Of a DNA stretch of 64,000 nt, positions 1 through 64,000 are shown one piece after another; the first letter of the stretch is position 1, and each line of letters begins with the position of its first letter. This DNA is from Nitrospira sp. (GTDB taxonomy: Bacteria > Nitrospirota > Nitrospiria > Nitrospirales > Nitrospiraceae): NCBI GenBank assembly GCA_024998595.1, contig JACOEK010000001.1, positions 620,001 to 684,000 of the forward strand, in the 5' to 3' direction. The notes beneath the pieces were generated by a model, which was given only the letters and a program-made list of their open reading frames with translations, made no database searches and was not told the DNA's origin. Position numbers and translations under genes: made by a program.

Positions 1-225
1 GCCTGCGCGTTGGCTAGGTGCTGAAGGGGTGAGACCGTTCATCCCCATATTCAGCAGGACAATATAAACTTATCAATTATTTATGGTGATGAATCTTCAG
101 TGCTCATTATGGTAGGACTTCTGTGCTGACAGCTTGGGCCTTTTGGAGGATTGAGCTAATCAGCAGAATTCGGTACTCTACCGCTCCGTTTCTTGGCCCT
201 ATCACATACCAAGGAGTCGTCAATC

Positions 226-1425
226 ATGGCGAAAGTGCTGGAAGGTCCCGGGATGGGGCTGATGAAGAAGTGGGGAATTAATGTTCCCAATTATGTTGTC
301 GTCACTTCAGTCGATGAGCTAACCAAGCTGGGGCAAGCCAATGAATGGCTGAAGAAGTCTAAGCTTGTTGCCAAGGCGCATGAAGCGCTCGGTTCGCGTT
401 TTAAGCTGGGATTGGTCAAGGTCGATTTAGATTTCAAGGCTGCGGAAGCCGCAACCAAGGAAATGATCGGCCGCCAAGTCGGTAGCATCACCGTGACCCA
501 GGTCATTGTCTCGGAAATGATCCCGCACAAGGAAGAATATTATTGTGCGGTGAAATCGACTCGTGAGGGCAGTGAAATCCTTGTGGCCAATTGTGGCGGG
601 ATTGAAGTTGAGTCTAATTGGGAGCGTGTCAAACGCTTGTGTCTTGAAATTGGGCAATCTCCTTCTCCGGAATCCCTTGAAAAGTTGAGCAAAGACGCAG
701 GGTTCTCCGGCGGACTTGCCAAAAAAATGGCTGAGTTCGCGGGGAAAATGTTTGCCTGTTTTGATAGTGAGGACGCGCAGTACCTCGAAGTGAACCCGGT
801 AGTTTTGCGAGCCGGCGATGATGAGTTGGTTGCCCTTGATGCGGTCACTCTCCTCGACGGCGATGCCAAGTTCAGGCATCCCGATTGGAACTTTGCCTTC
901 GCCGCGGAATTTGGCCGAGCCTACTCCAAGCAAGAGATTGAGGTCATGGCGGTTGACAGCAAGATCAAGGGCTCAGTTAAATTCATTGAGATTCCTGGTG
1001 GCGATACAGCCATGTTGCCTGCCGGCGGGGGCGCCAGTGTGTATTACTCGGATGCTGTAGTGGCTCGTGGCGGCAAGTTGGCGAATTATGCGGAATACTC
1101 TGGGGATCCACCCGATTGGGCGGTCGAAGTTCTAACCGAAAAAGTGTGCTCCCTTCCTGGTATTAAAAACATCATTGTCGGTGGTGCCATTGCAAATTTC
1201 ACCGATGTGAAAAAGACATTCGGCGGCATCATCAACGGTTTTCGCAAAGCCAAGTCAGAAGGCAAACTGAAGAACGTGAAGATTTGGGTGCGTCGTGGTG
1301 GGCCGCGTGAAAAAGAAGGCCTGGATGCGATGCGCGCGCTGAAAGACGAAGGCTTTGATATCAATGTCTTCGACCGCAATACACCGCTCACCGACATTGT
1401 CGACAAGGCGCTCCAAGCAAAGTAG
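226..1425 (+). CDS. aclB: ATP-citrate lyase beta (small) subunit
   Basis: ORF 193..1425; likely ATG at 226 (MAKVLEGPGMGLMKKWGINVPNYVVV). ATP-grasp/succinyl-CoA synthetase beta-like protein directly upstream of the citrate-lyase alpha subunit. Confidence 0.93.
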   Translation: MAKVLEGPGMGLMKKWGINVPNYVVVTSVDELTKLGQANEWLKKSKLVAKAHEALGSRFKLGLVKVDLDFKAAEAATKEMIGRQVGSITVTQVIVSEMIPHKEEYYCAVKSTREGSEILVANCGGIEVESNWERVKRLCLEIGQSPSPESLEKLSKDAGFSGGLAKKMAEFAGKMFACFDSEDAQYLEVNPVVLRAGDDELVALDAVTLLDGDAKFRHPDWNFAFAAEFGRAYSKQEIEVMAVDSKIKGSVKFIEIPGGDTAMLPAGGGASVYYSDAVVARGGKLANYAEYSGDPPDWAVEVLTEKVCSLPGIKNIIVGGAIANFTDVKKTFGGIINGFRKAKSEGKLKNVKIWVRRGGPREKEGLDAMRALKDEGFDINVFDRNTPLTDIVDKALQAK

Positions 1426-1467
1426 CCTGCCGCCTATGACCAACTGAATATAAGGGGAGATCCCGAG

Positions 1468-3288
1468 ATGAGTATTCTGGCAAACAAAGACACCCGTGTG
1501 GTGATCCAGGGTGGTCAAGCCGGTGTCAACGCCGCCCGCCGCATGGCCGAGTTCTGTTATCTCATCAAGCGTCCGCTGAACGTCGAGGCGTTTGTCTATC
1601 CGCCCGATGCCGGCAAGACGAATGAGATCCCCTACGGCAGTGGCCTCATCGCTATTCCTGTGTACAAGTCCATCGCGGAAGCGACCAAGCATCATCCGAC
1701 TCTGAATACGAGCCTGGTCTATATCGGCGCTGACCGTGCGATGAAGGGCGGCATGGAAGCGCTCGACGATTCACATATCAAGGTGGTCTCAATGATCACT
1801 GAAGGGGTGCCGGAGAAGGATGCGAAGATTCTCGGGGCCCATGCGCGCAAGTTGGGGAAGGTCTTTAACGGGCCGTCGTCCATCGGCATCATCTCTGCCG
1901 GAGCGTGCCGTCTTGGGGTGATCGGTGGTGCGTTCGACAATCTCGTTCTTTCCAAGCTGTATCGCGAAGGATCGTTCGGTGTGATCACCAAGTCTGGCGG
2001 TCTCTCGAACGAAATTATCTGGATCTGCTCTCAGTTTGCCGACGGAATCACAACGGCCATCGGTATCGGCGGCGATGCCTATCCTGGAACTGATTACGTC
2101 AGTTATCTCGAGATGTTCGAAAACGATCCGCAAACGAAGGCGGTGGTGATCGTCGGCGAAATGGGCGGTGATCTCGAAGAACGTGCCGCCGAATGGTATG
2201 GCGCGAAGAAGCGCCGGGTGAAGTTGATTGCCGTGGTCTCCGGTTTCTGTCAGGAGAGTCTGCCGAAGGGAATGAAGTTCGGTCACGCTGGGGCCAAAGA
2301 AGGCATGAAGGGCGAAGGATCGGCTCGGTCCAAGTCTGATGCGCTGAAAAAGTCCGGTGCACTCGTGCCACCTACCTTCGGCGCGCTTGGCCCTGCCATC
2401 AAAGAAACCTACCAAGATCTTTTGAAGTCCGGTCAGGTAAAGGAGCCGGTCGAACCGGCGACGTTGCCTAAATTGCCGAAAACCGTCGAAGAGGCGATGA
2501 AGGCGGATGAGGTCATGGTGGCGCCGCTGATCCGCACGACCATCAGTGATGACCGTGGCGATGAACCCTGCTATGACGGTTATCCTGCCTCTGAACTCAT
2601 CAACAAAGGCTACGAAATTCCTCACGTCATCGGACTTTTATGGGACAAACGGCTTATCTCGAAGCAGGAAGCGGAAATCATTAAACGCATCATGATGCTC
2701 TCTGCTGATCATGGCCCGTGCGTGAGTGGGGCCTATGCGACGATCTTGGCTGCCTGTGCTGGCATTGGGTTGTCACAGTCGGTTGCGGCGGGCATGATCA
2801 TGATTGGCCCGCGATTCGGTGGGGCTGTTACTGATGCCGGCCGGTTCTTCAAGTATGCCGTCGACAACAAGATGTCGGTCGACGAATTTCTGGCTTATAT
2901 GAAGAAAAACCATGGCCCGGTACCAGGTATCGGCCATCGTGTGAAGAGCCTGCGCAATCCGGACAAGCGAGTCAAGGAACTCGTTGGCTACGTGAAAAGC
3001 CTCAAGGTCAAGACCCCGTGTTTAGACTTTGCGCTTGAAGTGGAGAAGATCACATCGGTGAAGAAGGACAATTTGATCCTGAACGTCGACGGGACCATGG
3101 CTGCTGTGTTGGTCGATATCGGATTCCCGGTTGATAGCCTGAACGGCTTTTTCATTCTATCGCGTACGATTGGATTGATCGGTCACTGGGTTGATCAGAA
3201 GCGTCAAGATAGCCGCTTGATTCGGTTGTTCGATTATTTGGTGAATTATGCGGCGCCTAAGCGTCGCGAGGTGCCGCCCCTGAAGTAG
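1468..3288 (+). CDS. aclA: ATP-citrate lyase alpha (large) subunit
   Basis: 606 aa; CoA-binding/ligase domain (GPSSIGIISAGACRLGVIGGAFDN) followed by a citrate synthase-like C-terminal domain (GPRFGGAVTDAGRFFK, HGPVPGIGHRVKS). Confidence 0.95.
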   Translation: MSILANKDTRVVIQGGQAGVNAARRMAEFCYLIKRPLNVEAFVYPPDAGKTNEIPYGSGLIAIPVYKSIAEATKHHPTLNTSLVYIGADRAMKGGMEALDDSHIKVVSMITEGVPEKDAKILGAHARKLGKVFNGPSSIGIISAGACRLGVIGGAFDNLVLSKLYREGSFGVITKSGGLSNEIIWICSQFADGITTAIGIGGDAYPGTDYVSYLEMFENDPQTKAVVIVGEMGGDLEERAAEWYGAKKRRVKLIAVVSGFCQESLPKGMKFGHAGAKEGMKGEGSARSKSDALKKSGALVPPTFGALGPAIKETYQDLLKSGQVKEPVEPATLPKLPKTVEEAMKADEVMVAPLIRTTISDDRGDEPCYDGYPASELINKGYEIPHVIGLLWDKRLISKQEAEIIKRIMMLSADHGPCVSGAYATILAACAGIGLSQSVAAGMIMIGPRFGGAVTDAGRFFKYAVDNKMSVDEFLAYMKKNHGPVPGIGHRVKSLRNPDKRVKELVGYVKSLKVKTPCLDFALEVEKITSVKKDNLILNVDGTMAAVLVDIGFPVDSLNGFFILSRTIGLIGHWVDQKRQDSRLIRLFDYLVNYAAPKRREVPPLK

Positions 3289-3394
3289 CATCCAACGTGA
3301 CCTGTTTTTTGTGAGAGATCCGGCTGGAGCCAATCTCTTATTCATAGGACGGGGACGCAACCCATAGATAGTAATAACCGACGGAGAACCCACT

Positions 3395-5641
3395 ATGTCC
3401 ATGGATCTCGCCAAAGCACTCTACGCCAAGATGCCGGATGTCTTTGCAAAGGCCAGAAAGAAGTTTGGCCGGGGATTGACGCTTGCCGAAAAGATTCTTG
3501 TCTCGCACGCGGATAACTTTGATAGCCAGAATTGGGAGCGGGGCAAGGCTATGTTGGCGCTCCGTCCGGATCGTGTGGCCATGCAGGATGCCACAGCTCA
3601 GATGGCGGTGCTGCAGTTCATGCAAGCCAACAAGAACAAAGCTGCTGTGCCGAGCACGATCCACTGTGACCACTTGATTCGTGCGGAAATGGGATCACAA
3701 AAGGATCTTCTCCGCGCGTTGGATGAGAACAAGGAAGTCTACAATTTTCTCGCCTCGGCTGCAAAAAAGTACGGCATCGGGTTTTGGAAGCCGGGTGCCG
3801 GCATCATCCACCAGGTCGTATTGGAGAACTACGCTTTTCCCGGGTGCTTGATCATCGGAACCGATTCGCACACCCCAAATGGCGGGGGCTTAGGAGGACT
3901 GGCGATCGGTGTTGGCGGGGCGGATGCTGGTGAAGTCATGGCTGGCCTACCCTGGGAAGTGCTTCATCCAAAATTGATCGGCGTACGATTGACCGGCAAG
4001 CTCAACGGCTGGGCTTCTCCGAAAGACGTGATTCTTTATCTGTGCGGACTGCTTACGGTGAAAGGCGGCACCAACAAGATCGTTGAATACTTCGGCCCAG
4101 GCGCCGAAACCATTAGCGCGACCGGTAAGGGAACCATCTGCAACATGGGTGCAGAATTAGGCGCCACGACCTCCGTCTTTCCGTTCGATGAGAAGATGGT
4201 GGCCTATATGAAGATTACCGACCGCGCCGATCTGGCGACCTTCACGCAGTCGCATAAAGATCTGCTGGTGGCCGATCCTGAAGTCGCTCAGTCGCCCGAA
4301 AAATACTACGATCAGATTGTCGAGATCGACCTTTCGAAGCTGGAGCCGCACGTCGTCGGTCCCCACACGCCTGATCTTGCTCGGCCCATTTCAAAATTGA
4401 AAGCCGAGGCGCAGGAAAAGGGATATCCGATCGAATTGAAGGCGGCGTTGATCGGCAGTTGTACGAATTCCTCGTATGAGGACATTAGCCGTTCCGCCCA
4501 CGTGGCCCAGCAAGCATTGAAGGCCGGCCTGAAGGCGAAGGCTTCATTCCTTATCTCTCCGGGCTCTGAGCGTATTTATCACACGATGAAGCGGGACGGC
4601 TTCATGGATACGTTCGAAAAGCTCGGCGGAACTGTATTGTCCAATTCCTGCGGTCCCTGCATTGGACAGTGGAAGCGGGCAGACGGAGTCAAAGGGCGGG
4701 CGGACTCCATTGTCAGCTCTTTCAATCGGAATTTCCCAGGGCGCAATGACGGTATCAGCGAAACGCTATCGTTCCTCGCCAGTCCGGAAGTTGTGACTGC
4801 CTACGCGATCACTGGCGACCTAGGCTTTGACCCGGTCAACCAGTCGCTCAAGGGGGCAGACGGGAAGGAGTTCAAGCTGCAGCCGCCGGTTGGGGAGGAA
4901 TTACCGGCTAAAGGCTTTGCGAAAGGCGAAGAAGGCTTCGTGGCGCCGGCTGAAGATGGTTCAAATCTGACCGTTGACATTCCGCCGACCAGCGAGCGAT
5001 TGCAGCTGTTGAAGCCTTTCCCGAAATGGGATGGCAAAGACTTCGAGAAACTTCCACTCTTGATTAAGACCAAAGGTAAGACTACGACTGACCATATTTC
5101 CCCAGCCGGGCCGTGGCTCAAGTTCCGGGGTCATTTGGACAAGATCAGCGACAATATGTTCTTGGGTGCTAACAATACCTTCTCGTCGGAGCCTGGGAAG
5201 GGGACCAACGTGCTAACCGGTGAATCCAATCTCACGATGGCGCAGATCGCTCGCGCGTATAAGGCCCAAGGCATCGGGTCCATTGTGGTGGGAGACGAAA
5301 ACTACGGCGAGGGCAGCAGCCGCGAACATGCCGCCATGTCTCCGCGTTTCTTGAATGTGAAGGTAGTGATCACGAAAAGTTTTGCTCGAATCCATGAGAC
5401 CAATTTGAAGAAGCAGGGCATTCTAGCGTTGACGTTTGCTGATCCTAAGGACTACGAGAAGATCGAACAGCAAGATCGCATTAGCGTGACGGGTTTGAAC
5501 AATCTTACACCTGGCAAGCCCGTGCAGGTCACGATTCACAAGCCGGATGGAAAGGCGTTCACCATCCAGACGAACCACAGTATCACTGAACAGCAGATCG
5601 CGTGGTTTAAGGCGGGTTCCGCGTTGAACGCCCTGAACTAA
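3395..5641 (+). CDS. aconitate hydratase, mitochondrial-type
   Basis: 748 aa; [50 protein letters not shown] Fe-S ligand motifs, [15 protein letters not shown] swivel domain. Confidence 0.94.
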
Positions 5642-7897
<2,256 letters not shown>

Positions 7898-7978
7898 ATG
7901 GGTATTAGCTGAATAAGCCTCAGGGCGGAGGGAGTGAATTCTCCCTTCGCCACCCTTTCCACGGTTCGCGAGAAAATC

Positions 7979-8689
7979 ATGGCACAAGAAGACAGCAATG
8001 TGATCGATCAGCCGGAAGTGTTGCGCCACAAAATGGTGTCGATTGAAATTTCCGGTAAGAAGTACGAAGTGCCGGAAGGTATTACCGTGATCAAGGCCTT
8101 GTGGCACACCGGTCAGGAAGTGGTGCGGGGTGCTGGGTGTCTTGGGGGATTCTGTGGCGCTTGTGCGACATATTACCGCACGAAGGACGATCCCAAGGTT
8201 CGAACATGTTTAGCTTGTCAAATGGCTGTTGAAGACGGCATGTCCTTTACCATCATGCCTCCGTTTCCAGCGCGTAAAGCGCTCTACGACATTCAGTCAC
8301 TCAAAGATCCCAAACAAGATCTCTTTAATTTGTACCCAGAGGCGCCGCTCTGTAGGAATTGCAATGCTTGCACGGAGGCCTGTCCTCAGAAAATTGATGT
8401 GCGAGAAGGCGTCTGGAAAGCAGTATTTGGCGACTTTAAAAGCGTATCAGAAATGTTCATGGATTGTGTCATGTGCGGCATGTGTACACCCGTATGTATT
8501 GCCGACATCGCTCCAAACCTGGTGGCGCTGTATGTAAGCCGAGCACAGGGGGCTCATTTTACCGAGAAGCCACTGGGCCTTGATATCCGCATCAAAGAAA
8601 TTCAGGACGGTCGATTCAACGACGAGTGGAACAAGGTGCTCGCGATGAGCGAGCAGCAGTTGGCCGATCACTGTGCGACAGTAAAGTAA
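7979..8689 (+). CDS. fumarate reductase/succinate dehydrogenase-type iron-sulfur protein
   Basis: Likely ATG at 7979 (MAQEDSNVIDQPE). [2Fe-2S] motif GAGCLGGFCGAC...RTCLAC and two cysteine clusters CRNCNACTEACP and CVMCGMCTPVC; upstream of the flavoprotein. Confidence 0.85.
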   Translation: MAQEDSNVIDQPEVLRHKMVSIEISGKKYEVPEGITVIKALWHTGQEVVRGAGCLGGFCGACATYYRTKDDPKVRTCLACQMAVEDGMSFTIMPPFPARKALYDIQSLKDPKQDLFNLYPEAPLCRNCNACTEACPQKIDVREGVWKAVFGDFKSVSEMFMDCVMCGMCTPVCIADIAPNLVALYVSRAQGAHFTEKPLGLDIRIKEIQDGRFNDEWNKVLAMSEQQLADHCATVK

Positions 8690-8757
8690 TGCGTTGTGCC
8701 GTCAGCCGGTTCTGAGCGCGTGGCTCGGGTACTGTGCTCCGCGCTGAAAGTAAAACC

Positions 8758-10359
8758 ATGGATATTCATGCACTCCAGCAGATTGTTCACCAAACCCGAG
8801 ATGCTCGTCGCAAGCAGACCATTCCAAAATTCTCCCCTGCCGATCGCGACCAGTTAATTCACAAGTACCATCCGGATTATCGAGCGAGCGCCTATCGACC
8901 GATTCGTTTTGGGCCAAATGCCGACGATCAAACAGTTGTCGAGCTGGCTGCGCTGCTCGAAGGTGACAGCTCAATCCCAGAGCATATTGATCTGACGCCC
9001 CACTATACGACGGATGTGTTGGTTGTTGGCGGTGGGGGCGCCGGGTGTGCTGCGGCGCTTCACGCTCACGCTACAGGGGCAAAGGTTATCCTTGCCACAA
9101 AACTTCGTCTTGGCGATTCCAATAGCGTGATGGCTCAGGGGGGTATGCAAATCTCGGTTGCCCCTGAAGACTCTCCGGTCACCCATTTTCTTGACACCCT
9201 CAAGGGCGGGCACATGCAGAATGACCATGAGCTGCTCAAGGTCATGGTGGAAGAGGGGCCGTCTATCGCCAAATGGCTCATTGAGCTTGGTGTGCTCTTT
9301 GATCGGCAAGCCGACGGAAACTTGCACGTAAAAAAGGGCGGCGGTAGCTCAAAGCCGCGTCTTCTTACGTGTTCGGACTACACCGGCCTTGAAATCATGC
9401 GTGTGCTGAAGGACGAAGTGCTGAACCAGAAAATTCAGCTTCTTGAGTTCTGCGCGGCTGTCGAATTATTGAGTGATGAAAATGGTCAGTGTACGGGGGC
9501 GATTTTTAAGGATCTCGACAACCATCGGCATGTCGTTGTCGCTGCCAAATCGGTCATTCTTGCAACCGGTGGCATCGGACGATTGCATATCCAGGGATTT
9601 CCCACCAGCAATCACTACGGCGCGACCGGCGACGGGTTATGCCTCTCGTATCGGATGGGCGCAAAACTTGACCATATCGATACGTTTCAGTATCACCCCT
9701 CCGGCGCGGTGTATCCTGAGCAATTGATTGGAGCGTTGGTCACGGAAGGTATCAGGTCAGAGGGTGGCCATCTCGTGAATGCCAAGGGTGAACGGTTTGT
9801 GAATGAGCTGGATACCCGTGACGTGGTCTCGTCCTCAATCATTCGGGAATGTGAGGAAGGCCGCGGAATTCGCACGATGTCAGGTCGAATCGGGGTTTGG
9901 TTGGATACGCCGTTACTCGATGCGGAACATGGGCCGGGGACGGTGGAAAAGCATTTTCCTGCCATGATGATGCAATTCGAACGCTTTGGCATCGATATCA
10001 GTAAGGATCCGGTGCTGATCTATCCGACTCTGCACTACCAGAACGGCGGTGTGAAGATCGATGCGAATTCCGAAACCAACGTCAAGAATCTATTCGTCGC
10101 GGGGGAAGCATCCGGAGGATTGCATGGCCGGAATCGATTGATGGGCAATTCGTTGCTCGATTTGATGGTCTTCGGCAAACGTTCAGGGTTAACCGCCGCA
10201 TCGCGTGCCCTTTCCATGCCTCAAGGGAAACTTACTGTGAACCATTTGCAGCAGTTCCGAGCTGAGGCCAAGAAGCACGGAAATTCCAGCGGAGTGATTT
10301 CTCCCATGATCCTTCCTGCCTATACGCGGAAAGAAGCGGAGCGTACGGCCACCAAATGA
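8758..10359 (+). CDS. fumarate reductase/succinate dehydrogenase-type flavoprotein
   Basis: Likely ATG at 8758 (MDIHALQQIVHQ). Dinucleotide fold VLVVGGGGAGCAAALHA, FQYHPSGAVYPEQL, VTEGIRSEGGHLVN, GRNRLMGNSLLDLMVFGKRSG. Confidence 0.87.
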   Translation: MDIHALQQIVHQTRDARRKQTIPKFSPADRDQLIHKYHPDYRASAYRPIRFGPNADDQTVVELAALLEGDSSIPEHIDLTPHYTTDVLVVGGGGAGCAAALHAHATGAKVILATKLRLGDSNSVMAQGGMQISVAPEDSPVTHFLDTLKGGHMQNDHELLKVMVEEGPSIAKWLIELGVLFDRQADGNLHVKKGGGSSKPRLLTCSDYTGLEIMRVLKDEVLNQKIQLLEFCAAVELLSDENGQCTGAIFKDLDNHRHVVVAAKSVILATGGIGRLHIQGFPTSNHYGATGDGLCLSYRMGAKLDHIDTFQYHPSGAVYPEQLIGALVTEGIRSEGGHLVNAKGERFVNELDTRDVVSSSIIRECEEGRGIRTMSGRIGVWLDTPLLDAEHGPGTVEKHFPAMMMQFERFGIDISKDPVLIYPTLHYQNGGVKIDANSETNVKNLFVAGEASGGLHGRNRLMGNSLLDLMVFGKRSGLTAASRALSMPQGKLTVNHLQQFRAEAKKHGNSSGVISPMILPAYTRKEAERTATK

Positions 10360-10447
10360 GGCGGCGGTCGGTGTGACATAGGAGATCGCCGGGCTGTTGT
10401 GCGCGCTATGTTATTTGTCATGAGCCACTAGCTCTTATGAGGATTCA

Positions 10448-11626
10448 ATGAACGTTCATGAATTTCAGGCCAAGCAGTTGTTCGCACAATTTGGGGTGCC
10501 AGTGCCGCGTGGAAAGGAAATTACCTCGCCGGAGGGAGCGACTGCGTGGGCCAATGAACTAAATACCCCAGTGTTTGTCGTAAAGGCTCAGATTCATGCA
10601 GGCGGACGTGGGAAAGCCGGTGGGGTCAAGATCACAAAGGATAAGGGCGCCATTGCAGGCCTCGCCAAGGAATTGATCGGGAAGACCCTGATTACCCACC
10701 AAACGGGACCCAAAGGCAGAACAGTCCATCGATTGTTACTTGAGGAGGGTGCGAATATCGCCAAAGAGCTCTATTTGAGCATATTGGTGGATCGCGACAC
10801 CGGTTGGCCTACCTTTATTGCCAGTACCGAAGGCGGTATGGAAATCGAGGAGGTTGCTGAGAAAACTCCGGAGAAGATCATCAAGGAAGCGATCGATCCG
10901 GCTGTTGGATTTCAGGGCCATAATGGTCGCAATGTGGCCTTTGCCTTGGGGCTGCAGACCATGGAGCCGGCTGTCATCAATCCGTTTGTGCAGATGCTCG
11001 GCAATCTCTACCGTCTGTTCATGGAGAAACACGCCGCGCTCGTCGAAATCAATCCGTTAATCATCACCAAGGAAAAGACACTGGTCGCGTTGGACGGGAA
11101 GGTGTCGTTTGACGACAACGGATTGTTCAAACATGAAGATGTGCAAAAAATGCGGGATCTGAATGAGGAAGACCCGCTGGAAATCGAAGCGACGGCAAGC
11201 AACCTCAATTATGTAAAGCTTGACGGCAATATCGGCTGCATGGTGAACGGCGCGGGCCTCGCGATGGCGACGATGGATGTGATTAAGCTGGCGGGCAGTG
11301 AACCGGCCAACTTTCTGGACGTCGGCGGCGGGGCAACGAAAGACACCGTCGCAGCCGGTTTTCGGATTCTGCTGAAGGACCCGAACGTCAAAGGCATTTT
11401 TATCAACATTTTCGGCGGCATTGTGCGCTGCGAGCGTATCGCTCACGGCGTCATCGAAGCGGCCAAGGAAGTGAAGATTACAGTACCCTTAGTCGTTCGC
11501 CTTCAAGGTACAAATGCAGATGAGGGTCGGAAGCTGTTAGCAGATTCCGGCCTCAAGCTAGAGGTTGCCAACGATTTGTGGGAAGCGGCGCAGAAAATCG
11601 TCAAGCTGACCGGCAAGGCGGCGTAA
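10448..11626 (+). CDS. sucC: succinyl-CoA synthetase (ADP-forming) beta subunit
   Basis: 392 aa; [71 protein letters not shown]. Confidence 0.97.
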
Positions 11627-11637
11627 AGGAGAAGACC

Positions 11638-12510
11638 GTGAGCATTCTCGTCAATAAGAATACGCGAGTAGTGGTGCAAGGAATCACGGGGAAGGAAGGG
11701 TCTTTCCACGCGACGCAGTGCAAAGCCTACGGTACGAAAATGGTCGCCGGGGTCACGCCCGGTAAAGCCGGTCAAGAAGTTGAAGGCATTCCTGTCTTCA
11801 ATACTGTGGTTGATGCCGTGAAAAAGACCGATTGCGACACTTCCCTAATTTTTGTGCCGCCTCCCTTTTGTGCGGATGCAATTTTGGAAGCCGCCGATGC
11901 AGGCGTGAAATTGATCATCTGCATAACCGAAGGCATTCCGGTCAATGATATGGTGAAAGTGAAACGGGCACTACACGGACGTGATGTCCGCCTGATCGGT
12001 CCAAACTGTCCTGGTGTCATTACAGTCGATGAGGCGAAAATCGGCATCATGCCGGGCTTCATCCACAAACGCGGCGTAGTCGGGGTCGTGTCTCGCAGCG
12101 GGACCTTGACCTATGAGGCTGTGCACCAGCTCTCCACGTTGGAACTCGGGGAGACGACCTGCGTGGGCATTGGCGGGGATCCGGTCAATGGGACAGGCTT
12201 CGTGGATGTTTTGCCGCTGTTTGAGAAGGACCCCGAAACACAGGCAGTAGTCATGATCGGGGAAATCGGTGGCGACGCCGAAGAGAAGGCAGCCGAGTAC
12301 ATCAAACAGCATGTGAAAAAGCCGGTGATCAGTTTTATCGCTGGGATCACTGCGCCTCCGGGCCGCCGTATGGGACATGCAGGAGCCATCATTTCAGGCG
12401 GAAAGGGAACGGCGACGGAAAAAATGAAGGCCCTCGAATCCGCTGGCGTTCGAGTCGTGAAAAATCCCGCCGAGATCGGCCATGCTGTGATGAAGGCTCT
12501 TGGGCGTTAG
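11638..12510 (+). CDS. sucD: succinyl-CoA synthetase alpha subunit
   Basis: In-frame GTG at 11638 preceded by aaaggag, 12 nt after the sucC stop; [51 protein letters not shown]. The longer listed ORF (11578) would overlap sucC. Confidence 0.96.
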
Positions 12511-12535
12511 CTGAACCGCATTCAGACATCTCTGG

Positions 12536-12570
12536 AGGGCGTCGGATCGGTCCGACGCCCTCTTTGTTTT
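12536..12570 (+). terminator. Rho-independent terminator of the rTCA operon
   Basis: Perfect inverted repeat agggcgtcgga-tcgg-tccgacgccct followed by ctttgtttt, 26 nt after the sucD stop. Confidence 0.9.
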
Positions 12571-12778
12571 GAAGATGAAGGCAAGAATCCCTCGGCATAC
12601 TCGGCTTTTTGGCTCTTGTGTCAGAATCTTCCCTTTTTCCCTCGCGCCAGACGTGGTACTGTATGGTGCCAGCCCGAGGCGAATGACCCTCGAATGTTGG
12701 TCGCCTGATCGGATCGGGTTTAATCCGGAGTCGTAATTGTCCCGGAAAGGTCCGAACTGTCCATGAAAGGACACCACT

Positions 12779-14413
12779 ATGCTCGTGTTTCTCATCCATG
12801 TGCGTGATCCCCAATTTTACGCTCTTCCGGCTAAGACGCGAGCGAAGAATGGCCGCATTCGGGTCATGGGGTTTCCGCCCATCGGCATTATGTCGCTGTC
12901 ATCGGTGTTGAAACGGGCAGGTCACGAATGTGTCATGTTCGATCAGGCGCATCCGGAGACGCCGAATGAATTCATCATCGAAGAAATAAAACGACGAAAA
13001 CCAGCACTCGTCGGAATGAGTTTCCTCAGCACAACGAGCTATCCCTACGCAAAGATTCTTGCTCGTCAGATCCGCGTAGCGGATGCTTCGGTGAAATTGG
13101 CCTTTGGTGGCGTGTTTGCCAGCCTCAATGCCGGACTTGTGAAGTTGCAGTGTCCGGAGGTGGATTTTGTCTGCCGCGGCGACGGCGAGCAGCTGCTGTT
13201 GGATTTACTCGATCGTATCGACGACCCGAAGGATGTGTGTGGAGTGACCTGGGCGAAAGATGGAAAAGTCATCAATAATCCTAATCGGACCATGGAACGC
13301 CAGTTAGACCAGTGGCCGTTTCCGGACCGGGAAAGTTTGGAGTTGGACTTCATCGAGTCCATGCCGTTGGATGTGCCGGCGGTACTGTCGATGGAGCGCT
13401 TCACAACCATGCAGACGTCTCGAGGCTGTCCATGGCCCTGCGTGTTTTGTGATATTCCGATCTTCAACGAAGGTAAATGGCGCGCGCGTAGTGCGCAACA
13501 CGTAGTCGATGAGCTGAAGTATCTCGAAGCAAACGGCTACGGATCGGTGTATTTCGTGGATGATCATTTCCTGCTCCAGCCGAAGCGGATCGATGCGATT
13601 TGCCAAGGTATCATTGAGGCTAAACTCTCAATTCAATGGGGGATTGAAGGCCGCGTAGATTCGGTCGCGCAACACCTCTTCCCTGCCATGGCCAAGGCCC
13701 ATTGCCGAACGGTCATGTTCGGCATTGAGAGCGGGAGCCAAAAAATCCTCGATCGCCTGCAGAAGGAACAGACGTTGGCAGAGGTTGAAACGGCGGTGAG
13801 AAATGCCAAAAAAGCCGGTATCGAAATTGTCCACGGCTTTTTTACGGTGGGTAATCCTGACGAGACGGTGGAAGACATGCAGAAAACTTTCGACTTCGCG
13901 TCGAAGCTCCCGTTGGATACCTTCGGATTCAACCGACTCTGTGTCTATCGTGGAACGCCACTGTGGCAGGAGTACATCAAGCGCGGATTAGTCACTGATG
14001 CCAAGGATTGGTACAAGTATTTTAAGTGTTCGGAGATCGATCCGACTTGCTTACCTGGCGCGACCATCAATTCCGTACGGCAAGAGGGGCTCAAAAAGCT
14101 CTTTATCTACAAGTTGACCCGGTACCCGATTCAAACCTTTAAGTTGCTCCGTCGATTCTTGCGCTATATGCCTTTCCGTGATGTGGCCTATCTCATCATC
14201 AAGCCATTCCTGGGGCAGAAAAAAGGGGCCACCAAGGCAGAAGTTCTCTCACGCGCAGTGGAACATGCCGAGATGAAAGATGCCGCCGCGCAGCTGACTC
14301 AGTTGAGTGATGAGTTATTGCACAGTGTGCTGGAAGAATCGAAAGCGGAGCGTCAGCGGATTCAGCAAGAAGCCGACGGTTCGCGCGAGTTACCGATGAT
14401 TTCTGCTCGGTAG
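12779..14413 (+). CDS. B12-binding domain radical SAM protein
   Basis: 544 aa; N-terminal B12-binding-like domain (GFPPIGIMSLSSVLKRAGHECVMFDQ), radical SAM CxxxCxxC motif in TSRGCPWPCVFCDI, GIESGSQKILDRLQK. Confidence 0.88.
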   Translation: MLVFLIHVRDPQFYALPAKTRAKNGRIRVMGFPPIGIMSLSSVLKRAGHECVMFDQAHPETPNEFIIEEIKRRKPALVGMSFLSTTSYPYAKILARQIRVADASVKLAFGGVFASLNAGLVKLQCPEVDFVCRGDGEQLLLDLLDRIDDPKDVCGVTWAKDGKVINNPNRTMERQLDQWPFPDRESLELDFIESMPLDVPAVLSMERFTTMQTSRGCPWPCVFCDIPIFNEGKWRARSAQHVVDELKYLEANGYGSVYFVDDHFLLQPKRIDAICQGIIEAKLSIQWGIEGRVDSVAQHLFPAMAKAHCRTVMFGIESGSQKILDRLQKEQTLAEVETAVRNAKKAGIEIVHGFFTVGNPDETVEDMQKTFDFASKLPLDTFGFNRLCVYRGTPLWQEYIKRGLVTDAKDWYKYFKCSEIDPTCLPGATINSVRQEGLKKLFIYKLTRYPIQTFKLLRRFLRYMPFRDVAYLIIKPFLGQKKGATKAEVLSRAVEHAEMKDAAAQLTQLSDELLHSVLEESKAERQRIQQEADGSRELPMISAR

Positions 14414-15139
14414 CATGTCGCCACCGGTGATTTTCAGCAGCCGATCCGCCCACACCCAGGGTGAGCCTTCGTCTTCATGTTTGCAGTACACGTAGCACTC
14501 CTTCCCATTCTTTCTTGCCTGCATGAAGTAGTCACCCCACTTTACTAAGTCTTTGCTCGAATACTGACTGCGACGAAGTCGGGCATACTCGAAGTCACTC
14601 GTGTCTCGATATTCCGCAGGGCGATCATCCGTTTCAACAGTCGCCCAGGCGACGTGAAATCGGCGCAGAAGACCTTCCACGGTCGAGTCGTTCCAGCTGT
14701 CGTGCCGGAATTCTATGGCCCAGCGATAAGTGGAGGGAAGACTTTTCAGGAAATCAGTTAAGCGGTCATTGTCTCGTTTCAAATTGGGAGGGAGTTGAAG
14801 AAGGATTGGTCCAAGTTTCCGTTTTTCGGCCAGAGGAGCGAGATGATCCAACATGGTCTGAAGGAATGGCAAAGCCTCTGGATTCAGGCGCTTCAAGTGT
14901 GTGATGGCACGATGGGCCTTCACTGAGAAGACAAAATGAGCCGGAGTTTGATCGATCCATTTTGTCACCGCTGCCAAGGTAGGAAGCCGAAACCACACTC
15001 CGTCCAGCTCGACTGTGCGGTATCGCGTTGAGTAATAGGTAAGGAAATCGGATTGCTTGAGCGCTGACGGGTAAAAGCGAGACGGTCCCTGCCAGGGTTT
15101 ATAGGAGTAGCCGGACAAGCCGATGTAAATGTCTGCCAT
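14390..15139 (-). CDS. DUF72 domain-containing protein
   Basis: 249 aa; IYIGLSGYSYKPWQGPSRFYP...LILLQLPPNLKRDNDRLTDFLKSLP...WAIEFRHDSW, typical of the DUF72 (YecE-like) family. Confidence 0.88.
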   Translation of the reverse strand: MADIYIGLSGYSYKPWQGPSRFYPSALKQSDFLTYYSTRYRTVELDGVWFRLPTLAAVTKWIDQTPAHFVFSVKAHRAITHLKRLNPEALPFLQTMLDHLAPLAEKRKLGPILLQLPPNLKRDNDRLTDFLKSLPSTYRWAIEFRHDSWNDSTVEGLLRRFHVAWATVETDDRPAEYRDTSDFEYARLRRSQYSSKDLVKWGDYFMQARKNGKECYVYCKHEDEGSPWVWADRLLKITGGDMLPSRNHR

Positions 15140-15419
15140 AGCGATCCGACTGCGATTCGGCCCGACACGTCCTCTACTGAAGTGGAACCCAGATACGTGA
15201 CAAAGTCACGCCTGCAGCCATATGAATAGCGCAAGCCTGCAATCCAGTTTGGATTACAACCAGCGCAAAAGCAAATGCGAGGCTGGCTCAGTCAAGGACT
15301 GTTGAATGGTATCGAAGAACGAAGAAATAGTCATCGAGCTTGGCGTACCCTCGATCTCATTGTGCGAGTGGTTGAGAGGGTAGGTCGATATCTGCAGATC
15401 AGCAATCACTTAGAAATGG

Positions 15420-15455
15420 CAAGTGGCCGGTGCGGAAACCGCAACCGGCCACTTG
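15420..15455. repeat. Long perfect inverted repeat (stem-loop) downstream of ahcY
   Basis: caagtggccggt ... accggccacttg, 12-bp perfect arms, with inner gcgg-aaa-ccgc pairing; just 3' of the ahcY stop (minus strand). Confidence 0.8.
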
Positions 15456-15479
15456 GTAGCACTGGCAGAACGATCTGGG

Positions 15480-16841
<1,362 letters not shown>

Positions 16842-17990
16842 TTAGAGGCCCGCATCCTTCCGCAAGACTTTGGCTTTGTCGGTCTTTTCCCACGTAAACT
16901 CCGGTTCGTTACGACCAAAGTGTCCGTAGGCAGCGGTCTTCTTGAAAATAGGACGACGCAATTTCAGGTGCTCGATGATCCCGCGCGGAGTCAACGCGAA
17001 ATGTTTTCGGACCAACTTGTCCAGGCTTTCGGGAGCCACCTTCTCCGTGTCCTTCGTATCGACCAAGACGGAGACGGGATCGGCCACTCCGATCGCATAG
17101 GCCAGCTGCACTTCGCATTTCGACGCCAAGCCGGCGGCGACGATGTTCTTGGCAATGTAGCGGGCCATGTACGAGGCAGAGCGATCGACCTTGGAGGGAT
17201 CTTTTCCCGAGAAGGCGCCGCCACCATGGCTGCCGTGGCCGCCGTAGGTGTCGACGATGATCTTGCGGCCGGTCAGGCCCGTGTCGCCCATGGGGCCGCC
17301 GACAACGAATCGACCGGTTGGGTTGATATGGTGTTTCACGCTGGTCGCATCGTACAGGCCTTTCGGCATGGACGGCTTGATGACGTGTTCCATCAGGTCC
17401 CGCTCGATCTGTCTATTGGTCACATCAGGGCTGTGTTGCGTGGAAACGACAATGGTGTCGATGCGGAAGGGCTTGCCATCCTTGTATTCGACAGTCACTT
17501 GGGATTTGCCGTCGGGACGAACCCACTTCAAGATTTTTTTCTTCCGTACTTCAGCCAGACGTTTGGTCAAGCGGTGGGCGAGAACGATCGGCATAGGCAT
17601 GAGTTCGGTCGTTTCGTTGGTCGCATACCCGAACATGAGTCCCTGGTCGCCGGCGCCACCGGAATCCACGCCCATGGCGATGTCACCCGACTGTTGATGG
17701 ATAGAGGTCAGGACCGAGCAGGTGTTGGAGTCGAATCCCCAGGAGGCATCGGTGTAGCCGACATCCTTGATCACTTCGCGAATGATATCAGGAATCTCCA
17801 CGTAGGCTTTGGTCGAGATTTCCCCGGCGACGAAGGCAATACCGGTTGTGAGGATAGTTTCACACGCGACTCTCGATGTCTTGTCTTGCGCAATGATGGC
17901 GTCTAGAATTCCATCGGAAATTTGATCCGCGATCTTGTCCGGGTGTCCCTCAGTGACCGACTCAGACGTAAACAGGTAGTTATGTCTCAT
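16842..17990 (-). CDS. metK: S-adenosylmethionine synthase
   Basis: 382 aa; [80 protein letters not shown]. Confidence 0.97.
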
Positions 17991-18390
17991 TGTTCCCCCT
18001 GGAAGTGAAGTGATTCGAGGATGCGGCGGTTAGAGTTTAGGCGGCACAACGACCGAGCGTGGAAGATGCTGCACATGCACTGATAAGGCAACCCCGCAAA
18101 AACGCTACGGCAATAGTAGCTGACCGAGTGGTTTTTGTCTACCGTTCTGGCCGAATTGATGGCGTCTTTCGCGAGACCCGTGTCTTGCTTGACAGCCCTT
18201 CGAGACGACTTGTAAGATAGCTTACTTTTAGCGCATTTGGAACATTTTTCATCATAAACGCTCTGCCCCGGCACTTCCAACCTCGTGGTATCGGCCTGCG
18301 TTGACGCAGGATCCCACACGCAGCTCGTCATTCGTTATGATGATGGGGTCTGTATGACGGCCAGGTCGAAGCAGCGAGGTCTGTTGATCC

Positions 18391-19827
18391 ATGAACGATA
18401 AACCCGACGCAGCATCAGATATGAGTGCATCCGGCCCTTCTACGTCAGGACTGGGGTGGGAGGAGTTTTCACGCGAGGTCGTGGACTTTTTTGCGTCCAT
18501 CAAGCTGGCGATGTTCCTGTTTATTGTGCTCGCGATGACCGCGACCATCGGCACGGTGATTCAGCAGGGCGAACGTCCGGAAACCTATGTGCAGGAGTAT
18601 GGCGAAGAGGCCTATCGTTGGTTTCTTCGTCTGGGCTTTACAGACGTCTATCACACCTGGTGGTTCACCAGCCTGCTAGGCCTTCTCTGCGTCAACTCGC
18701 TGACCTGTTTCCATAAACGATTTCCCAGCGTCTGGCGCTCCATGCGTCAGGACAAGGTCAGTGTCTCGTTGGCATTTATCCAGGGGATGAAGCAACAGGC
18801 CACCCTTTCGATCAACCAACCGAAAGAAACCGTGGCGGAGTCGCTGGTGAGGATTTTTGCAGAAAAAGGCTACAAGGTACTGGCCAAGAGCGATCCCGGC
18901 GAGGTCACCGTGTATGCCACCAAAGGCATTATGGGCCGGGTCGGCGCCCACGTCGCGCATCTTAGTGCGACGGTTATCGTCCTCGGAGGCCTGCTCGGCA
19001 GCTATTACGGATTTTCCGAGTTCGGGGTGTGCCTTGAGGGGCAGACGTACCATATCCCCAGAGGAAACTTCGACCTGCACGTCGACAAGTTCTGGATCGA
19101 TTACCATGAAAATGGTTCCGTCAAATCCTACAACAGCACGTTGACGGTCATCGATCAAGGCACGCCGACCATGACCAAGACGATCACGGTCAATGATCCA
19201 TTGGTGTACAAAGGGATCTGGTTTTACCAGTCCAGCTATGGGGATGCATGGGACCAAATCGAGGCCGCGCGGATCAATGTTAAGGACAAGACATCGGATA
19301 AGGTTGTCGCGACGGTTGATCTGGAGTGGAACAAGGAAAAAGCGGTCGAGGGCCTTCCCTTAAAAATGAAGATGACCGATTTCGTGGCCGACTTCGCGTT
19401 CAACTCCACTGAGAAGAAAGTCTTTTCCAAAACCGCCGAACATGCCAATCCCGCCATTCGTTTGGCGGTCGATGAGCGCAGCACCGTGCAATCCACCCCC
19501 TGGGTGTTTTATCATTACCCGGACCTCTTTGAGATCAAGGACTCCGCGTATCAGTTCGAATTCATCGGGTATCAACCGAAGAAGTTCACCGGTCTGCAGA
19601 TTGCCAGAAATCCCGGCATCATGATGGTGTGGATCGGGTGTACGATGTTGGTCGTGGGGATGACACTATCGTCGCTCATTTATCATCGACGGCTGTGGGC
19701 GAAGATCCTGCCCGGCGAAGCGGGCGTGACACTGCATCTCGGTGGCACCACGCACAAGAGTCAGATCGACTTTCAGAAAGAGTTCAGAAAATTGACGGAG
19801 AAGATTCAAACTAAGACTTCATCTTGA
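18391..19827 (+). CDS. resB: cytochrome c biogenesis protein ResB/Ccs1 family
   Basis: 478 aa; VVDFFASIKLAMFLFIVLAMTATIGTVIQQ, WWFTSLLGLLCVNSLTCFHKR, NDPLVYKGIWFYQSSYG; followed by ccsA. Confidence 0.92.
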   Translation: MNDKPDAASDMSASGPSTSGLGWEEFSREVVDFFASIKLAMFLFIVLAMTATIGTVIQQGERPETYVQEYGEEAYRWFLRLGFTDVYHTWWFTSLLGLLCVNSLTCFHKRFPSVWRSMRQDKVSVSLAFIQGMKQQATLSINQPKETVAESLVRIFAEKGYKVLAKSDPGEVTVYATKGIMGRVGAHVAHLSATVIVLGGLLGSYYGFSEFGVCLEGQTYHIPRGNFDLHVDKFWIDYHENGSVKSYNSTLTVIDQGTPTMTKTITVNDPLVYKGIWFYQSSYGDAWDQIEAARINVKDKTSDKVVATVDLEWNKEKAVEGLPLKMKMTDFVADFAFNSTEKKVFSKTAEHANPAIRLAVDERSTVQSTPWVFYHYPDLFEIKDSAYQFEFIGYQPKKFTGLQIARNPGIMMVWIGCTMLVVGMTLSSLIYHRRLWAKILPGEAGVTLHLGGTTHKSQIDFQKEFRKLTEKIQTKTSS

Positions 19828-19900
19828 AGCCCGTTTCAGCGCCGTTGAGGAATCCTGTCATTCAGGACGACGCTGCACTCTACGATAGACGGAGGCCCGT

Positions 19901-20815
19901 ATGATGCGATCATTGTTTCTTTTCGATATGACGTTCTGGCTCTATCTGGCAGCGTTGGGCCTCTATGTCGCGTATCTGTTCGCGAAGCGTCCGGCCATGC
20001 AGATGGCTCCAGCCGGGCATCCCATCGGCGACCTTGAGGATCGCGATGGTGCCTGGGCTACCCAATTGGGACAGGTCGCAACTCTCGTGACCGTGTTTGG
20101 ATGGGTGCTCAATACCATGGCCTTGATGACCAGGGCATTTGAGAGGATGGAGCATTCCGGAACCTTTGCTCCTTGGTCCAATCAATTTGAGGCCATGGCC
20201 TATGTGTCATGGGCGATTATTCTCGGTTATGTGCTCTTGGAGTTTCGATACCGGATCAAGGCCGTCGGTGCGTTTGTGGTGGGCATCGGTTTCATCGCGA
20301 TGGGCGCGGCGTCGCTCCTGCCCTATCGCTACCAGACTGCGGAACCGCTTGTGCCCGCGTTGAACAGCTACTGGATTTACATCCATGTCTCGGTCACGTT
20401 GACCAGTTACGCGGCATTTGCCATGGCCGGCGGGTTGGGGCTGATGTACCTCTTCAAGGAGCGGGCGGTGAACCGGGGCAGTCAGTCACGATTTTATGCG
20501 GCATTCCCTGACCTCGAAACGATCGACGAACTCGGGTACAAGGCGATTATGCTGGGCTTCCCGTTGCTGGCTTTTGGCATCATTCTCGGAGCCATGTGGG
20601 CCAACTATGCCTGGGGAGGCTATTGGAGTTGGGACCCAAAAGAAACCTGGTCGTTGATCGTCTGGCTGATCTATGGCGCCTATATCCATGCCCGCATGAC
20701 GCGGGGCTGGGAAGGGCATAAGGCCGCAATCTACGCGATCTTCGGGTTTTTGATGGTGATCTTCTGCTTCTGGGGAGTGAACTTTTTACTCTCTGGTCTG
20801 CATGCGTACGCGTAG
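19901..20815 (+). CDS. ccsA: cytochrome c biogenesis protein CcsA/ResC (heme handling)
   Basis: 304 aa polytopic protein with WWD-type motif WGGYWSWDPKETWSLIVWLIYGAYIHARMTRGW. Confidence 0.94.
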   Translation: MMRSLFLFDMTFWLYLAALGLYVAYLFAKRPAMQMAPAGHPIGDLEDRDGAWATQLGQVATLVTVFGWVLNTMALMTRAFERMEHSGTFAPWSNQFEAMAYVSWAIILGYVLLEFRYRIKAVGAFVVGIGFIAMGAASLLPYRYQTAEPLVPALNSYWIYIHVSVTLTSYAAFAMAGGLGLMYLFKERAVNRGSQSRFYAAFPDLETIDELGYKAIMLGFPLLAFGIILGAMWANYAWGGYWSWDPKETWSLIVWLIYGAYIHARMTRGWEGHKAAIYAIFGFLMVIFCFWGVNFLLSGLHAYA

Positions 20816-20818
20816 ACC

Positions 20819-21439
20819 ATGAGTGATCACGTAGATCAGAGTTCAGCCGGCGCTGCCGTGCGAAGTGGTCCTTCCCGAACGGTGGTGGTGCTCGCTGCCG
20901 CGGCCATTCTTGGCGTGATGTTTCTTGTCGTATGGTTGCAAAGCTCCAAGTACGAGCCGCTGGTGGTCGGAAAAGAGGCGCCGGATTTTCAATTACCCGA
21001 CCTCACCGACAAGCAACTGCGGTTGTCCGACTATCGCGGCAAAGTGGTCTTTTTGAATTTCTGGGCCACCTGGTGCAAGCCCTGCCGGGAAGAAATGCCT
21101 TCTATGGAAGTGCTGTACAAAAACTTTGAAAAGGACGGACTGGTGATTCTGGCGGTCAGCATCGACCGGGTGACCACGAAGAAAGAAATCCCGCCCTTCG
21201 TCAAAGGCCTGAATCTTACCTTTCCTGTGCTGGTCGACTCCTGGGGGCAGACGGATAAGCGCTACAAATTGATGGGGGTTCCTGAAACTTATATCATCGA
21301 TCAGCAAGGGGTGCTGCGCGAAAAAGTGATCGGGCCCAGGGATTGGACGCGATTGGATAATCTCAAGGTACTGACGCAATTGCTCAAGCCGGCAGAGAAG
21401 GCGGCCAGTGCGGCCTCCCCTGAGGCCCCGGTATTATAG
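20819..21439 (+). CDS. TlpA/ResA-family membrane-anchored thioredoxin
   Basis: 206 aa; N-terminal TM segment; FLNFWATWCKPCREEMPSME with CKPC active site. Confidence 0.92.
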   Translation: MSDHVDQSSAGAAVRSGPSRTVVVLAAAAILGVMFLVVWLQSSKYEPLVVGKEAPDFQLPDLTDKQLRLSDYRGKVVFLNFWATWCKPCREEMPSMEVLYKNFEKDGLVILAVSIDRVTTKKEIPPFVKGLNLTFPVLVDSWGQTDKRYKLMGVPETYIIDQQGVLREKVIGPRDWTRLDNLKVLTQLLKPAEKAASAASPEAPVL

Positions 21440-21441
21440 GT

Positions 21442-22008
21442 GTGACGATGAACCGCTGGTCGGCACTTTCTTTGATTGGCGCGGGCTTGGTAATCGGCGG
21501 AGCAATTATCGCCGATGCTCAAGGAGGGGCGTCGACTTCATCCACGACTCCCCTGATGGTTGCCAATCCGGCGCCGCAAGTCGATGACGAGGCACCCAAC
21601 TTTCTCCTGAAGGATTCCGAGGGATTCAATGTTACCTTGGATCAATTTCGCGGGAAGGTTGTGCTCCTGAATTTCTGGGCCACATGGTGCGGTCCCTGCA
21701 AAATCGAGATGCCAGCGATGGAGCGATTGTATCGATCGTTCAGCCGGAAGGAATTTGAAATTCTGGCGGTTTCAACCGATGCGCAGGGCACGGCCGTCAC
21801 CCGTCCTTTTCAGCAGGAAGTCGGCTTCACTTTTCCCGTACTTCATGACGCAGATTTTCGGATCGGACTTCAGTATGGCGCCCGCCAGTTACCGATGACA
21901 TTTCTGATCGATCGCAAGGGCATCATTCGTAATCGGATCCCCGGCGCTCGCGACTGGAGCGCGCCGGCAGGGAAGCGGTTAGTCGAAGCGCTGTTACAAG
22001 GGTCTTAG
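21442..22008 (+). CDS. second TlpA-family thioredoxin
   Basis: 188 aa; LLNFWATWCGPCKIEMPAME with CGPC active site; listed start is GTG (gtgacgatgaac), ATG six nt downstream. Confidence 0.92.
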   Translation: MTMNRWSALSLIGAGLVIGGAIIADAQGGASTSSTTPLMVANPAPQVDDEAPNFLLKDSEGFNVTLDQFRGKVVLLNFWATWCGPCKIEMPAMERLYRSFSRKEFEILAVSTDAQGTAVTRPFQQEVGFTFPVLHDADFRIGLQYGARQLPMTFLIDRKGIIRNRIPGARDWSAPAGKRLVEALLQGS

Positions 22009-22009
22009 T

Positions 22010-22756
22010 ATGACCGACTCGGTGCAATCGATATCATTGGTGGCCGCGTTTTCAGCCGGGCTACTGTCTTTTGTCTCTCCGTGTGTTCTGCCGCTGGTGC
22101 CGTCCTATATTTCCTACATCACGGGCCTTTCGATCGAACAGCTGACCGACGTTTCGGAACGGAGCCGGTTTCGCAAGGCGATCATTCTGAACTCCCTGCT
22201 GTTTATCGCGGGGTTTTCAACGGTGTTCGTGGCGTTCGGAGCCTCGGCGAGCCTGTTGGGCCAGGCGTTGATTACGTATCAAGAACATTTACGACGGTTC
22301 GGGGGAATTGTCGTGATTGTGTTCGGGCTCTATCTTCTGGGGATCTTGAATCTGAATTTCCTGAAAATGGAGCATCGGTATCAGTTTCGGAATCGTCCGG
22401 CCGGATTTCTCGGTTCGTTCTTGATCGGAATCGCATTTGCGGCCGGGTGGACACCCTGCGTCGGGCCTGTTCTCGGGACAATCCTCCTCTATGCGAGCAC
22501 GACTGAATCGATGTTCAGTGGAGTGGTCCTGCTCACGTTCTACTCCCTGGGATTGGCCCTGCCGTTGTTTCTCACGGCGCTGGGGGTCGATCGATTCCTC
22601 AGTTACTTCAAGGAAGTGCGCGCCTATCTCTGGGGGGTTTCCACGGTGAGCGGGGTGCTGCTCATTGTTGTGGGCGTGATGATCTATGCCAATTCGCTGA
22701 CCATGATCACGAGCTTTCTCGAACGATACGGGATTGGCTGGTACCTCGGGCAGTAG
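22010..22756 (+). CDS. ccdA: cytochrome c biogenesis protein CcdA (DsbD-like transmembrane)
   Basis: 248 aa; SAGLLSFVSPCVLPLVPSYISYITG and FAAGWTPCVGPVLGTILLYA. Confidence 0.95.
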   Translation: MTDSVQSISLVAAFSAGLLSFVSPCVLPLVPSYISYITGLSIEQLTDVSERSRFRKAIILNSLLFIAGFSTVFVAFGASASLLGQALITYQEHLRRFGGIVVIVFGLYLLGILNLNFLKMEHRYQFRNRPAGFLGSFLIGIAFAAGWTPCVGPVLGTILLYASTTESMFSGVVLLTFYSLGLALPLFLTALGVDRFLSYFKEVRAYLWGVSTVSGVLLIVVGVMIYANSLTMITSFLERYGIGWYLGQ

Positions 22757-22869
22757 TGAGCTATTTCCCGTCCGGCTCTTCCTGAACCCTTCCCCGCACC
22801 AACACCTTCTCATTTCGTGTAGATTGGACTTGCTCGCAGAAGGGCATTCCACAATCGGTGTGCAGCAAC

Positions 22870-24075
22870 ATGGCTGATGGTCACGGACACACAACCTACG
22901 ATGTGATTGTTGTCGGGATGGGGCCGGCCGGGGCGACCGCTGCCGCGGCCCTCAGTCGCGGTGGGCTGGCTGTGCTCGGCTTGGATAAGGAGTCGCATCC
23001 CCGGTACAAAGTGTGCGGCGGCGGCTTGTCAGCACGGATCGACCACGTGTTGGAGCCTGGTTTTCGGTCCGTGGTCGAGCAGTCTGTGAATGGTGTGCAG
23101 TTTGTCTATCGTGGACAGGATCCTCTGCTCATCCAATCACCCCGGCCGATTGCCTATATGGTCATGCGTGATCGTTTCGACCACTACCTCGTGCAAGAAG
23201 CCCTTCGGGCCGGCACCGACATCCGAACCGGCTACGGCGTGATAGAAATCCAGCAGGATCCCCAGGGTGTGGAAGTTGCCACAGCGCAGGGGCGCTATCG
23301 GGCAAAGATCGTCATCGGCGCAGACGGGGCAAACAGCCTGGTCGCGCGGCAGTTCTTTCCGAGAAGATCCCAGTATCGGGCTCCCGCGTTGGAAAGTGAG
23401 GTGTCGATCGGAGGTGGCCAGCATGTTCCAGCCGCGACCACCATACTCGTAGACGTGGGAGCGGCTCGTCAGGGATACGGATGGATCTTTCCGAAACGGG
23501 AATGTCTCTCTGTGGGAGTCGGAGAATTCCGTCGTAAAGCGACGAGCCTGCGCGCAACCTTCGACCGCTTTGTTTCGCAAGAGCGAGGCTTGACCGGCCT
23601 GATGGTGCCGCGCCCGGCAGGGCATCCGATTCCTGTGTACGCAGAATCTGAAGGGGGAGGCCAGGGAGTGGGTTCTCGTTTTGTCGCGGGCCGAGCGGTA
23701 CTCGTGGGTGATGCCGCCCATCTAGTCGACCCGCTATTCGGCGAGGGTATCTATTACGCGATCCGCTCAGGTCAACTGGTGGCCCGTGCCATCCTGGCGG
23801 ACACGGAGGACTACCGCGAGTCGTTTGCCGCCTACGAGACGGCCCTCGAAGGGGAGATCCTTCCGGATTTCCGTGTGACGGACAGAATTGCCCGGGTCAT
23901 CTATGCCTTCCCTCGCCTTGCCTTTAAGCTCCTGCGCCGTTACCAAGATGTCGTGAAGGATTATTTCGAAGTCCTGCAGGGACGCACGACAGCTCAGCAA
24001 TTTCTTCCCAACGCGAAGAAGCGCCTGAAGACCTCAGTCAACGACCTTCTCCTCGAAGCACTCCATCTGCGATAA
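22870..24075 (+). CDS. geranylgeranyl reductase family FAD-dependent oxidoreductase
   Basis: Likely ATG at 22870; DVIVVGMGPAGATAAAALSRGGLAVLGLDKESHPRYKVCGGGLSARI, VGDAAHLVDPLFGEGIYYAIRSGQLVA. Confidence 0.88.
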   Translation: MADGHGHTTYDVIVVGMGPAGATAAAALSRGGLAVLGLDKESHPRYKVCGGGLSARIDHVLEPGFRSVVEQSVNGVQFVYRGQDPLLIQSPRPIAYMVMRDRFDHYLVQEALRAGTDIRTGYGVIEIQQDPQGVEVATAQGRYRAKIVIGADGANSLVARQFFPRRSQYRAPALESEVSIGGGQHVPAATTILVDVGAARQGYGWIFPKRECLSVGVGEFRRKATSLRATFDRFVSQERGLTGLMVPRPAGHPIPVYAESEGGGQGVGSRFVAGRAVLVGDAAHLVDPLFGEGIYYAIRSGQLVARAILADTEDYRESFAAYETALEGEILPDFRVTDRIARVIYAFPRLAFKLLRRYQDVVKDYFEVLQGRTTAQQFLPNAKKRLKTSVNDLLLEALHLR

Positions 24076-24099
24076 GGGGTGAGCTGGATGGGCGGCGCG

Positions 24100-25020
24100 T
24101 CAGCACCAGGCCCCAAGCCGGCATGAGACGAAGGGCTGAGACAGGGCAGCACTCGGAGCGCGTTTGAGGTCAGGAACGGCTGGCGCGGTAAACGCTGACG
24201 GGACCGAGGCCGCGAGCAGCGTGTTGGATGGCTGGCCTTGCGGTGCCGGAGTTTCCTTGTTGGATGCGATTGTCGGCGGCGATGATTTTTTCTCCAGCTT
24301 GGTCAGCAGGCGGCGGCCGCTTCCGGCGACGTCGCTATTGGGATACTTTTCAGCCAAGAGTTGCAGCTTCTCCGTGGCCCAATCGTTAGCCCCGAGTTCC
24401 TGATAGGTCATGGCTAGATAGTACAGGGCTTCCGGCGCCACCTTCTTGTCCGGATAATCCTTCATGATCATGTCGAATCGGTGGGCAGCCGCCAGGTACG
24501 ACGAGCGGCGATAGTAAAACTGCCCGACAAACAGGTGCGTCTGGGCGAGCCAATCATGGCAGTCGGCCATACGCTGAAGCGCTTGGCCTTCGTATTTGCT
24601 GCCGGGGAAGTCCTTCCGCAATTTTTCAAACGCGGCAATAGCTTTCTGAATCGGCTCCGGATCGCGGTCGATTGATTTTCCCATCCGAAGATGGCTTTCC
24701 CCTAAACGGAACTGTGCGTAGACGGCAAGTTGGTGGCTGCGATGCAGTTCCAAGAAATGCTGGTATTCAACGATGGCCTCGGCGAACTCTTCCTTGTCGA
24801 AAAACGCCTCGCCGCGTTTCATAATCACATTGGGGTCGTAGTTCTTTTCGATAGTGTCGCCCAGGAAGATTTGTTCATCCGTCCCGCTGACGGGTTTGCC
24901 TTGGGCCGTGGTCTTAGGCTTGCTCGAACATCCGGCCCCAAAACACAGCAGCGTCACGATGACGATGACGCGCGCACACCAATCCCTCGAATGCCGATGC
25001 ATCCAGCCACTCCTTCGCAC
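24100..25020 (-). CDS. outer membrane protein assembly factor BamD-like lipoprotein
   Basis: 306 aa; lipobox-like LLCFGAGCSS, TPR-type repeats (GEAFFDKEEFAEAIVEYQHFLELHRSHQLAVYAQFRLGESHLRMGKSIDRD, FPGSKYEGQALQRM). Start could also be at 25002. Confidence 0.82.
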   Translation of the reverse strand: MRRSGWMHRHSRDWCARVIVIVTLLCFGAGCSSKPKTTAQGKPVSGTDEQIFLGDTIEKNYDPNVIMKRGEAFFDKEEFAEAIVEYQHFLELHRSHQLAVYAQFRLGESHLRMGKSIDRDPEPIQKAIAAFEKLRKDFPGSKYEGQALQRMADCHDWLAQTHLFVGQFYYRRSSYLAAAHRFDMIMKDYPDKKVAPEALYYLAMTYQELGANDWATEKLQLLAEKYPNSDVAGSGRRLLTKLEKKSSPPTIASNKETPAPQGQPSNTLLAASVPSAFTAPAVPDLKRAPSAALSQPFVSCRLGAWC

Positions 25021-25208
25021 ACAAAGATTTCGTGGTACCGCTAACGTAACTACACAATTTTTCTAGCAGATCGTGGTATGAAAAGCAACGAATTCAATGT
25101 CCGGAGTTGACCCTCCTGGGGCCGGGTCCTATAATCGCGCCGCACCTCTGAGTGTGGGTGCGATTCGCTGTAAAACATCAATACCCAGAATGCCCCAGTA
25201 AGGACTCC

Positions 25209-26201
25209 GTGAAGCGCAGTCGGATTGTCGGGACCGGTTCCTTTGTCCCCCCTCGAGTGGTCCACAACGAGGAGGTAGGGGGGCCGCTTGGGCTGAATTC
25301 GGATCAGATCATGGCCCTGACCGGTATTCGCACGAGACATTGGGCCGAACCGGGGCAGGCATCCTCGGACCTGGCGGTGGAGGCGGCGCAGCGAGCCTGC
25401 GAGGCCGCTGGAATAGCACCGCGATCCCTGGACGCCATTCTCGTGTCGACCACCTCCCCGGATAGCGCGTTTCCTTCCACCGCCTGTCACGTGCAGCGCG
25501 CCCTAGGCGCCGGTCCGGTGATGGCCTTTGACCTGTCGGCGTCCTGTTCAGGCTTTCTCTACGGGCTGTCGATGGCCGATGCCATGATCCGCAGTGGTCA
25601 AATCCGATCATGCTTACTCGTGGCCGCCGAAGTGAAGTCCTGCTCGTTGGATGCGATGGACAGAGAAACCGCACTGTTGTTCGGCGATGGTGCCGGTGCG
25701 GTCGTGGTCGTGGAGGATGAGTCGGTTCGGCCGGAGGCCGCCGGCATTCGTGGCGTGCGTCTGCATGCGGAAGGGGCGGGGCATGGTCTCATCACCATCC
25801 CTGCAGGCGGGTCGCGGAAGCCAAACGGAATGGAAACCGTCTGTGCGAAGGAACACTTTCTGCGGATGCGGGGGAGTGCCGTGTTTCGTGCTGCAGTCCG
25901 TCATCTGGAGCAGGCGATCGCTGACCTGTTGAAGGAATTCGGGCTCTCGGCTGTTGATGTCACTCGGGTCATCGCTCACCAAGCCAACGCCAGGATCTTG
26001 GAGCAACTTCGTCGCCGCCTCGGGCTGCCGCGAGAGGCGGTCTATTCGGTGATTGAGCGCTACGGCAATACCTCGTCCGCTTCCATTCCGATCGCGTTGG
26101 ACTATGCGGTCCGGGAGCAGCAGGTTACGGCGGGAGATTTGATACTGTTGGGGGCATTTGGCGGAGGCTTAACCTGGGCTACAGCATTGGTGCGCTGGTA
26201 G
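25209..26201 (+). CDS. fabH: beta-ketoacyl-ACP synthase III
   Basis: Likely GTG at 25209; SRIVGTGSFVPPRVVHNEE, FDLSASCSGFLYGLSMADAMI (catalytic Cys), VIAHQANARIL (His), YGNTSSASIPIALD (Asn). Confidence 0.92.
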   Translation: MKRSRIVGTGSFVPPRVVHNEEVGGPLGLNSDQIMALTGIRTRHWAEPGQASSDLAVEAAQRACEAAGIAPRSLDAILVSTTSPDSAFPSTACHVQRALGAGPVMAFDLSASCSGFLYGLSMADAMIRSGQIRSCLLVAAEVKSCSLDAMDRETALLFGDGAGAVVVVEDESVRPEAAGIRGVRLHAEGAGHGLITIPAGGSRKPNGMETVCAKEHFLRMRGSAVFRAAVRHLEQAIADLLKEFGLSAVDVTRVIAHQANARILEQLRRRLGLPREAVYSVIERYGNTSSASIPIALDYAVREQQVTAGDLILLGAFGGGLTWATALVRW

Positions 26202-26377
26202 GCGCTTTCGCCTAGCAGGCTTGACGACGGAACGACGTGTCATGTCGGTTTCCCAGGCTTGTTGGCGCAGGTCGTCGCCATCGCACGCGGTTTGAAAAGG
26301 CTGTCCAACAGGGTCGCAAAGAGGCGTGCGACGTAGGTCCCGTTGGCCTTTATCGGCAGCCTGATAGAAAGGACGTT

Positions 26378-26995
26378 ATGTTCGGTCTCATACCCCGGGA
26401 AGAAGCGTTTTTCGATTTGTTTAAGAATGCGGCGCATAACATGATCGAGGGTAGCCGTCTCTTGAAGGACATGACGGAGGACTTTCGGAATCCGGTGGAA
26501 AAAGCGAAGCGCATCAAGGATGTCGAGCATATTGGGGACGGCATTACCCATGACATTGCCCGGAAACTGAATCAGACCTTCATTACGCCCATCGATCGGG
26601 AAGACATTCACGATCTGGCGAGCGCGTTGGACGACATCCTGGATGTGGTCGAGGCGATTGCCGATCGATTTGTGCTGTACAAGGTGGTGGCTCCCACAGA
26701 AGCGGCGATCAGGTTGGCTAATGTGCTCTACCAGGCAGCGGTTGAAGTCGGGGCCACGGTGGATTTGCTCGGCAAATCACATCAGGCGGTCACGGAGTGC
26801 AGCGTGCGGGTGAATAGCCTGGAGAATGAAGCCGATCGCATCTCCCGCGATGCCATCTCGTCATTGTTCGAGAAGGAGACGGATCCGATCGCCGTTATCA
26901 AATGGAAAGAGATCTACGAAAATTTCGAGGCGGGAACCGATCGGTGCGAAGATGTCGCAAACATTCTCGAGCGGATCGCCTTGAAGCACACGTGA
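26378..26995 (+). CDS. DUF47 family (PhoU-like) phosphate transport regulator
   Basis: Likely ATG at 26378 (MFGLIPREEAFFDLFKNAAHNMIEGSRLL); KAKRIKDVEHIGDGITHDIARKLNQTFITPIDREDIHDLASALDDILDVVEA. Confidence 0.93.
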   Translation: MFGLIPREEAFFDLFKNAAHNMIEGSRLLKDMTEDFRNPVEKAKRIKDVEHIGDGITHDIARKLNQTFITPIDREDIHDLASALDDILDVVEAIADRFVLYKVVAPTEAAIRLANVLYQAAVEVGATVDLLGKSHQAVTECSVRVNSLENEADRISRDAISSLFEKETDPIAVIKWKEIYENFEAGTDRCEDVANILERIALKHT

Positions 26996-27059
26996 GCGAC
27001 TCCTGCGCGTGCCTCGATACTCATCCTGACCAATACTCTAGGGGTAGGAATCGGCATTC

Positions 27060-28052
27060 ATGGCTGAACTGAGCGGATTATTGTTAGTTGTGGTGATTCT
27101 GGCGTTGCTCTTCGATTTTTCCAATGGCTGGCATGACAGCGCCAATGCCATCGCGACGGTGGTCTCGACCCGCGTGGTCAGTCCCTCCACGGCGGTCCTT
27201 GTGGCGGGTGTGCTCAACGTCGCTGGGGCGTTCATGTCCACGGCGGTTGCCAAGATGGTCGGCACGGGGATCGTCGATCCCCAGTCGGTGACCCAGACCG
27301 TGGTAGCCTCGGCGCTGGCCGGCGCCATCGTGTGGAACTTCATGACCCTCCTGCTGGGTCTGCCGACCAGTTCATCCCATGCCCTCATCGGCGGATTGGT
27401 TGGCGCCGCGCTCACCCATGGGGGGATGGCAGCAGTCAAATTTTCCGGCCTGCGATCAGTCCTCGAAGCGATGGTCTTGTCGCCCTTTTTCGGATTCGCC
27501 ATCGGGCTGGTGCTGATGATCGTCCTGAGCTGGGTCTTTTTCCGTGTGCCGCGAGCCCTGGCGCTGCGGTTATTTTCCCGACTGCAACTCGTCTCTGCGA
27601 GTTTCATGGCCTTTAGTCACGGGGCAAACGATGCGCAGAAAGCCATGGGCATTATCACGCTGGCGCTCGTCTCGGCCGGCGTCATTCCCACCGCGGAAGT
27701 GCCGACCTGGGTCATCGGATCTTGTGCGGTCGCGATGGGGCTCGGCACGGCAGTGGGGGGCTGGAGAATCGTGCGGACCCTCGGGATGCGGATTGTGAAA
27801 CTCGAGCCGGTGCACGGGTTTGCGGCCGAGACCGGGGCCGCGATCGTCTTGATGGCGACAGCCCATATCGGGCTTCCGGTCAGTACCACGCATACCATCA
27901 CGTCGACCGTGATGGGCGTCGGAGCGGTCAAGCGGTTATCGGCGGTGCGCTGGGGCGTGACCCGTCGCATTTTGTCGGCCTGGCTCTTCACCCTGCCCGG
28001 GGCGGCGCTTCTTTCGACTATGTGCTACCTGCTTCTGTCGAGATTGTCGTAG
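27060..28052 (+). CDS. inorganic phosphate transporter, PiT family
   Basis: 330 aa; FDFSNGWHDSANAIATVVSTRVVSP, GLPTSSSHALIGGLVGA, FSHGANDAQKAMGII, GLPVSTTHTITSTVMGVGAVKRLSAVRWGV. Confidence 0.96.
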   Translation: MAELSGLLLVVVILALLFDFSNGWHDSANAIATVVSTRVVSPSTAVLVAGVLNVAGAFMSTAVAKMVGTGIVDPQSVTQTVVASALAGAIVWNFMTLLLGLPTSSSHALIGGLVGAALTHGGMAAVKFSGLRSVLEAMVLSPFFGFAIGLVLMIVLSWVFFRVPRALALRLFSRLQLVSASFMAFSHGANDAQKAMGIITLALVSAGVIPTAEVPTWVIGSCAVAMGLGTAVGGWRIVRTLGMRIVKLEPVHGFAAETGAAIVLMATAHIGLPVSTTHTITSTVMGVGAVKRLSAVRWGVTRRILSAWLFTLPGAALLSTMCYLLLSRLS

Positions 28053-29877
28053 GCGATTCCTGTGCCACGGGAAGGTGAACGACAAACCGACTGCCCCTCG
28101 GCGTATTCCCTTCCACCCAAACATGCCCGCTATGGGCCTCGACGATATGTTTGACGATGGCGAGCCCCAGGCCGGTTCCCCCGAGTTCGCGCGAGCGGGC
28201 CTTATCGACTCTGTAAAATCGTTCGAACACCCGCGGCCGGTCCGCTTCGGGAATGCCGATTCCCGAGTCTGCCACGACGATCTCAATCATGGGGCGAGGT
28301 GACCCCGTCCGGCTTTGCGCTGCATGCCGGATGGTCATGGAGATCCGTCCCTGATCCGGAGTGTATTTCACGGCATTTTCAAGCAGGTTGATGAAAACCT
28401 GGACCAGCCGTTCTTCGTCCCCTTCCACCACCACATACTCGTCCGGCAGCGACAATTCGATCGTATGGTGCTTCTTGTCCGCTAACGGTTTAATCACCGC
28501 AACAGTCCGTTCCAGCAAGGCCCGCAACTCCACCGGTTCTCGGCGAAACAGCACCTGTCCGGATTCGATCTGTGACAATTGCAGGAGATCGTCCAGGATC
28601 AGATTCAGGCGATTGCTCTGCCGCATGATGATTTCCATGAACGCGGCGGCCGTCGTAGGGTCGTCCTTGCCCCCGTCCAGCAGTGCCTCCACGTACCCCT
28701 TGATGGAGGTAAGCGGGGTGCGGAGCTCATGCGAAACATTGGCGACGAAATCTTTGCGGATCTTCTCCAGACGGCGAAGCTCCGTGATGTCGTGGAACAC
28801 GAACACCGCACAGGCCTCCTGCTCGCGGTTGCCCCCGGCGATCGAGGCTTCCACACGCAGGCAACGGCCGCTGGGGGAGAGAGTAATTTCACCGCCCTGA
28901 CCGGAACGCGTCTGCAGCACGGCAGACACCAGCGCGGTCAGCCCTTCGTGCCGGATGAGTTCGGCGTAATGGCGGCCGCGCGATTCCGTCAGTTCCAATG
29001 CAAACATGCGCTCCAAGGCCGGATTGACCTGGACCACCGTCCCTCGATAGTCCAGCACCATGACGCCCTCAACCATCGCGATGAGCATGGCCAGGAGTTG
29101 CGCACGGTCGTCGGACACTTCCTTGATTTTCGTCTCCAACTGATCGGTCATCTGGTTGAGGGTTCGCGCAAGCAAACCGACTTCGTCCGATGAGGAGACA
29201 ATGAGGCGAACTCCTGGCGTCCCGGCGCCAAGTTGACGGGCGGCAGCGGCCATCTCCGAAAGCGGCTTCGTCAGATTGCGCGACACCCACAGGCTGAGCA
29301 CCATGGCCAGGAGAAAGGCGGCGCCAAATGCAGTCACCAAATCTTGCTGAATGTGCCGCACCCGCTCATCGATGGAGGTCAACGGCAGGCCGAGGCGGAT
29401 GACCGGGACCCCCGGTTGCAGGTGTGTCGGTTCCGAGAGGAGCCGCGCCACATAATAGGTGCGTTCTCCGGTGGTCTGGCTGGCTCGAATATCCATGCCG
29501 CGGCCCGATGCCAGGGCCTGCGCGACTTCGGGGCGAGCAAGATGATTATCGACGTGCGTCAGACCTTCGGCGGGGACGGCGCTATCCGAGAGCACCGTGC
29601 CGTCCTGCTTGATGATGGTGATGCGAAGGTGAGCCTGCTGGCTCAGTTCACGGATAGTGGCGTGAAGCAGCGGTCCTGGAACGGTTTGTCCGGATTGGTC
29701 GAACAGCGGCCGAAGCGTCATCGCGGCCAAGCCGCTACGCGTCTCCAGCATCTCGGCCATGCGGCTGAGTTCGGTCTGTTCGACCGAGCGGATCACGAGC
29801 CAACCCGCGACCACCAGGCCGACGAGGACGGCGGCGAGGGTGCCCAGGGCGACTTTCCACCGGAGGCCGAGGTTCAT
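28018..29877 (-). CDS. phoR: PhoR-type sensor histidine kinase (HAMP-PAS-HisKA-HATPase)
   Basis: 619 aa; FVANVSHELRTPLTSIKGYVEALLDGG H-box, LLENAVKYTPDQGRI N-box, VADSGIGIPEADRPRVFERFYRVDKARSRELGGTGLGLAIVKHIVEAHSGHVWVE; partner of the adjacent PhoB-like regulator. Confidence 0.9.
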   Translation of the reverse strand: MNLGLRWKVALGTLAAVLVGLVVAGWLVIRSVEQTELSRMAEMLETRSGLAAMTLRPLFDQSGQTVPGPLLHATIRELSQQAHLRITIIKQDGTVLSDSAVPAEGLTHVDNHLARPEVAQALASGRGMDIRASQTTGERTYYVARLLSEPTHLQPGVPVIRLGLPLTSIDERVRHIQQDLVTAFGAAFLLAMVLSLWVSRNLTKPLSEMAAAARQLGAGTPGVRLIVSSSDEVGLLARTLNQMTDQLETKIKEVSDDRAQLLAMLIAMVEGVMVLDYRGTVVQVNPALERMFALELTESRGRHYAELIRHEGLTALVSAVLQTRSGQGGEITLSPSGRCLRVEASIAGGNREQEACAVFVFHDITELRRLEKIRKDFVANVSHELRTPLTSIKGYVEALLDGGKDDPTTAAAFMEIIMRQSNRLNLILDDLLQLSQIESGQVLFRREPVELRALLERTVAVIKPLADKKHHTIELSLPDEYVVVEGDEERLVQVFINLLENAVKYTPDQGRISMTIRHAAQSRTGSPRPMIEIVVADSGIGIPEADRPRVFERFYRVDKARSRELGGTGLGLAIVKHIVEAHSGHVWVEGNTPRGSRFVVHLPVAQESPTTISTEAGST

Positions 29878-30608
29878 GCCGGAATGTCGGACTCGCGCAA
29901 TTTGTACCCGAGGGATTTGATCGACACGATGGCCTCATCCAGGAGGGGGAGTTTCTGTTTGAGTCGGCGCACGTGCACATCCACCGTGCGCGTGGTCCCG
30001 TAATAGTCATACCCCCAGACGGCGCTGAGCAAGACATCGCGCGTGAGCACCCGACCCACGTTGCGCAGCAAGTGTTCCAAGAGACCGAATTCTTTCGCGG
30101 TGAGCGTCACTTCTTCTCCCTGTAGCCGGACTTCGTGCCGGGAGAGATCGACGGTCAAGGGGCCGTAATGATACTGGGTTTGAGGGCTGTTCGCATTGCG
30201 ATCCAGTCGGCGGAGCAACGCCTTGACCCGTGCCACCAGAGCTTTGGGGCTGAAGGGTTTGGTCACGTAATCGTCGGCTCCCAGCTCAAGCCCAATGACT
30301 GTATCGGACTCTTCTGCCTTGGCGGTCAGCATGAGGATAGGCAGCAGCGCCGTCTCCTGATTCAAGCGGATCCGTTTGCAGACCTCCAGGCCGTCCAGTT
30401 CAGGCAACATGAGGTCGAGAATAATCAAGTCGGGGTGTTCGGCCTTCACCTGCCGAAGCCCTTCCGTGCCGGTCATGGCTGAAACCGTCCGAAACCCCTC
30501 TTTTTCCAAGTAGAGTTTGACCAGTTGCAGAATATCCTTCTCATCTTCAACGATCAGAATCTTTTTATGCGTGCTGGAAGTGGCTGTCATGGCGGGATTG
30601 TTGCACAA
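29874..30608 (-). CDS. phoB: PhoB-type response regulator (OmpR family)
   Basis: 244 aa; receiver ILIVEDEKDILQLVKLYLEKEGF...LIILDLMLPELDGLEVCKRIR and winged-helix domain; 4-bp overlap with the kinase. Start may be 30590 (MTATSSTHKKIL). Confidence 0.9.
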   Translation of the reverse strand: MCNNPAMTATSSTHKKILIVEDEKDILQLVKLYLEKEGFRTVSAMTGTEGLRQVKAEHPDLIILDLMLPELDGLEVCKRIRLNQETALLPILMLTAKAEESDTVIGLELGADDYVTKPFSPKALVARVKALLRRLDRNANSPQTQYHYGPLTVDLSRHEVRLQGEEVTLTAKEFGLLEHLLRNVGRVLTRDVLLSAVWGYDYYGTTRTVDVHVRRLKQKLPLLDEAIVSIKSLGYKLRESDIPA

Positions 30609-30762
30609 TGGGTCAGCGCCCTCAACTGCTTTTAGGGCGGAATGAACCGGATGATGCGGTTGACGTCAAGGGCGGGTCTGACGTAAGGTGACCGTTCAGT
30701 GCGACTACGCGCTTTTCCGGGCGGCCGGGTGGCCTTTCATGAGCGTGAGAGGGAACCAGCAG

Positions 30763-31725
30763 ATGAAGATTTATTTAGCCAATCCTCGCGGATTCTGCGC
30801 GGGTGTCGACCGCGCCATCGATATCGTCGATTTGTCCCTTAAGAAATACGGCGCGCCGATTTATGTGCGCCATGAGATCGTCCATAGCCGGCACGTGGTG
30901 AACTCGCTCCGGCACAAGGGCGCCGTGTTCGTGGAAGAGTTGAACGAGGTGCCGGAGGGATCAGTCGTGATCTTCAGCGCCCACGGCGTGGCGAAATCGG
31001 TGTGGGAAGAGGCGCAGAGCCGCCGCCTGCATGTGATCGACGCCACCTGTCCGCTGGTCATCAAGGTGCATAACGAAGTCAACCGCGATTACACGCAAGG
31101 CTACGAGTTGATTTTGATCGGCCATGCGGGCCACCCCGAAGTCATCGGGACGCTGGGGCAGATCCCGGATAAGTTTCACCTGGTGTCCTCGGTGCAGGAC
31201 GTGGAAACGTTGCAGGTGGAGAAGACACAGAATCTTTCCTATGTGACCCAGACGACACTCAGTGTCGATGAGTGCCGAGATATTGTCGAGGCCTTGCATC
31301 TGCGGTTTCCGAATATCAAAGGTCCGCATCAGGAAGATATTTGTTACGCCACGCAGAACCGCCAGAATGCGGTCAAGTCGTTGTCGAAGCTGGTCGATGT
31401 CATCCTCGTCATCGGGTCACCGAACAGTTCCAACTCCAACCGGTTGCGCGAATTAGGCGAGCATTGCGGCATTCCCTCCTATCTCATCGATGCCGCATCG
31501 GATATCAACCCGGATTGGCTGAAGGATGCGAAGAGTGTGGGCTTGTCGGCGGGCGCCTCCGCTCCCGAAGTGTTGGTCACGGAAGTGGTCGCCTATCTGA
31601 AGCGTCTTGGCTCTTCTGAAGAGGTCGAGGAATTGACCGTCATCGAGGAGGATGTGGAATTTCTTCTTCCGAAAGAATTGGTCACCATCGAGTCTGCTTC
31701 ACGCACCGCAGCCTCTGCGAACTAA
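30763..31725 (+). CDS. ispH: 4-hydroxy-3-methylbut-2-enyl diphosphate reductase
   Basis: Likely ATG at 30763; [88 protein letters not shown]. Confidence 0.97.
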
Positions 31726-31761
31726 CTCGCGCAGTTCTCGCATTATCCTACAAGCAGATCT

Positions 31762-31823
31762 GGCCATTCCTCCATATATTGGGGGAGTGGCCTCTTTATT
31801 CCCCCATATCAGGGGCTTTTTCT
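31762..31823 (+). terminator. Tandem Rho-independent terminator-like hairpins after ispH
   Basis: ggccattcctcc-atatatt-gggggagtggcc then tctttatt; immediately followed by cccc(c)-atatca-gggg-cttttt. Confidence 0.8.
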
Positions 31824-31913
31824 TTGCATTGATTCTATCGCTGTGATAGAAGATTTTTCGTTTTCTTCCTCACGAAGCGTCCCATCTCAACCTTCTTGCT
31901 CTGGAGGTCGCCG

Positions 31914-34900
31914 GTGTATCTGAAGTCCTTGGAAATGCTCGGCTTCAAGTCATTCGCGGAAGCGAAAATCCAATTTCCGAAAGGCATCACGGCGATCGTG
32001 GGTCCGAACGGCAGCGGTAAAAGCAATGTCGTGGATTCCATCCTCTGGGTGTTGGGCGAGCAAAGCACCAAAACGCTTCGGAGCGAGAAGATGGAAGACG
32101 TCATCTTCAACGGGACGGAGGTGCGTAAACCGCTCGGGTTGGTAGAAGTCTCATTGGTCATCGGAGGACTGGGCGAGTTGCGGCTGGATGCCATTTCAGG
32201 ATTGCCGAGTCAATTAAGCGAGTACCAGGAACTGATGATTACGCGCCGTCTCTATCGCAATGGCGACAGCGAGTATCTCATCAACAAGACGTCATGCCGC
32301 CTCAAGGATATTCGGAACGTGCTGATAGAAACCAGGGCCGGGTCCAAGGGGCATACCGTTATCGAGCAGGGACGGATTGAGCAGATCCTGCAGGCGTCCC
32401 CGCAGGACCGCCGGGAGTTGATCGAAGAAACCGCCGGGATCGTCCGCTACAAAAAGCAGAAGGCTGAAGCGCTTCGCAAACTGGAATCGACGCAACAAAA
32501 CCTCTTGCGGGTGCGCGATATTGTGGCGGAAGTGAAAAAACAGCTGAATTCACTGGAGCGCCAGGCTCGCCAGGCCCGGACGTACCAAACCCTGCAGCAG
32601 GAAGCGAAGGGACTCGAGATCGAGCTGTTGTCCCGTGACTATCGCACGATGCATGCCGATCTGGAATCCGTCGATCGCGAAGCACGGGAAGTGGAAGCGT
32701 TGGAGGCCGAACAGGTGGCCGAGCAGGCTCGCCTGGATTCGGAACAGGAAGCGATCCGGTTCCGGATGAACGACGCGGCCGAGGCCATTTCGCGCGTGCG
32801 GGATACCTTGGCCGGCACTGAGCAGCGTCAGTCGCAAGCGTTGACGGCCGCGGAGGTTGAGCGAAACCGGACGGAATTGTTCGAGCGGCAACGTGTCCAG
32901 GCTTCACAGGAAATGGAACGGCTGGCGGCGGATCAAGAACAGGCCCAGGTCGAGATCGAAGAACTTCGGGCGACTTTACTGCAATTGGATGGCGACATTG
33001 TGGCCCAGGAAGCGCAGTTTCAGCAGGCGGACGCTGAAGCCAAGGCCTTGGCCGGGCATCGGACTGCAGCGGTCGGCGAAGAGGAACGCGCCCGAAAGGA
33101 TGTCCTCAATCTCGCCGTCCTCGTGGCGAACACGGAGCAGAGCCTTGCGCAGGTGACTACACGTCAGCAGGAAACCTCAGCCCGAGCGGAACGGGTCACG
33201 CGCGAGCAGGAGCAGATGGTTGCGCAAGTGGCCGGGTTGGATGAGCAGCGGGAACTGCTTGCGGCGCAGCGGGAAGAGGCGAGTCAGCGCATTCAGGGGC
33301 TCATGGCAGAACGTCAGGCTGCGATCGAGCGCATTGAAGGGTTGGGCGGGCAGATCACGGGATTGGATCGCGATATCGTCCGGCTTTCCGAGGATGTCGC
33401 CGCAGTGGAGTCACGCTTGGGCGCGCTGCAGGGTGTCGTGCGGGAGGAAATGGGGTACGGCCGCGAAGGGCAAGAAGAAGGCACCGCATTGAAAACCTGT
33501 GACGGCGTGCGCGAGGCGCTCGCAGAATGGCTTGTGATCCCGCCGGGCCTGGATCGGGCGGTTGAGACGATTCTAGGTGAGCGGGTGCGTGGGTGGTTGG
33601 TCGATCAGCCCGCCGCTGCCGGCCGTGCGGTGGAGTTTTTGAAGGGCAAGGAGCTCGGTCGCGGGGCTTTTATCCCGCAGCACATTCGTTGGGCGCCCGA
33701 CCAGGCGGCAGCGGATTCCTCGGCCTCCTGGTGGCCTGCGCTCAATGGCCAGCCGGGAGTGGTGGGGCGTGCCGCGGATGTCATCCATGCAGAAGGGGCA
33801 TCCGCTCCCACCCTGAGTTATTTGTTCGACGGCATTGTGATCGTTGAGTCCCTCGCTGTGGCGCTGCAATTGTGGGAGCAGCATCAGTGGCCGGCTCCTG
33901 CAGGTCCGACCTATGTGACGTTATCCGGTGAGACGCTGGATGCGGCGGGTGTGATGACCGGCGGCGGCACCAGTGCCGGTGCGGGACTCCTGCAGCGCCG
34001 GCGGGAAGTGCTGGAGTTGGAAGCCCGTCGTACTGAGGCGGTGCAAGCGCTGGAGCTGGCTCGCGTGGCACGTGAGGAGGCGGCGTCTGCACTGGGCTTG
34101 GGGAGGGAGGAGGAACAACAGCTCGGCCGGGCCATTCGCGAAGCAGAGATGTTGGAATTGTCGCTTCAGAAAGATGATGCGAACGTAGAGCGTCAGCGTG
34201 GAGAGTTGCATCGGCGCATGGATGTGTTGGGGGAAGAACTGCAGCGGAGCTTGGCTGAGCAGGCGCGGCTTCAGGAACAGTTCCACTCCAGCCAAGCGCA
34301 GCTGGAGCAATGGGTGGGGGAAAAGGTCGGACAGGAAAGCGGGTTACTTCAGGTACGGGAACGGCTGGTAGTCATTGAGAGCCAAGGGCTGGCGATTCAG
34401 CAACGATTGACGGAAGTCCGCCTCTCCCTGGAAAGCATGCGCGGCCGGAGAGAGCATGCCAACAGCGATATTGCGCGGTTCACGCAACGGCTGGATGCGG
34501 CGCAGCGGCGGGCGGCCGATCTCGAAGAGCAGGTGACCGGGCTGGTGCAGGCAACAGAGAACAGCCGGGAGGAGCAGACCAGGCAGGAGGCGCTCTGCCG
34601 CGAACTCGGCGCTGAGGTTGATGGGATCAAGTCCGAACTTATTGCGGCTCAGGAACGTCAGGCGCAGGCAATGACCGGCCTTCACGCGGTGGAGGAGACC
34701 CTCACCACGATACGACAGAGTTTGTCGGCATTGCATGAGCGCCGTATGACTGCCGAGGTTCGCAAGGCCGAAGTGAAGGCGCATCTGTCCACCATCGAAA
34801 GCACGCTGGCTGGCACCTACCAGATCGATCCGGCGACTCTACTGGCCTCGCCAACGGAGGGGCAGCCCATATCGGAAGGGGAAGAGGCCGCCGCACCCGT

Positions 34901-35597
34901 CTCCATGCTGGAGACGCCGCAGTTGCGGGAACAGATTCAGAAAATCCGCGAACGGTTGGACCGCATGGGCGCGATCAATCTGGCGGCTATTGATGAGCAT
35001 CGTGAGTTGGAAGAGCGGTATCAGTTCCTCACGACGCAGGAGCAGGATCTGTCGACCTCCATTGCGTCGCTCAAGGAGATCATCCAGCGGATCAACCGCA
35101 CGACCAAAGACATGTTCGTCGAGACCTTCAACGAACTGCAGCAGAAGTTTCGGGATGTATTTGCGCAATTCTTTCCCGGGGGCCGAGCGGAGCTGCAATT
35201 GGTCGAAGAGCCGCTGGAAGAAGGGGTAGAGGACAATGGCGCCCGCGAGCCGGGTGTGGAAATCGTGGCGCAGCCGCCGGGGAAGCGGTTGAAGAGTATT
35301 ACCATGTTGTCCGGCGGAGAGAAGACCCTGACGGCCATGGCGCTGTTGATCGCCAGTTTCTTGATCCGTCCGACTCCGTTCTGTATCCTGGACGAAATCG
35401 ATGCGCCGTTGGATGAAGAAAACATCGGGCGGTTCACGGCGGTGCTGCGCAGTCTTTCGGCGACGGCCCAATTCCTCGTCATCACGCACAACAAGCGCAC
35501 GATGGCGATGGCCGATTCGCTCTTCGGCGTGACCATGGAAGAGCCGGGTGTGTCGACCCTGATTTCGGTCAAGCTCGGCGATCTTCAGCCGGCCTAA
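31914..35597 (+). CDS. smc: chromosome segregation protein SMC
   Basis: Likely GTG at 31914; [50 protein letters not shown], coiled coils, hinge, [44 protein letters not shown]. Confidence 0.97.
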
Positions 35598-35763
35598 CGT
35601 AGGCCTGTCGAGGACAACCGAGCCGCACAGTCTTCAACTCAAACGCGCACTTAGGCTCCAAGTTGGGGCTGCTTCCCTTGACTGGTCCTAAGCAGTTTGT
35701 TATACAGTCCTGCTAATGGTTACACATGGTACTGTGCGGTTTCATGTGATCGCTGCTTGATTG

Positions 35764-37992
35764 ATGGAACCGTTTCGACTATCGATCCCGCCGTCTCTGT
35801 CTGATTCACGGCAACACGCTATGCGACTTCTCAAGAATCTGTTCAGTCGTCTGTCCGATAGTCTTCTGGTCTCGGTGCCGAGCCGTATCAGGGCGGCCCG
35901 CGATTTTGCGTCTGCTCCCGTGCTACGCCTCGTCTCCAGCAAACCTGACCCTACAGTCGGTGAGAATGCAAAGCGGGCTCCTTCGCATACCACCGGTCAA
36001 CTCGAGGCTCTTGAAGAGGCGATTCGGAAGAGTCAGGCTTGGTTTTTGGCCCGGCAGGATGCGGCGGAAGGCTTTTGGGTTGCAGAGCTGGAAGCTGATA
36101 CGACGCTGAGTTCGGAATACCTGATGTTGCGCCGGTTCATGAACTGCGTCGACCCCGAGCGCGACCGCAAAGTGATCCGCTATTTGAAGTCCGCGCAGCT
36201 TCCCTGCGGCGGCTGGCCTATTTATCACGGCGGACCGGCGGATATCAGCGCGTCTGTGAAGGCCTACTTTGCCTTGAAACTGTCCGGTGTCTCGGCCGAT
36301 GAACCCTTCATGGTCAACGCGAGAACCTGCATCCTCGACAAGGGCGGGGTGGTGGCGGCCAACGTCTTCACGAAAATCGCCCTGGCTCTGTTCGGGCAAT
36401 ACGACTGGCGTGGTGTCCCCAGCATGCCGCCAGAAATCATGCTGTTGCCGAAGCGGTTCTATTTCAGCATCTACGCCATATCCTACTGGTCGCGCGCGGT
36501 GCTGATTCCACTCTTGATCATTTTCGCAAAACGACCGCACTGTTACGTGCCGCCGGAGCAGGGCATTGACGAGCTGTACACGGAACCCCCGGCGCAGATT
36601 GACTATGGCACGGTGCCGCCCTTCAAGAAGGACCGGACGTGGTTTACCGCCAGAAACTTTTTCATCAATCTCGACGCGCTGCTCAAGATCTATGATCGCT
36701 CGCCTGTGGAGTGGGTCCGCCAGAAAGCGCTCAAGTGCGCCGAGAACTGGATGCTCGATCATATGAAGGGGAGCGGTGGACTCGGCGCAATTTATCCCGC
36801 CATGGCCAACTCGGTGATGGCGCTGAATTGCCTGGGGTATAAGAATGACGATCCTCTCGTCGTGAAAGCGATGCGGGAAATCGAAGAACTCGAAATTCAC
36901 GATACCGTGATGGAGAACGGACAATGTGTCGATGCGTTGCATCTGCAACCCTGCCATTCTCCGATCTGGGACACCGCGTTGCTCATTAATGCGCTGTCCG
37001 AGGCCGGGATGACGCATGACCATCCGGCATTGCAGAAGGCAGCCACCTGGTTGTTGTCCAAACAAACGAAGACCGTCGGCGACTGGATTATTTCCTCTCC
37101 TGGCGCGGAGCCGGGCGGCTGGTATTTTCAATTTGAGAACGAGCTGTTCCCTGACGTGGACGATTCAGCGGTGGTGCTGATGGCCCTGGCCAAAGTGCGT
37201 CTGCCCGATGAAGACCAGCAGCGGCTGGCCATTCGCCGAGGATGCCGGTGGGTGACGGCCATGCAGGGATCCGACGGCGGGTGGGGCGCGTACGATGTCG
37301 ACAACAATCGGATCGTGTTCAACTACATTCCCTTCGCCGACCATCGCGCGTTGTTGGATCCCAGTACGGCCGATCTGGCTGGCCGCTGTCTCGAAATGCT
37401 TGCCACCCTGGGGTATGACTGGACGCATCCGTCCGTGGCCTCGGCGCTGACCTTTATCAAAAACGATCAGGAGCAGGACGGCAGTTGGTATGGTCGTTGG
37501 GGAGTGAATTACATTTACGGGACCTGGTCGGTTCTCTCCGGCCTGCGCGCCATCGGCGAGGATCTCTCTTCTCCCTATATCCGCCGTGCGGTCAGTTGGG
37601 TCGAGTCGAAGCAAAATCCCGACGGCGGCTGGGGCGAGTCTTGCCTCTCCTATGCGGATGTTGCGGAGAGTGGCTGTGGCGAGAGTACCCCGTCGCAAAC
37701 CGCCTGGGCGCTGTTGGCTCTCATGGCAGGCGGCGTCACGGACTCATTCAGCCTGGCCAGAGGTATTCACTACCTCATTCGGAATCAGCGGAAGGACGGG
37801 TCATGGGAAGAGGTACGTCATACCGGAACCGGTTTCCCTCGCGTGTTCTACCTCCGTTATCATTGGTATTGCCAATATTTCCCCCTCTGGGCACTGGCCA
37901 TGTACCGCAATCTGAAGACTCGTGGAACGACGCGGGCAGATGAATTGCGACAGCTGGCCTATCAATCAGGACAGTTCCGGTCGCCTCGCTGA
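35764..37992 (+). CDS. shc: squalene-hopene cyclase
   Basis: ~742 aa; catalytic DVDD (LFPDVDDSAVVLMAL), QW-type repeats (GSDGGWGAYDVDNNR, QEQDGSWYGRWGVNYIYGTWSVLSGLRAIG, KQNPDGGWGESCLSY, QRKDGSWEEVRHTGTGFPRVFYLRYHWYCQYFPLWAL). Start could be the internal ATG at 35821. Confidence 0.96.
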   Translation: MEPFRLSIPPSLSDSRQHAMRLLKNLFSRLSDSLLVSVPSRIRAARDFASAPVLRLVSSKPDPTVGENAKRAPSHTTGQLEALEEAIRKSQAWFLARQDAAEGFWVAELEADTTLSSEYLMLRRFMNCVDPERDRKVIRYLKSAQLPCGGWPIYHGGPADISASVKAYFALKLSGVSADEPFMVNARTCILDKGGVVAANVFTKIALALFGQYDWRGVPSMPPEIMLLPKRFYFSIYAISYWSRAVLIPLLIIFAKRPHCYVPPEQGIDELYTEPPAQIDYGTVPPFKKDRTWFTARNFFINLDALLKIYDRSPVEWVRQKALKCAENWMLDHMKGSGGLGAIYPAMANSVMALNCLGYKNDDPLVVKAMREIEELEIHDTVMENGQCVDALHLQPCHSPIWDTALLINALSEAGMTHDHPALQKAATWLLSKQTKTVGDWIISSPGAEPGGWYFQFENELFPDVDDSAVVLMALAKVRLPDEDQQRLAIRRGCRWVTAMQGSDGGWGAYDVDNNRIVFNYIPFADHRALLDPSTADLAGRCLEMLATLGYDWTHPSVASALTFIKNDQEQDGSWYGRWGVNYIYGTWSVLSGLRAIGEDLSSPYIRRAVSWVESKQNPDGGWGESCLSYADVAESGCGESTPSQTAWALLALMAGGVTDSFSLARGIHYLIRNQRKDGSWEEVRHTGTGFPRVFYLRYHWYCQYFPLWALAMYRNLKTRGTTRADELRQLAYQSGQFRSPR

Positions 37993-37998
37993 CCGTGG

Positions 37999-38802
37999 AT
38001 GTTCATCGAGTCCATTTCTCCTTGTCATCAGTCATCGGGAGTCGCTGTGACCACGATTGGTGTCTTCGTCGCGACTCGATGGGAGCTCGACGCGGTGCGT
38101 CGTGCATTCGGGACAACCGAGGCACGGGTCGTCGACGGAATTCGCTGTCTGGTCGCGTGCCAGGCGTTGGTCGAGTGGTGGATCATTCCTATGGGAGTGG
38201 GGCCCGAGCGGGCTACGGCCACCGCCAAGCGCGTGCTCGCGGCGCAACGTTTGACGGCAGTCTGGTCCACAGGATTTGCCTGCGCCCTGGGGCCGTCTGG
38301 CATCGGGGATGTGTTGATCGGTACTCAGGTAATCATGGAAAACGGTGCGCGAGCGGGATCTCTGGTTTCATGCGCCCCGGGCATGATCGATTGGATCAAT
38401 GCGGCGGTGCACGCGCAAGGCCTGCCGATGCGACACGGGGGGTTTGTGACGGTTCCTCGAGTGGTCTGTCTGGCGGAGGAAAAGCGAGAGATTGCCGGAC
38501 GAGCCGGAGGCATCGGCCTCGACATGGAAAGCGCAGCCTTGGGAGTGGTGGCCTCGGAGCATCGGATTCCGTTTGCGATCGTGCGCACGGTCTCGGATCT
38601 GGTCAATGAGAGTCTGCCGCTTGACTTCAACCTGTTTCTCAGGCCATCTGGATGGGCAAAGGGTGTGTTTGCGTGCTTGGCGCATCCAACGGCTCTGATC
38701 GGGCTCAATCGTCTGCGTGTGCAAAGTCAGGTCGCCGGGGCGCAATTAACGGCCTTGTATCGAGCCTGTGCTGAGCGGGCCCTGCGTGAAGAGATCGGTT
38801 GA
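37999..38802 (+). CDS. nucleoside phosphorylase-like protein, candidate hopanoid nucleosidase HpnG
   Basis: 267 aa; MTP/AdoHcy nucleosidase-type motif GIGLDMESAALGVVASEHRIPFAIVRTVSD; directly downstream of shc. Confidence 0.8.
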   Translation: MFIESISPCHQSSGVAVTTIGVFVATRWELDAVRRAFGTTEARVVDGIRCLVACQALVEWWIIPMGVGPERATATAKRVLAAQRLTAVWSTGFACALGPSGIGDVLIGTQVIMENGARAGSLVSCAPGMIDWINAAVHAQGLPMRHGGFVTVPRVVCLAEEKREIAGRAGGIGLDMESAALGVVASEHRIPFAIVRTVSDLVNESLPLDFNLFLRPSGWAKGVFACLAHPTALIGLNRLRVQSQVAGAQLTALYRACAERALREEIG

Positions 38803-38855
38803 CCGGAGCGACGCGAGGTCGGCGGCCGGTTCGTGAGACAAGAGGAGGGCGAGGC

Positions 38856-39623
38856 GTGGAAGGTATTGCTCGCATCGGACGGTATACCATCGATCTGACG
38901 GAGCAGATGGGGCGGATGATGCTGTTCGTCCTCTCGTCCTTTGCCTGGCTGACCCGTCCGCCGTTCAGGTTCTATCAAATCGTCAAACAGCTGAACTTTA
39001 TCGGCTACAAATCCACCTTCGTGGTCGTCCTCACCGCCGTCTTTACGGGCATGGTTCTGGCGCTTCAAGGCTACTACACACTGCGGAAGTTCGGATCCGA
39101 GGCGGTGCTGGGTTCGGCCGTGGCGTTGAGCATCATTCGTGAGTTAGGGCCTGTGCTTGCCGCGTTGATGGTGACGGCCCGCGCCGGATCTGCCATGACG
39201 GCCGAAATCGGCATCATGCGGATTACCGAGCAGATCGATGCCCTGGACACGATGGCCATTAATCCGCTGCAATATCTGATCGGCCCCAAGCTCGTCGCCA
39301 GTTTGATCGCCGTGCCGCTGCTGGTGGCCTTATTCGACGTGGTCGGCATTTACGGTGGCTACGTAGTCGGCGTACAGTTGCTGAACGGGAATGAAGGCGC
39401 CTACTGGAGCTCCATCGAGTCGGCAGTGGAGTGGAAGGATGTCTATGGCGGCATGCTCAAATCCATCAGCTTCGGGCTATTGATCAGTTGGGTCTGCTGT
39501 TATAAGGGGTTTCATACCAAACACAGTGCCGAAGGTCTCGGAACGGCGACCACCGAAGCGGTGGTGCTGTCCGCAGTCTTGATCCTGGTGTGGGATTATT
39601 TTCTGACGTCGGTCCTGCTGTAA
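38856..39623 (+). CDS. mlaE: MlaE-family ABC transporter permease
   Basis: Likely GTG at 38856 preceded by gaggagggc; FTGMVLALQGYYTLRKFGSEAVLGSAVALSIIRELGPVLAALMVTARAGSAMTAEIGIMRITEQIDALDTMAINP. Confidence 0.94.
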   Translation: MEGIARIGRYTIDLTEQMGRMMLFVLSSFAWLTRPPFRFYQIVKQLNFIGYKSTFVVVLTAVFTGMVLALQGYYTLRKFGSEAVLGSAVALSIIRELGPVLAALMVTARAGSAMTAEIGIMRITEQIDALDTMAINPLQYLIGPKLVASLIAVPLLVALFDVVGIYGGYVVGVQLLNGNEGAYWSSIESAVEWKDVYGGMLKSISFGLLISWVCCYKGFHTKHSAEGLGTATTEAVVLSAVLILVWDYFLTSVLL

Positions 39624-39677
39624 GCCAATCATCCGATAGCTTCGGGAAAACTGCTGGAACAGGTTCGGAACGATTCG

Positions 39678-40439
39678 ATGATTAAACTGGTCGGTGTCGA
39701 AAAAACGTTGGGGAAGCAGGCCGTGCTGCGCGGTGTGGACCTGACCATTCCCACGGGAAAACTGACGACCATCATCGGGCGCAGCGGCGAAGGCAAGAGT
39801 GTGTTGCTGAAGCACATCATCGGCCTGATGCAGCCGGACCGCGGTGAAGTCTGGATCGACGGAACGAACATTGCGCGCCTTAAGGGGCAGGCGCTCAACG
39901 AAGTGCGGAAGAAATTCGCGATGCTGTTCCAGGGGGCGGCCCTGTTCGATTCCATGACGGTGTTTGAGAATGTGGCTTTTCCCCTGCGGGAAAAGCTCCG
40001 CCTGAAGGGCGACGTGGTCACCAGGCGGGTCGAGGAGAAGCTGGATCAGGTGGGGCTGAAGGGCATGGGGCATAAGTTTCCCGCGGAGCTGAGCGGCGGC
40101 ATGCGCAAACGCGCGGGGCTGGCCCGCGCACTGGTGATGGAGCCGGAGATCATTCTGTTCGATGAGCCGACGACGGGCCTTGATCCATTGATGGCGAAAG
40201 CCATTCACGACCTCATCGTAACGATGCAGCAGCAATTCCGCTTCACCGCCGTGATGGTCAGTCATGAGATCCCGGAAATTTTCGGGATTTCCGATTACGT
40301 GGCGATGCTGAAGAACGGCCGGATTGCCGAAATGGCCCCGTCGAGCGAGTTTGTGAAAACGACCGATGAAGAGATCCGCGAGTTTATTTTCGTCGGAGGC
40401 ACGGTCGCGCCGAAAATGCTGTCGACTGAGAGCCGCTGA
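39678..40439 (+). CDS. mlaF: MlaF-family ABC transporter ATP-binding protein
   Basis: 253 aa; Walker A GRSGEGKSVLLKHIIGLM, signature ELSGGMRKRAGLARAL, Walker B EIILFDEPTTGLDPL. Confidence 0.94.
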   Translation: MIKLVGVEKTLGKQAVLRGVDLTIPTGKLTTIIGRSGEGKSVLLKHIIGLMQPDRGEVWIDGTNIARLKGQALNEVRKKFAMLFQGAALFDSMTVFENVAFPLREKLRLKGDVVTRRVEEKLDQVGLKGMGHKFPAELSGGMRKRAGLARALVMEPEIILFDEPTTGLDPLMAKAIHDLIVTMQQQFRFTAVMVSHEIPEIFGISDYVAMLKNGRIAEMAPSSEFVKTTDEEIREFIFVGGTVAPKMLSTESR

Positions 40440-40450
40440 TAGGAGACGTT

Positions 40451-40894
40451 ATGGAACGCGCAAAACTGGAATTGATGGTCGGAATCTTCGTGCTCGTCGG
40501 GCTTGCCTGCCTGGGCTATCTCTCCATCAAGCTGGGCAAGCTGGAGGTCATCGGCGGACACAATTATCCGGTCGAGGCGGAGTTTACATCGGCCTCTGGA
40601 CTCAAACCGGGGGCATCGGTCGAAATTGCCGGCGTCGAGGTCGGCCGGGTCCGCACCATCGGCCTCAGCAGTGACCGTGCCTTGGTGGCGTTGGCGATTC
40701 AGGACGGTGTGAAGTTGTATTCGGACACGATTGCTTCCATCAAAACCCGCGGGATCATCGGCGATAAGTACCTCGCGCTGTCCGTAGGCGGGGGCGGTGA
40801 TCCCTTGAAGCCCGGTGACAAAATCCGTGACACCGAATCAGGACTTGATCTGGAAGAATTGGTTAGCCAGTATGTACATGGCAAGGTCAACTAA
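40451..40894 (+). CDS. mlaD: MlaD/MCE-domain substrate-binding protein
   Basis: 147 aa; KLELMVGIFVLVGLACLGYLSIKLG TM followed by the MCE domain YPVEAEFTSASGLKPGASVEIAGVEVGRVRTIGL. Confidence 0.94.
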   Translation: MERAKLELMVGIFVLVGLACLGYLSIKLGKLEVIGGHNYPVEAEFTSASGLKPGASVEIAGVEVGRVRTIGLSSDRALVALAIQDGVKLYSDTIASIKTRGIIGDKYLALSVGGGGDPLKPGDKIRDTESGLDLEELVSQYVHGKVN

Positions 40895-40906
40895 TCTCAT
40901 CGGCTC

Positions 40907-41596
40907 ATGCATCAGAGGACGAAAATGCTCAAACCGGGCCGGTGGGGCGAGGAGATCACCACTCACAGGAGAGGTGTTGGTATGAATGTAAGGCGATGGA
41001 TGGTCGTGGGTGTCGTCCTGGCGCTGCACCTGTTCATGGGCGGGCTGTCGTCCGCCATGGCCGGTCCGGCGACCGAATCGATCAGGGGGACGGTCGATGA
41101 GGTACTGAAAATTTTAGGCGATAAAGAGTTAAAAGCCCCTGCCCGGCATGAGGATCGACGACAGCGTTTAGAGAAGGCGGTGGCGGCACGGTTCGACTAT
41201 TCCGAAATGTCCCGGCGGTCGCTGGGCGCGCAGTGGAATCAATTGTCGGACAAGGAGAAGCAGGAGTTCGTCGATTTGTTCCGTACCCTGCTGACCAATA
41301 CCTACGCCGACAGGGTAGAGACCTATTCCGGCGAAGGCGTGCAGTATCTCAACGAACGCACGGAAAAAGAATATGCAGAGGTGCGTACGAAGGTGCTCTC
41401 CGGCAAAACCGAAATTCCCATGGACTACCGGCTGCTGAACAAAAGTAACGATTGGCATGTGTACGACGTCGTGGTCGATGGTGTCAGTCTGGTGAACAAT
41501 TACCGCGGGCAATTTACGAAGATCCTTCACACCTCCTCGTATTCCGACCTCGTTGACCAGCTTCGCAAAAAATCCGACAAGATCAAAGCTCCGTAG
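40907..41596 (+). CDS. mlaC: MlaC/Ttg2D (HpnM-like) periplasmic lipid-binding protein
   Basis: Likely start at 40982 (MNVRRWMVVGVVLALHLFMGG signal peptide); FDYSEMSRRSLGAQWNQLSDKEKQEFVDLFRTLLTNTYADRVE. Confidence 0.9.
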   Translation: MHQRTKMLKPGRWGEEITTHRRGVGMNVRRWMVVGVVLALHLFMGGLSSAMAGPATESIRGTVDEVLKILGDKELKAPARHEDRRQRLEKAVAARFDYSEMSRRSLGAQWNQLSDKEKQEFVDLFRTLLTNTYADRVETYSGEGVQYLNERTEKEYAEVRTKVLSGKTEIPMDYRLLNKSNDWHVYDVVVDGVSLVNNYRGQFTKILHTSSYSDLVDQLRKKSDKIKAP

Positions 41597-41629
41597 TTTT
41601 AAGAGAGAGCGACCGTTCCGGCGAGCGCC

Positions 41630-42835
41630 ATGCAGCGACTTTATTTTTCGTCGATCCGTATTCTCCTGGCGCTGGCCGGACTCCTGGTGCCGAGCTTTTC
41701 GGATCCGGCAGGGGCCGACACGCAAATTTTCCCCGTGCCGTCGGTCTCCACCAGCAAGAACGACGGAAACGACGCCGGCTTGATTGCGCCGATTCTGATC
41801 TCCGATCCGGACGGCGAATTGAAGTACCTCATGGCGCCGATGTTGATTCAGAATTCGATTGTCGGTAGCCGCGCGGTCTTCAATCTCTTTAAATACGACC
41901 CGGGCGGGCGGCAAATGAAGCTGATTGCTTCGTTGACCGAGAGAATCGAACGCAAGGTGCTGTTTGACTATGTCGACCCCGCGTTCGGTAACGGACAGTA
42001 CTTTCTGAACTTCGGCGGGACCTTCTTCAAAAATGCCACCTCGCGGTTCTTCGGGCTGGGCCAATCGACGGTACAGGCGGATGAATCGAACTACACGGCC
42101 AGAGAAGCGCGTGCCTACTGGCGGCTCGGCCTCTACGCGAACGAAGTGACGCAGGTCTCAGTCGGGCAGCGGGTCCGGCAGGTCCAACTCCAGCGGGGTG
42201 CCACGGACCTTCCTTTTTCGGTCGAGCAATTCCCGACCGTCGACGGCATTCAAGGCGAGTCGATCATCGTCGGGCATCGCGCCTCATTTTATTACGACAC
42301 CCGCGACAGCCTGGTCACGCCTACCGACGGCATGTCTGTCATGGCCTACGCCGAGCTGAATCAAAACGTCAAAAATGGCGACCATCCCGTCTATTCACGG
42401 TACGAAATCGAAGTGAAGAAGTTGTTTCCCAGCGAATCCAAGCGGGCCATCCTGGTCGTCCGGGCCGATCTGCAGGCCACGATTGGCTCTCAAGTGCCGT
42501 TCTTCGAGCAATCGTCGTTGGGCGGACAGAACAATCTGCGTGGATTCGGTATGGATCGCTATATCGACAAACATCTGATCGCCTTCAGTATCGAAGAGCG
42601 GATTCATATCCTGCGCACGAAGCTGGCGGGAGTAACCGCGGATTTTGAGCTGGCTCCGTTTTTGGACACGGGCCAGGTGTTTAACTCATTTAAGGATGTG
42701 AGCTTTCAAGATTACCGGATGACGCCGGGCGTCGGCTTTCGAGCTATTGTGCGCCCGAACGTTGTCGGTCGTCTGGATTATGGATACAGCCGCGAAGGCG
42801 GAGCAATTTTCGCCGGGCTGGATTTCCCCTATTGA
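41630..42835 (+). CDS. short Omp85/surface-antigen-D15-like outer membrane barrel protein
   Basis: 401 aa; signal peptide; Omp85 loop-6-like motif LGGQNNLRGFGMDRYIDKHLIAFSIEERIHI; C-terminal GAIFAGLDFPY; no POTRA region evident. Confidence 0.78.
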   Translation: MQRLYFSSIRILLALAGLLVPSFSDPAGADTQIFPVPSVSTSKNDGNDAGLIAPILISDPDGELKYLMAPMLIQNSIVGSRAVFNLFKYDPGGRQMKLIASLTERIERKVLFDYVDPAFGNGQYFLNFGGTFFKNATSRFFGLGQSTVQADESNYTAREARAYWRLGLYANEVTQVSVGQRVRQVQLQRGATDLPFSVEQFPTVDGIQGESIIVGHRASFYYDTRDSLVTPTDGMSVMAYAELNQNVKNGDHPVYSRYEIEVKKLFPSESKRAILVVRADLQATIGSQVPFFEQSSLGGQNNLRGFGMDRYIDKHLIAFSIEERIHILRTKLAGVTADFELAPFLDTGQVFNSFKDVSFQDYRMTPGVGFRAIVRPNVVGRLDYGYSREGGAIFAGLDFPY

Positions 42836-43863
42836 ACGCCTGGGTGAACGGCCGGGTATTACTCATGCGGCAGATCGTCTATTTTCTTTGCGTTATCGGT
42901 ATTCCGTGTGCCTTGCCGCTTCTGGTCAACGCCGAAGGGTTTGGGCCCTTTCCCGTCAGAAACTTCCAAGCCCTGGACCAGCTGGTCCTGGCGATGCCTG
43001 GCGAGCGGGCGGCTGTGCTGCGTAAGGGCGATTTCGATATTCGTCTCGAAGCAGCCAATACCGCCTCGATCGCCCGAGACCAGGAAGAGCAGGCCGATGT
43101 GACCATGAAGTTTGAGACGGTTCGTGCCGCGTTATTCCTGCGGTATGGCCTGACCGATCGGCTGGAAATCGGGGTGGAAGTACCGGGGTATCACCGATAT
43201 CGCGGATTCATGGAGGAGCCAATCCTCGGGGTGGAGCGGGGGACGACCGGGATTTCTCCGGCTCGTAAAGCGCTGCGGGAAACGGCCTACGCCTTTAATG
43301 TTACCAACGGTGGTCGCACCCTGTTTCAGGGTACCAAGGGCGCGACCGGGCTGGGCGATATTTCGTTCTATGGGAAATATCAACTGCTGAAAGAAACCTC
43401 GACGCTTCCGGCCCTGTCGTTTCGCGTGGGGGTCAAAGCTCCGACCGGAGATACGGACCAGGTCTTCGGCAGCGGGCATCCGGATGCGGGCATCGGTCTC
43501 GCGCTGGATAAGACCTTCGCGACCGGGTGGATTGTCTATGCCAACTTAAACGGGGTGTTTCCGACAGGGCAGATCGCCGGGCTCGACCTCCAGCCGGTCA
43601 TAAGCGGGTTGGTGGCTGTGGAATATCTCTGGACGGAGAATTTTTCCATCACGGCGCAGTTCGATTACTACTCGCCGCCGTTTCACGGCACCGGAACGAG
43701 GGTGCTGGACAAGGGTGTGACAGAATCCGTCATCGGCGTCAGTTATCGGATTCTGCCCGGTCTGCTCTGGCAGGTGTACGGGATCGAAAATTTGGATTTC
43801 ATTACCGGGAGTGCGGCCGATTTTACTCTTTCAACGGTCTTCACCTACCGGTTCCGCTCGTAA
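42832..43863 (+). CDS. DUF3187 family predicted outer membrane protein
   Basis: 343 aa; signal peptide; EGFGPFPVRNFQALDQLVLAMPGERAAVLRKGDFDIRLE, C-terminal VFTYRFRS; TTG start overlapping the preceding gene by 4 bp. Confidence 0.75.
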   Translation: MNAWVNGRVLLMRQIVYFLCVIGIPCALPLLVNAEGFGPFPVRNFQALDQLVLAMPGERAAVLRKGDFDIRLEAANTASIARDQEEQADVTMKFETVRAALFLRYGLTDRLEIGVEVPGYHRYRGFMEEPILGVERGTTGISPARKALRETAYAFNVTNGGRTLFQGTKGATGLGDISFYGKYQLLKETSTLPALSFRVGVKAPTGDTDQVFGSGHPDAGIGLALDKTFATGWIVYANLNGVFPTGQIAGLDLQPVISGLVAVEYLWTENFSITAQFDYYSPPFHGTGTRVLDKGVTESVIGVSYRILPGLLWQVYGIENLDFITGSAADFTLSTVFTYRFRS

Positions 43864-44045
43864 AGTCGTGACCCGACGGCGGCGGAGGGAAAGCAGAATC
43901 TTGACACAGGCGTTTCCATATGTGAGGATGAGGCGATTTGTACGAACTTCTTTCGCTGCTTCGCCACGACCTTCTCAATACGATTGTTTTCCACGGATAT
44001 GAATATCTGCGTCCAATTGTCATCCTTTGACAAGGAGATTGTGCA

Positions 44046-45989
44046 ATGTCTCTGTTGAAAAATATCCACAGTCCCGCTGATTTGAAGCGCCTGTCCCCTG
44101 AACAGTTTCCGGAACTATGCCAGGAGATTCGTGAGCAAATCCTCGGGGTGGTTTCGAATGTCGGGGGGCATCTGGCCTCCAATCTGGGTGTCGTGGAGTT
44201 GACGGTCGCACTGCAATATCTCCTGGAGACGCCAAAGGATAAAATCGTCTGGGATACGAGCAATCAAGCCTATACCCACAAGCTCCTCACGGGACGCCGG
44301 GAACAGTTCCATACGTTGCGGCAATACGGCGGGTTGAGCGGCTTCTGCAAGCGTGAAGAGAGTGTCTATGACACCTTCAATGCCGGCCATGCCGGCACCG
44401 GCGTCTCGGCCGCCTTCGGCATGGTGGAAGCACGCGAGCAGCGGGGCGAAAAACACAAGGTCGTCTGCGTCGTCGGCGACGGGGCCATGACGGCGGGAAT
44501 GACTCTTGAGGGTTTGCACCACGCCGGCGGGACGAATAAGGACTTTATCGTTGTCCTGAACGACAATCAAATGTCGATTTCCCGAAACGTTGGAGCCATT
44601 TCCGCCTACCTGAACCGGACTTTCACCGGCGAGTTCTATGCCCGGATGCGTGAAGAAACCGGCCAGCTGCTCAGAAAGATTCCCCACATCGGCTTGGAAG
44701 TTCAGAAAATAGCCCGGCGGGCTGAAGAATTGGCCAAGGGCGCGATTCTTCCCGGTCTGTTGTTCGAGGAATTAGGCTTCCAGTATGCCGGGCCGATCGA
44801 CGGACATAACTTTGAACACCTCCTTCCGACATTGGAAAACGTGCTGAAAATGAAAGGCCCGGTCCTGCTGCACGTGATCACGAAAAAAGGCTTGGGGTAT
44901 CAGGCTGCCATGGACAACCCCGTCTGGTTCCATGCCTGCCCTCCGTTCGTGCGCGAAACGGGCGTGCCGGCGAAAAAGGCCGTACGTCCCAGTTACACCA
45001 GCATGGCGGTCGATGCCTTGATCAAAGTGGCGCGTCAAGACAAGCGGGTGGTGGCGATCACTGCCGCGATGTGTGAAGGCACCGGTCTGAATGCGTTTGA
45101 AAAAGAGTTCCCCGATCGGATCTATGACGTCGGCATCGCCGAGCAACATGCCGTCACCTTCGCCGCCGGTATGGCTGCGCAGGGCATGAAGCCGGTGGTG
45201 GCCCTGTATTCCACTTTCTTGCAACGAGCCTATGACCAGGTCGTGCACGATGTGGCTACCCAGAACTTGCCGGTCACCTTCTGCATCGATCGAGGCGGTC
45301 TCGTAGCCGAAGACGGCACGACCCACCATGGCGCATTCGATTTCGCGTTCCTGCGGCATGTGCCGAACATGGTGGTGGCCGCGCCGAAGGATGAGAACGA
45401 GCTGCAGCACATGATGAAGACCTGCGTCAGCTACGATGGTCCCGCCTCGGTGCGATATGCCCGTGGTGTGAGCCTCGGTGTCCCGATGGATCCCGAACCG
45501 ACGGCATTGCCGATTGGTAAGGGCGAGTTGTTGCGAGAAGGAACGGATGTGGCGATCGTGGCGATTGGCGTGACAGTTTGGCCGGCTATGAAGGCCGCCG
45601 AACGGTTGGCGCAGGAAGGTATTTCCGCCGCCGTGGTGAACGCTCGCTTCGCGAAGCCGCTGGATACCGAACTCATCCTCAAGACCGCGAAGAACGTCCG
45701 TTGCTTGGTAACGGTGGAAGAAGGCTGCAAAATGGGCGGATTCGGTTCCGCAGTCCTGGAAACGCTGTCCGACGCCGGACTCATGTTGCGAACCAAGGTG
45801 CTGGGATTGCCGGATTGGTACATCGAGCAAGGCCCGCAGGACCTGTTGCGCGAACGGTACGGCCTGACAGCGGACGGTATCTATAACAGCGTCAAAAATA
45901 TTTTTGGCGCCGGTGTGGTCGCAGACGATGCCGCGCGCGTGGCCTCGCTCGTCGGCAGCTTGCCGCATGGCGATGAGCAGGGCAGCTAA
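44046..45989 (+). CDS. dxs: 1-deoxy-D-xylulose-5-phosphate synthase
   Basis: 647 aa; HLASNLGVVELTVALQYLL, VVGDGAMTAGMTLEGLHHAG, YDVGIAEQHAVTFAAGMAAQGMKPVVALYSTFLQRAYDQVVHDV. Confidence 0.97.
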   Translation: MSLLKNIHSPADLKRLSPEQFPELCQEIREQILGVVSNVGGHLASNLGVVELTVALQYLLETPKDKIVWDTSNQAYTHKLLTGRREQFHTLRQYGGLSGFCKREESVYDTFNAGHAGTGVSAAFGMVEAREQRGEKHKVVCVVGDGAMTAGMTLEGLHHAGGTNKDFIVVLNDNQMSISRNVGAISAYLNRTFTGEFYARMREETGQLLRKIPHIGLEVQKIARRAEELAKGAILPGLLFEELGFQYAGPIDGHNFEHLLPTLENVLKMKGPVLLHVITKKGLGYQAAMDNPVWFHACPPFVRETGVPAKKAVRPSYTSMAVDALIKVARQDKRVVAITAAMCEGTGLNAFEKEFPDRIYDVGIAEQHAVTFAAGMAAQGMKPVVALYSTFLQRAYDQVVHDVATQNLPVTFCIDRGGLVAEDGTTHHGAFDFAFLRHVPNMVVAAPKDENELQHMMKTCVSYDGPASVRYARGVSLGVPMDPEPTALPIGKGELLREGTDVAIVAIGVTVWPAMKAAERLAQEGISAAVVNARFAKPLDTELILKTAKNVRCLVTVEEGCKMGGFGSAVLETLSDAGLMLRTKVLGLPDWYIEQGPQDLLRERYGLTADGIYNSVKNIFGAGVVADDAARVASLVGSLPHGDEQGS

Positions 45990-46039
45990 CGCCGGTCACC
46001 GAAGCAGACTGAAGATCAACACGACAGACTGACACGCTG

Positions 46040-47236
46040 ATGCATATCACCAGGAAAAAAACACGGCAGATACAGGCAGGCAAGGTCAAGATCGGCGGAG
46101 ATGCACCGATTTCTGTCCAGTCGATGTGCTCCACCGACACGCGCGACGTGAAGGCGACTGTGGAGCAGATTCGGCAGTTGGAAACCGCCGGCTGCGAGCT
46201 CATTCGTGTCGCCGTTCCGGACGAAGCGGCGGCGGACGCGTTGCCGAAGATCAAGGCGGCGATGACGGTGCCGTTGATTGCCGACATCCACTTCGACCAT
46301 CGCCTGGCGCTCAAAGCGGCCGAGGTCGTCGATTGCGTGCGTATCAACCCCGGTAACATCGGGGCCTGGTGGAAGGTGCAGGAGGTGATCAAGGCCGTCA
46401 ACGAGCGGGGCATTCCCCTGCGCGTGGGCGTGAACGGCGGCTCGCTTGAACGGCCCCTGCTCGATAAGTATGGCTGGCCTTCTCCCGAAGCGCTCTCCGA
46501 GTCGGCCTTAAACGCCGTGCATGCGCTTGAAGACGAAGGCTTCACCAACATGAAGGTGTCGCTCAAGGCTTCTGACGTGCATCACGCGATCGATGCCTAC
46601 TATCTGTTCTCCACTCAGTCCAATTACCCGTTGCATATCGGCATTACCGAAGCCGGCACCGCTATGACCGGCGCGGTCAAATCCGCGATCGGCCTTGGCT
46701 GGCTGCTCTCGCAAGGCATCGGTGACACGCTGCGCGTCTCACTCGCCGCCGATCCTGTGGAAGAAGTAAAAGTCGGGTTCGAGATTCTGAAGTCGCTGGA
46801 ATTGCGTCATCGCGGCATCAACGTGATTGCCTGTCCGACCTGCGGTCGAGTTGAAATCGATGTGGTACGTCTGGCCAATGAGTTGGAAAAGAAATTGGGC
46901 CATATCAAGACCCCGTTGAATGTGTCAGTTCTCGGTTGCGTCGTGAACGGCATTGGCGAAGGCAAGGAAGCCGATATCGGCATTGCCGGCGGCGAGGGCA
47001 AAGGCATTCTCTTCAAGAAGGGGAAGCTGATGCGCAAGGTGCCCATGGACGAACTCATGGATACGCTCATCCACGAAGTCGAGCTGCTGGCCAAGGAAAA
47101 AGAAGCTGAAGCGGCAGGCGTGACGCACAATGGGTCGGACGAGCAAGCAGAGGCAGGTTGGGAACTAATGGGTCATGCGCCGGATGAGCAGTCCACCATC
47201 GTCCGCGACATTCCGGTGCTCCCGAGCAAGCCCTAA
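46040..47236 (+). CDS. ispG: 4-hydroxy-3-methylbut-2-en-1-yl diphosphate synthase
   Basis: 398 aa; PISVQSMCSTDTRDVKATVEQIRQLETAGCELIRVAVP, VRINPGNIG, ACPTCGRVEID, VSVLGCVVNGIGEGKEADIGIAGG. Confidence 0.97.
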   Translation: MHITRKKTRQIQAGKVKIGGDAPISVQSMCSTDTRDVKATVEQIRQLETAGCELIRVAVPDEAAADALPKIKAAMTVPLIADIHFDHRLALKAAEVVDCVRINPGNIGAWWKVQEVIKAVNERGIPLRVGVNGGSLERPLLDKYGWPSPEALSESALNAVHALEDEGFTNMKVSLKASDVHHAIDAYYLFSTQSNYPLHIGITEAGTAMTGAVKSAIGLGWLLSQGIGDTLRVSLAADPVEEVKVGFEILKSLELRHRGINVIACPTCGRVEIDVVRLANELEKKLGHIKTPLNVSVLGCVVNGIGEGKEADIGIAGGEGKGILFKKGKLMRKVPMDELMDTLIHEVELLAKEKEAEAAGVTHNGSDEQAEAGWELMGHAPDEQSTIVRDIPVLPSKP

Positions 47237-47339
47237 TCAGCCAGCACGAGATGATCGGCTGTTTTGTTCGAAGATTCCTCTGTTTATCCGCTCTTCGCGG
47301 TTGAGTTCCTGAAGCTCCCCCTTCTATAATCCGATCCGT

Positions 47340-47415
47340 GGCGCCGTACCCAAGTGGCTAAGGGAGCAGTCTGCAAAACTGCGATGCGGCGGTTCGAACC
47401 CGCCCGGCGCCTCCA
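47340..47415 (+). tRNA. tRNA-Cys (anticodon GCA), CCA encoded
   Basis: Acceptor GGCGCCG/CGGCGCC, anticodon stem GCAGT-CTGCAAA-ACTGC, T arm GGCGGTTCGAACCCGCC, discriminator T, CCA. Confidence 0.95.
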
Positions 47416-47700
47416 ACCATTCCTATAGAAATCTCAGAGGGTTCGGTGATTCTGACCGGCCCCTGTTCCAACCGCTGATTTTCCTTACTCCCGGTTTTAC
47501 CCCCGGTTCCAGTCGTACTTTTCGTTGCAATCGCTCCTAAACTCGCTCGATTCACTGCTGTGCGTAAATGAGCCGGGGAGAGATGGGCGTATCGCATCGT
47601 CATGGTGATCGTGGAATGCCCTATCAGTTCCTGCACCGTCAAGCACCACGAGACCCCTGAATCAAGCGCTCACACATCGAGGGATGCAGTACGGGGGGCC
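47358..47700 (-). pseudogene. Decayed tyrosine recombinase/phage integrase C-terminal fragment abutting tRNA-Cys
   Basis: LTVQELIGHSTITMTMRYAHLSPAHLRTAVNRA (integrase C-terminal H-x-x-M-T-x-R-Y-A-H-L-S motif); upstream residues (…MCERLIQGSRGA*) are recognisable only in another frame, and the catalytic domain is absent. Confidence 0.85.
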
Positions 47701-47983
47701 TGAACCGTCTGCTTTGATTTTGAATTGAATTCGGTCCACATCGAGAAATGGAGAATTCCGCGTCTCATGCTGGCGAGCTAGCTTGGCTCTTGATATTGAT
47801 GCCCGGCACGCAACTGGCTTGTCGAGCAAAGGTTCAGCCGTGCGACGTTCTGCATGCTAATACCTAGGAGATTGTGTGGTATAACTGGACGCGAAAAATC
47901 GTAGAAATTTCTTCATCGCAGTCCACATAGCGGCCGATTTGTGACGAGTCATGGCGCAATCCAAACAACGCTAAGCTTGAATT

Positions 47984-49540
47984 ATGCCTCTACACTCCAT
48001 CGGTTTCATTGCCCTCTTTCTCCCGCTCTCTGTTCTTCTCTATTTCGTCCTTGGTAAGACAGGACACGGTCGCGTAGCACTTGCCTGGCTTATCGGGACG
48101 TCACTGTGGTTTGCTGGTTGGCGTGCGTTTTTTGACGCGGAACTGCTTCTCTTTTCGATCGTGGCGAACTTCCTGTTTGGACTCACCATCCATCGATGCT
48201 CGCAGAAGCATGGAATTATACGCACAGTGCTCCTGACCGGGGGCGTGTTCATGAATCTCGGGGCGCTTGCTTACTTTAAGTATTCAACATTTATCCTGGA
48301 GAATCTTAATCTCGCCGGCGATACGGTTTCCTCATTTGTCGCGAGTTCGCTCCCGCTTGGCATTTCATTCCTGACATTTCAACAAATTGCCTATCTGGTC
48401 GATGTTTCACGAGGCCGGGTCACCACGTTTCGGTTTCTGGAATATTGTGTCTTCTGCAGTTTCTTTCCAAAACTGCTGGCTGGCCCCATCACTCGGTATG
48501 AAGAATTTGCACCCCAGATCGTGAAGGCGATGCACTCCCTCTCAACATTGGCCTTCGCCGAAGGGGTCACTCTATTCGCGATCGGGCTAACCAAGAAAGT
48601 GCTGCTGGCAGACACCCTGGCTGGCTATGCCAACCCCATCTTCGCTGCAGACTCATCTGGCCGACAATTGGGTATGGTGGAAGCTTGGGGTGGGATCTTC
48701 GCTTATTCGTTCCAATTGTATTTCGATTTTTCAGGCTACACGGACATGGCACTGGGCGTAGCCCGACTATTCGGGTTCACGCTCCCGCAGAATTTCAACT
48801 CACCCTACAAGGCCACCAATATTATCGATTTTTGGCAGCGCTGGCACATGACTCTTTCCCGCTTCCTTCGCGACTACCTGTATATTCCTTTGGGCGGCAA
48901 TCGGAAGGGCGTCTTTCGGCAACAGGTGCACATCTTCATTACGATGATGCTCTGTGGGCTCTGGCATGGAGCCAATTGGACTTTTGTAATCTGGGGCGCG
49001 CTTCATGGTCTGTATCTGTTGATCAACCATGGATGGCGAAGACTCGGGATGCATTGTTCCCCCATGATGGGATGGATGGTGACATTTCTCTCCACCGCCA
49101 TGGCCTGGGTCTGGTTTCGGGCAGAAAGTATTCCAGCAGCCACACGGATAACAGCATCCCTACTCGGTATCAACGGGTTCTGGGCACAGGGGTTCCGAGA
49201 TACCCTTCATCACCTTGAGAAGCCTGCGGCACAATTCCATTCGGTTGCGCAGTTTTTCAGCCTTGATGACATGCGGATTGCCTTCTCTTTCGATCGATGG
49301 ACGGTGTATCCGGTCAACGTGCTCTTTTCAGAACCTGTTTTGCATACCTTCTGGTTGGCCGTGTCAGGGATTGTCGCATTAAGGCTCCCCAATACTCGGG
49401 AATGGATGACCACCGAGCATCAAAGCCTGGAGGCTTCCCTGACAATGAGGAGAGCCGTCTTAATCGGTGCCCTGCTGTTTATGGTGTTACTCGCATCGAT
49501 GACCTCGCACCCTGGTGGATTTATTTACGAAAACTTCTAA
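47984..49540 (+). CDS. MBOAT-family O-acyltransferase (AlgI/DltB-like)
   Basis: 518 aa; LPLGISFLTFQQIAYLVDVSRG, FPKLLAGPITRYEEFAPQ, YLYIPLGGNRKG, MMLCGLWHGANWTFVIWGALHGLYLL. Confidence 0.93.
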   Translation: MPLHSIGFIALFLPLSVLLYFVLGKTGHGRVALAWLIGTSLWFAGWRAFFDAELLLFSIVANFLFGLTIHRCSQKHGIIRTVLLTGGVFMNLGALAYFKYSTFILENLNLAGDTVSSFVASSLPLGISFLTFQQIAYLVDVSRGRVTTFRFLEYCVFCSFFPKLLAGPITRYEEFAPQIVKAMHSLSTLAFAEGVTLFAIGLTKKVLLADTLAGYANPIFAADSSGRQLGMVEAWGGIFAYSFQLYFDFSGYTDMALGVARLFGFTLPQNFNSPYKATNIIDFWQRWHMTLSRFLRDYLYIPLGGNRKGVFRQQVHIFITMMLCGLWHGANWTFVIWGALHGLYLLINHGWRRLGMHCSPMMGWMVTFLSTAMAWVWFRAESIPAATRITASLLGINGFWAQGFRDTLHHLEKPAAQFHSVAQFFSLDDMRIAFSFDRWTVYPVNVLFSEPVLHTFWLAVSGIVALRLPNTREWMTTEHQSLEASLTMRRAVLIGALLFMVLLASMTSHPGGFIYENF

Positions 49541-49546
49541 CATGCC

Positions 49547-50692
49547 ATGACATTACTCACGGCAGGAAAATATGTGGGTACCATAGCCTTATCGCTCACG
49601 GTGCTTTCTGCTCTGTATATTGGCGCCTTCGTATATCAATTAGGCGCGCACGTGCCGGCTGAGTATTGGATCTATGAGACGCAAATCGTCAAGCGTGACC
49701 TATTGGCGCAGCATCGGGGCAAGAAGAAAATTCTCATTGTAGGGGGATCCAGCACATTTTTCGGGATAGATGCCGAACGGATCGAACAGTCTCTTGGAAT
49801 TCACACACTGAATTTGGGGGTGAGTATTGGTCGCCCGGTTGCTGTGATGGTGAACGAAATTGCACCCTATCTACAACTCGGAGATATCGTGATCTTCCCT
49901 CTCGAGTATGAGCAGTACCGTTCAGAAACCACCTACACCGAATGGTTCACCAATCAAATGATGGCCTGGGACCCTGATTATTTCTGGCAACTGAATGTCG
50001 CAGAGAAGGTAAGGTTTATGTTTTCCGTCCTGCCGCAACGAGTCCTTCTTGGCGTCATCACTAAAGCTGCCGGCTCGTATATTGACAGTGTACGAGCGAG
50101 AGCACTCAAGCCTTCCACACAGATCCTCCAACTAGTACACGAGGCCTGGTCTCAGCCGAACTATAGCCCCTCTAAAATGTATTCCTTTCTGAACAACGAT
50201 CGCCATGGTGCCGCCATCATGCGAACGTCTGAGCCGACAGTCGTATCTACCGAAGACCCTTACGAACTGGATCTCGATTTCATCGAGTCAAGGTATTTCT
50301 GGAGTACTTTGCAAGAGTTCGTAGCAGGCTGCCGATCTAAAGGGATCAGCGTGTACTTCGCATGGCCACCGGTCGTGAAGGGGAAGCTCGACTTTCATTC
50401 TCCACGCGTGAAACGAGCCGTGGCCGAGATTATGCGACGCATGCAAGACATGGCAATACCGTTCTTGGGCACTCCATCCGACTTTCAATATGTTATCGAG
50501 GACTTCACGGATAGCCTTTATCACCTCACCCTTCAGGGAAGAACCGAACATACATCTAGACTGCTTGGTTATCTTATGAAGGAACAGGGCCTGTCTGTCG
50601 TCAATGAAGCTGCTGGCTCGACGAACACCTCCTCCCTCGGAACTGCCCATGTGGGTAGCACGAATAGTGGCCCTGCGACCGTATCACCTTAG
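49547..50692 (+). CDS. SGNH-hydrolase-like (AlgJ/DltD-type) membrane-anchored protein, putative MBOAT partner
   Basis: 381 aa; N-terminal TM, ILIVGGSSTFFGIDAERIEQSLGIHTLNLGVS (SGNH block I-like), downstream of the MBOAT gene by 6 nt. Confidence 0.65.
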   Translation: MTLLTAGKYVGTIALSLTVLSALYIGAFVYQLGAHVPAEYWIYETQIVKRDLLAQHRGKKKILIVGGSSTFFGIDAERIEQSLGIHTLNLGVSIGRPVAVMVNEIAPYLQLGDIVIFPLEYEQYRSETTYTEWFTNQMMAWDPDYFWQLNVAEKVRFMFSVLPQRVLLGVITKAAGSYIDSVRARALKPSTQILQLVHEAWSQPNYSPSKMYSFLNNDRHGAAIMRTSEPTVVSTEDPYELDLDFIESRYFWSTLQEFVAGCRSKGISVYFAWPPVVKGKLDFHSPRVKRAVAEIMRRMQDMAIPFLGTPSDFQYVIEDFTDSLYHLTLQGRTEHTSRLLGYLMKEQGLSVVNEAAGSTNTSSLGTAHVGSTNSGPATVSP

Positions 50693-50908
50693 GTTCCCTC
50701 GAGCTTCTTTTCCGACTGGCCGCATTCGTCATCCCATGCGACTCCCATTGTTGTTGCCCGGTTCCTGCCTTCCTGTTCGTGCTGATCGCGAGCCCTCAGA
50801 TCAAGCCCTTGAACGGGGTTGTAGGGAGTGGTTTCCCCCGGGGAGTCCCCTAGCTACAGTCTCCCCTCCGACATGATGTAATCGTGTGCTGGGTGATGGA
50901 GGGAGAGA

Positions 50909-51232
50909 ATGAAGATTCTGTTAGGGAGTTTGTTGTGCATCGCTTTCGTGGGGTGCAGCTATTCCGACGGAGATCGCGCGGGGTACTTACAGAAATTGTC
51001 TCGGAAGGGGTGGCTGTGTAAGACCTTTGAAGGCGAACTCGCCATGACCACCGTCCCTGGCGTGGCGCCGACGTTATGGGATTTTACCGTCTGGGATGAC
51101 GACGTCGCAAAGAAACTGGACGGGCAGATGGGGAAACGGGTCGTCCTGCACTACAAGGAGTTACGCTATCTGCCCACCACCTGTTTCGGCGAAACGACCT
51201 ACTTCGTGGATCGCGCCGACATCGTGGACTAA
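50909..51232 (+). CDS. small predicted lipoprotein, unknown function
   Basis: 107 aa; lipobox-like LLCIAFVGCSYSDGD; ORF preceded by ggagggaga. Confidence 0.65.
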   Translation: MKILLGSLLCIAFVGCSYSDGDRAGYLQKLSRKGWLCKTFEGELAMTTVPGVAPTLWDFTVWDDDVAKKLDGQMGKRVVLHYKELRYLPTTCFGETTYFVDRADIVD

Positions 51233-51251
51233 CATAGAGGAGGGAGAAATC

Positions 51252-51707
51252 ATGGCCCTTATCGAAAAGTCAGTTGAAGTACAGGTCCCCGTCCGAACGG
51301 CCTACAACCAGTGGACGCAGTTCGAGGAATTTCCTAAATTCATGGAAGGCGTGGTGCAGGTTCAACAACTCGACAGCACACATTTGCACTGGAAGGCGAA
51401 GATTGCCGGTAAAGAAAAACAATGGGATGCGGTCATCACTGAGCAACATCCCGACGAACGTATTGCCTGGAAGAGTACGCAGGGGGCTAAAAACGCTGGT
51501 GTCGTGACGTTTCACCGCCTTTCGGATCAAACAAGTAAGATCATGCTGCAGTTGGATTATGAACCAGAAGGCGTCGTCGAGAATGTGGGCGACGCGTTTG
51601 GTGCCGTATCCCTCCGTGTCGAAGGCGATCTGACGCGATTTAAGGAGTTCATTGAAACGCGCGGGCGAGAAAGCGGGGCCTGGAGAGGGGACGTCAAAGG
51701 CAAGTGA
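51252..51707 (+). CDS. SRPBCC/polyketide cyclase-like protein
   Basis: ATG at 51252 with gaggagggagaaatc upstream; MALIEKSVEVQVPVRTAYNQWTQFEEFPKFMEGVVQVQQLD. Confidence 0.85.
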   Translation: MALIEKSVEVQVPVRTAYNQWTQFEEFPKFMEGVVQVQQLDSTHLHWKAKIAGKEKQWDAVITEQHPDERIAWKSTQGAKNAGVVTFHRLSDQTSKIMLQLDYEPEGVVENVGDAFGAVSLRVEGDLTRFKEFIETRGRESGAWRGDVKGK

Positions 51708-51738
51708 GTCCCACACCTGCGCAGCTGAGGCTGGCATG

Positions 51739-51769
51739 GACAGGAATTTGTCCTGCCTGTCGTGTTTTT
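51739..51769 (+). terminator. Putative terminator after the SRPBCC gene
   Basis: gacagg-aatttgtcctg-cctgtc followed by gtgttttt. Confidence 0.5.
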
Positions 51770-52281
51770 GGTCATGGTGCATCGTTACGTTTCATCACCG
51801 TGATCTGTAGCCCTCCCAATCGATGTCGCTATCTGCTGCCTTGCCAGCCATATCTGCCTCCCAATGTATTGAAACAGTGAGTGTCAGGTGTGATGATACG
51901 GGTTCAGAGCGAACGACCTTCCTCTGATCCTCGTGAGTGCATGAGAGACGTAGGGTGAGGCTTTCTCACGCATCCGGGTATCCGACCTGCCAAAATCCCT
52001 TGATACCATGCGAAACGGCGGCTTGACTGATAGAAGTGTAACCCCACCTAGGGATACATAGAACCATCCGGGTTCGTGGTGCGGTGGAACTGTGGCGAAT
52101 TCCTACGCGAGTGTATGGGGCGCGCCAGATCGGACCTTCTTGATCCGGTCTGACGGTGGGAGCGGATGGGCCAGCGCGTCTAGAGTAAATTAAGGCTGAC
52201 GCCTGCTGTCCGGTACGTCATCCGACATACGTTCATGGTATGCTGCGCCGTGGGAAACCATTTTGACATTCGAAAGGATTC

Positions 52282-54027
52282 ATGACCCCTGACCCTATTT
52301 TCTTTCGAGATCTCGCCTATGTCTTCATCGCCGCCGTCGTCGGCGGGACCTCCGCGTATCTGCTCCGTCAGCCGTTGATTCTGGGATATGTCTTCGGCGG
52401 CATTCTGATCAGCCCTTTGACGCCGGGTCCATCCATTTCGGATGTCCATAGTTTCGAAATGTTCGCCGAGATCGGTGTGATCCTGCTGATGTTCTGCATC
52501 GGCATTGAATTTTCACTGAACGACTTGTTGCGAGTGCGGTGGGTCGCCTTGCTAGGAGGGCCGATCGGTATTGTTCTTTCCATCCTACTCGGCGTCGGTG
52601 TGGGCGAGGTGGTGGGGTGGAATTTCATCCAAAGCGTGGTGATCGGCGCAGTCGTGTCCGTAGCCAGCACGATGGTGCTGGCCCGCTTGCTGCTGGACAG
52701 CGGAGACTTGCGTGCCAAGCACGGCAGGGTGATGATCGGGATTACGCTGGTCGAGGATTTGGCGGTAGTCGTGCTCACCGTGCTGCTTCCGGCGCTCGGG
52801 GCTCTGGAACCGGGCCGCTTTGCAGCCATTGGGAAAGCATTATGGCTGGCGGTCCTGATTCTGGTTCCCTTTTCCTATCTCGCCTCGAAGGCGATTCCTC
52901 CGCTGTTGACACGCATTGCGAAGACGCAAAATGCCGAACTGTTTCTCTTGGTTTCGTTGTCTCTGGGCATCGGGACGGCGGCTGTGACACAGATGGCAGG
53001 ATTGTCCCTTGCGCTAGGCGCCTTCCTCGCGGGACTGATCATCAGCGGTTCGGAATATGGTCACGAAATGCTCGCCCGGCTCCTGTCGTTACGGGATGCG
53101 TTCGTGGCCCTCTTTTTTGTGACTATCGGTATCCTGATCGATCCGCGGGTCGTGTGGTCCAATTTGCCATTACTCGGCCTCATGCTCGGATTGATTATCA
53201 TCGGGAAATTCGTCATTTGGACGTTGGTCGTGAAGCTGTTTCGTTACGCCTGGGGCACAGCCCTGCTCGTGGGCGTCGGCCTCACGCAAATCGGCGAATT
53301 TTCCTTTGTGTTGGTACAGGTCGCCAAAACGGCAGGCCATGTGGGCGAGGATGTGTACAATGCTACTCTCGCCGCATCCCTCCTGAGCATTCTTCTCAAC
53401 GCTCCACTGGTTCGGTACGCGCCGAGGTGGATCGCGGCGTTGCATTTTCGAATGGGACGGGTTTCCGCGCCAATCCAAGGGGGAGTGCAGGACGAGCAAG
53501 CAGGGCATGTGTTGGTCTGCGGATTCGGTCGCATGGGTAGCACGGTTGGGCTGGCTCTCGACCATTTTTCGATTCCCTACACGGTCATTGAGCGCGACCC
53601 AGATCTCGTGCGACAGTTACGTCGTCGCGGCATTTCTTGCGTGTATGGAGACGCTTCGCAAACCGAGTTGTTGAACGCGGCCGGTGCTGAGCGGGCTGCG
53701 CTGGCGATTGTTGCGCTGCCGGTGCTCAGCGAAGCATCGCTGACCCTCCGGCGGCTGCGAACACTGAATGAAAAGTTACCCGTTCTTGTCCGGGCACATG
53801 GCTTTAGGGAGGCTGAAGATCTGAAGGACGTCGGCGCGACAGAAATCATCCTGCCCGAAGTCGAGGGGGCGCACACATTGATCCGACATGCCTTTCAGGC
53901 CTTGAAGGTCCCGAAGTCGAACATTCTTGCCTATCTCAAATCCTGTCAGGATGTCAGGTCGTCCGACGAAGGAATGGACGGCCAGGATGTGGAGGTTGGA
54001 AAAGCCGGTACGGGGCGAAGTACGTGA
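52282..54027 (+). CDS. CPA2-family (Kef-type) monovalent cation:proton antiporter with TrkA-N domain
   Basis: 581 aa; polytopic N-terminal half (LLMFCIGIEFSLNDLLRV, GLSLALGAFLAGLIISGSEYGHEM) plus Rossmann VLVCGFGRMGSTVGLALDHFSIPYTVIERDPDLVRQLRRRGISCVYGDAS. Confidence 0.93.
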   Translation: MTPDPIFFRDLAYVFIAAVVGGTSAYLLRQPLILGYVFGGILISPLTPGPSISDVHSFEMFAEIGVILLMFCIGIEFSLNDLLRVRWVALLGGPIGIVLSILLGVGVGEVVGWNFIQSVVIGAVVSVASTMVLARLLLDSGDLRAKHGRVMIGITLVEDLAVVVLTVLLPALGALEPGRFAAIGKALWLAVLILVPFSYLASKAIPPLLTRIAKTQNAELFLLVSLSLGIGTAAVTQMAGLSLALGAFLAGLIISGSEYGHEMLARLLSLRDAFVALFFVTIGILIDPRVVWSNLPLLGLMLGLIIIGKFVIWTLVVKLFRYAWGTALLVGVGLTQIGEFSFVLVQVAKTAGHVGEDVYNATLAASLLSILLNAPLVRYAPRWIAALHFRMGRVSAPIQGGVQDEQAGHVLVCGFGRMGSTVGLALDHFSIPYTVIERDPDLVRQLRRRGISCVYGDASQTELLNAAGAERAALAIVALPVLSEASLTLRRLRTLNEKLPVLVRAHGFREAEDLKDVGATEIILPEVEGAHTLIRHAFQALKVPKSNILAYLKSCQDVRSSDEGMDGQDVEVGKAGTGRST

Positions 54028-54306
54028 ACATATGACTTCGTTGCGGCGGGTTCGACACGGCTCGGCGTGTCCACACAACGTGCTGTATTCTAGCCCGTAC
54101 CATGTTCCCCCAAGGGAAACAGAGCGAGGGAGATCGTCAGCTGTGGCGCCACACATTCAATCGGCAACACCAGAGGCTGGGAGCGTGGTGGATCGGTTGA
54201 TGTTTCAGAAGGCACTACACCAGCATTGGTCACAGAAATGGCACTAATAGTTGAGAGAAATTTGTTTGCAGAGTGAGGGGCGGATTCGGCCTATGAGCGA
54301 GTCGCT

Positions 54307-54930
54307 CTATCGTCCGAAGTGGTAAGCGATGCCGAACATGAACAGGTTCGCTCGATAGTCGGCCGTGACATTGCTGCGATCGAACTTGAATTGGGCGAAG
54401 TTATACTTGTACTCAATGAAGGGGGCAATCGACTCCGTCATATAGTATCGAATACCGGCCAACACGTTGAAACTGGGGGCAAAGGAGGCTTCTGGCCGGA
54501 ATCCACCGCTGGAGATATTTCCTACATTCAGGCCAATGCCTAGCCCAGCATAGGGCTCGACTTTGTATTGATAGCCGGTGACGCGGACCAATGCATTAAA
54601 TGCCAGTGAGTGCACCATCAAATCAGCACCAGGGATCGGTCCCGACAGTCGGGGGTTGCTGGACGTCGGCAGGGTTTGTTGTTTGATGCCGGGGGTGGAA
54701 CGGTATGCGTCTACTTCAAGCCCAAACCAGTTGTAGCCGCGATCATTAAAGTAATGACCGATCTTGCCTCCGTAAAACAAGTCTTTTTGGAGAGCCACCT
54801 TTCCGGCATCCGTGGTGTCAAAAGAGGGGGCGTTCATGCCGACGCCTGCTGCAACATACGTTTCTGCAAGGGTGAGTGTGGGAACGCCCAGAAGGACCAG
54901 GTAGAAAAGCGTGACCAAGCAGCGACCCAT
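54307..54930 (-). CDS. outer membrane beta-barrel protein, OmpA/OmpX-like fold, unknown function
   Basis: Likely ATG at 54930 behind aggagaaata; signal peptide MGRCLVTLFYLVLLGVPTLTLAETYVAAGVG; C-terminal FMFGIAYHFGR. Confidence 0.7.
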   Translation of the reverse strand: MGRCLVTLFYLVLLGVPTLTLAETYVAAGVGMNAPSFDTTDAGKVALQKDLFYGGKIGHYFNDRGYNWFGLEVDAYRSTPGIKQQTLPTSSNPRLSGPIPGADLMVHSLAFNALVRVTGYQYKVEPYAGLGIGLNVGNISSGGFRPEASFAPSFNVLAGIRYYMTESIAPFIEYKYNFAQFKFDRSNVTADYRANLFMFGIAYHFGR

Positions 54931-55108
54931 TATTTCTCCTCTCACCGACAGAGATTTACTCAAAAACAGCTCAGGATGCTACTCTAACGGGCTTCACGCG
55001 AGGTGGCAAGCGAGAAAGTGTATCTGGGCTGCCGCAGCACATGACACGTCAGGTGGTACTCCTTATTGATCTGGTATACATATGAAAAGGCGACTGTGGC
55101 CGGCATAG

Positions 55109-57415
55109 TCAGCACTGCGTCTCCTCCCGGTGCAACAGTGTAGGGCGCAGGCAGAACCCTCGCCACGTCGATTGGTCCCAGGACCAATTGAGCAGTGCAT
55201 ATTCGGTATGGGTAAGATGCCGTTCGATGATTCGTCCGAATCCGCCGATGCGCAAGGAGAAGCCAGCGGGTAGAATGAAATCCCTCAAGAGCCCAAATTC
55301 GGTAAAGTCACCCGCATAGTATGCCGCATCACCCCGCTCCGTCACGAAGTGTTCCCCGCGCCAGATGGTGACATACGGGCGCCATCCCTCCAGGTTCAGG
55401 CCAGCTGTCAGTTGGTACCCTCGACCACGCACGATCGGTGAGCCGCTTTGGGTGGGTTCATTTTGGCTTGTGAGGTACAGTGCCATCACGTCGATCTCAC
55501 GAATCCAGGACAGCTGCGACCAGTACTGTCTGGGTTGAAAAGTGAACTGAGGGCCGAAGGCGGTCAGAAAGTTGTTCCCGGCAGGGCGATCGCGAGGAAT
55601 GCCCGCTCCAAAGAAGGTTCTGGATTCTGAATACTGCGCTCCACCGGAATGGGACCAATAGACCTGACCGTTGAAGGAAAAGTGCCCGGCCGAGACGCGC
55701 CCGGCATACCCCACGTCGAAGCGCTCCGCCTTTTGAAAAGTTTCCAACTGGCTCCAATTGATAAACACATCCTGTTGGTAATGTTCTCGATCTACCAGCA
55801 GTTGAAATCCCTGTTCGATCGGGCGGGTCAGCAACATCGCGTCATTAAAGAGCGCGTCCACGAACGGGTGGTTGCGGTGGAGCGTGCCGGCCACAAGGAG
55901 GACAGCCGGGACCATCTCATATTGTGCGGAGAGAATCGGCTGTACGGTGTGAAACCGTTGGGTCTCGCCCACCGGCAGACCGGCGAACAGACCGGCGTCG
56001 AGTGTCAGCTGAGGGCTGACCCGGTATTGAAGCACCGGAGAAAGATATTGGCCGGCAAAGGTTTGATTCGAGACGGGAACTCCGCCGATCTGTCGCACGC
56101 CGGGATAGGCTACATTGTAGACGTAGGTCAGCGCGTCAAGTTTGGCATGAAACCGGCGCTCTGATTCAGGCTCTTGCCGGTCGACAAATGGCCGTGAGAG
56201 AGACGCCCACACGTCCCCAATCAGGTCCGCGTGGTTCGTATCCCAATTCCAATTGAAGACCAAATATTCCTGATTCACCCACTTGAAGCTGTCCCGCGTC
56301 ATATAGTTGATGCTGTCTTCGGTGAAGAAGGCGCGAATGCGCCGCACCTGCGCTCCGAACTCGATGGAGGCGCGGTCTCCAAGTCGAACGGTTCGGGAAA
56401 AACCAAATTCCGGGAAATTGCTGGCCCTAAATTCCGGATCGCCCTGTTGACTGAGAAAGTTTCGACCTTTCCAAAAAGAGATATACGGCCGCCATCCGGC
56501 TACATCGAGCCAGGCGTGAAACTCATACCCTCGTCCACGACTGGCCTCCGAGCCAGCGTCTGGCTGGTTGTAACTCGTTAAGTATGTCAAGCGGATGCCG
56601 AGCTGATTCCACCAGACGGCTGAGCGAAAAAAACGGGAGGGTTCCAGTACCAGCTCAGGCCCCACAGCAACCACCAGATTGTCGCCTGCCTGGAATGACC
56701 GATCGAGTTTGAAAAGGGCCTGGCCATTGCGAACCCAATGGGCCTGACCGTTGAAGTGGAGAGGGCCAAACTTCACTTGCCCGGCGTATCCGACATCGAA
56801 TCGGTTCGTGGCCGAGCCACGAAAGGCCTGCTCCCAGTTGATAAACAGATCTTGCCGATAGAACTCGGAATCCACTAGCATTTGAGCCCCTTGCTCAATC
56901 GGCCGGAGGAAGCGGTTGCCGTTGTCAAACACCGCGTCGTGAAAATCACGATGTGGCGTGTGGATCGTGCCGACCATGGCAGCAATTTGTTCAGTCGGTT
57001 GATAGGTCAGGCGCAGAATCGGCCGGACTTGGGAAATCTCGGTATCGTGACCGAACGGCATATTGGCAAACAGGCCGAGCTCAGCTTCTAGTGAAGGAAG
57101 CAAACGCTTATAGATCGAGGCGTTGATCAGATTGCCGATTAGGGTCGTATCCCGTCCCAGTCCGTTGGTAAAGGTATTGTCTTCTAAGCCCTGTTTCTCG
57201 AGATTGAGTGCAAAGGTGGTGGCGGAGAAACGCATGTCAAAGAGATGAGAAGTGGGAATTCCGCCAATTTCTTCTGCCAGGAGTGGATGGGAGGGTCCCC
57301 AGCAGCAGAGGAAGAGAAGCACAATCGCCGGAAAACGACGACTGCGCAAGCAATGAGTGGTCAAGAGTTTCACGGTTGGGGGGGGATGATAAGAAGTAAG
57401 GTGGGCTGGCGTCAA
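55109..57415 (-). CDS. large predicted outer membrane protein with internal two-fold repeat, unknown function
   Basis: 768 aa; signal peptide-like LLFLCCWGPSHPLLAEE; two homologous halves (see findings). True start may be GTG at 57373. Confidence 0.7.
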   Translation of the reverse strand: MTPAHLTSYHPPPTVKLLTTHCLRSRRFPAIVLLFLCCWGPSHPLLAEEIGGIPTSHLFDMRFSATTFALNLEKQGLEDNTFTNGLGRDTTLIGNLINASIYKRLLPSLEAELGLFANMPFGHDTEISQVRPILRLTYQPTEQIAAMVGTIHTPHRDFHDAVFDNGNRFLRPIEQGAQMLVDSEFYRQDLFINWEQAFRGSATNRFDVGYAGQVKFGPLHFNGQAHWVRNGQALFKLDRSFQAGDNLVVAVGPELVLEPSRFFRSAVWWNQLGIRLTYLTSYNQPDAGSEASRGRGYEFHAWLDVAGWRPYISFWKGRNFLSQQGDPEFRASNFPEFGFSRTVRLGDRASIEFGAQVRRIRAFFTEDSINYMTRDSFKWVNQEYLVFNWNWDTNHADLIGDVWASLSRPFVDRQEPESERRFHAKLDALTYVYNVAYPGVRQIGGVPVSNQTFAGQYLSPVLQYRVSPQLTLDAGLFAGLPVGETQRFHTVQPILSAQYEMVPAVLLVAGTLHRNHPFVDALFNDAMLLTRPIEQGFQLLVDREHYQQDVFINWSQLETFQKAERFDVGYAGRVSAGHFSFNGQVYWSHSGGAQYSESRTFFGAGIPRDRPAGNNFLTAFGPQFTFQPRQYWSQLSWIREIDVMALYLTSQNEPTQSGSPIVRGRGYQLTAGLNLEGWRPYVTIWRGEHFVTERGDAAYYAGDFTEFGLLRDFILPAGFSLRIGGFGRIIERHLTHTEYALLNWSWDQSTWRGFCLRPTLLHREETQC

Positions 57416-57596
57416 ATGCTATATGGCTCCATAAGAGTGGTCGAGCGAGGTGGGACGATACCCATTAGCTCGGTTTCGCTGGATGCGCGCATATAACCCA
57501 GCCCGGGCTGTAGAAAGTTAAGAGCTGCTCTTAGACCCAGACGTGCCGGCGTATGGGGAGAAGCCTATAGATGAACACTCGCCGTTTGCAAAGCGC

Positions 57597-58913
57597 ATGA
57601 CAAAGGACATTCTCAAACATTGGGCGCTGACCGCACAAATTGCCCTCAATACCCTTATTGGATATTTGTTCATAAAATTCTTAGCATCCAATTGGGGCGC
57701 CTCAGCGCACAAAGACGCTTTCGATGTTGCCTATTCCATCCCTTTCCTGCTGATGAGCGTCAGCGGGGTCACGTTTCTAGAGGCGGTCATTACCACTAGA
57801 TTTTCAATTATGCATGGGAATGACCGTGCCCGAGCCATAGCTATGTTCTCAGGCATGCTCAATTATCTGCTTATCTTCTCGACTTGCCTCATAGGGCTGA
57901 CCGTTATGTTTTCAGCTCAGTTCACAGAATTGTTGGCTCCTGGTCTTCAGGAAGCAGCTAAGCAAGAGGCGCAAGACCTCATGCTCCTATTCATGCCGTT
58001 AGTGATGGTATTGGGGGTAGGCTCACTCCTGAGCGCGATCCTCACCGCGCATCACGTGCCTGTTGGCACCGAGGTGTATCAGTTGATAAGCCGCTTGGGC
58101 CTCATAGGCGGATGGTTGATCTTTGGATATGTTCCTACCCTCAAAGAAACAGCTATTTCATTGTCTGTATTCGGGGCATGCGGGCTTCTCTTCATGTGGA
58201 TTATTTTTGCCCGAGTCACGAAGCTTCAGTACAAGCCCTGGATCAGCAGCGAACACAATGAGATTCGACAAGTCTTGAGTCAAGGAATGGGGTTGCTCCT
58301 GACGTCCGTGTTGGCTCAAGCGGCGCTAGCATATCTACGGAGACTTGGGTCGCTTGATGGGGTGGGAACCATTGCCATGCTGTCGTATGCGTTAGCACTG
58401 ATTTATCCGCTGTCAATTTTAGCTGCCAAGCCGATCGCGCTGGTGATAGGTCCGCGGTATATCCGCTATATGCAATCAGGCGATTTCAGGTCGGCCAAGA
58501 ATGTGCTGTATTTCTCCTGCGGAGGTTTGCTTTTGGTCACTCTTGCGATCGCAGCGGTGATCTACGGCAACGTTCAGGCAGTGATTGAGTTTATTCTTGG
58601 CGGCGGTGAATTTGATGCATCGGTTGCAAGCGTGACGGGTGGTCTGTTGGGGCTCGCCATCTGGGGCTTGCCAGCCGAGGCTCTCTCGAGAGTCTTGCTA
58701 GTCCCGCTCCTCAATGACGGGCGAATGCATGCGGTATCAGTCATTTATTCCACCAGATATATTCTGCAAATGGGCCTCAGCTATGCGCTATTTAATTGGT
58801 CAGGGAAAAATGGGCTAATATGGAGTTATGTTGTTGCAGTTGGGCTGCAGGTGTTTTTGGAAGCAGGCTACCTTTTCTATATCATGGGGAAAAAAGCGTC
58901 GAAGTTTAGCTGA
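57597..58913 (+). CDS. MviN/MurJ-like polysaccharide flippase
   Basis: Likely ATG at 57597; polytopic; WGASAHKDAFDVAYSIPFLLMSVSGVTFLEAVITTRF, GTEVYQLISRLGLIGGWLIFGYVPT. Confidence 0.75.
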   Translation: MTKDILKHWALTAQIALNTLIGYLFIKFLASNWGASAHKDAFDVAYSIPFLLMSVSGVTFLEAVITTRFSIMHGNDRARAIAMFSGMLNYLLIFSTCLIGLTVMFSAQFTELLAPGLQEAAKQEAQDLMLLFMPLVMVLGVGSLLSAILTAHHVPVGTEVYQLISRLGLIGGWLIFGYVPTLKETAISLSVFGACGLLFMWIIFARVTKLQYKPWISSEHNEIRQVLSQGMGLLLTSVLAQAALAYLRRLGSLDGVGTIAMLSYALALIYPLSILAAKPIALVIGPRYIRYMQSGDFRSAKNVLYFSCGGLLLVTLAIAAVIYGNVQAVIEFILGGGEFDASVASVTGGLLGLAIWGLPAEALSRVLLVPLLNDGRMHAVSVIYSTRYILQMGLSYALFNWSGKNGLIWSYVVAVGLQVFLEAGYLFYIMGKKASKFS

Positions 58914-58980
58914 AATGATGACTGGGCCTCGATACTAAGCGGACTGTGAAGCACTGCTGCATACCGGTTCTGACGGTTGT

Positions 58981-60387
58981 ATGGATGATCCATTTTTATA
59001 TCTTCTTCTCACGGTCCTAACCGGTATTGCCACGATACCATTCGGACTTTTTCCCTTGAAAAAAAAGAAGGATATCTTCGATCCGATTTATTGGGCGTCG
59101 GCCTTCTTCCTCCTGTTGTTTGTGGTGCGAGCAATCTTCGATCTTACGCTCGGATCGGCATTTCTATCCCCACCGTTTGATGAGCGAACTGCTCATGCCT
59201 TTATTCTCGCAGTGTTGTACCTCATTCCAAGTTTGGTCTGTTTCTTCATAGCCTACTATTCGACTCTCGGTGATTGCATTGCTCGGACACTTCCTGCCTT
59301 GCCAGTTAAATGGAGAAGCGAGCGAGTCACCCTTCTATTGCCGGTGCTGATCGGCGTGGGACTGCTTTCTCAGTTTTTGCTTATCCAATACTTGGGGGGA
59401 TTGTCTAATTTTCTTGATGACAAACAGCGCACCCTCACTGAGCCGGGACAAGGATTTTTGGCAGCGGGAGTTTCACTGGTTCCTCTGGCTTTCGGGGTTG
59501 CCTTGACCAGATGCCTGGTCGATAAAACCGGGCGGATTGTGACTTACCTCGTGTTGTTGCCTCTCGTTCTGGTGTTAGGCCTGATTTCTGGGTCGAAAGC
59601 GGCATTTCTCGGACCGTTCTTGGCGATATTGGTCTCAGTCCATTACCTAAGAAAGCGCGTGAGTTTTGGAGTCATTGTTCTATTTGCGCTACTCGCCGTA
59701 TTGGTCTTTCCGATGTTCAACTTATACCGTCAAGTCGGAACCATTGATCGTACGCTTGAAACAATTGATCAATTTCCGGGCTCTTTTTACGGGGACGACC
59801 TGCCGCCGGAAGAAGTGGCAGCGATGCTTGTGAGGAGTGCCCTGAGCAGGTTTCTGGGCATCGACTCACTCACCTATATTATTAGGGATACGCCGGAGAT
59901 CATGGATTTTCAGTACGGTCGCACCGTTATTGGGGCGGTATTAGCATGGGTGCCGCGACAAATTTGGGCGGATAAGCCGGTGGGATTTGCCCAGTTATTT
60001 GGAGAGACATATCTAGGACATATTTTTTACGGAACTGGGACTGCGGCTGCGCCAACTTTACTCGGAGAGGCATACCTCAATTGGCACATCGGAGGGATGG
60101 TGGCGCTCGCATTGCTGTGTGGAGTGCTGGTGCGATGTTCATATGCGTATCTCATTGAACAACAGTTTGGACAGCCGGCCGTGTTTTTATATAGTTGCCT
60201 CTTTTTACACCTCTTCACCTTTTGGGAGCGAAGCATAGATGGTATTGTCGTGGCCACATTAATGCTCCTTTTTCAAGCCGCTGTGGTGATCCTGTTGGTA
60301 GGGGGACCGTCCGTTCCCAAAAGATCGTCTTTTCCCGAGGTCATACAATTGTACCGGGCATCGAAAGCGCCGAGAGACAATCAATGA
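58981..60387 (+). CDS. O-antigen/oligosaccharide repeat unit polymerase-like membrane protein
   Basis: 468 aa polytopic; GLISGSKAAFLGPFLAILVSVHYL, VPRQIWADKPVGFAQLFGETYLG, TLLGEAYLNWHIGGMVALALLCGVLV. Confidence 0.75.
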   Translation: MDDPFLYLLLTVLTGIATIPFGLFPLKKKKDIFDPIYWASAFFLLLFVVRAIFDLTLGSAFLSPPFDERTAHAFILAVLYLIPSLVCFFIAYYSTLGDCIARTLPALPVKWRSERVTLLLPVLIGVGLLSQFLLIQYLGGLSNFLDDKQRTLTEPGQGFLAAGVSLVPLAFGVALTRCLVDKTGRIVTYLVLLPLVLVLGLISGSKAAFLGPFLAILVSVHYLRKRVSFGVIVLFALLAVLVFPMFNLYRQVGTIDRTLETIDQFPGSFYGDDLPPEEVAAMLVRSALSRFLGIDSLTYIIRDTPEIMDFQYGRTVIGAVLAWVPRQIWADKPVGFAQLFGETYLGHIFYGTGTAAAPTLLGEAYLNWHIGGMVALALLCGVLVRCSYAYLIEQQFGQPAVFLYSCLFLHLFTFWERSIDGIVVATLMLLFQAAVVILLVGGPSVPKRSSFPEVIQLYRASKAPRDNQ

Positions 60388-61421
60388 AGGGGTTGCTCTC
60401 TGAAGTCACTAGAGGAATTTTTGTATTAAATCACCATGGATTTGGGAATGTTGTTTTGAGCCTTCCCTTGCTTCGAGCGATCTCACGATGGGCACTGAAC
60501 AAATATGTTGTGCGGGTTCTGTTTAGGAGCTCAGAGTATTTTGAACTCATTCAGAACGACGTAGTGGGTATTGAGCCCATCTATCTTCGTGCTCGATACG
60601 AGGGATTCAAAGGATTGTATAACCTTCGATTGGATTTTGGAGGAACGGCGGATTTGCTCATCGCGGTGCCCGGTGTACCGGTGAGCACTGCCGTTGCTGT
60701 CAAAATTGCAATTGGAGCCGATCATATGGCCGGCGAAGTACTGCCTTCCAAGCAGTGGCTATTTTCTGTGTCGGCAGAAAAAGAATGGACCAAGTCCATT
60801 TTGAAAAGTCAGCAGGAACTTGCGCTGTCCTTGGGCCTTCATATGGATATTCCCCATCCAGTTCTGAGTCTTTCGAAAACAGAAGAGGAGTGGGGACGGA
60901 AGACTGTCAGCGAGGCTTTTGAGAAGCCTGTCCATCCGATTATCGGTGTCCAGTGCGGTGCGAAAGAGGTGGCCAAGCAATGGCCTGCTCATTCATTTGG
61001 GCAAGCGCTTGCCTTATTAAGATGCAAATTTCCCGATCTTGGTGTGGTCAGCTTCGGCTCGAAAGGAGAACAGGCAGAAACTTCCGCTGCGCGAAGTGTG
61101 ACGGGGGGGATTCCTTGGTTGGATGGTGTGGGAAAATGGACTATTAGAGAAAGTCTAGCGATCTTAAAACAATGCAACGTCATCTTGTCCGGTGATACGG
61201 GGATTATGCATATGGCCGCAGGTCTTGGGATTTCGACTGTCAGTGTATTTGGTCCGACTTCACCTGAAAGACTTGCTCCCTTATATGCTGGTGGAGTCGT
61301 TGCCAGACCTACGACGTCCTGTCACCCCTGTTTCCGTGACAAATGGACACATTGTGAATGTATCAGGTTGATCTCGCCAGATGAGATTGTCGGATTGCTC
61401 GAGCATTGTTTAGGAAAGTGA
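60384..61421 (+). CDS. glycosyltransferase family 9 (heptosyltransferase-like)
   Basis: ATG at 60384 overlapping the polymerase stop (ATGA); NHHGFGNVVLSLPLLRAI, GVQCGAKEVAKQWPAHSFGQAL, LSGDTGIMHMAAGLGISTVSVFGPTSPERLAPL. Confidence 0.9.
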   Translation: MKGLLSEVTRGIFVLNHHGFGNVVLSLPLLRAISRWALNKYVVRVLFRSSEYFELIQNDVVGIEPIYLRARYEGFKGLYNLRLDFGGTADLLIAVPGVPVSTAVAVKIAIGADHMAGEVLPSKQWLFSVSAEKEWTKSILKSQQELALSLGLHMDIPHPVLSLSKTEEEWGRKTVSEAFEKPVHPIIGVQCGAKEVAKQWPAHSFGQALALLRCKFPDLGVVSFGSKGEQAETSAARSVTGGIPWLDGVGKWTIRESLAILKQCNVILSGDTGIMHMAAGLGISTVSVFGPTSPERLAPLYAGGVVARPTTSCHPCFRDKWTHCECIRLISPDEIVGLLEHCLGK

Positions 61422-61551
61422 GATGCTTCTCAAGTATGTTCACGAAACATAGTTGAGTCTCAATTGAATGAGTCATGTATCCTGTTATTGTAGTTGCTCC
61501 GTACTGTGCAGGGCAGGCAGGCAATCTCTCCCTTCAGGGATAAGCTAGATA

Positions 61552-62601
61552 ATGCTCACGCTTACTTCCAAGCCATTCGTCACTATTCTTGTGCCATGCC
61601 GTAATGAGGTGCGGTATATCGGCGCCTGTCTTCTTTCCATCCTTGGGAATACATACGACGACCATTTGTTGGAAGTGCTTGTGATTGATGGGTTGAGTGA
61701 TGATGGAACAAGGAAGGAGATCGAGCGAATAGCCGCAAACCATCCATCGGTCAGGATGGTAGATAATCCCAAGCGTACGACTCCTGCGGCGTTGAACGTG
61801 GGGATTCAGCAAGCCAAAGGAGATGTCCTCATCCGGATGGACGCTCATGCAACCTATCCTCCCGATTACATTTCCAAATTGATAGACTGGCAATGCAAAA
61901 CAGGCGCGGACAATGTCGGAGGGATTCGAATCGCGGTTGCTGCGGATCGAACTCCCATGGCCGCTGCAATTGCCTGTGGAGTCTCACACCCGTTCGGGGT
62001 CGGAACGTCCAATTACCAAGTCGGACTTTCTGCCCCTAAATGGGTGGATACCGTGTGGGGTGGCTGCTTCAAAAAGGAACTCTTTAAGACAATTGGTTCT
62101 TTCGATGAACAATTCATTAGAAATCAGGACGATGAATTCAATCATCGCCTCATTGCCAAGGGCGGACGGGTGTTGCTCGTGCCAGATGTGCACGCTTTTT
62201 ATGTGGCGAGAAATTCTCTCTCCAAGTTGTGGTGTATGTTTTACCAGTACGGATATTTCAAGCCCCTCACAAGACATAAGCTCGGTAAAATTATGACTGG
62301 GAGGCAACTTGCTCCTGCCGCGATGGTGATAAGCGGCGCGCTTTCATTGGTTTTAGCCATTGTTTTCCCGAAGTCCCTCATCTTGTTCATCGCATTGGTA
62401 TCCGTGTATGTGACAGCTAGTGCCGCCCTCGGCATTCAGATCGGCATGAAAAATGGCTGGTTGTGTGGTCTCTGGATGCTCGTCGTTTTTCCGATAATTC
62501 ACTTAAGTTATGGGATCGGATTTCTCCAGGGTGCACTGACTTTCTGGCTCTTGCCGAAGCAACGTACTGGCGATGTGACAGCGACACCTCTTTCGAGATG
62601 A
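61552..62601 (+). CDS. glycosyltransferase family 2
   Basis: 349 aa; FVTILVPCRNEVRYIGACLLSILGNTYDDHLLEVLVIDGLSDDGT, RMDAHATYPPDYI, C-terminal TM segments. Confidence 0.92.
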   Translation: MLTLTSKPFVTILVPCRNEVRYIGACLLSILGNTYDDHLLEVLVIDGLSDDGTRKEIERIAANHPSVRMVDNPKRTTPAALNVGIQQAKGDVLIRMDAHATYPPDYISKLIDWQCKTGADNVGGIRIAVAADRTPMAAAIACGVSHPFGVGTSNYQVGLSAPKWVDTVWGGCFKKELFKTIGSFDEQFIRNQDDEFNHRLIAKGGRVLLVPDVHAFYVARNSLSKLWCMFYQYGYFKPLTRHKLGKIMTGRQLAPAAMVISGALSLVLAIVFPKSLILFIALVSVYVTASAALGIQIGMKNGWLCGLWMLVVFPIIHLSYGIGFLQGALTFWLLPKQRTGDVTATPLSR

Positions 62602-62642
62602 TCCCTGTTCAAGAGTGGCTGGTTGGATAGTTGGGTAGGACG

Positions 62643-63347
62643 ATGACGCCATTCGATGAAGAGGAAGCTCGACTTCGACAGGTCGTGACGCGACGAGTGC
62701 AGCAACTGCCGCATGACCTCTATGCAATGACCAACTGCGGTCAATTGTATATGTTGCAGGAGCGAGAACGCCGGGTTCTGAGCATTTTGCGGAAGAACAA
62801 GTCCGACGTGCTCAACGTAGGTCGTATCCTTGAAGTAGGCTGCGGAACAGGCCTTTGGATTCGTGACCTCATCAGATGGGGTGTCAATCCCGCCCGCATT
62901 ACTGGAGTAGAGCTTTTGCCAGAACGCGCGGTCGAGGCACGGCGACTATGTCCCGCAGAAGTGTCTATCCATTGTGGGAATGCTGCGACCCTTACATTTC
63001 CGGCGGATACGTTTGACCTTGTCATTCAGTCCACCGTGTTTACGTCTATTCTGAATCGAGAGGTTCAGAAGGATTTGGCTCGAGAAATGCTCAGGGTCCT
63101 CAAACCCGACGGGTTCATCCTCTGGTATGACTTTCATCTGAATAATCCCCGGAATCCTGACGTGCGTGGTGTCACACGGTATGATGTTCAACGACTCTTC
63201 CCCCAGTGTCACATCCAGCTAGCGCCCATTACGCTCGCTCCGCCGCTCGTCCGGCTCTTGGCGCCAGTTTCCTGGCTGGGCTGCCATTTGTTAAGCCTGG
63301 TGCCATTCTTTTGCACGCACTACCTCGGAATCATAAGGAAACGTTGA
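62643..63347 (+). CDS. class I SAM-dependent methyltransferase
   Basis: Likely ATG at 62643; RILEVGCGTGLWIRDLIRWGVNPARITGVELLPERAVEARRLCP, FDLVIQSTVFTSIL. Confidence 0.9.
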   Translation: MTPFDEEEARLRQVVTRRVQQLPHDLYAMTNCGQLYMLQERERRVLSILRKNKSDVLNVGRILEVGCGTGLWIRDLIRWGVNPARITGVELLPERAVEARRLCPAEVSIHCGNAATLTFPADTFDLVIQSTVFTSILNREVQKDLAREMLRVLKPDGFILWYDFHLNNPRNPDVRGVTRYDVQRLFPQCHIQLAPITLAPPLVRLLAPVSWLGCHLLSLVPFFCTHYLGIIRKR

Positions 63348-63351
63348 TGCA

Positions 63352-64000
63352 ATGAGTGGAAAATGGGTTCCATTCCATGCACCCTCAATCGGCGAAGAAG
63401 AAATTGCAGCAGTGTCCCAGGTTCTACGTTCGGGTTGGCTGACATCCGGCAGTAAAGTGAAGGAATTCGAATCGCTCTTTGCCGAGCAGGTCGGAGCCAA
63501 GCATGCGGTGGCTACCAATTCGGGGACGGCTGCTTTGCATATCGCCTTAGAGGCGCTCGGAGTGAAAGAAGGTGATGAGGTAATCGTTCCGACAATGACC
63601 TTTGCGGCGACTGCAGAGGTCGTCCACTACTTAAGAGCAACGCCTGTGCTGGTCGATTGTGAGCCGGTCACACTGAATCTGGACCTGAATGCACTCGATC
63701 GCGCTATGACTCGTCGCACCAAGGTCATTATGCCGGTACACTTTGGCGGACATCCTTGTGAAATGGATCGAATTCAGAGACTTGCAGAATCACACCATGC
63801 GACTGTGGTGGAAGATGCGGCTCATGCGTTTCCGGCGTGCTATCGAGACCGGCAAGTTGGTCATATAAGCGAGGTCACCTGCTTTTCGTTTTACGCCACC
63901 AAACCTCTCACAACAGGGGAGGGAGGGATGGCGACGACGGACAACGCCGAACGGGCCGAACATATGCGATGCATGACCTTGCACGGAATTACAAAAGATG
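63352..64000 (+). CDS. DegT/DnrJ/EryC1/StrS family aminotransferase (truncated by window end)
   Basis: Not in the ORF track because no stop lies in the window; own translation MSGKWVPFHAPSIGEEEIAAVSQVLRSGWLTSGSKVKEFESLFAEQVGAKHAVATNSGTAALHIALEALGV...VVEDAAHAFPACY...CFSFYATKPLTTGEGGMATT (PLP lysine motif). Confidence 0.95.
   Translation, partial: MSGKWVPFHAPSIGEEEIAAVSQVLRSGWLTSGSKVKEFESLFAEQVGAKHAVATNSGTAALHIALEALGVKEGDEVIVPTMTFAATAEVVHYLRATPVLVDCEPVTLNLDLNALDRAMTRRTKVIMPVHFGGHPCEMDRIQRLAESHHATVVEDAAHAFPACYRDRQVGHISEVTCFSFYATKPLTTGEGGMATTDNAERAEHMRCMTLHGITKD

Follow-up and report, generated by a model that had tools for sequence, protein, structure and literature searches.

A POTRA-less Omp85 barrel and an MlaC-family carrier as candidate parts of a hopanoid-linked lipid route in a Nitrospira isoprenoid/hopanoid gene cluster

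The window analyzed here is a stretch of 64,000 nucleotides from the genome of a Nitrospira sp. (4.23 Mb, 15 contigs). The initial annotation of this stretch described eight co-directional genes between positions 35764 and 43863 as a candidate hopanoid synthesis and export locus, and open reading frames and profile matches confirm all eight at these coordinates on the plus strand. The locus is bigger than these eight genes, being flanked by ispH and smc on its upstream side and by dxs and ispG on its downstream side, all in the same direction:

30763 to 31725, plus strand: ispH (LytB), MEP isoprenoid pathway (PF02401; NF002188, 486.8 bits, above the cut-off); an upstream neighbor in relatives as well
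31896 to 35597, plus strand: smc, a syntenic neighbor without an evident role in the module (open reading frame annotated from sequence and synteny); upstream of shc in the family of the window (f1)
35764 to 37992, plus strand: shc, squalene-hopene cyclase (SHC), 742 amino acids (TIGR01507, 767.5 bits; cut-off 431.1)
37999 to 38802, plus strand: HpnG-like phosphorylase, 267 amino acids (PF01048; best model TIGR03468, 95.4 bits, below the cut-off of 187.1)
38799 to 39623, plus strand: mlaE, permease (PF02405, 282.8 bits; cut-off 22.5); likely true start GTG 38856
39678 to 40439, plus strand: mlaF, ATPase (ABC_tran; best NCBIfam model MlaF PRK11831, 223 bits, below the cut-off of 441)
40451 to 40894, plus strand: mlaD, short, one MCE domain, 147 amino acids (PF02470; TIGR04430, 139.9 bits; cut-off 135)
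40907 to 41596, plus strand: mlaC-family periplasmic carrier (PF05494, 172.5 bits; cut-off 26); likely true start ATG 40982
41630 to 42835, plus strand: predicted POTRA-less outer-membrane barrel of the Omp85 family, 401 amino acids (PF01103, 68.2 bits; AlphaFold2 model)
42832 to 43863, plus strand: predicted DUF3187 outer-membrane barrel (PF11383, 79.7 bits; cut-off 24; AlphaFold2 model); likely start ATG 42865
44046 to 45989, plus strand: dxs, first enzyme of the MEP pathway (TIGR00204, 820.9 bits)
46040 to 47236, plus strand: ispG, MEP pathway (open reading frame annotated from sequence; synteny); in many relatives hpnH follows soon after (549.7 bits to TIGR03470 for the hpnH of a relative)

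With the longest starts, the eight genes are separated by 6, -4, 54, 11, 12, 33 and -4 bp. The tight spacing reported in the initial annotation is real, whereas its two 4-bp overlaps both depend on TTG starts. On the strength of better ribosome-binding sites or signal peptides, GTG 38856, which is preceded by GAGGAGGG, is favored for mlaE, ATG 40982, the probable start, for mlaC, and ATG 42865, which yields a clear signal peptide, for the DUF3187 gene. Judged from the sequence, the genes are thus probably closely packed yet do not overlap. The number of terminator-like sites within the locus does not exceed the chance expectation.

MlaE, MlaF, a short MlaD and MlaC are encoded in the order known from the Mla pathway (MlaA-MlaC-MlaFEDB). 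In contrast to that pathway, the genes of the window sit in a hopanoid/MEP cluster and are followed by omp85 and often a DUF3187 gene, and the locus lacks MlaB, with no STAS match among the scanned locus proteins. The previously noted absence of MlaA and MlaB thus holds within the locus; a single MlaA is encoded elsewhere in the genome, unlinked and beside a kbl-like gene (C9:531954-532592, 228.9 bits). The genome holds three MlaE and three MlaC proteins, and another MlaEFD set adjoins a PqiC-like auxiliary lipoprotein (L061). MlaA is also encoded in all 56 sampled genomes of the family of the window (46/46) and its sister family f2 (10/10), and E. coli likewise has an unlinked mlaA (PMC10665443). 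The suggestion that one of the two barrels replaces MlaA is therefore weak, an MlaA elsewhere in the genome being one of the findings that the initial annotation had named as speaking against it, and we reject it as the principal reading. The MlaC of the window could work with an unlinked MlaA, which counts against a route through Omp85. Judged by profile scores, this MlaC is neither HpnM (TIGR03481, 105.4 bits; cut-off 160.1) nor the enterobacterial MlaC equivalog (PRK15117, 32 bits; cut-off 195).

The AlphaFold2 model of the Omp85 protein (30-sequence alignment; pLDDT 74.8, pTM 0.68) begins with a signal peptide, continues with about 16 strands and lacks POTRA domains; its L6 region is poorly predicted. 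The nearest solved folds in the PDB are the barrels of TamA and BamA, and the RGF motif in L6 and the FxDxG motif are near invariant, which places it in the Omp85 superfamily. Unlike BamA and TamA, which carry POTRA domains, the barrel starts about 35-45 residues from the N-terminus, and the match to the BamA model TIGR03303 (45.2 bits) stays below its cut-off of 297. In a tree of the family, the syntenic proteins of f1, f2, f33 and f34 form one group and the unlinked f1 paralogues another, with separate groups for f18, for f12/f6 and for f26/f14. A predicted outer-membrane barrel tied to the hopanoid cluster, as postulated earlier, is thus supported by the model and by the conserved order and co-occurrence described below. 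The DUF3187 protein is likewise modeled as a barrel, of about 12 strands (pLDDT 85.3), whose nearest PDB folds are FapF, the COG4313 channel and FadL, families tied to the passage of polypeptides or hydrophobic molecules.

The gene order, which would have spoken against a hopanoid transport locus if confined to this genome, is found again in most of the 80 public genome contigs examined and in relatives, far beyond chance. The 80 loci, obtained by a conserved-peptide scan, come almost entirely from Nitrospirota; L177, which is labelled Nitrospinota, is arranged as in f2. The order is common to the genus and its family f1, the sister family f2 and f33/f34, and it is not fixed. The DUF3187 gene is missing from about half of the loci, where omp85 is kept and mostly 50-400 bp remain between omp85 and dxs; in some f2 loci a TPR protein occupies its position. 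Several f2 genera and G287 have no mlaEFD at the locus. In f12, shc-hpnG is preceded by mlaEFD, a TolC-like OEP and mlaC, a different arrangement (L084, L093), which indicates that the linkage is not simply inherited synteny. Omp85 genes of f12 lie away from shc and adjoin ispH in L050 and L066; in f26, too, omp85 and shc are not adjacent, and both cases count against the Omp85 route, as do five examined f1 genomes (G060, G141, G218, G293, G305) with no Omp85 at the locus and only a remote paralogue. In favor of it, shc-hpnG-omp85 is kept in other families amid different neighbors. In f18, taken to be Leptospirillaceae partly on gene content, shc and omp85 are neighbors and shc-hpnG-omp85 is retained, with no MlaC match in any f18 genome. 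L065 (f6) has the order polyprenyl synthetase, hpnA, CruF-like gene, hpnH, shc, hpnG, omp85, duf3187 and carries no mla genes. L067 and L077 read shc-omp85-hpnA-ispH, with an HpnG-like domain in frame with Omp85 in L067. A plasmid search with Omp85 gave no match.

The eight genes are accordingly not one obligate machine, as Omp85 occurs beside shc without MlaC and mlaC beside shc without MlaE. The latter arrangement was found in ten genomes without an MlaE match, eight HpnN-type f2 genomes as well as G135 and G287, which are both of the Omp85 type; most of these loci were read directly, and the rest were judged by MlaC and SHC coordinates about 1 kb apart. MlaEFD is therefore dispensable and was rejected as an essential part, shc-hpnG-mlaC(-omp85) being kept without any MlaE match, and so was DUF3187, which about half of the loci lack. 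G135 and G287 speak against the Omp85 route, as the energy source would be unexplained there. HpnN loci in Nitrospirota encode true HpnM, a member of the MlaC family (TIGR03481, 190-217 bits; cut-off 160.1), and usually MlaA. What recurs as a partner of hopanoid genes is thus the MlaC family and not MlaEFD, and the pairing of HpnN with HpnM sets a precedent for an MlaC carrier in hopanoid traffic.

To our knowledge, the passage of hopanoids to the outer membrane has been explained only where HpnN exists, and we know of no account of the outer-membrane end of the HpnN route. A survey of 326 Nitrospirota genomes (198 in a first set and 128 unseen ones) comprised 154 with SHC, 131 with Omp85 (strong matches of at least 180 bits, the next at about 72 bits) and 27 with HpnN. 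Omp85 was present in 130/154 SHC-positive and 1/172 SHC-negative genomes, the single exception being G063 (83% complete), which counts against the Omp85 route; HpnN was found in none of the 172 SHC-negative genomes. The assignment of the cluster to hopanoid synthesis is supported. Furthermore, HpnN occurs in 22 of the 24 SHC-positive genomes without Omp85 and in 5 of the 130 with it. Sorted into Omp85 only, both, HpnN only and neither, the SHC-positive genomes number 125/5/22/2 overall. In the first set, where Omp85 is found in 78 of 89 and the other 11 all have HpnN, they number 77/1/11/0; the pattern was repeated in the unseen genomes with 48/4/11/2. The five genomes with both proteins and the two with neither (G226, G320) argue against the Omp85 route. 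HpnN of G029 is a partial match at a contig end (637 bits), and in the genome of the window the best TIGR03480 match reaches 75.3 bits, below the cut-off of 751.85. Single-gene statistics give a Fisher p of 8e-20, which was not accepted by itself because of the kinship of the genomes. On a tree of 63 SHC sequences, the HpnN/Omp85 state changes about four times; among five independent pairs that differ in HpnN, Omp85 differs in the opposite direction in 2-3 and in the same direction in none (sign test, p about 0.5), and with these pairs the test cannot become significant. With about four independent switches, the complementarity of Omp85 and HpnN in Nitrospirota is suggestive and unproven. The initially suggested replacement of MlaA is not supported; these counts give better support to an exchange of Omp85 for HpnN.

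Our best explanation of the whole region, to which we assign a probability of about 0.4, sees it as an isoprenoid/hopanoid supercluster in which part of a lipid route across the envelope is encoded as well. Omp85 would be the outer-membrane component of this route and MlaC its carrier, standing in for HpnN and HpnM. SHC and accessory enzymes would produce hopanoids at the inner membrane, and the periplasmic MlaC-family carrier would receive lipid from MlaEFD where the latter is present. The POTRA-less barrel would then take over, with its lateral seam as the probable site of uptake, and pass the lipid into the outer membrane. In Nitrospirota, this route would occupy the place of HpnN/HpnM, and MlaEFD and DUF3187 would be optional. 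The data themselves show the gene content, the conservation of its order, the predicted POTRA-less barrel fold and the distribution of Omp85 relative to SHC and HpnN; from these we infer the hopanoid cargo, the direction of movement, the contact between MlaC and Omp85 and the lateral-seam mechanism. In a more specific and somewhat unlikely form of this reading, the barrel is a hopanoid acceptor or insertase fed by an MlaC-type carrier and a non-homologous replacement of HpnN, so that Omp85 machinery would have been turned from protein to a sterol-like lipid. Data on hopanoid localization in Nitrospira were not found in the literature searched, which weighs against the Omp85 route. Judged from their genes, Nitrospira and Leptospirillum make hopanoids but mostly lack HpnN in the 326-genome survey, and Omp85/MlaC may be a second, unrecognized path of hopanoids to the outer membrane. 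A barrel that tracks SHC and complements HpnN gives a list of genes that can be tested (omp85, mlaC) in hosts that matter for nitrification and biomining, and such a route would be informative on the extent of lipid handling among Omp85 barrels.

Several known systems resemble the one proposed here. Rhodopseudomonas palustris needs HpnN to have hopanoids in its outer membrane (Doughty 2011, cited in PMC12583986); according to PMC12583986, HpnN was found in all surveyed hopanoid-polyol-producing Alphaproteobacteria, and HpnM is possibly involved as well. Like the genes of the window, HpnN/HpnM are shc/hpn-linked, include an MlaC-family partner and are proposed to deliver hopanoids to the outer membrane; HpnN, however, is an inner-membrane RND protein, whereas the window genome has no HpnN above the cut-off and its MlaC is not the HpnM equivalog. 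Omp85 proteins without POTRA domains have been described as the group 'noNterm' with no assigned function (PMC4104836). Among such barrels, BBJ25 of Borrelia, which adjoins an ABC transporter and a periplasmic carrier, was proposed to deliver a non-polar ligand together with them (PMC13078400); its partners are LolCDE/MacB- and LolA-like, whereas those in the window are Mla-type and hopanoid synthesis genes. TamAB, which is reported to take part in transporting phospholipids to the outer membrane (PMC12800296), shares the Omp85 family, TamA being the nearest fold, but TamA has POTRA domains and a TamB bridge, neither of which is encoded in the locus. The sterol transporters BstABC of Methylococcus (PMC10942540) were likewise recognized by co-localization with polycyclic triterpenoid synthesis genes; they belong to other protein families, and their sterol binding was measured. 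An Omp85 or 'BamA' gene in the hopanoid cluster of Leptospirillum has been noted before (PMC7231039, PMC12654047), and for that genus the adjacency was thus already known. In the available text of these reports, the gene is listed as a cluster member or for its expression under acid stress, and this text contains no transport hypothesis, relation to HpnN or link to MlaC. The literature searched yielded no relation of Omp85 to HpnN and MlaC.

The locus could also be explained by an ordinary Mla phospholipid system, in which MlaEFD and MlaC act with the unlinked MlaA, the two barrels merely travel along, and shared envelope housekeeping accounts for the clustering with isoprenoid genes. The MlaD score above the Mla-type cut-off (TIGR04430), the one MlaA in every sampled f1 and f2 genome and the presence of MlaEFD-C in many Nitrospirota without SHC (MlaC in f19, f24 and f27-f30) agree with phospholipid cargo. 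We nevertheless consider it unlikely, as mlaC is kept between hpnG and dxs or omp85 in MlaE-less genomes, Omp85 follows SHC and not MlaC, as f18 demonstrates, and the shc-mla linkage in f12 has another order.

Omp85 proteins are best known for protein handling, which counts against a lipid route, and the barrel might instead be a BAM/TAM-like accessory assembly factor that inserts an outer-membrane protein required by hopanoid-rich membranes, e.g., DUF3187, and is linked to hopanoids only indirectly. This would suit the TamA and BamA folds, the retained RGF and FxDxG motifs and the adjacency of omp85 and duf3187 in the window and L065; however, there is no POTRA domain to receive polypeptides, Omp85 remains in the loci from which DUF3187 is absent, and the complementarity with HpnN is not explained by protein insertion alone, which makes such a factor rather unlikely. 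Finally, the complementarity itself might be a phylogenetic accident, with the canonical hpn cluster and HpnN in some clades, an unrelated Omp85 cluster in others and no functional exchange between them. The small number of switches, the non-significant pair test and the genomes carrying both systems are in line with an accident, which we regard as still less likely: SHC of f26 groups near HpnN-type lineages, yet f26 has Omp85 and no HpnN, close SHC relatives within f2 split into HpnN and Omp85 types, and the pattern held in the 128 unseen genomes.

At the Nitrospirota loci of the known hopanoid transporter HpnN (L178-L184, L188-L191; L089), an MlaC of the HpnM type is present, often together with MlaA, which suggests that MlaA may participate in hopanoid traffic in HpnN-type genomes. 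Locus L187 (G229:C49:102000-121900) carries a pair of squalene-hopene cyclase (SHC) genes at short distance, one of which adjoins HpnN, while the other lies within an Omp85/mla locus. Additional SHC-like matches of 250-275 bits, which is below the cut-off, were found in genus g10 (G171:C16, G185:C33, G065:C22 and G197:C98); the open frames holding these second matches comprise around 1150-1210 aa.

At L084 and L093 (family f12) and L097 (f24), mlaEFD is followed by an outer-membrane gene of 450-490 aa and then by mlaC; the L084 protein at this place is a TolC-like OEP. A 476-aa gene occupies the equivalent place at L096 (f19) and is, by its position, a candidate for the same arrangement. This arrangement is similar to the mlaEFD-tolC-tamB order of Veillonella (PMC10665443).

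The Omp85 relatives in family f26 and in the SHC-negative genome G063 (L074, L075, L076, L053) possess lipobox-like N-termini, e.g. VSC, and may therefore be lipoproteins. At one Leptospirillaceae locus, an HpnG-like domain (E 3e-9) shares a single open frame with an Omp85 barrel, which may reflect either a fusion or two genes sharing one frame:

L067:9140-11362, minus strand: HpnG-like phosphorylase domain, signal peptide and Omp85 barrel

Three further features lie in the window, and a Pfam search at 1e-5 gave zero matches for the last of them:

1-12510: reductive TCA-cycle-type genes (one citrate synthase/CoA-ligase protein confirmed by Pfam, the others assigned by eye)
24100-25020, minus strand: BamD/YfiO-type outer-membrane lipoprotein
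55109-57415, minus strand: 768-aa protein
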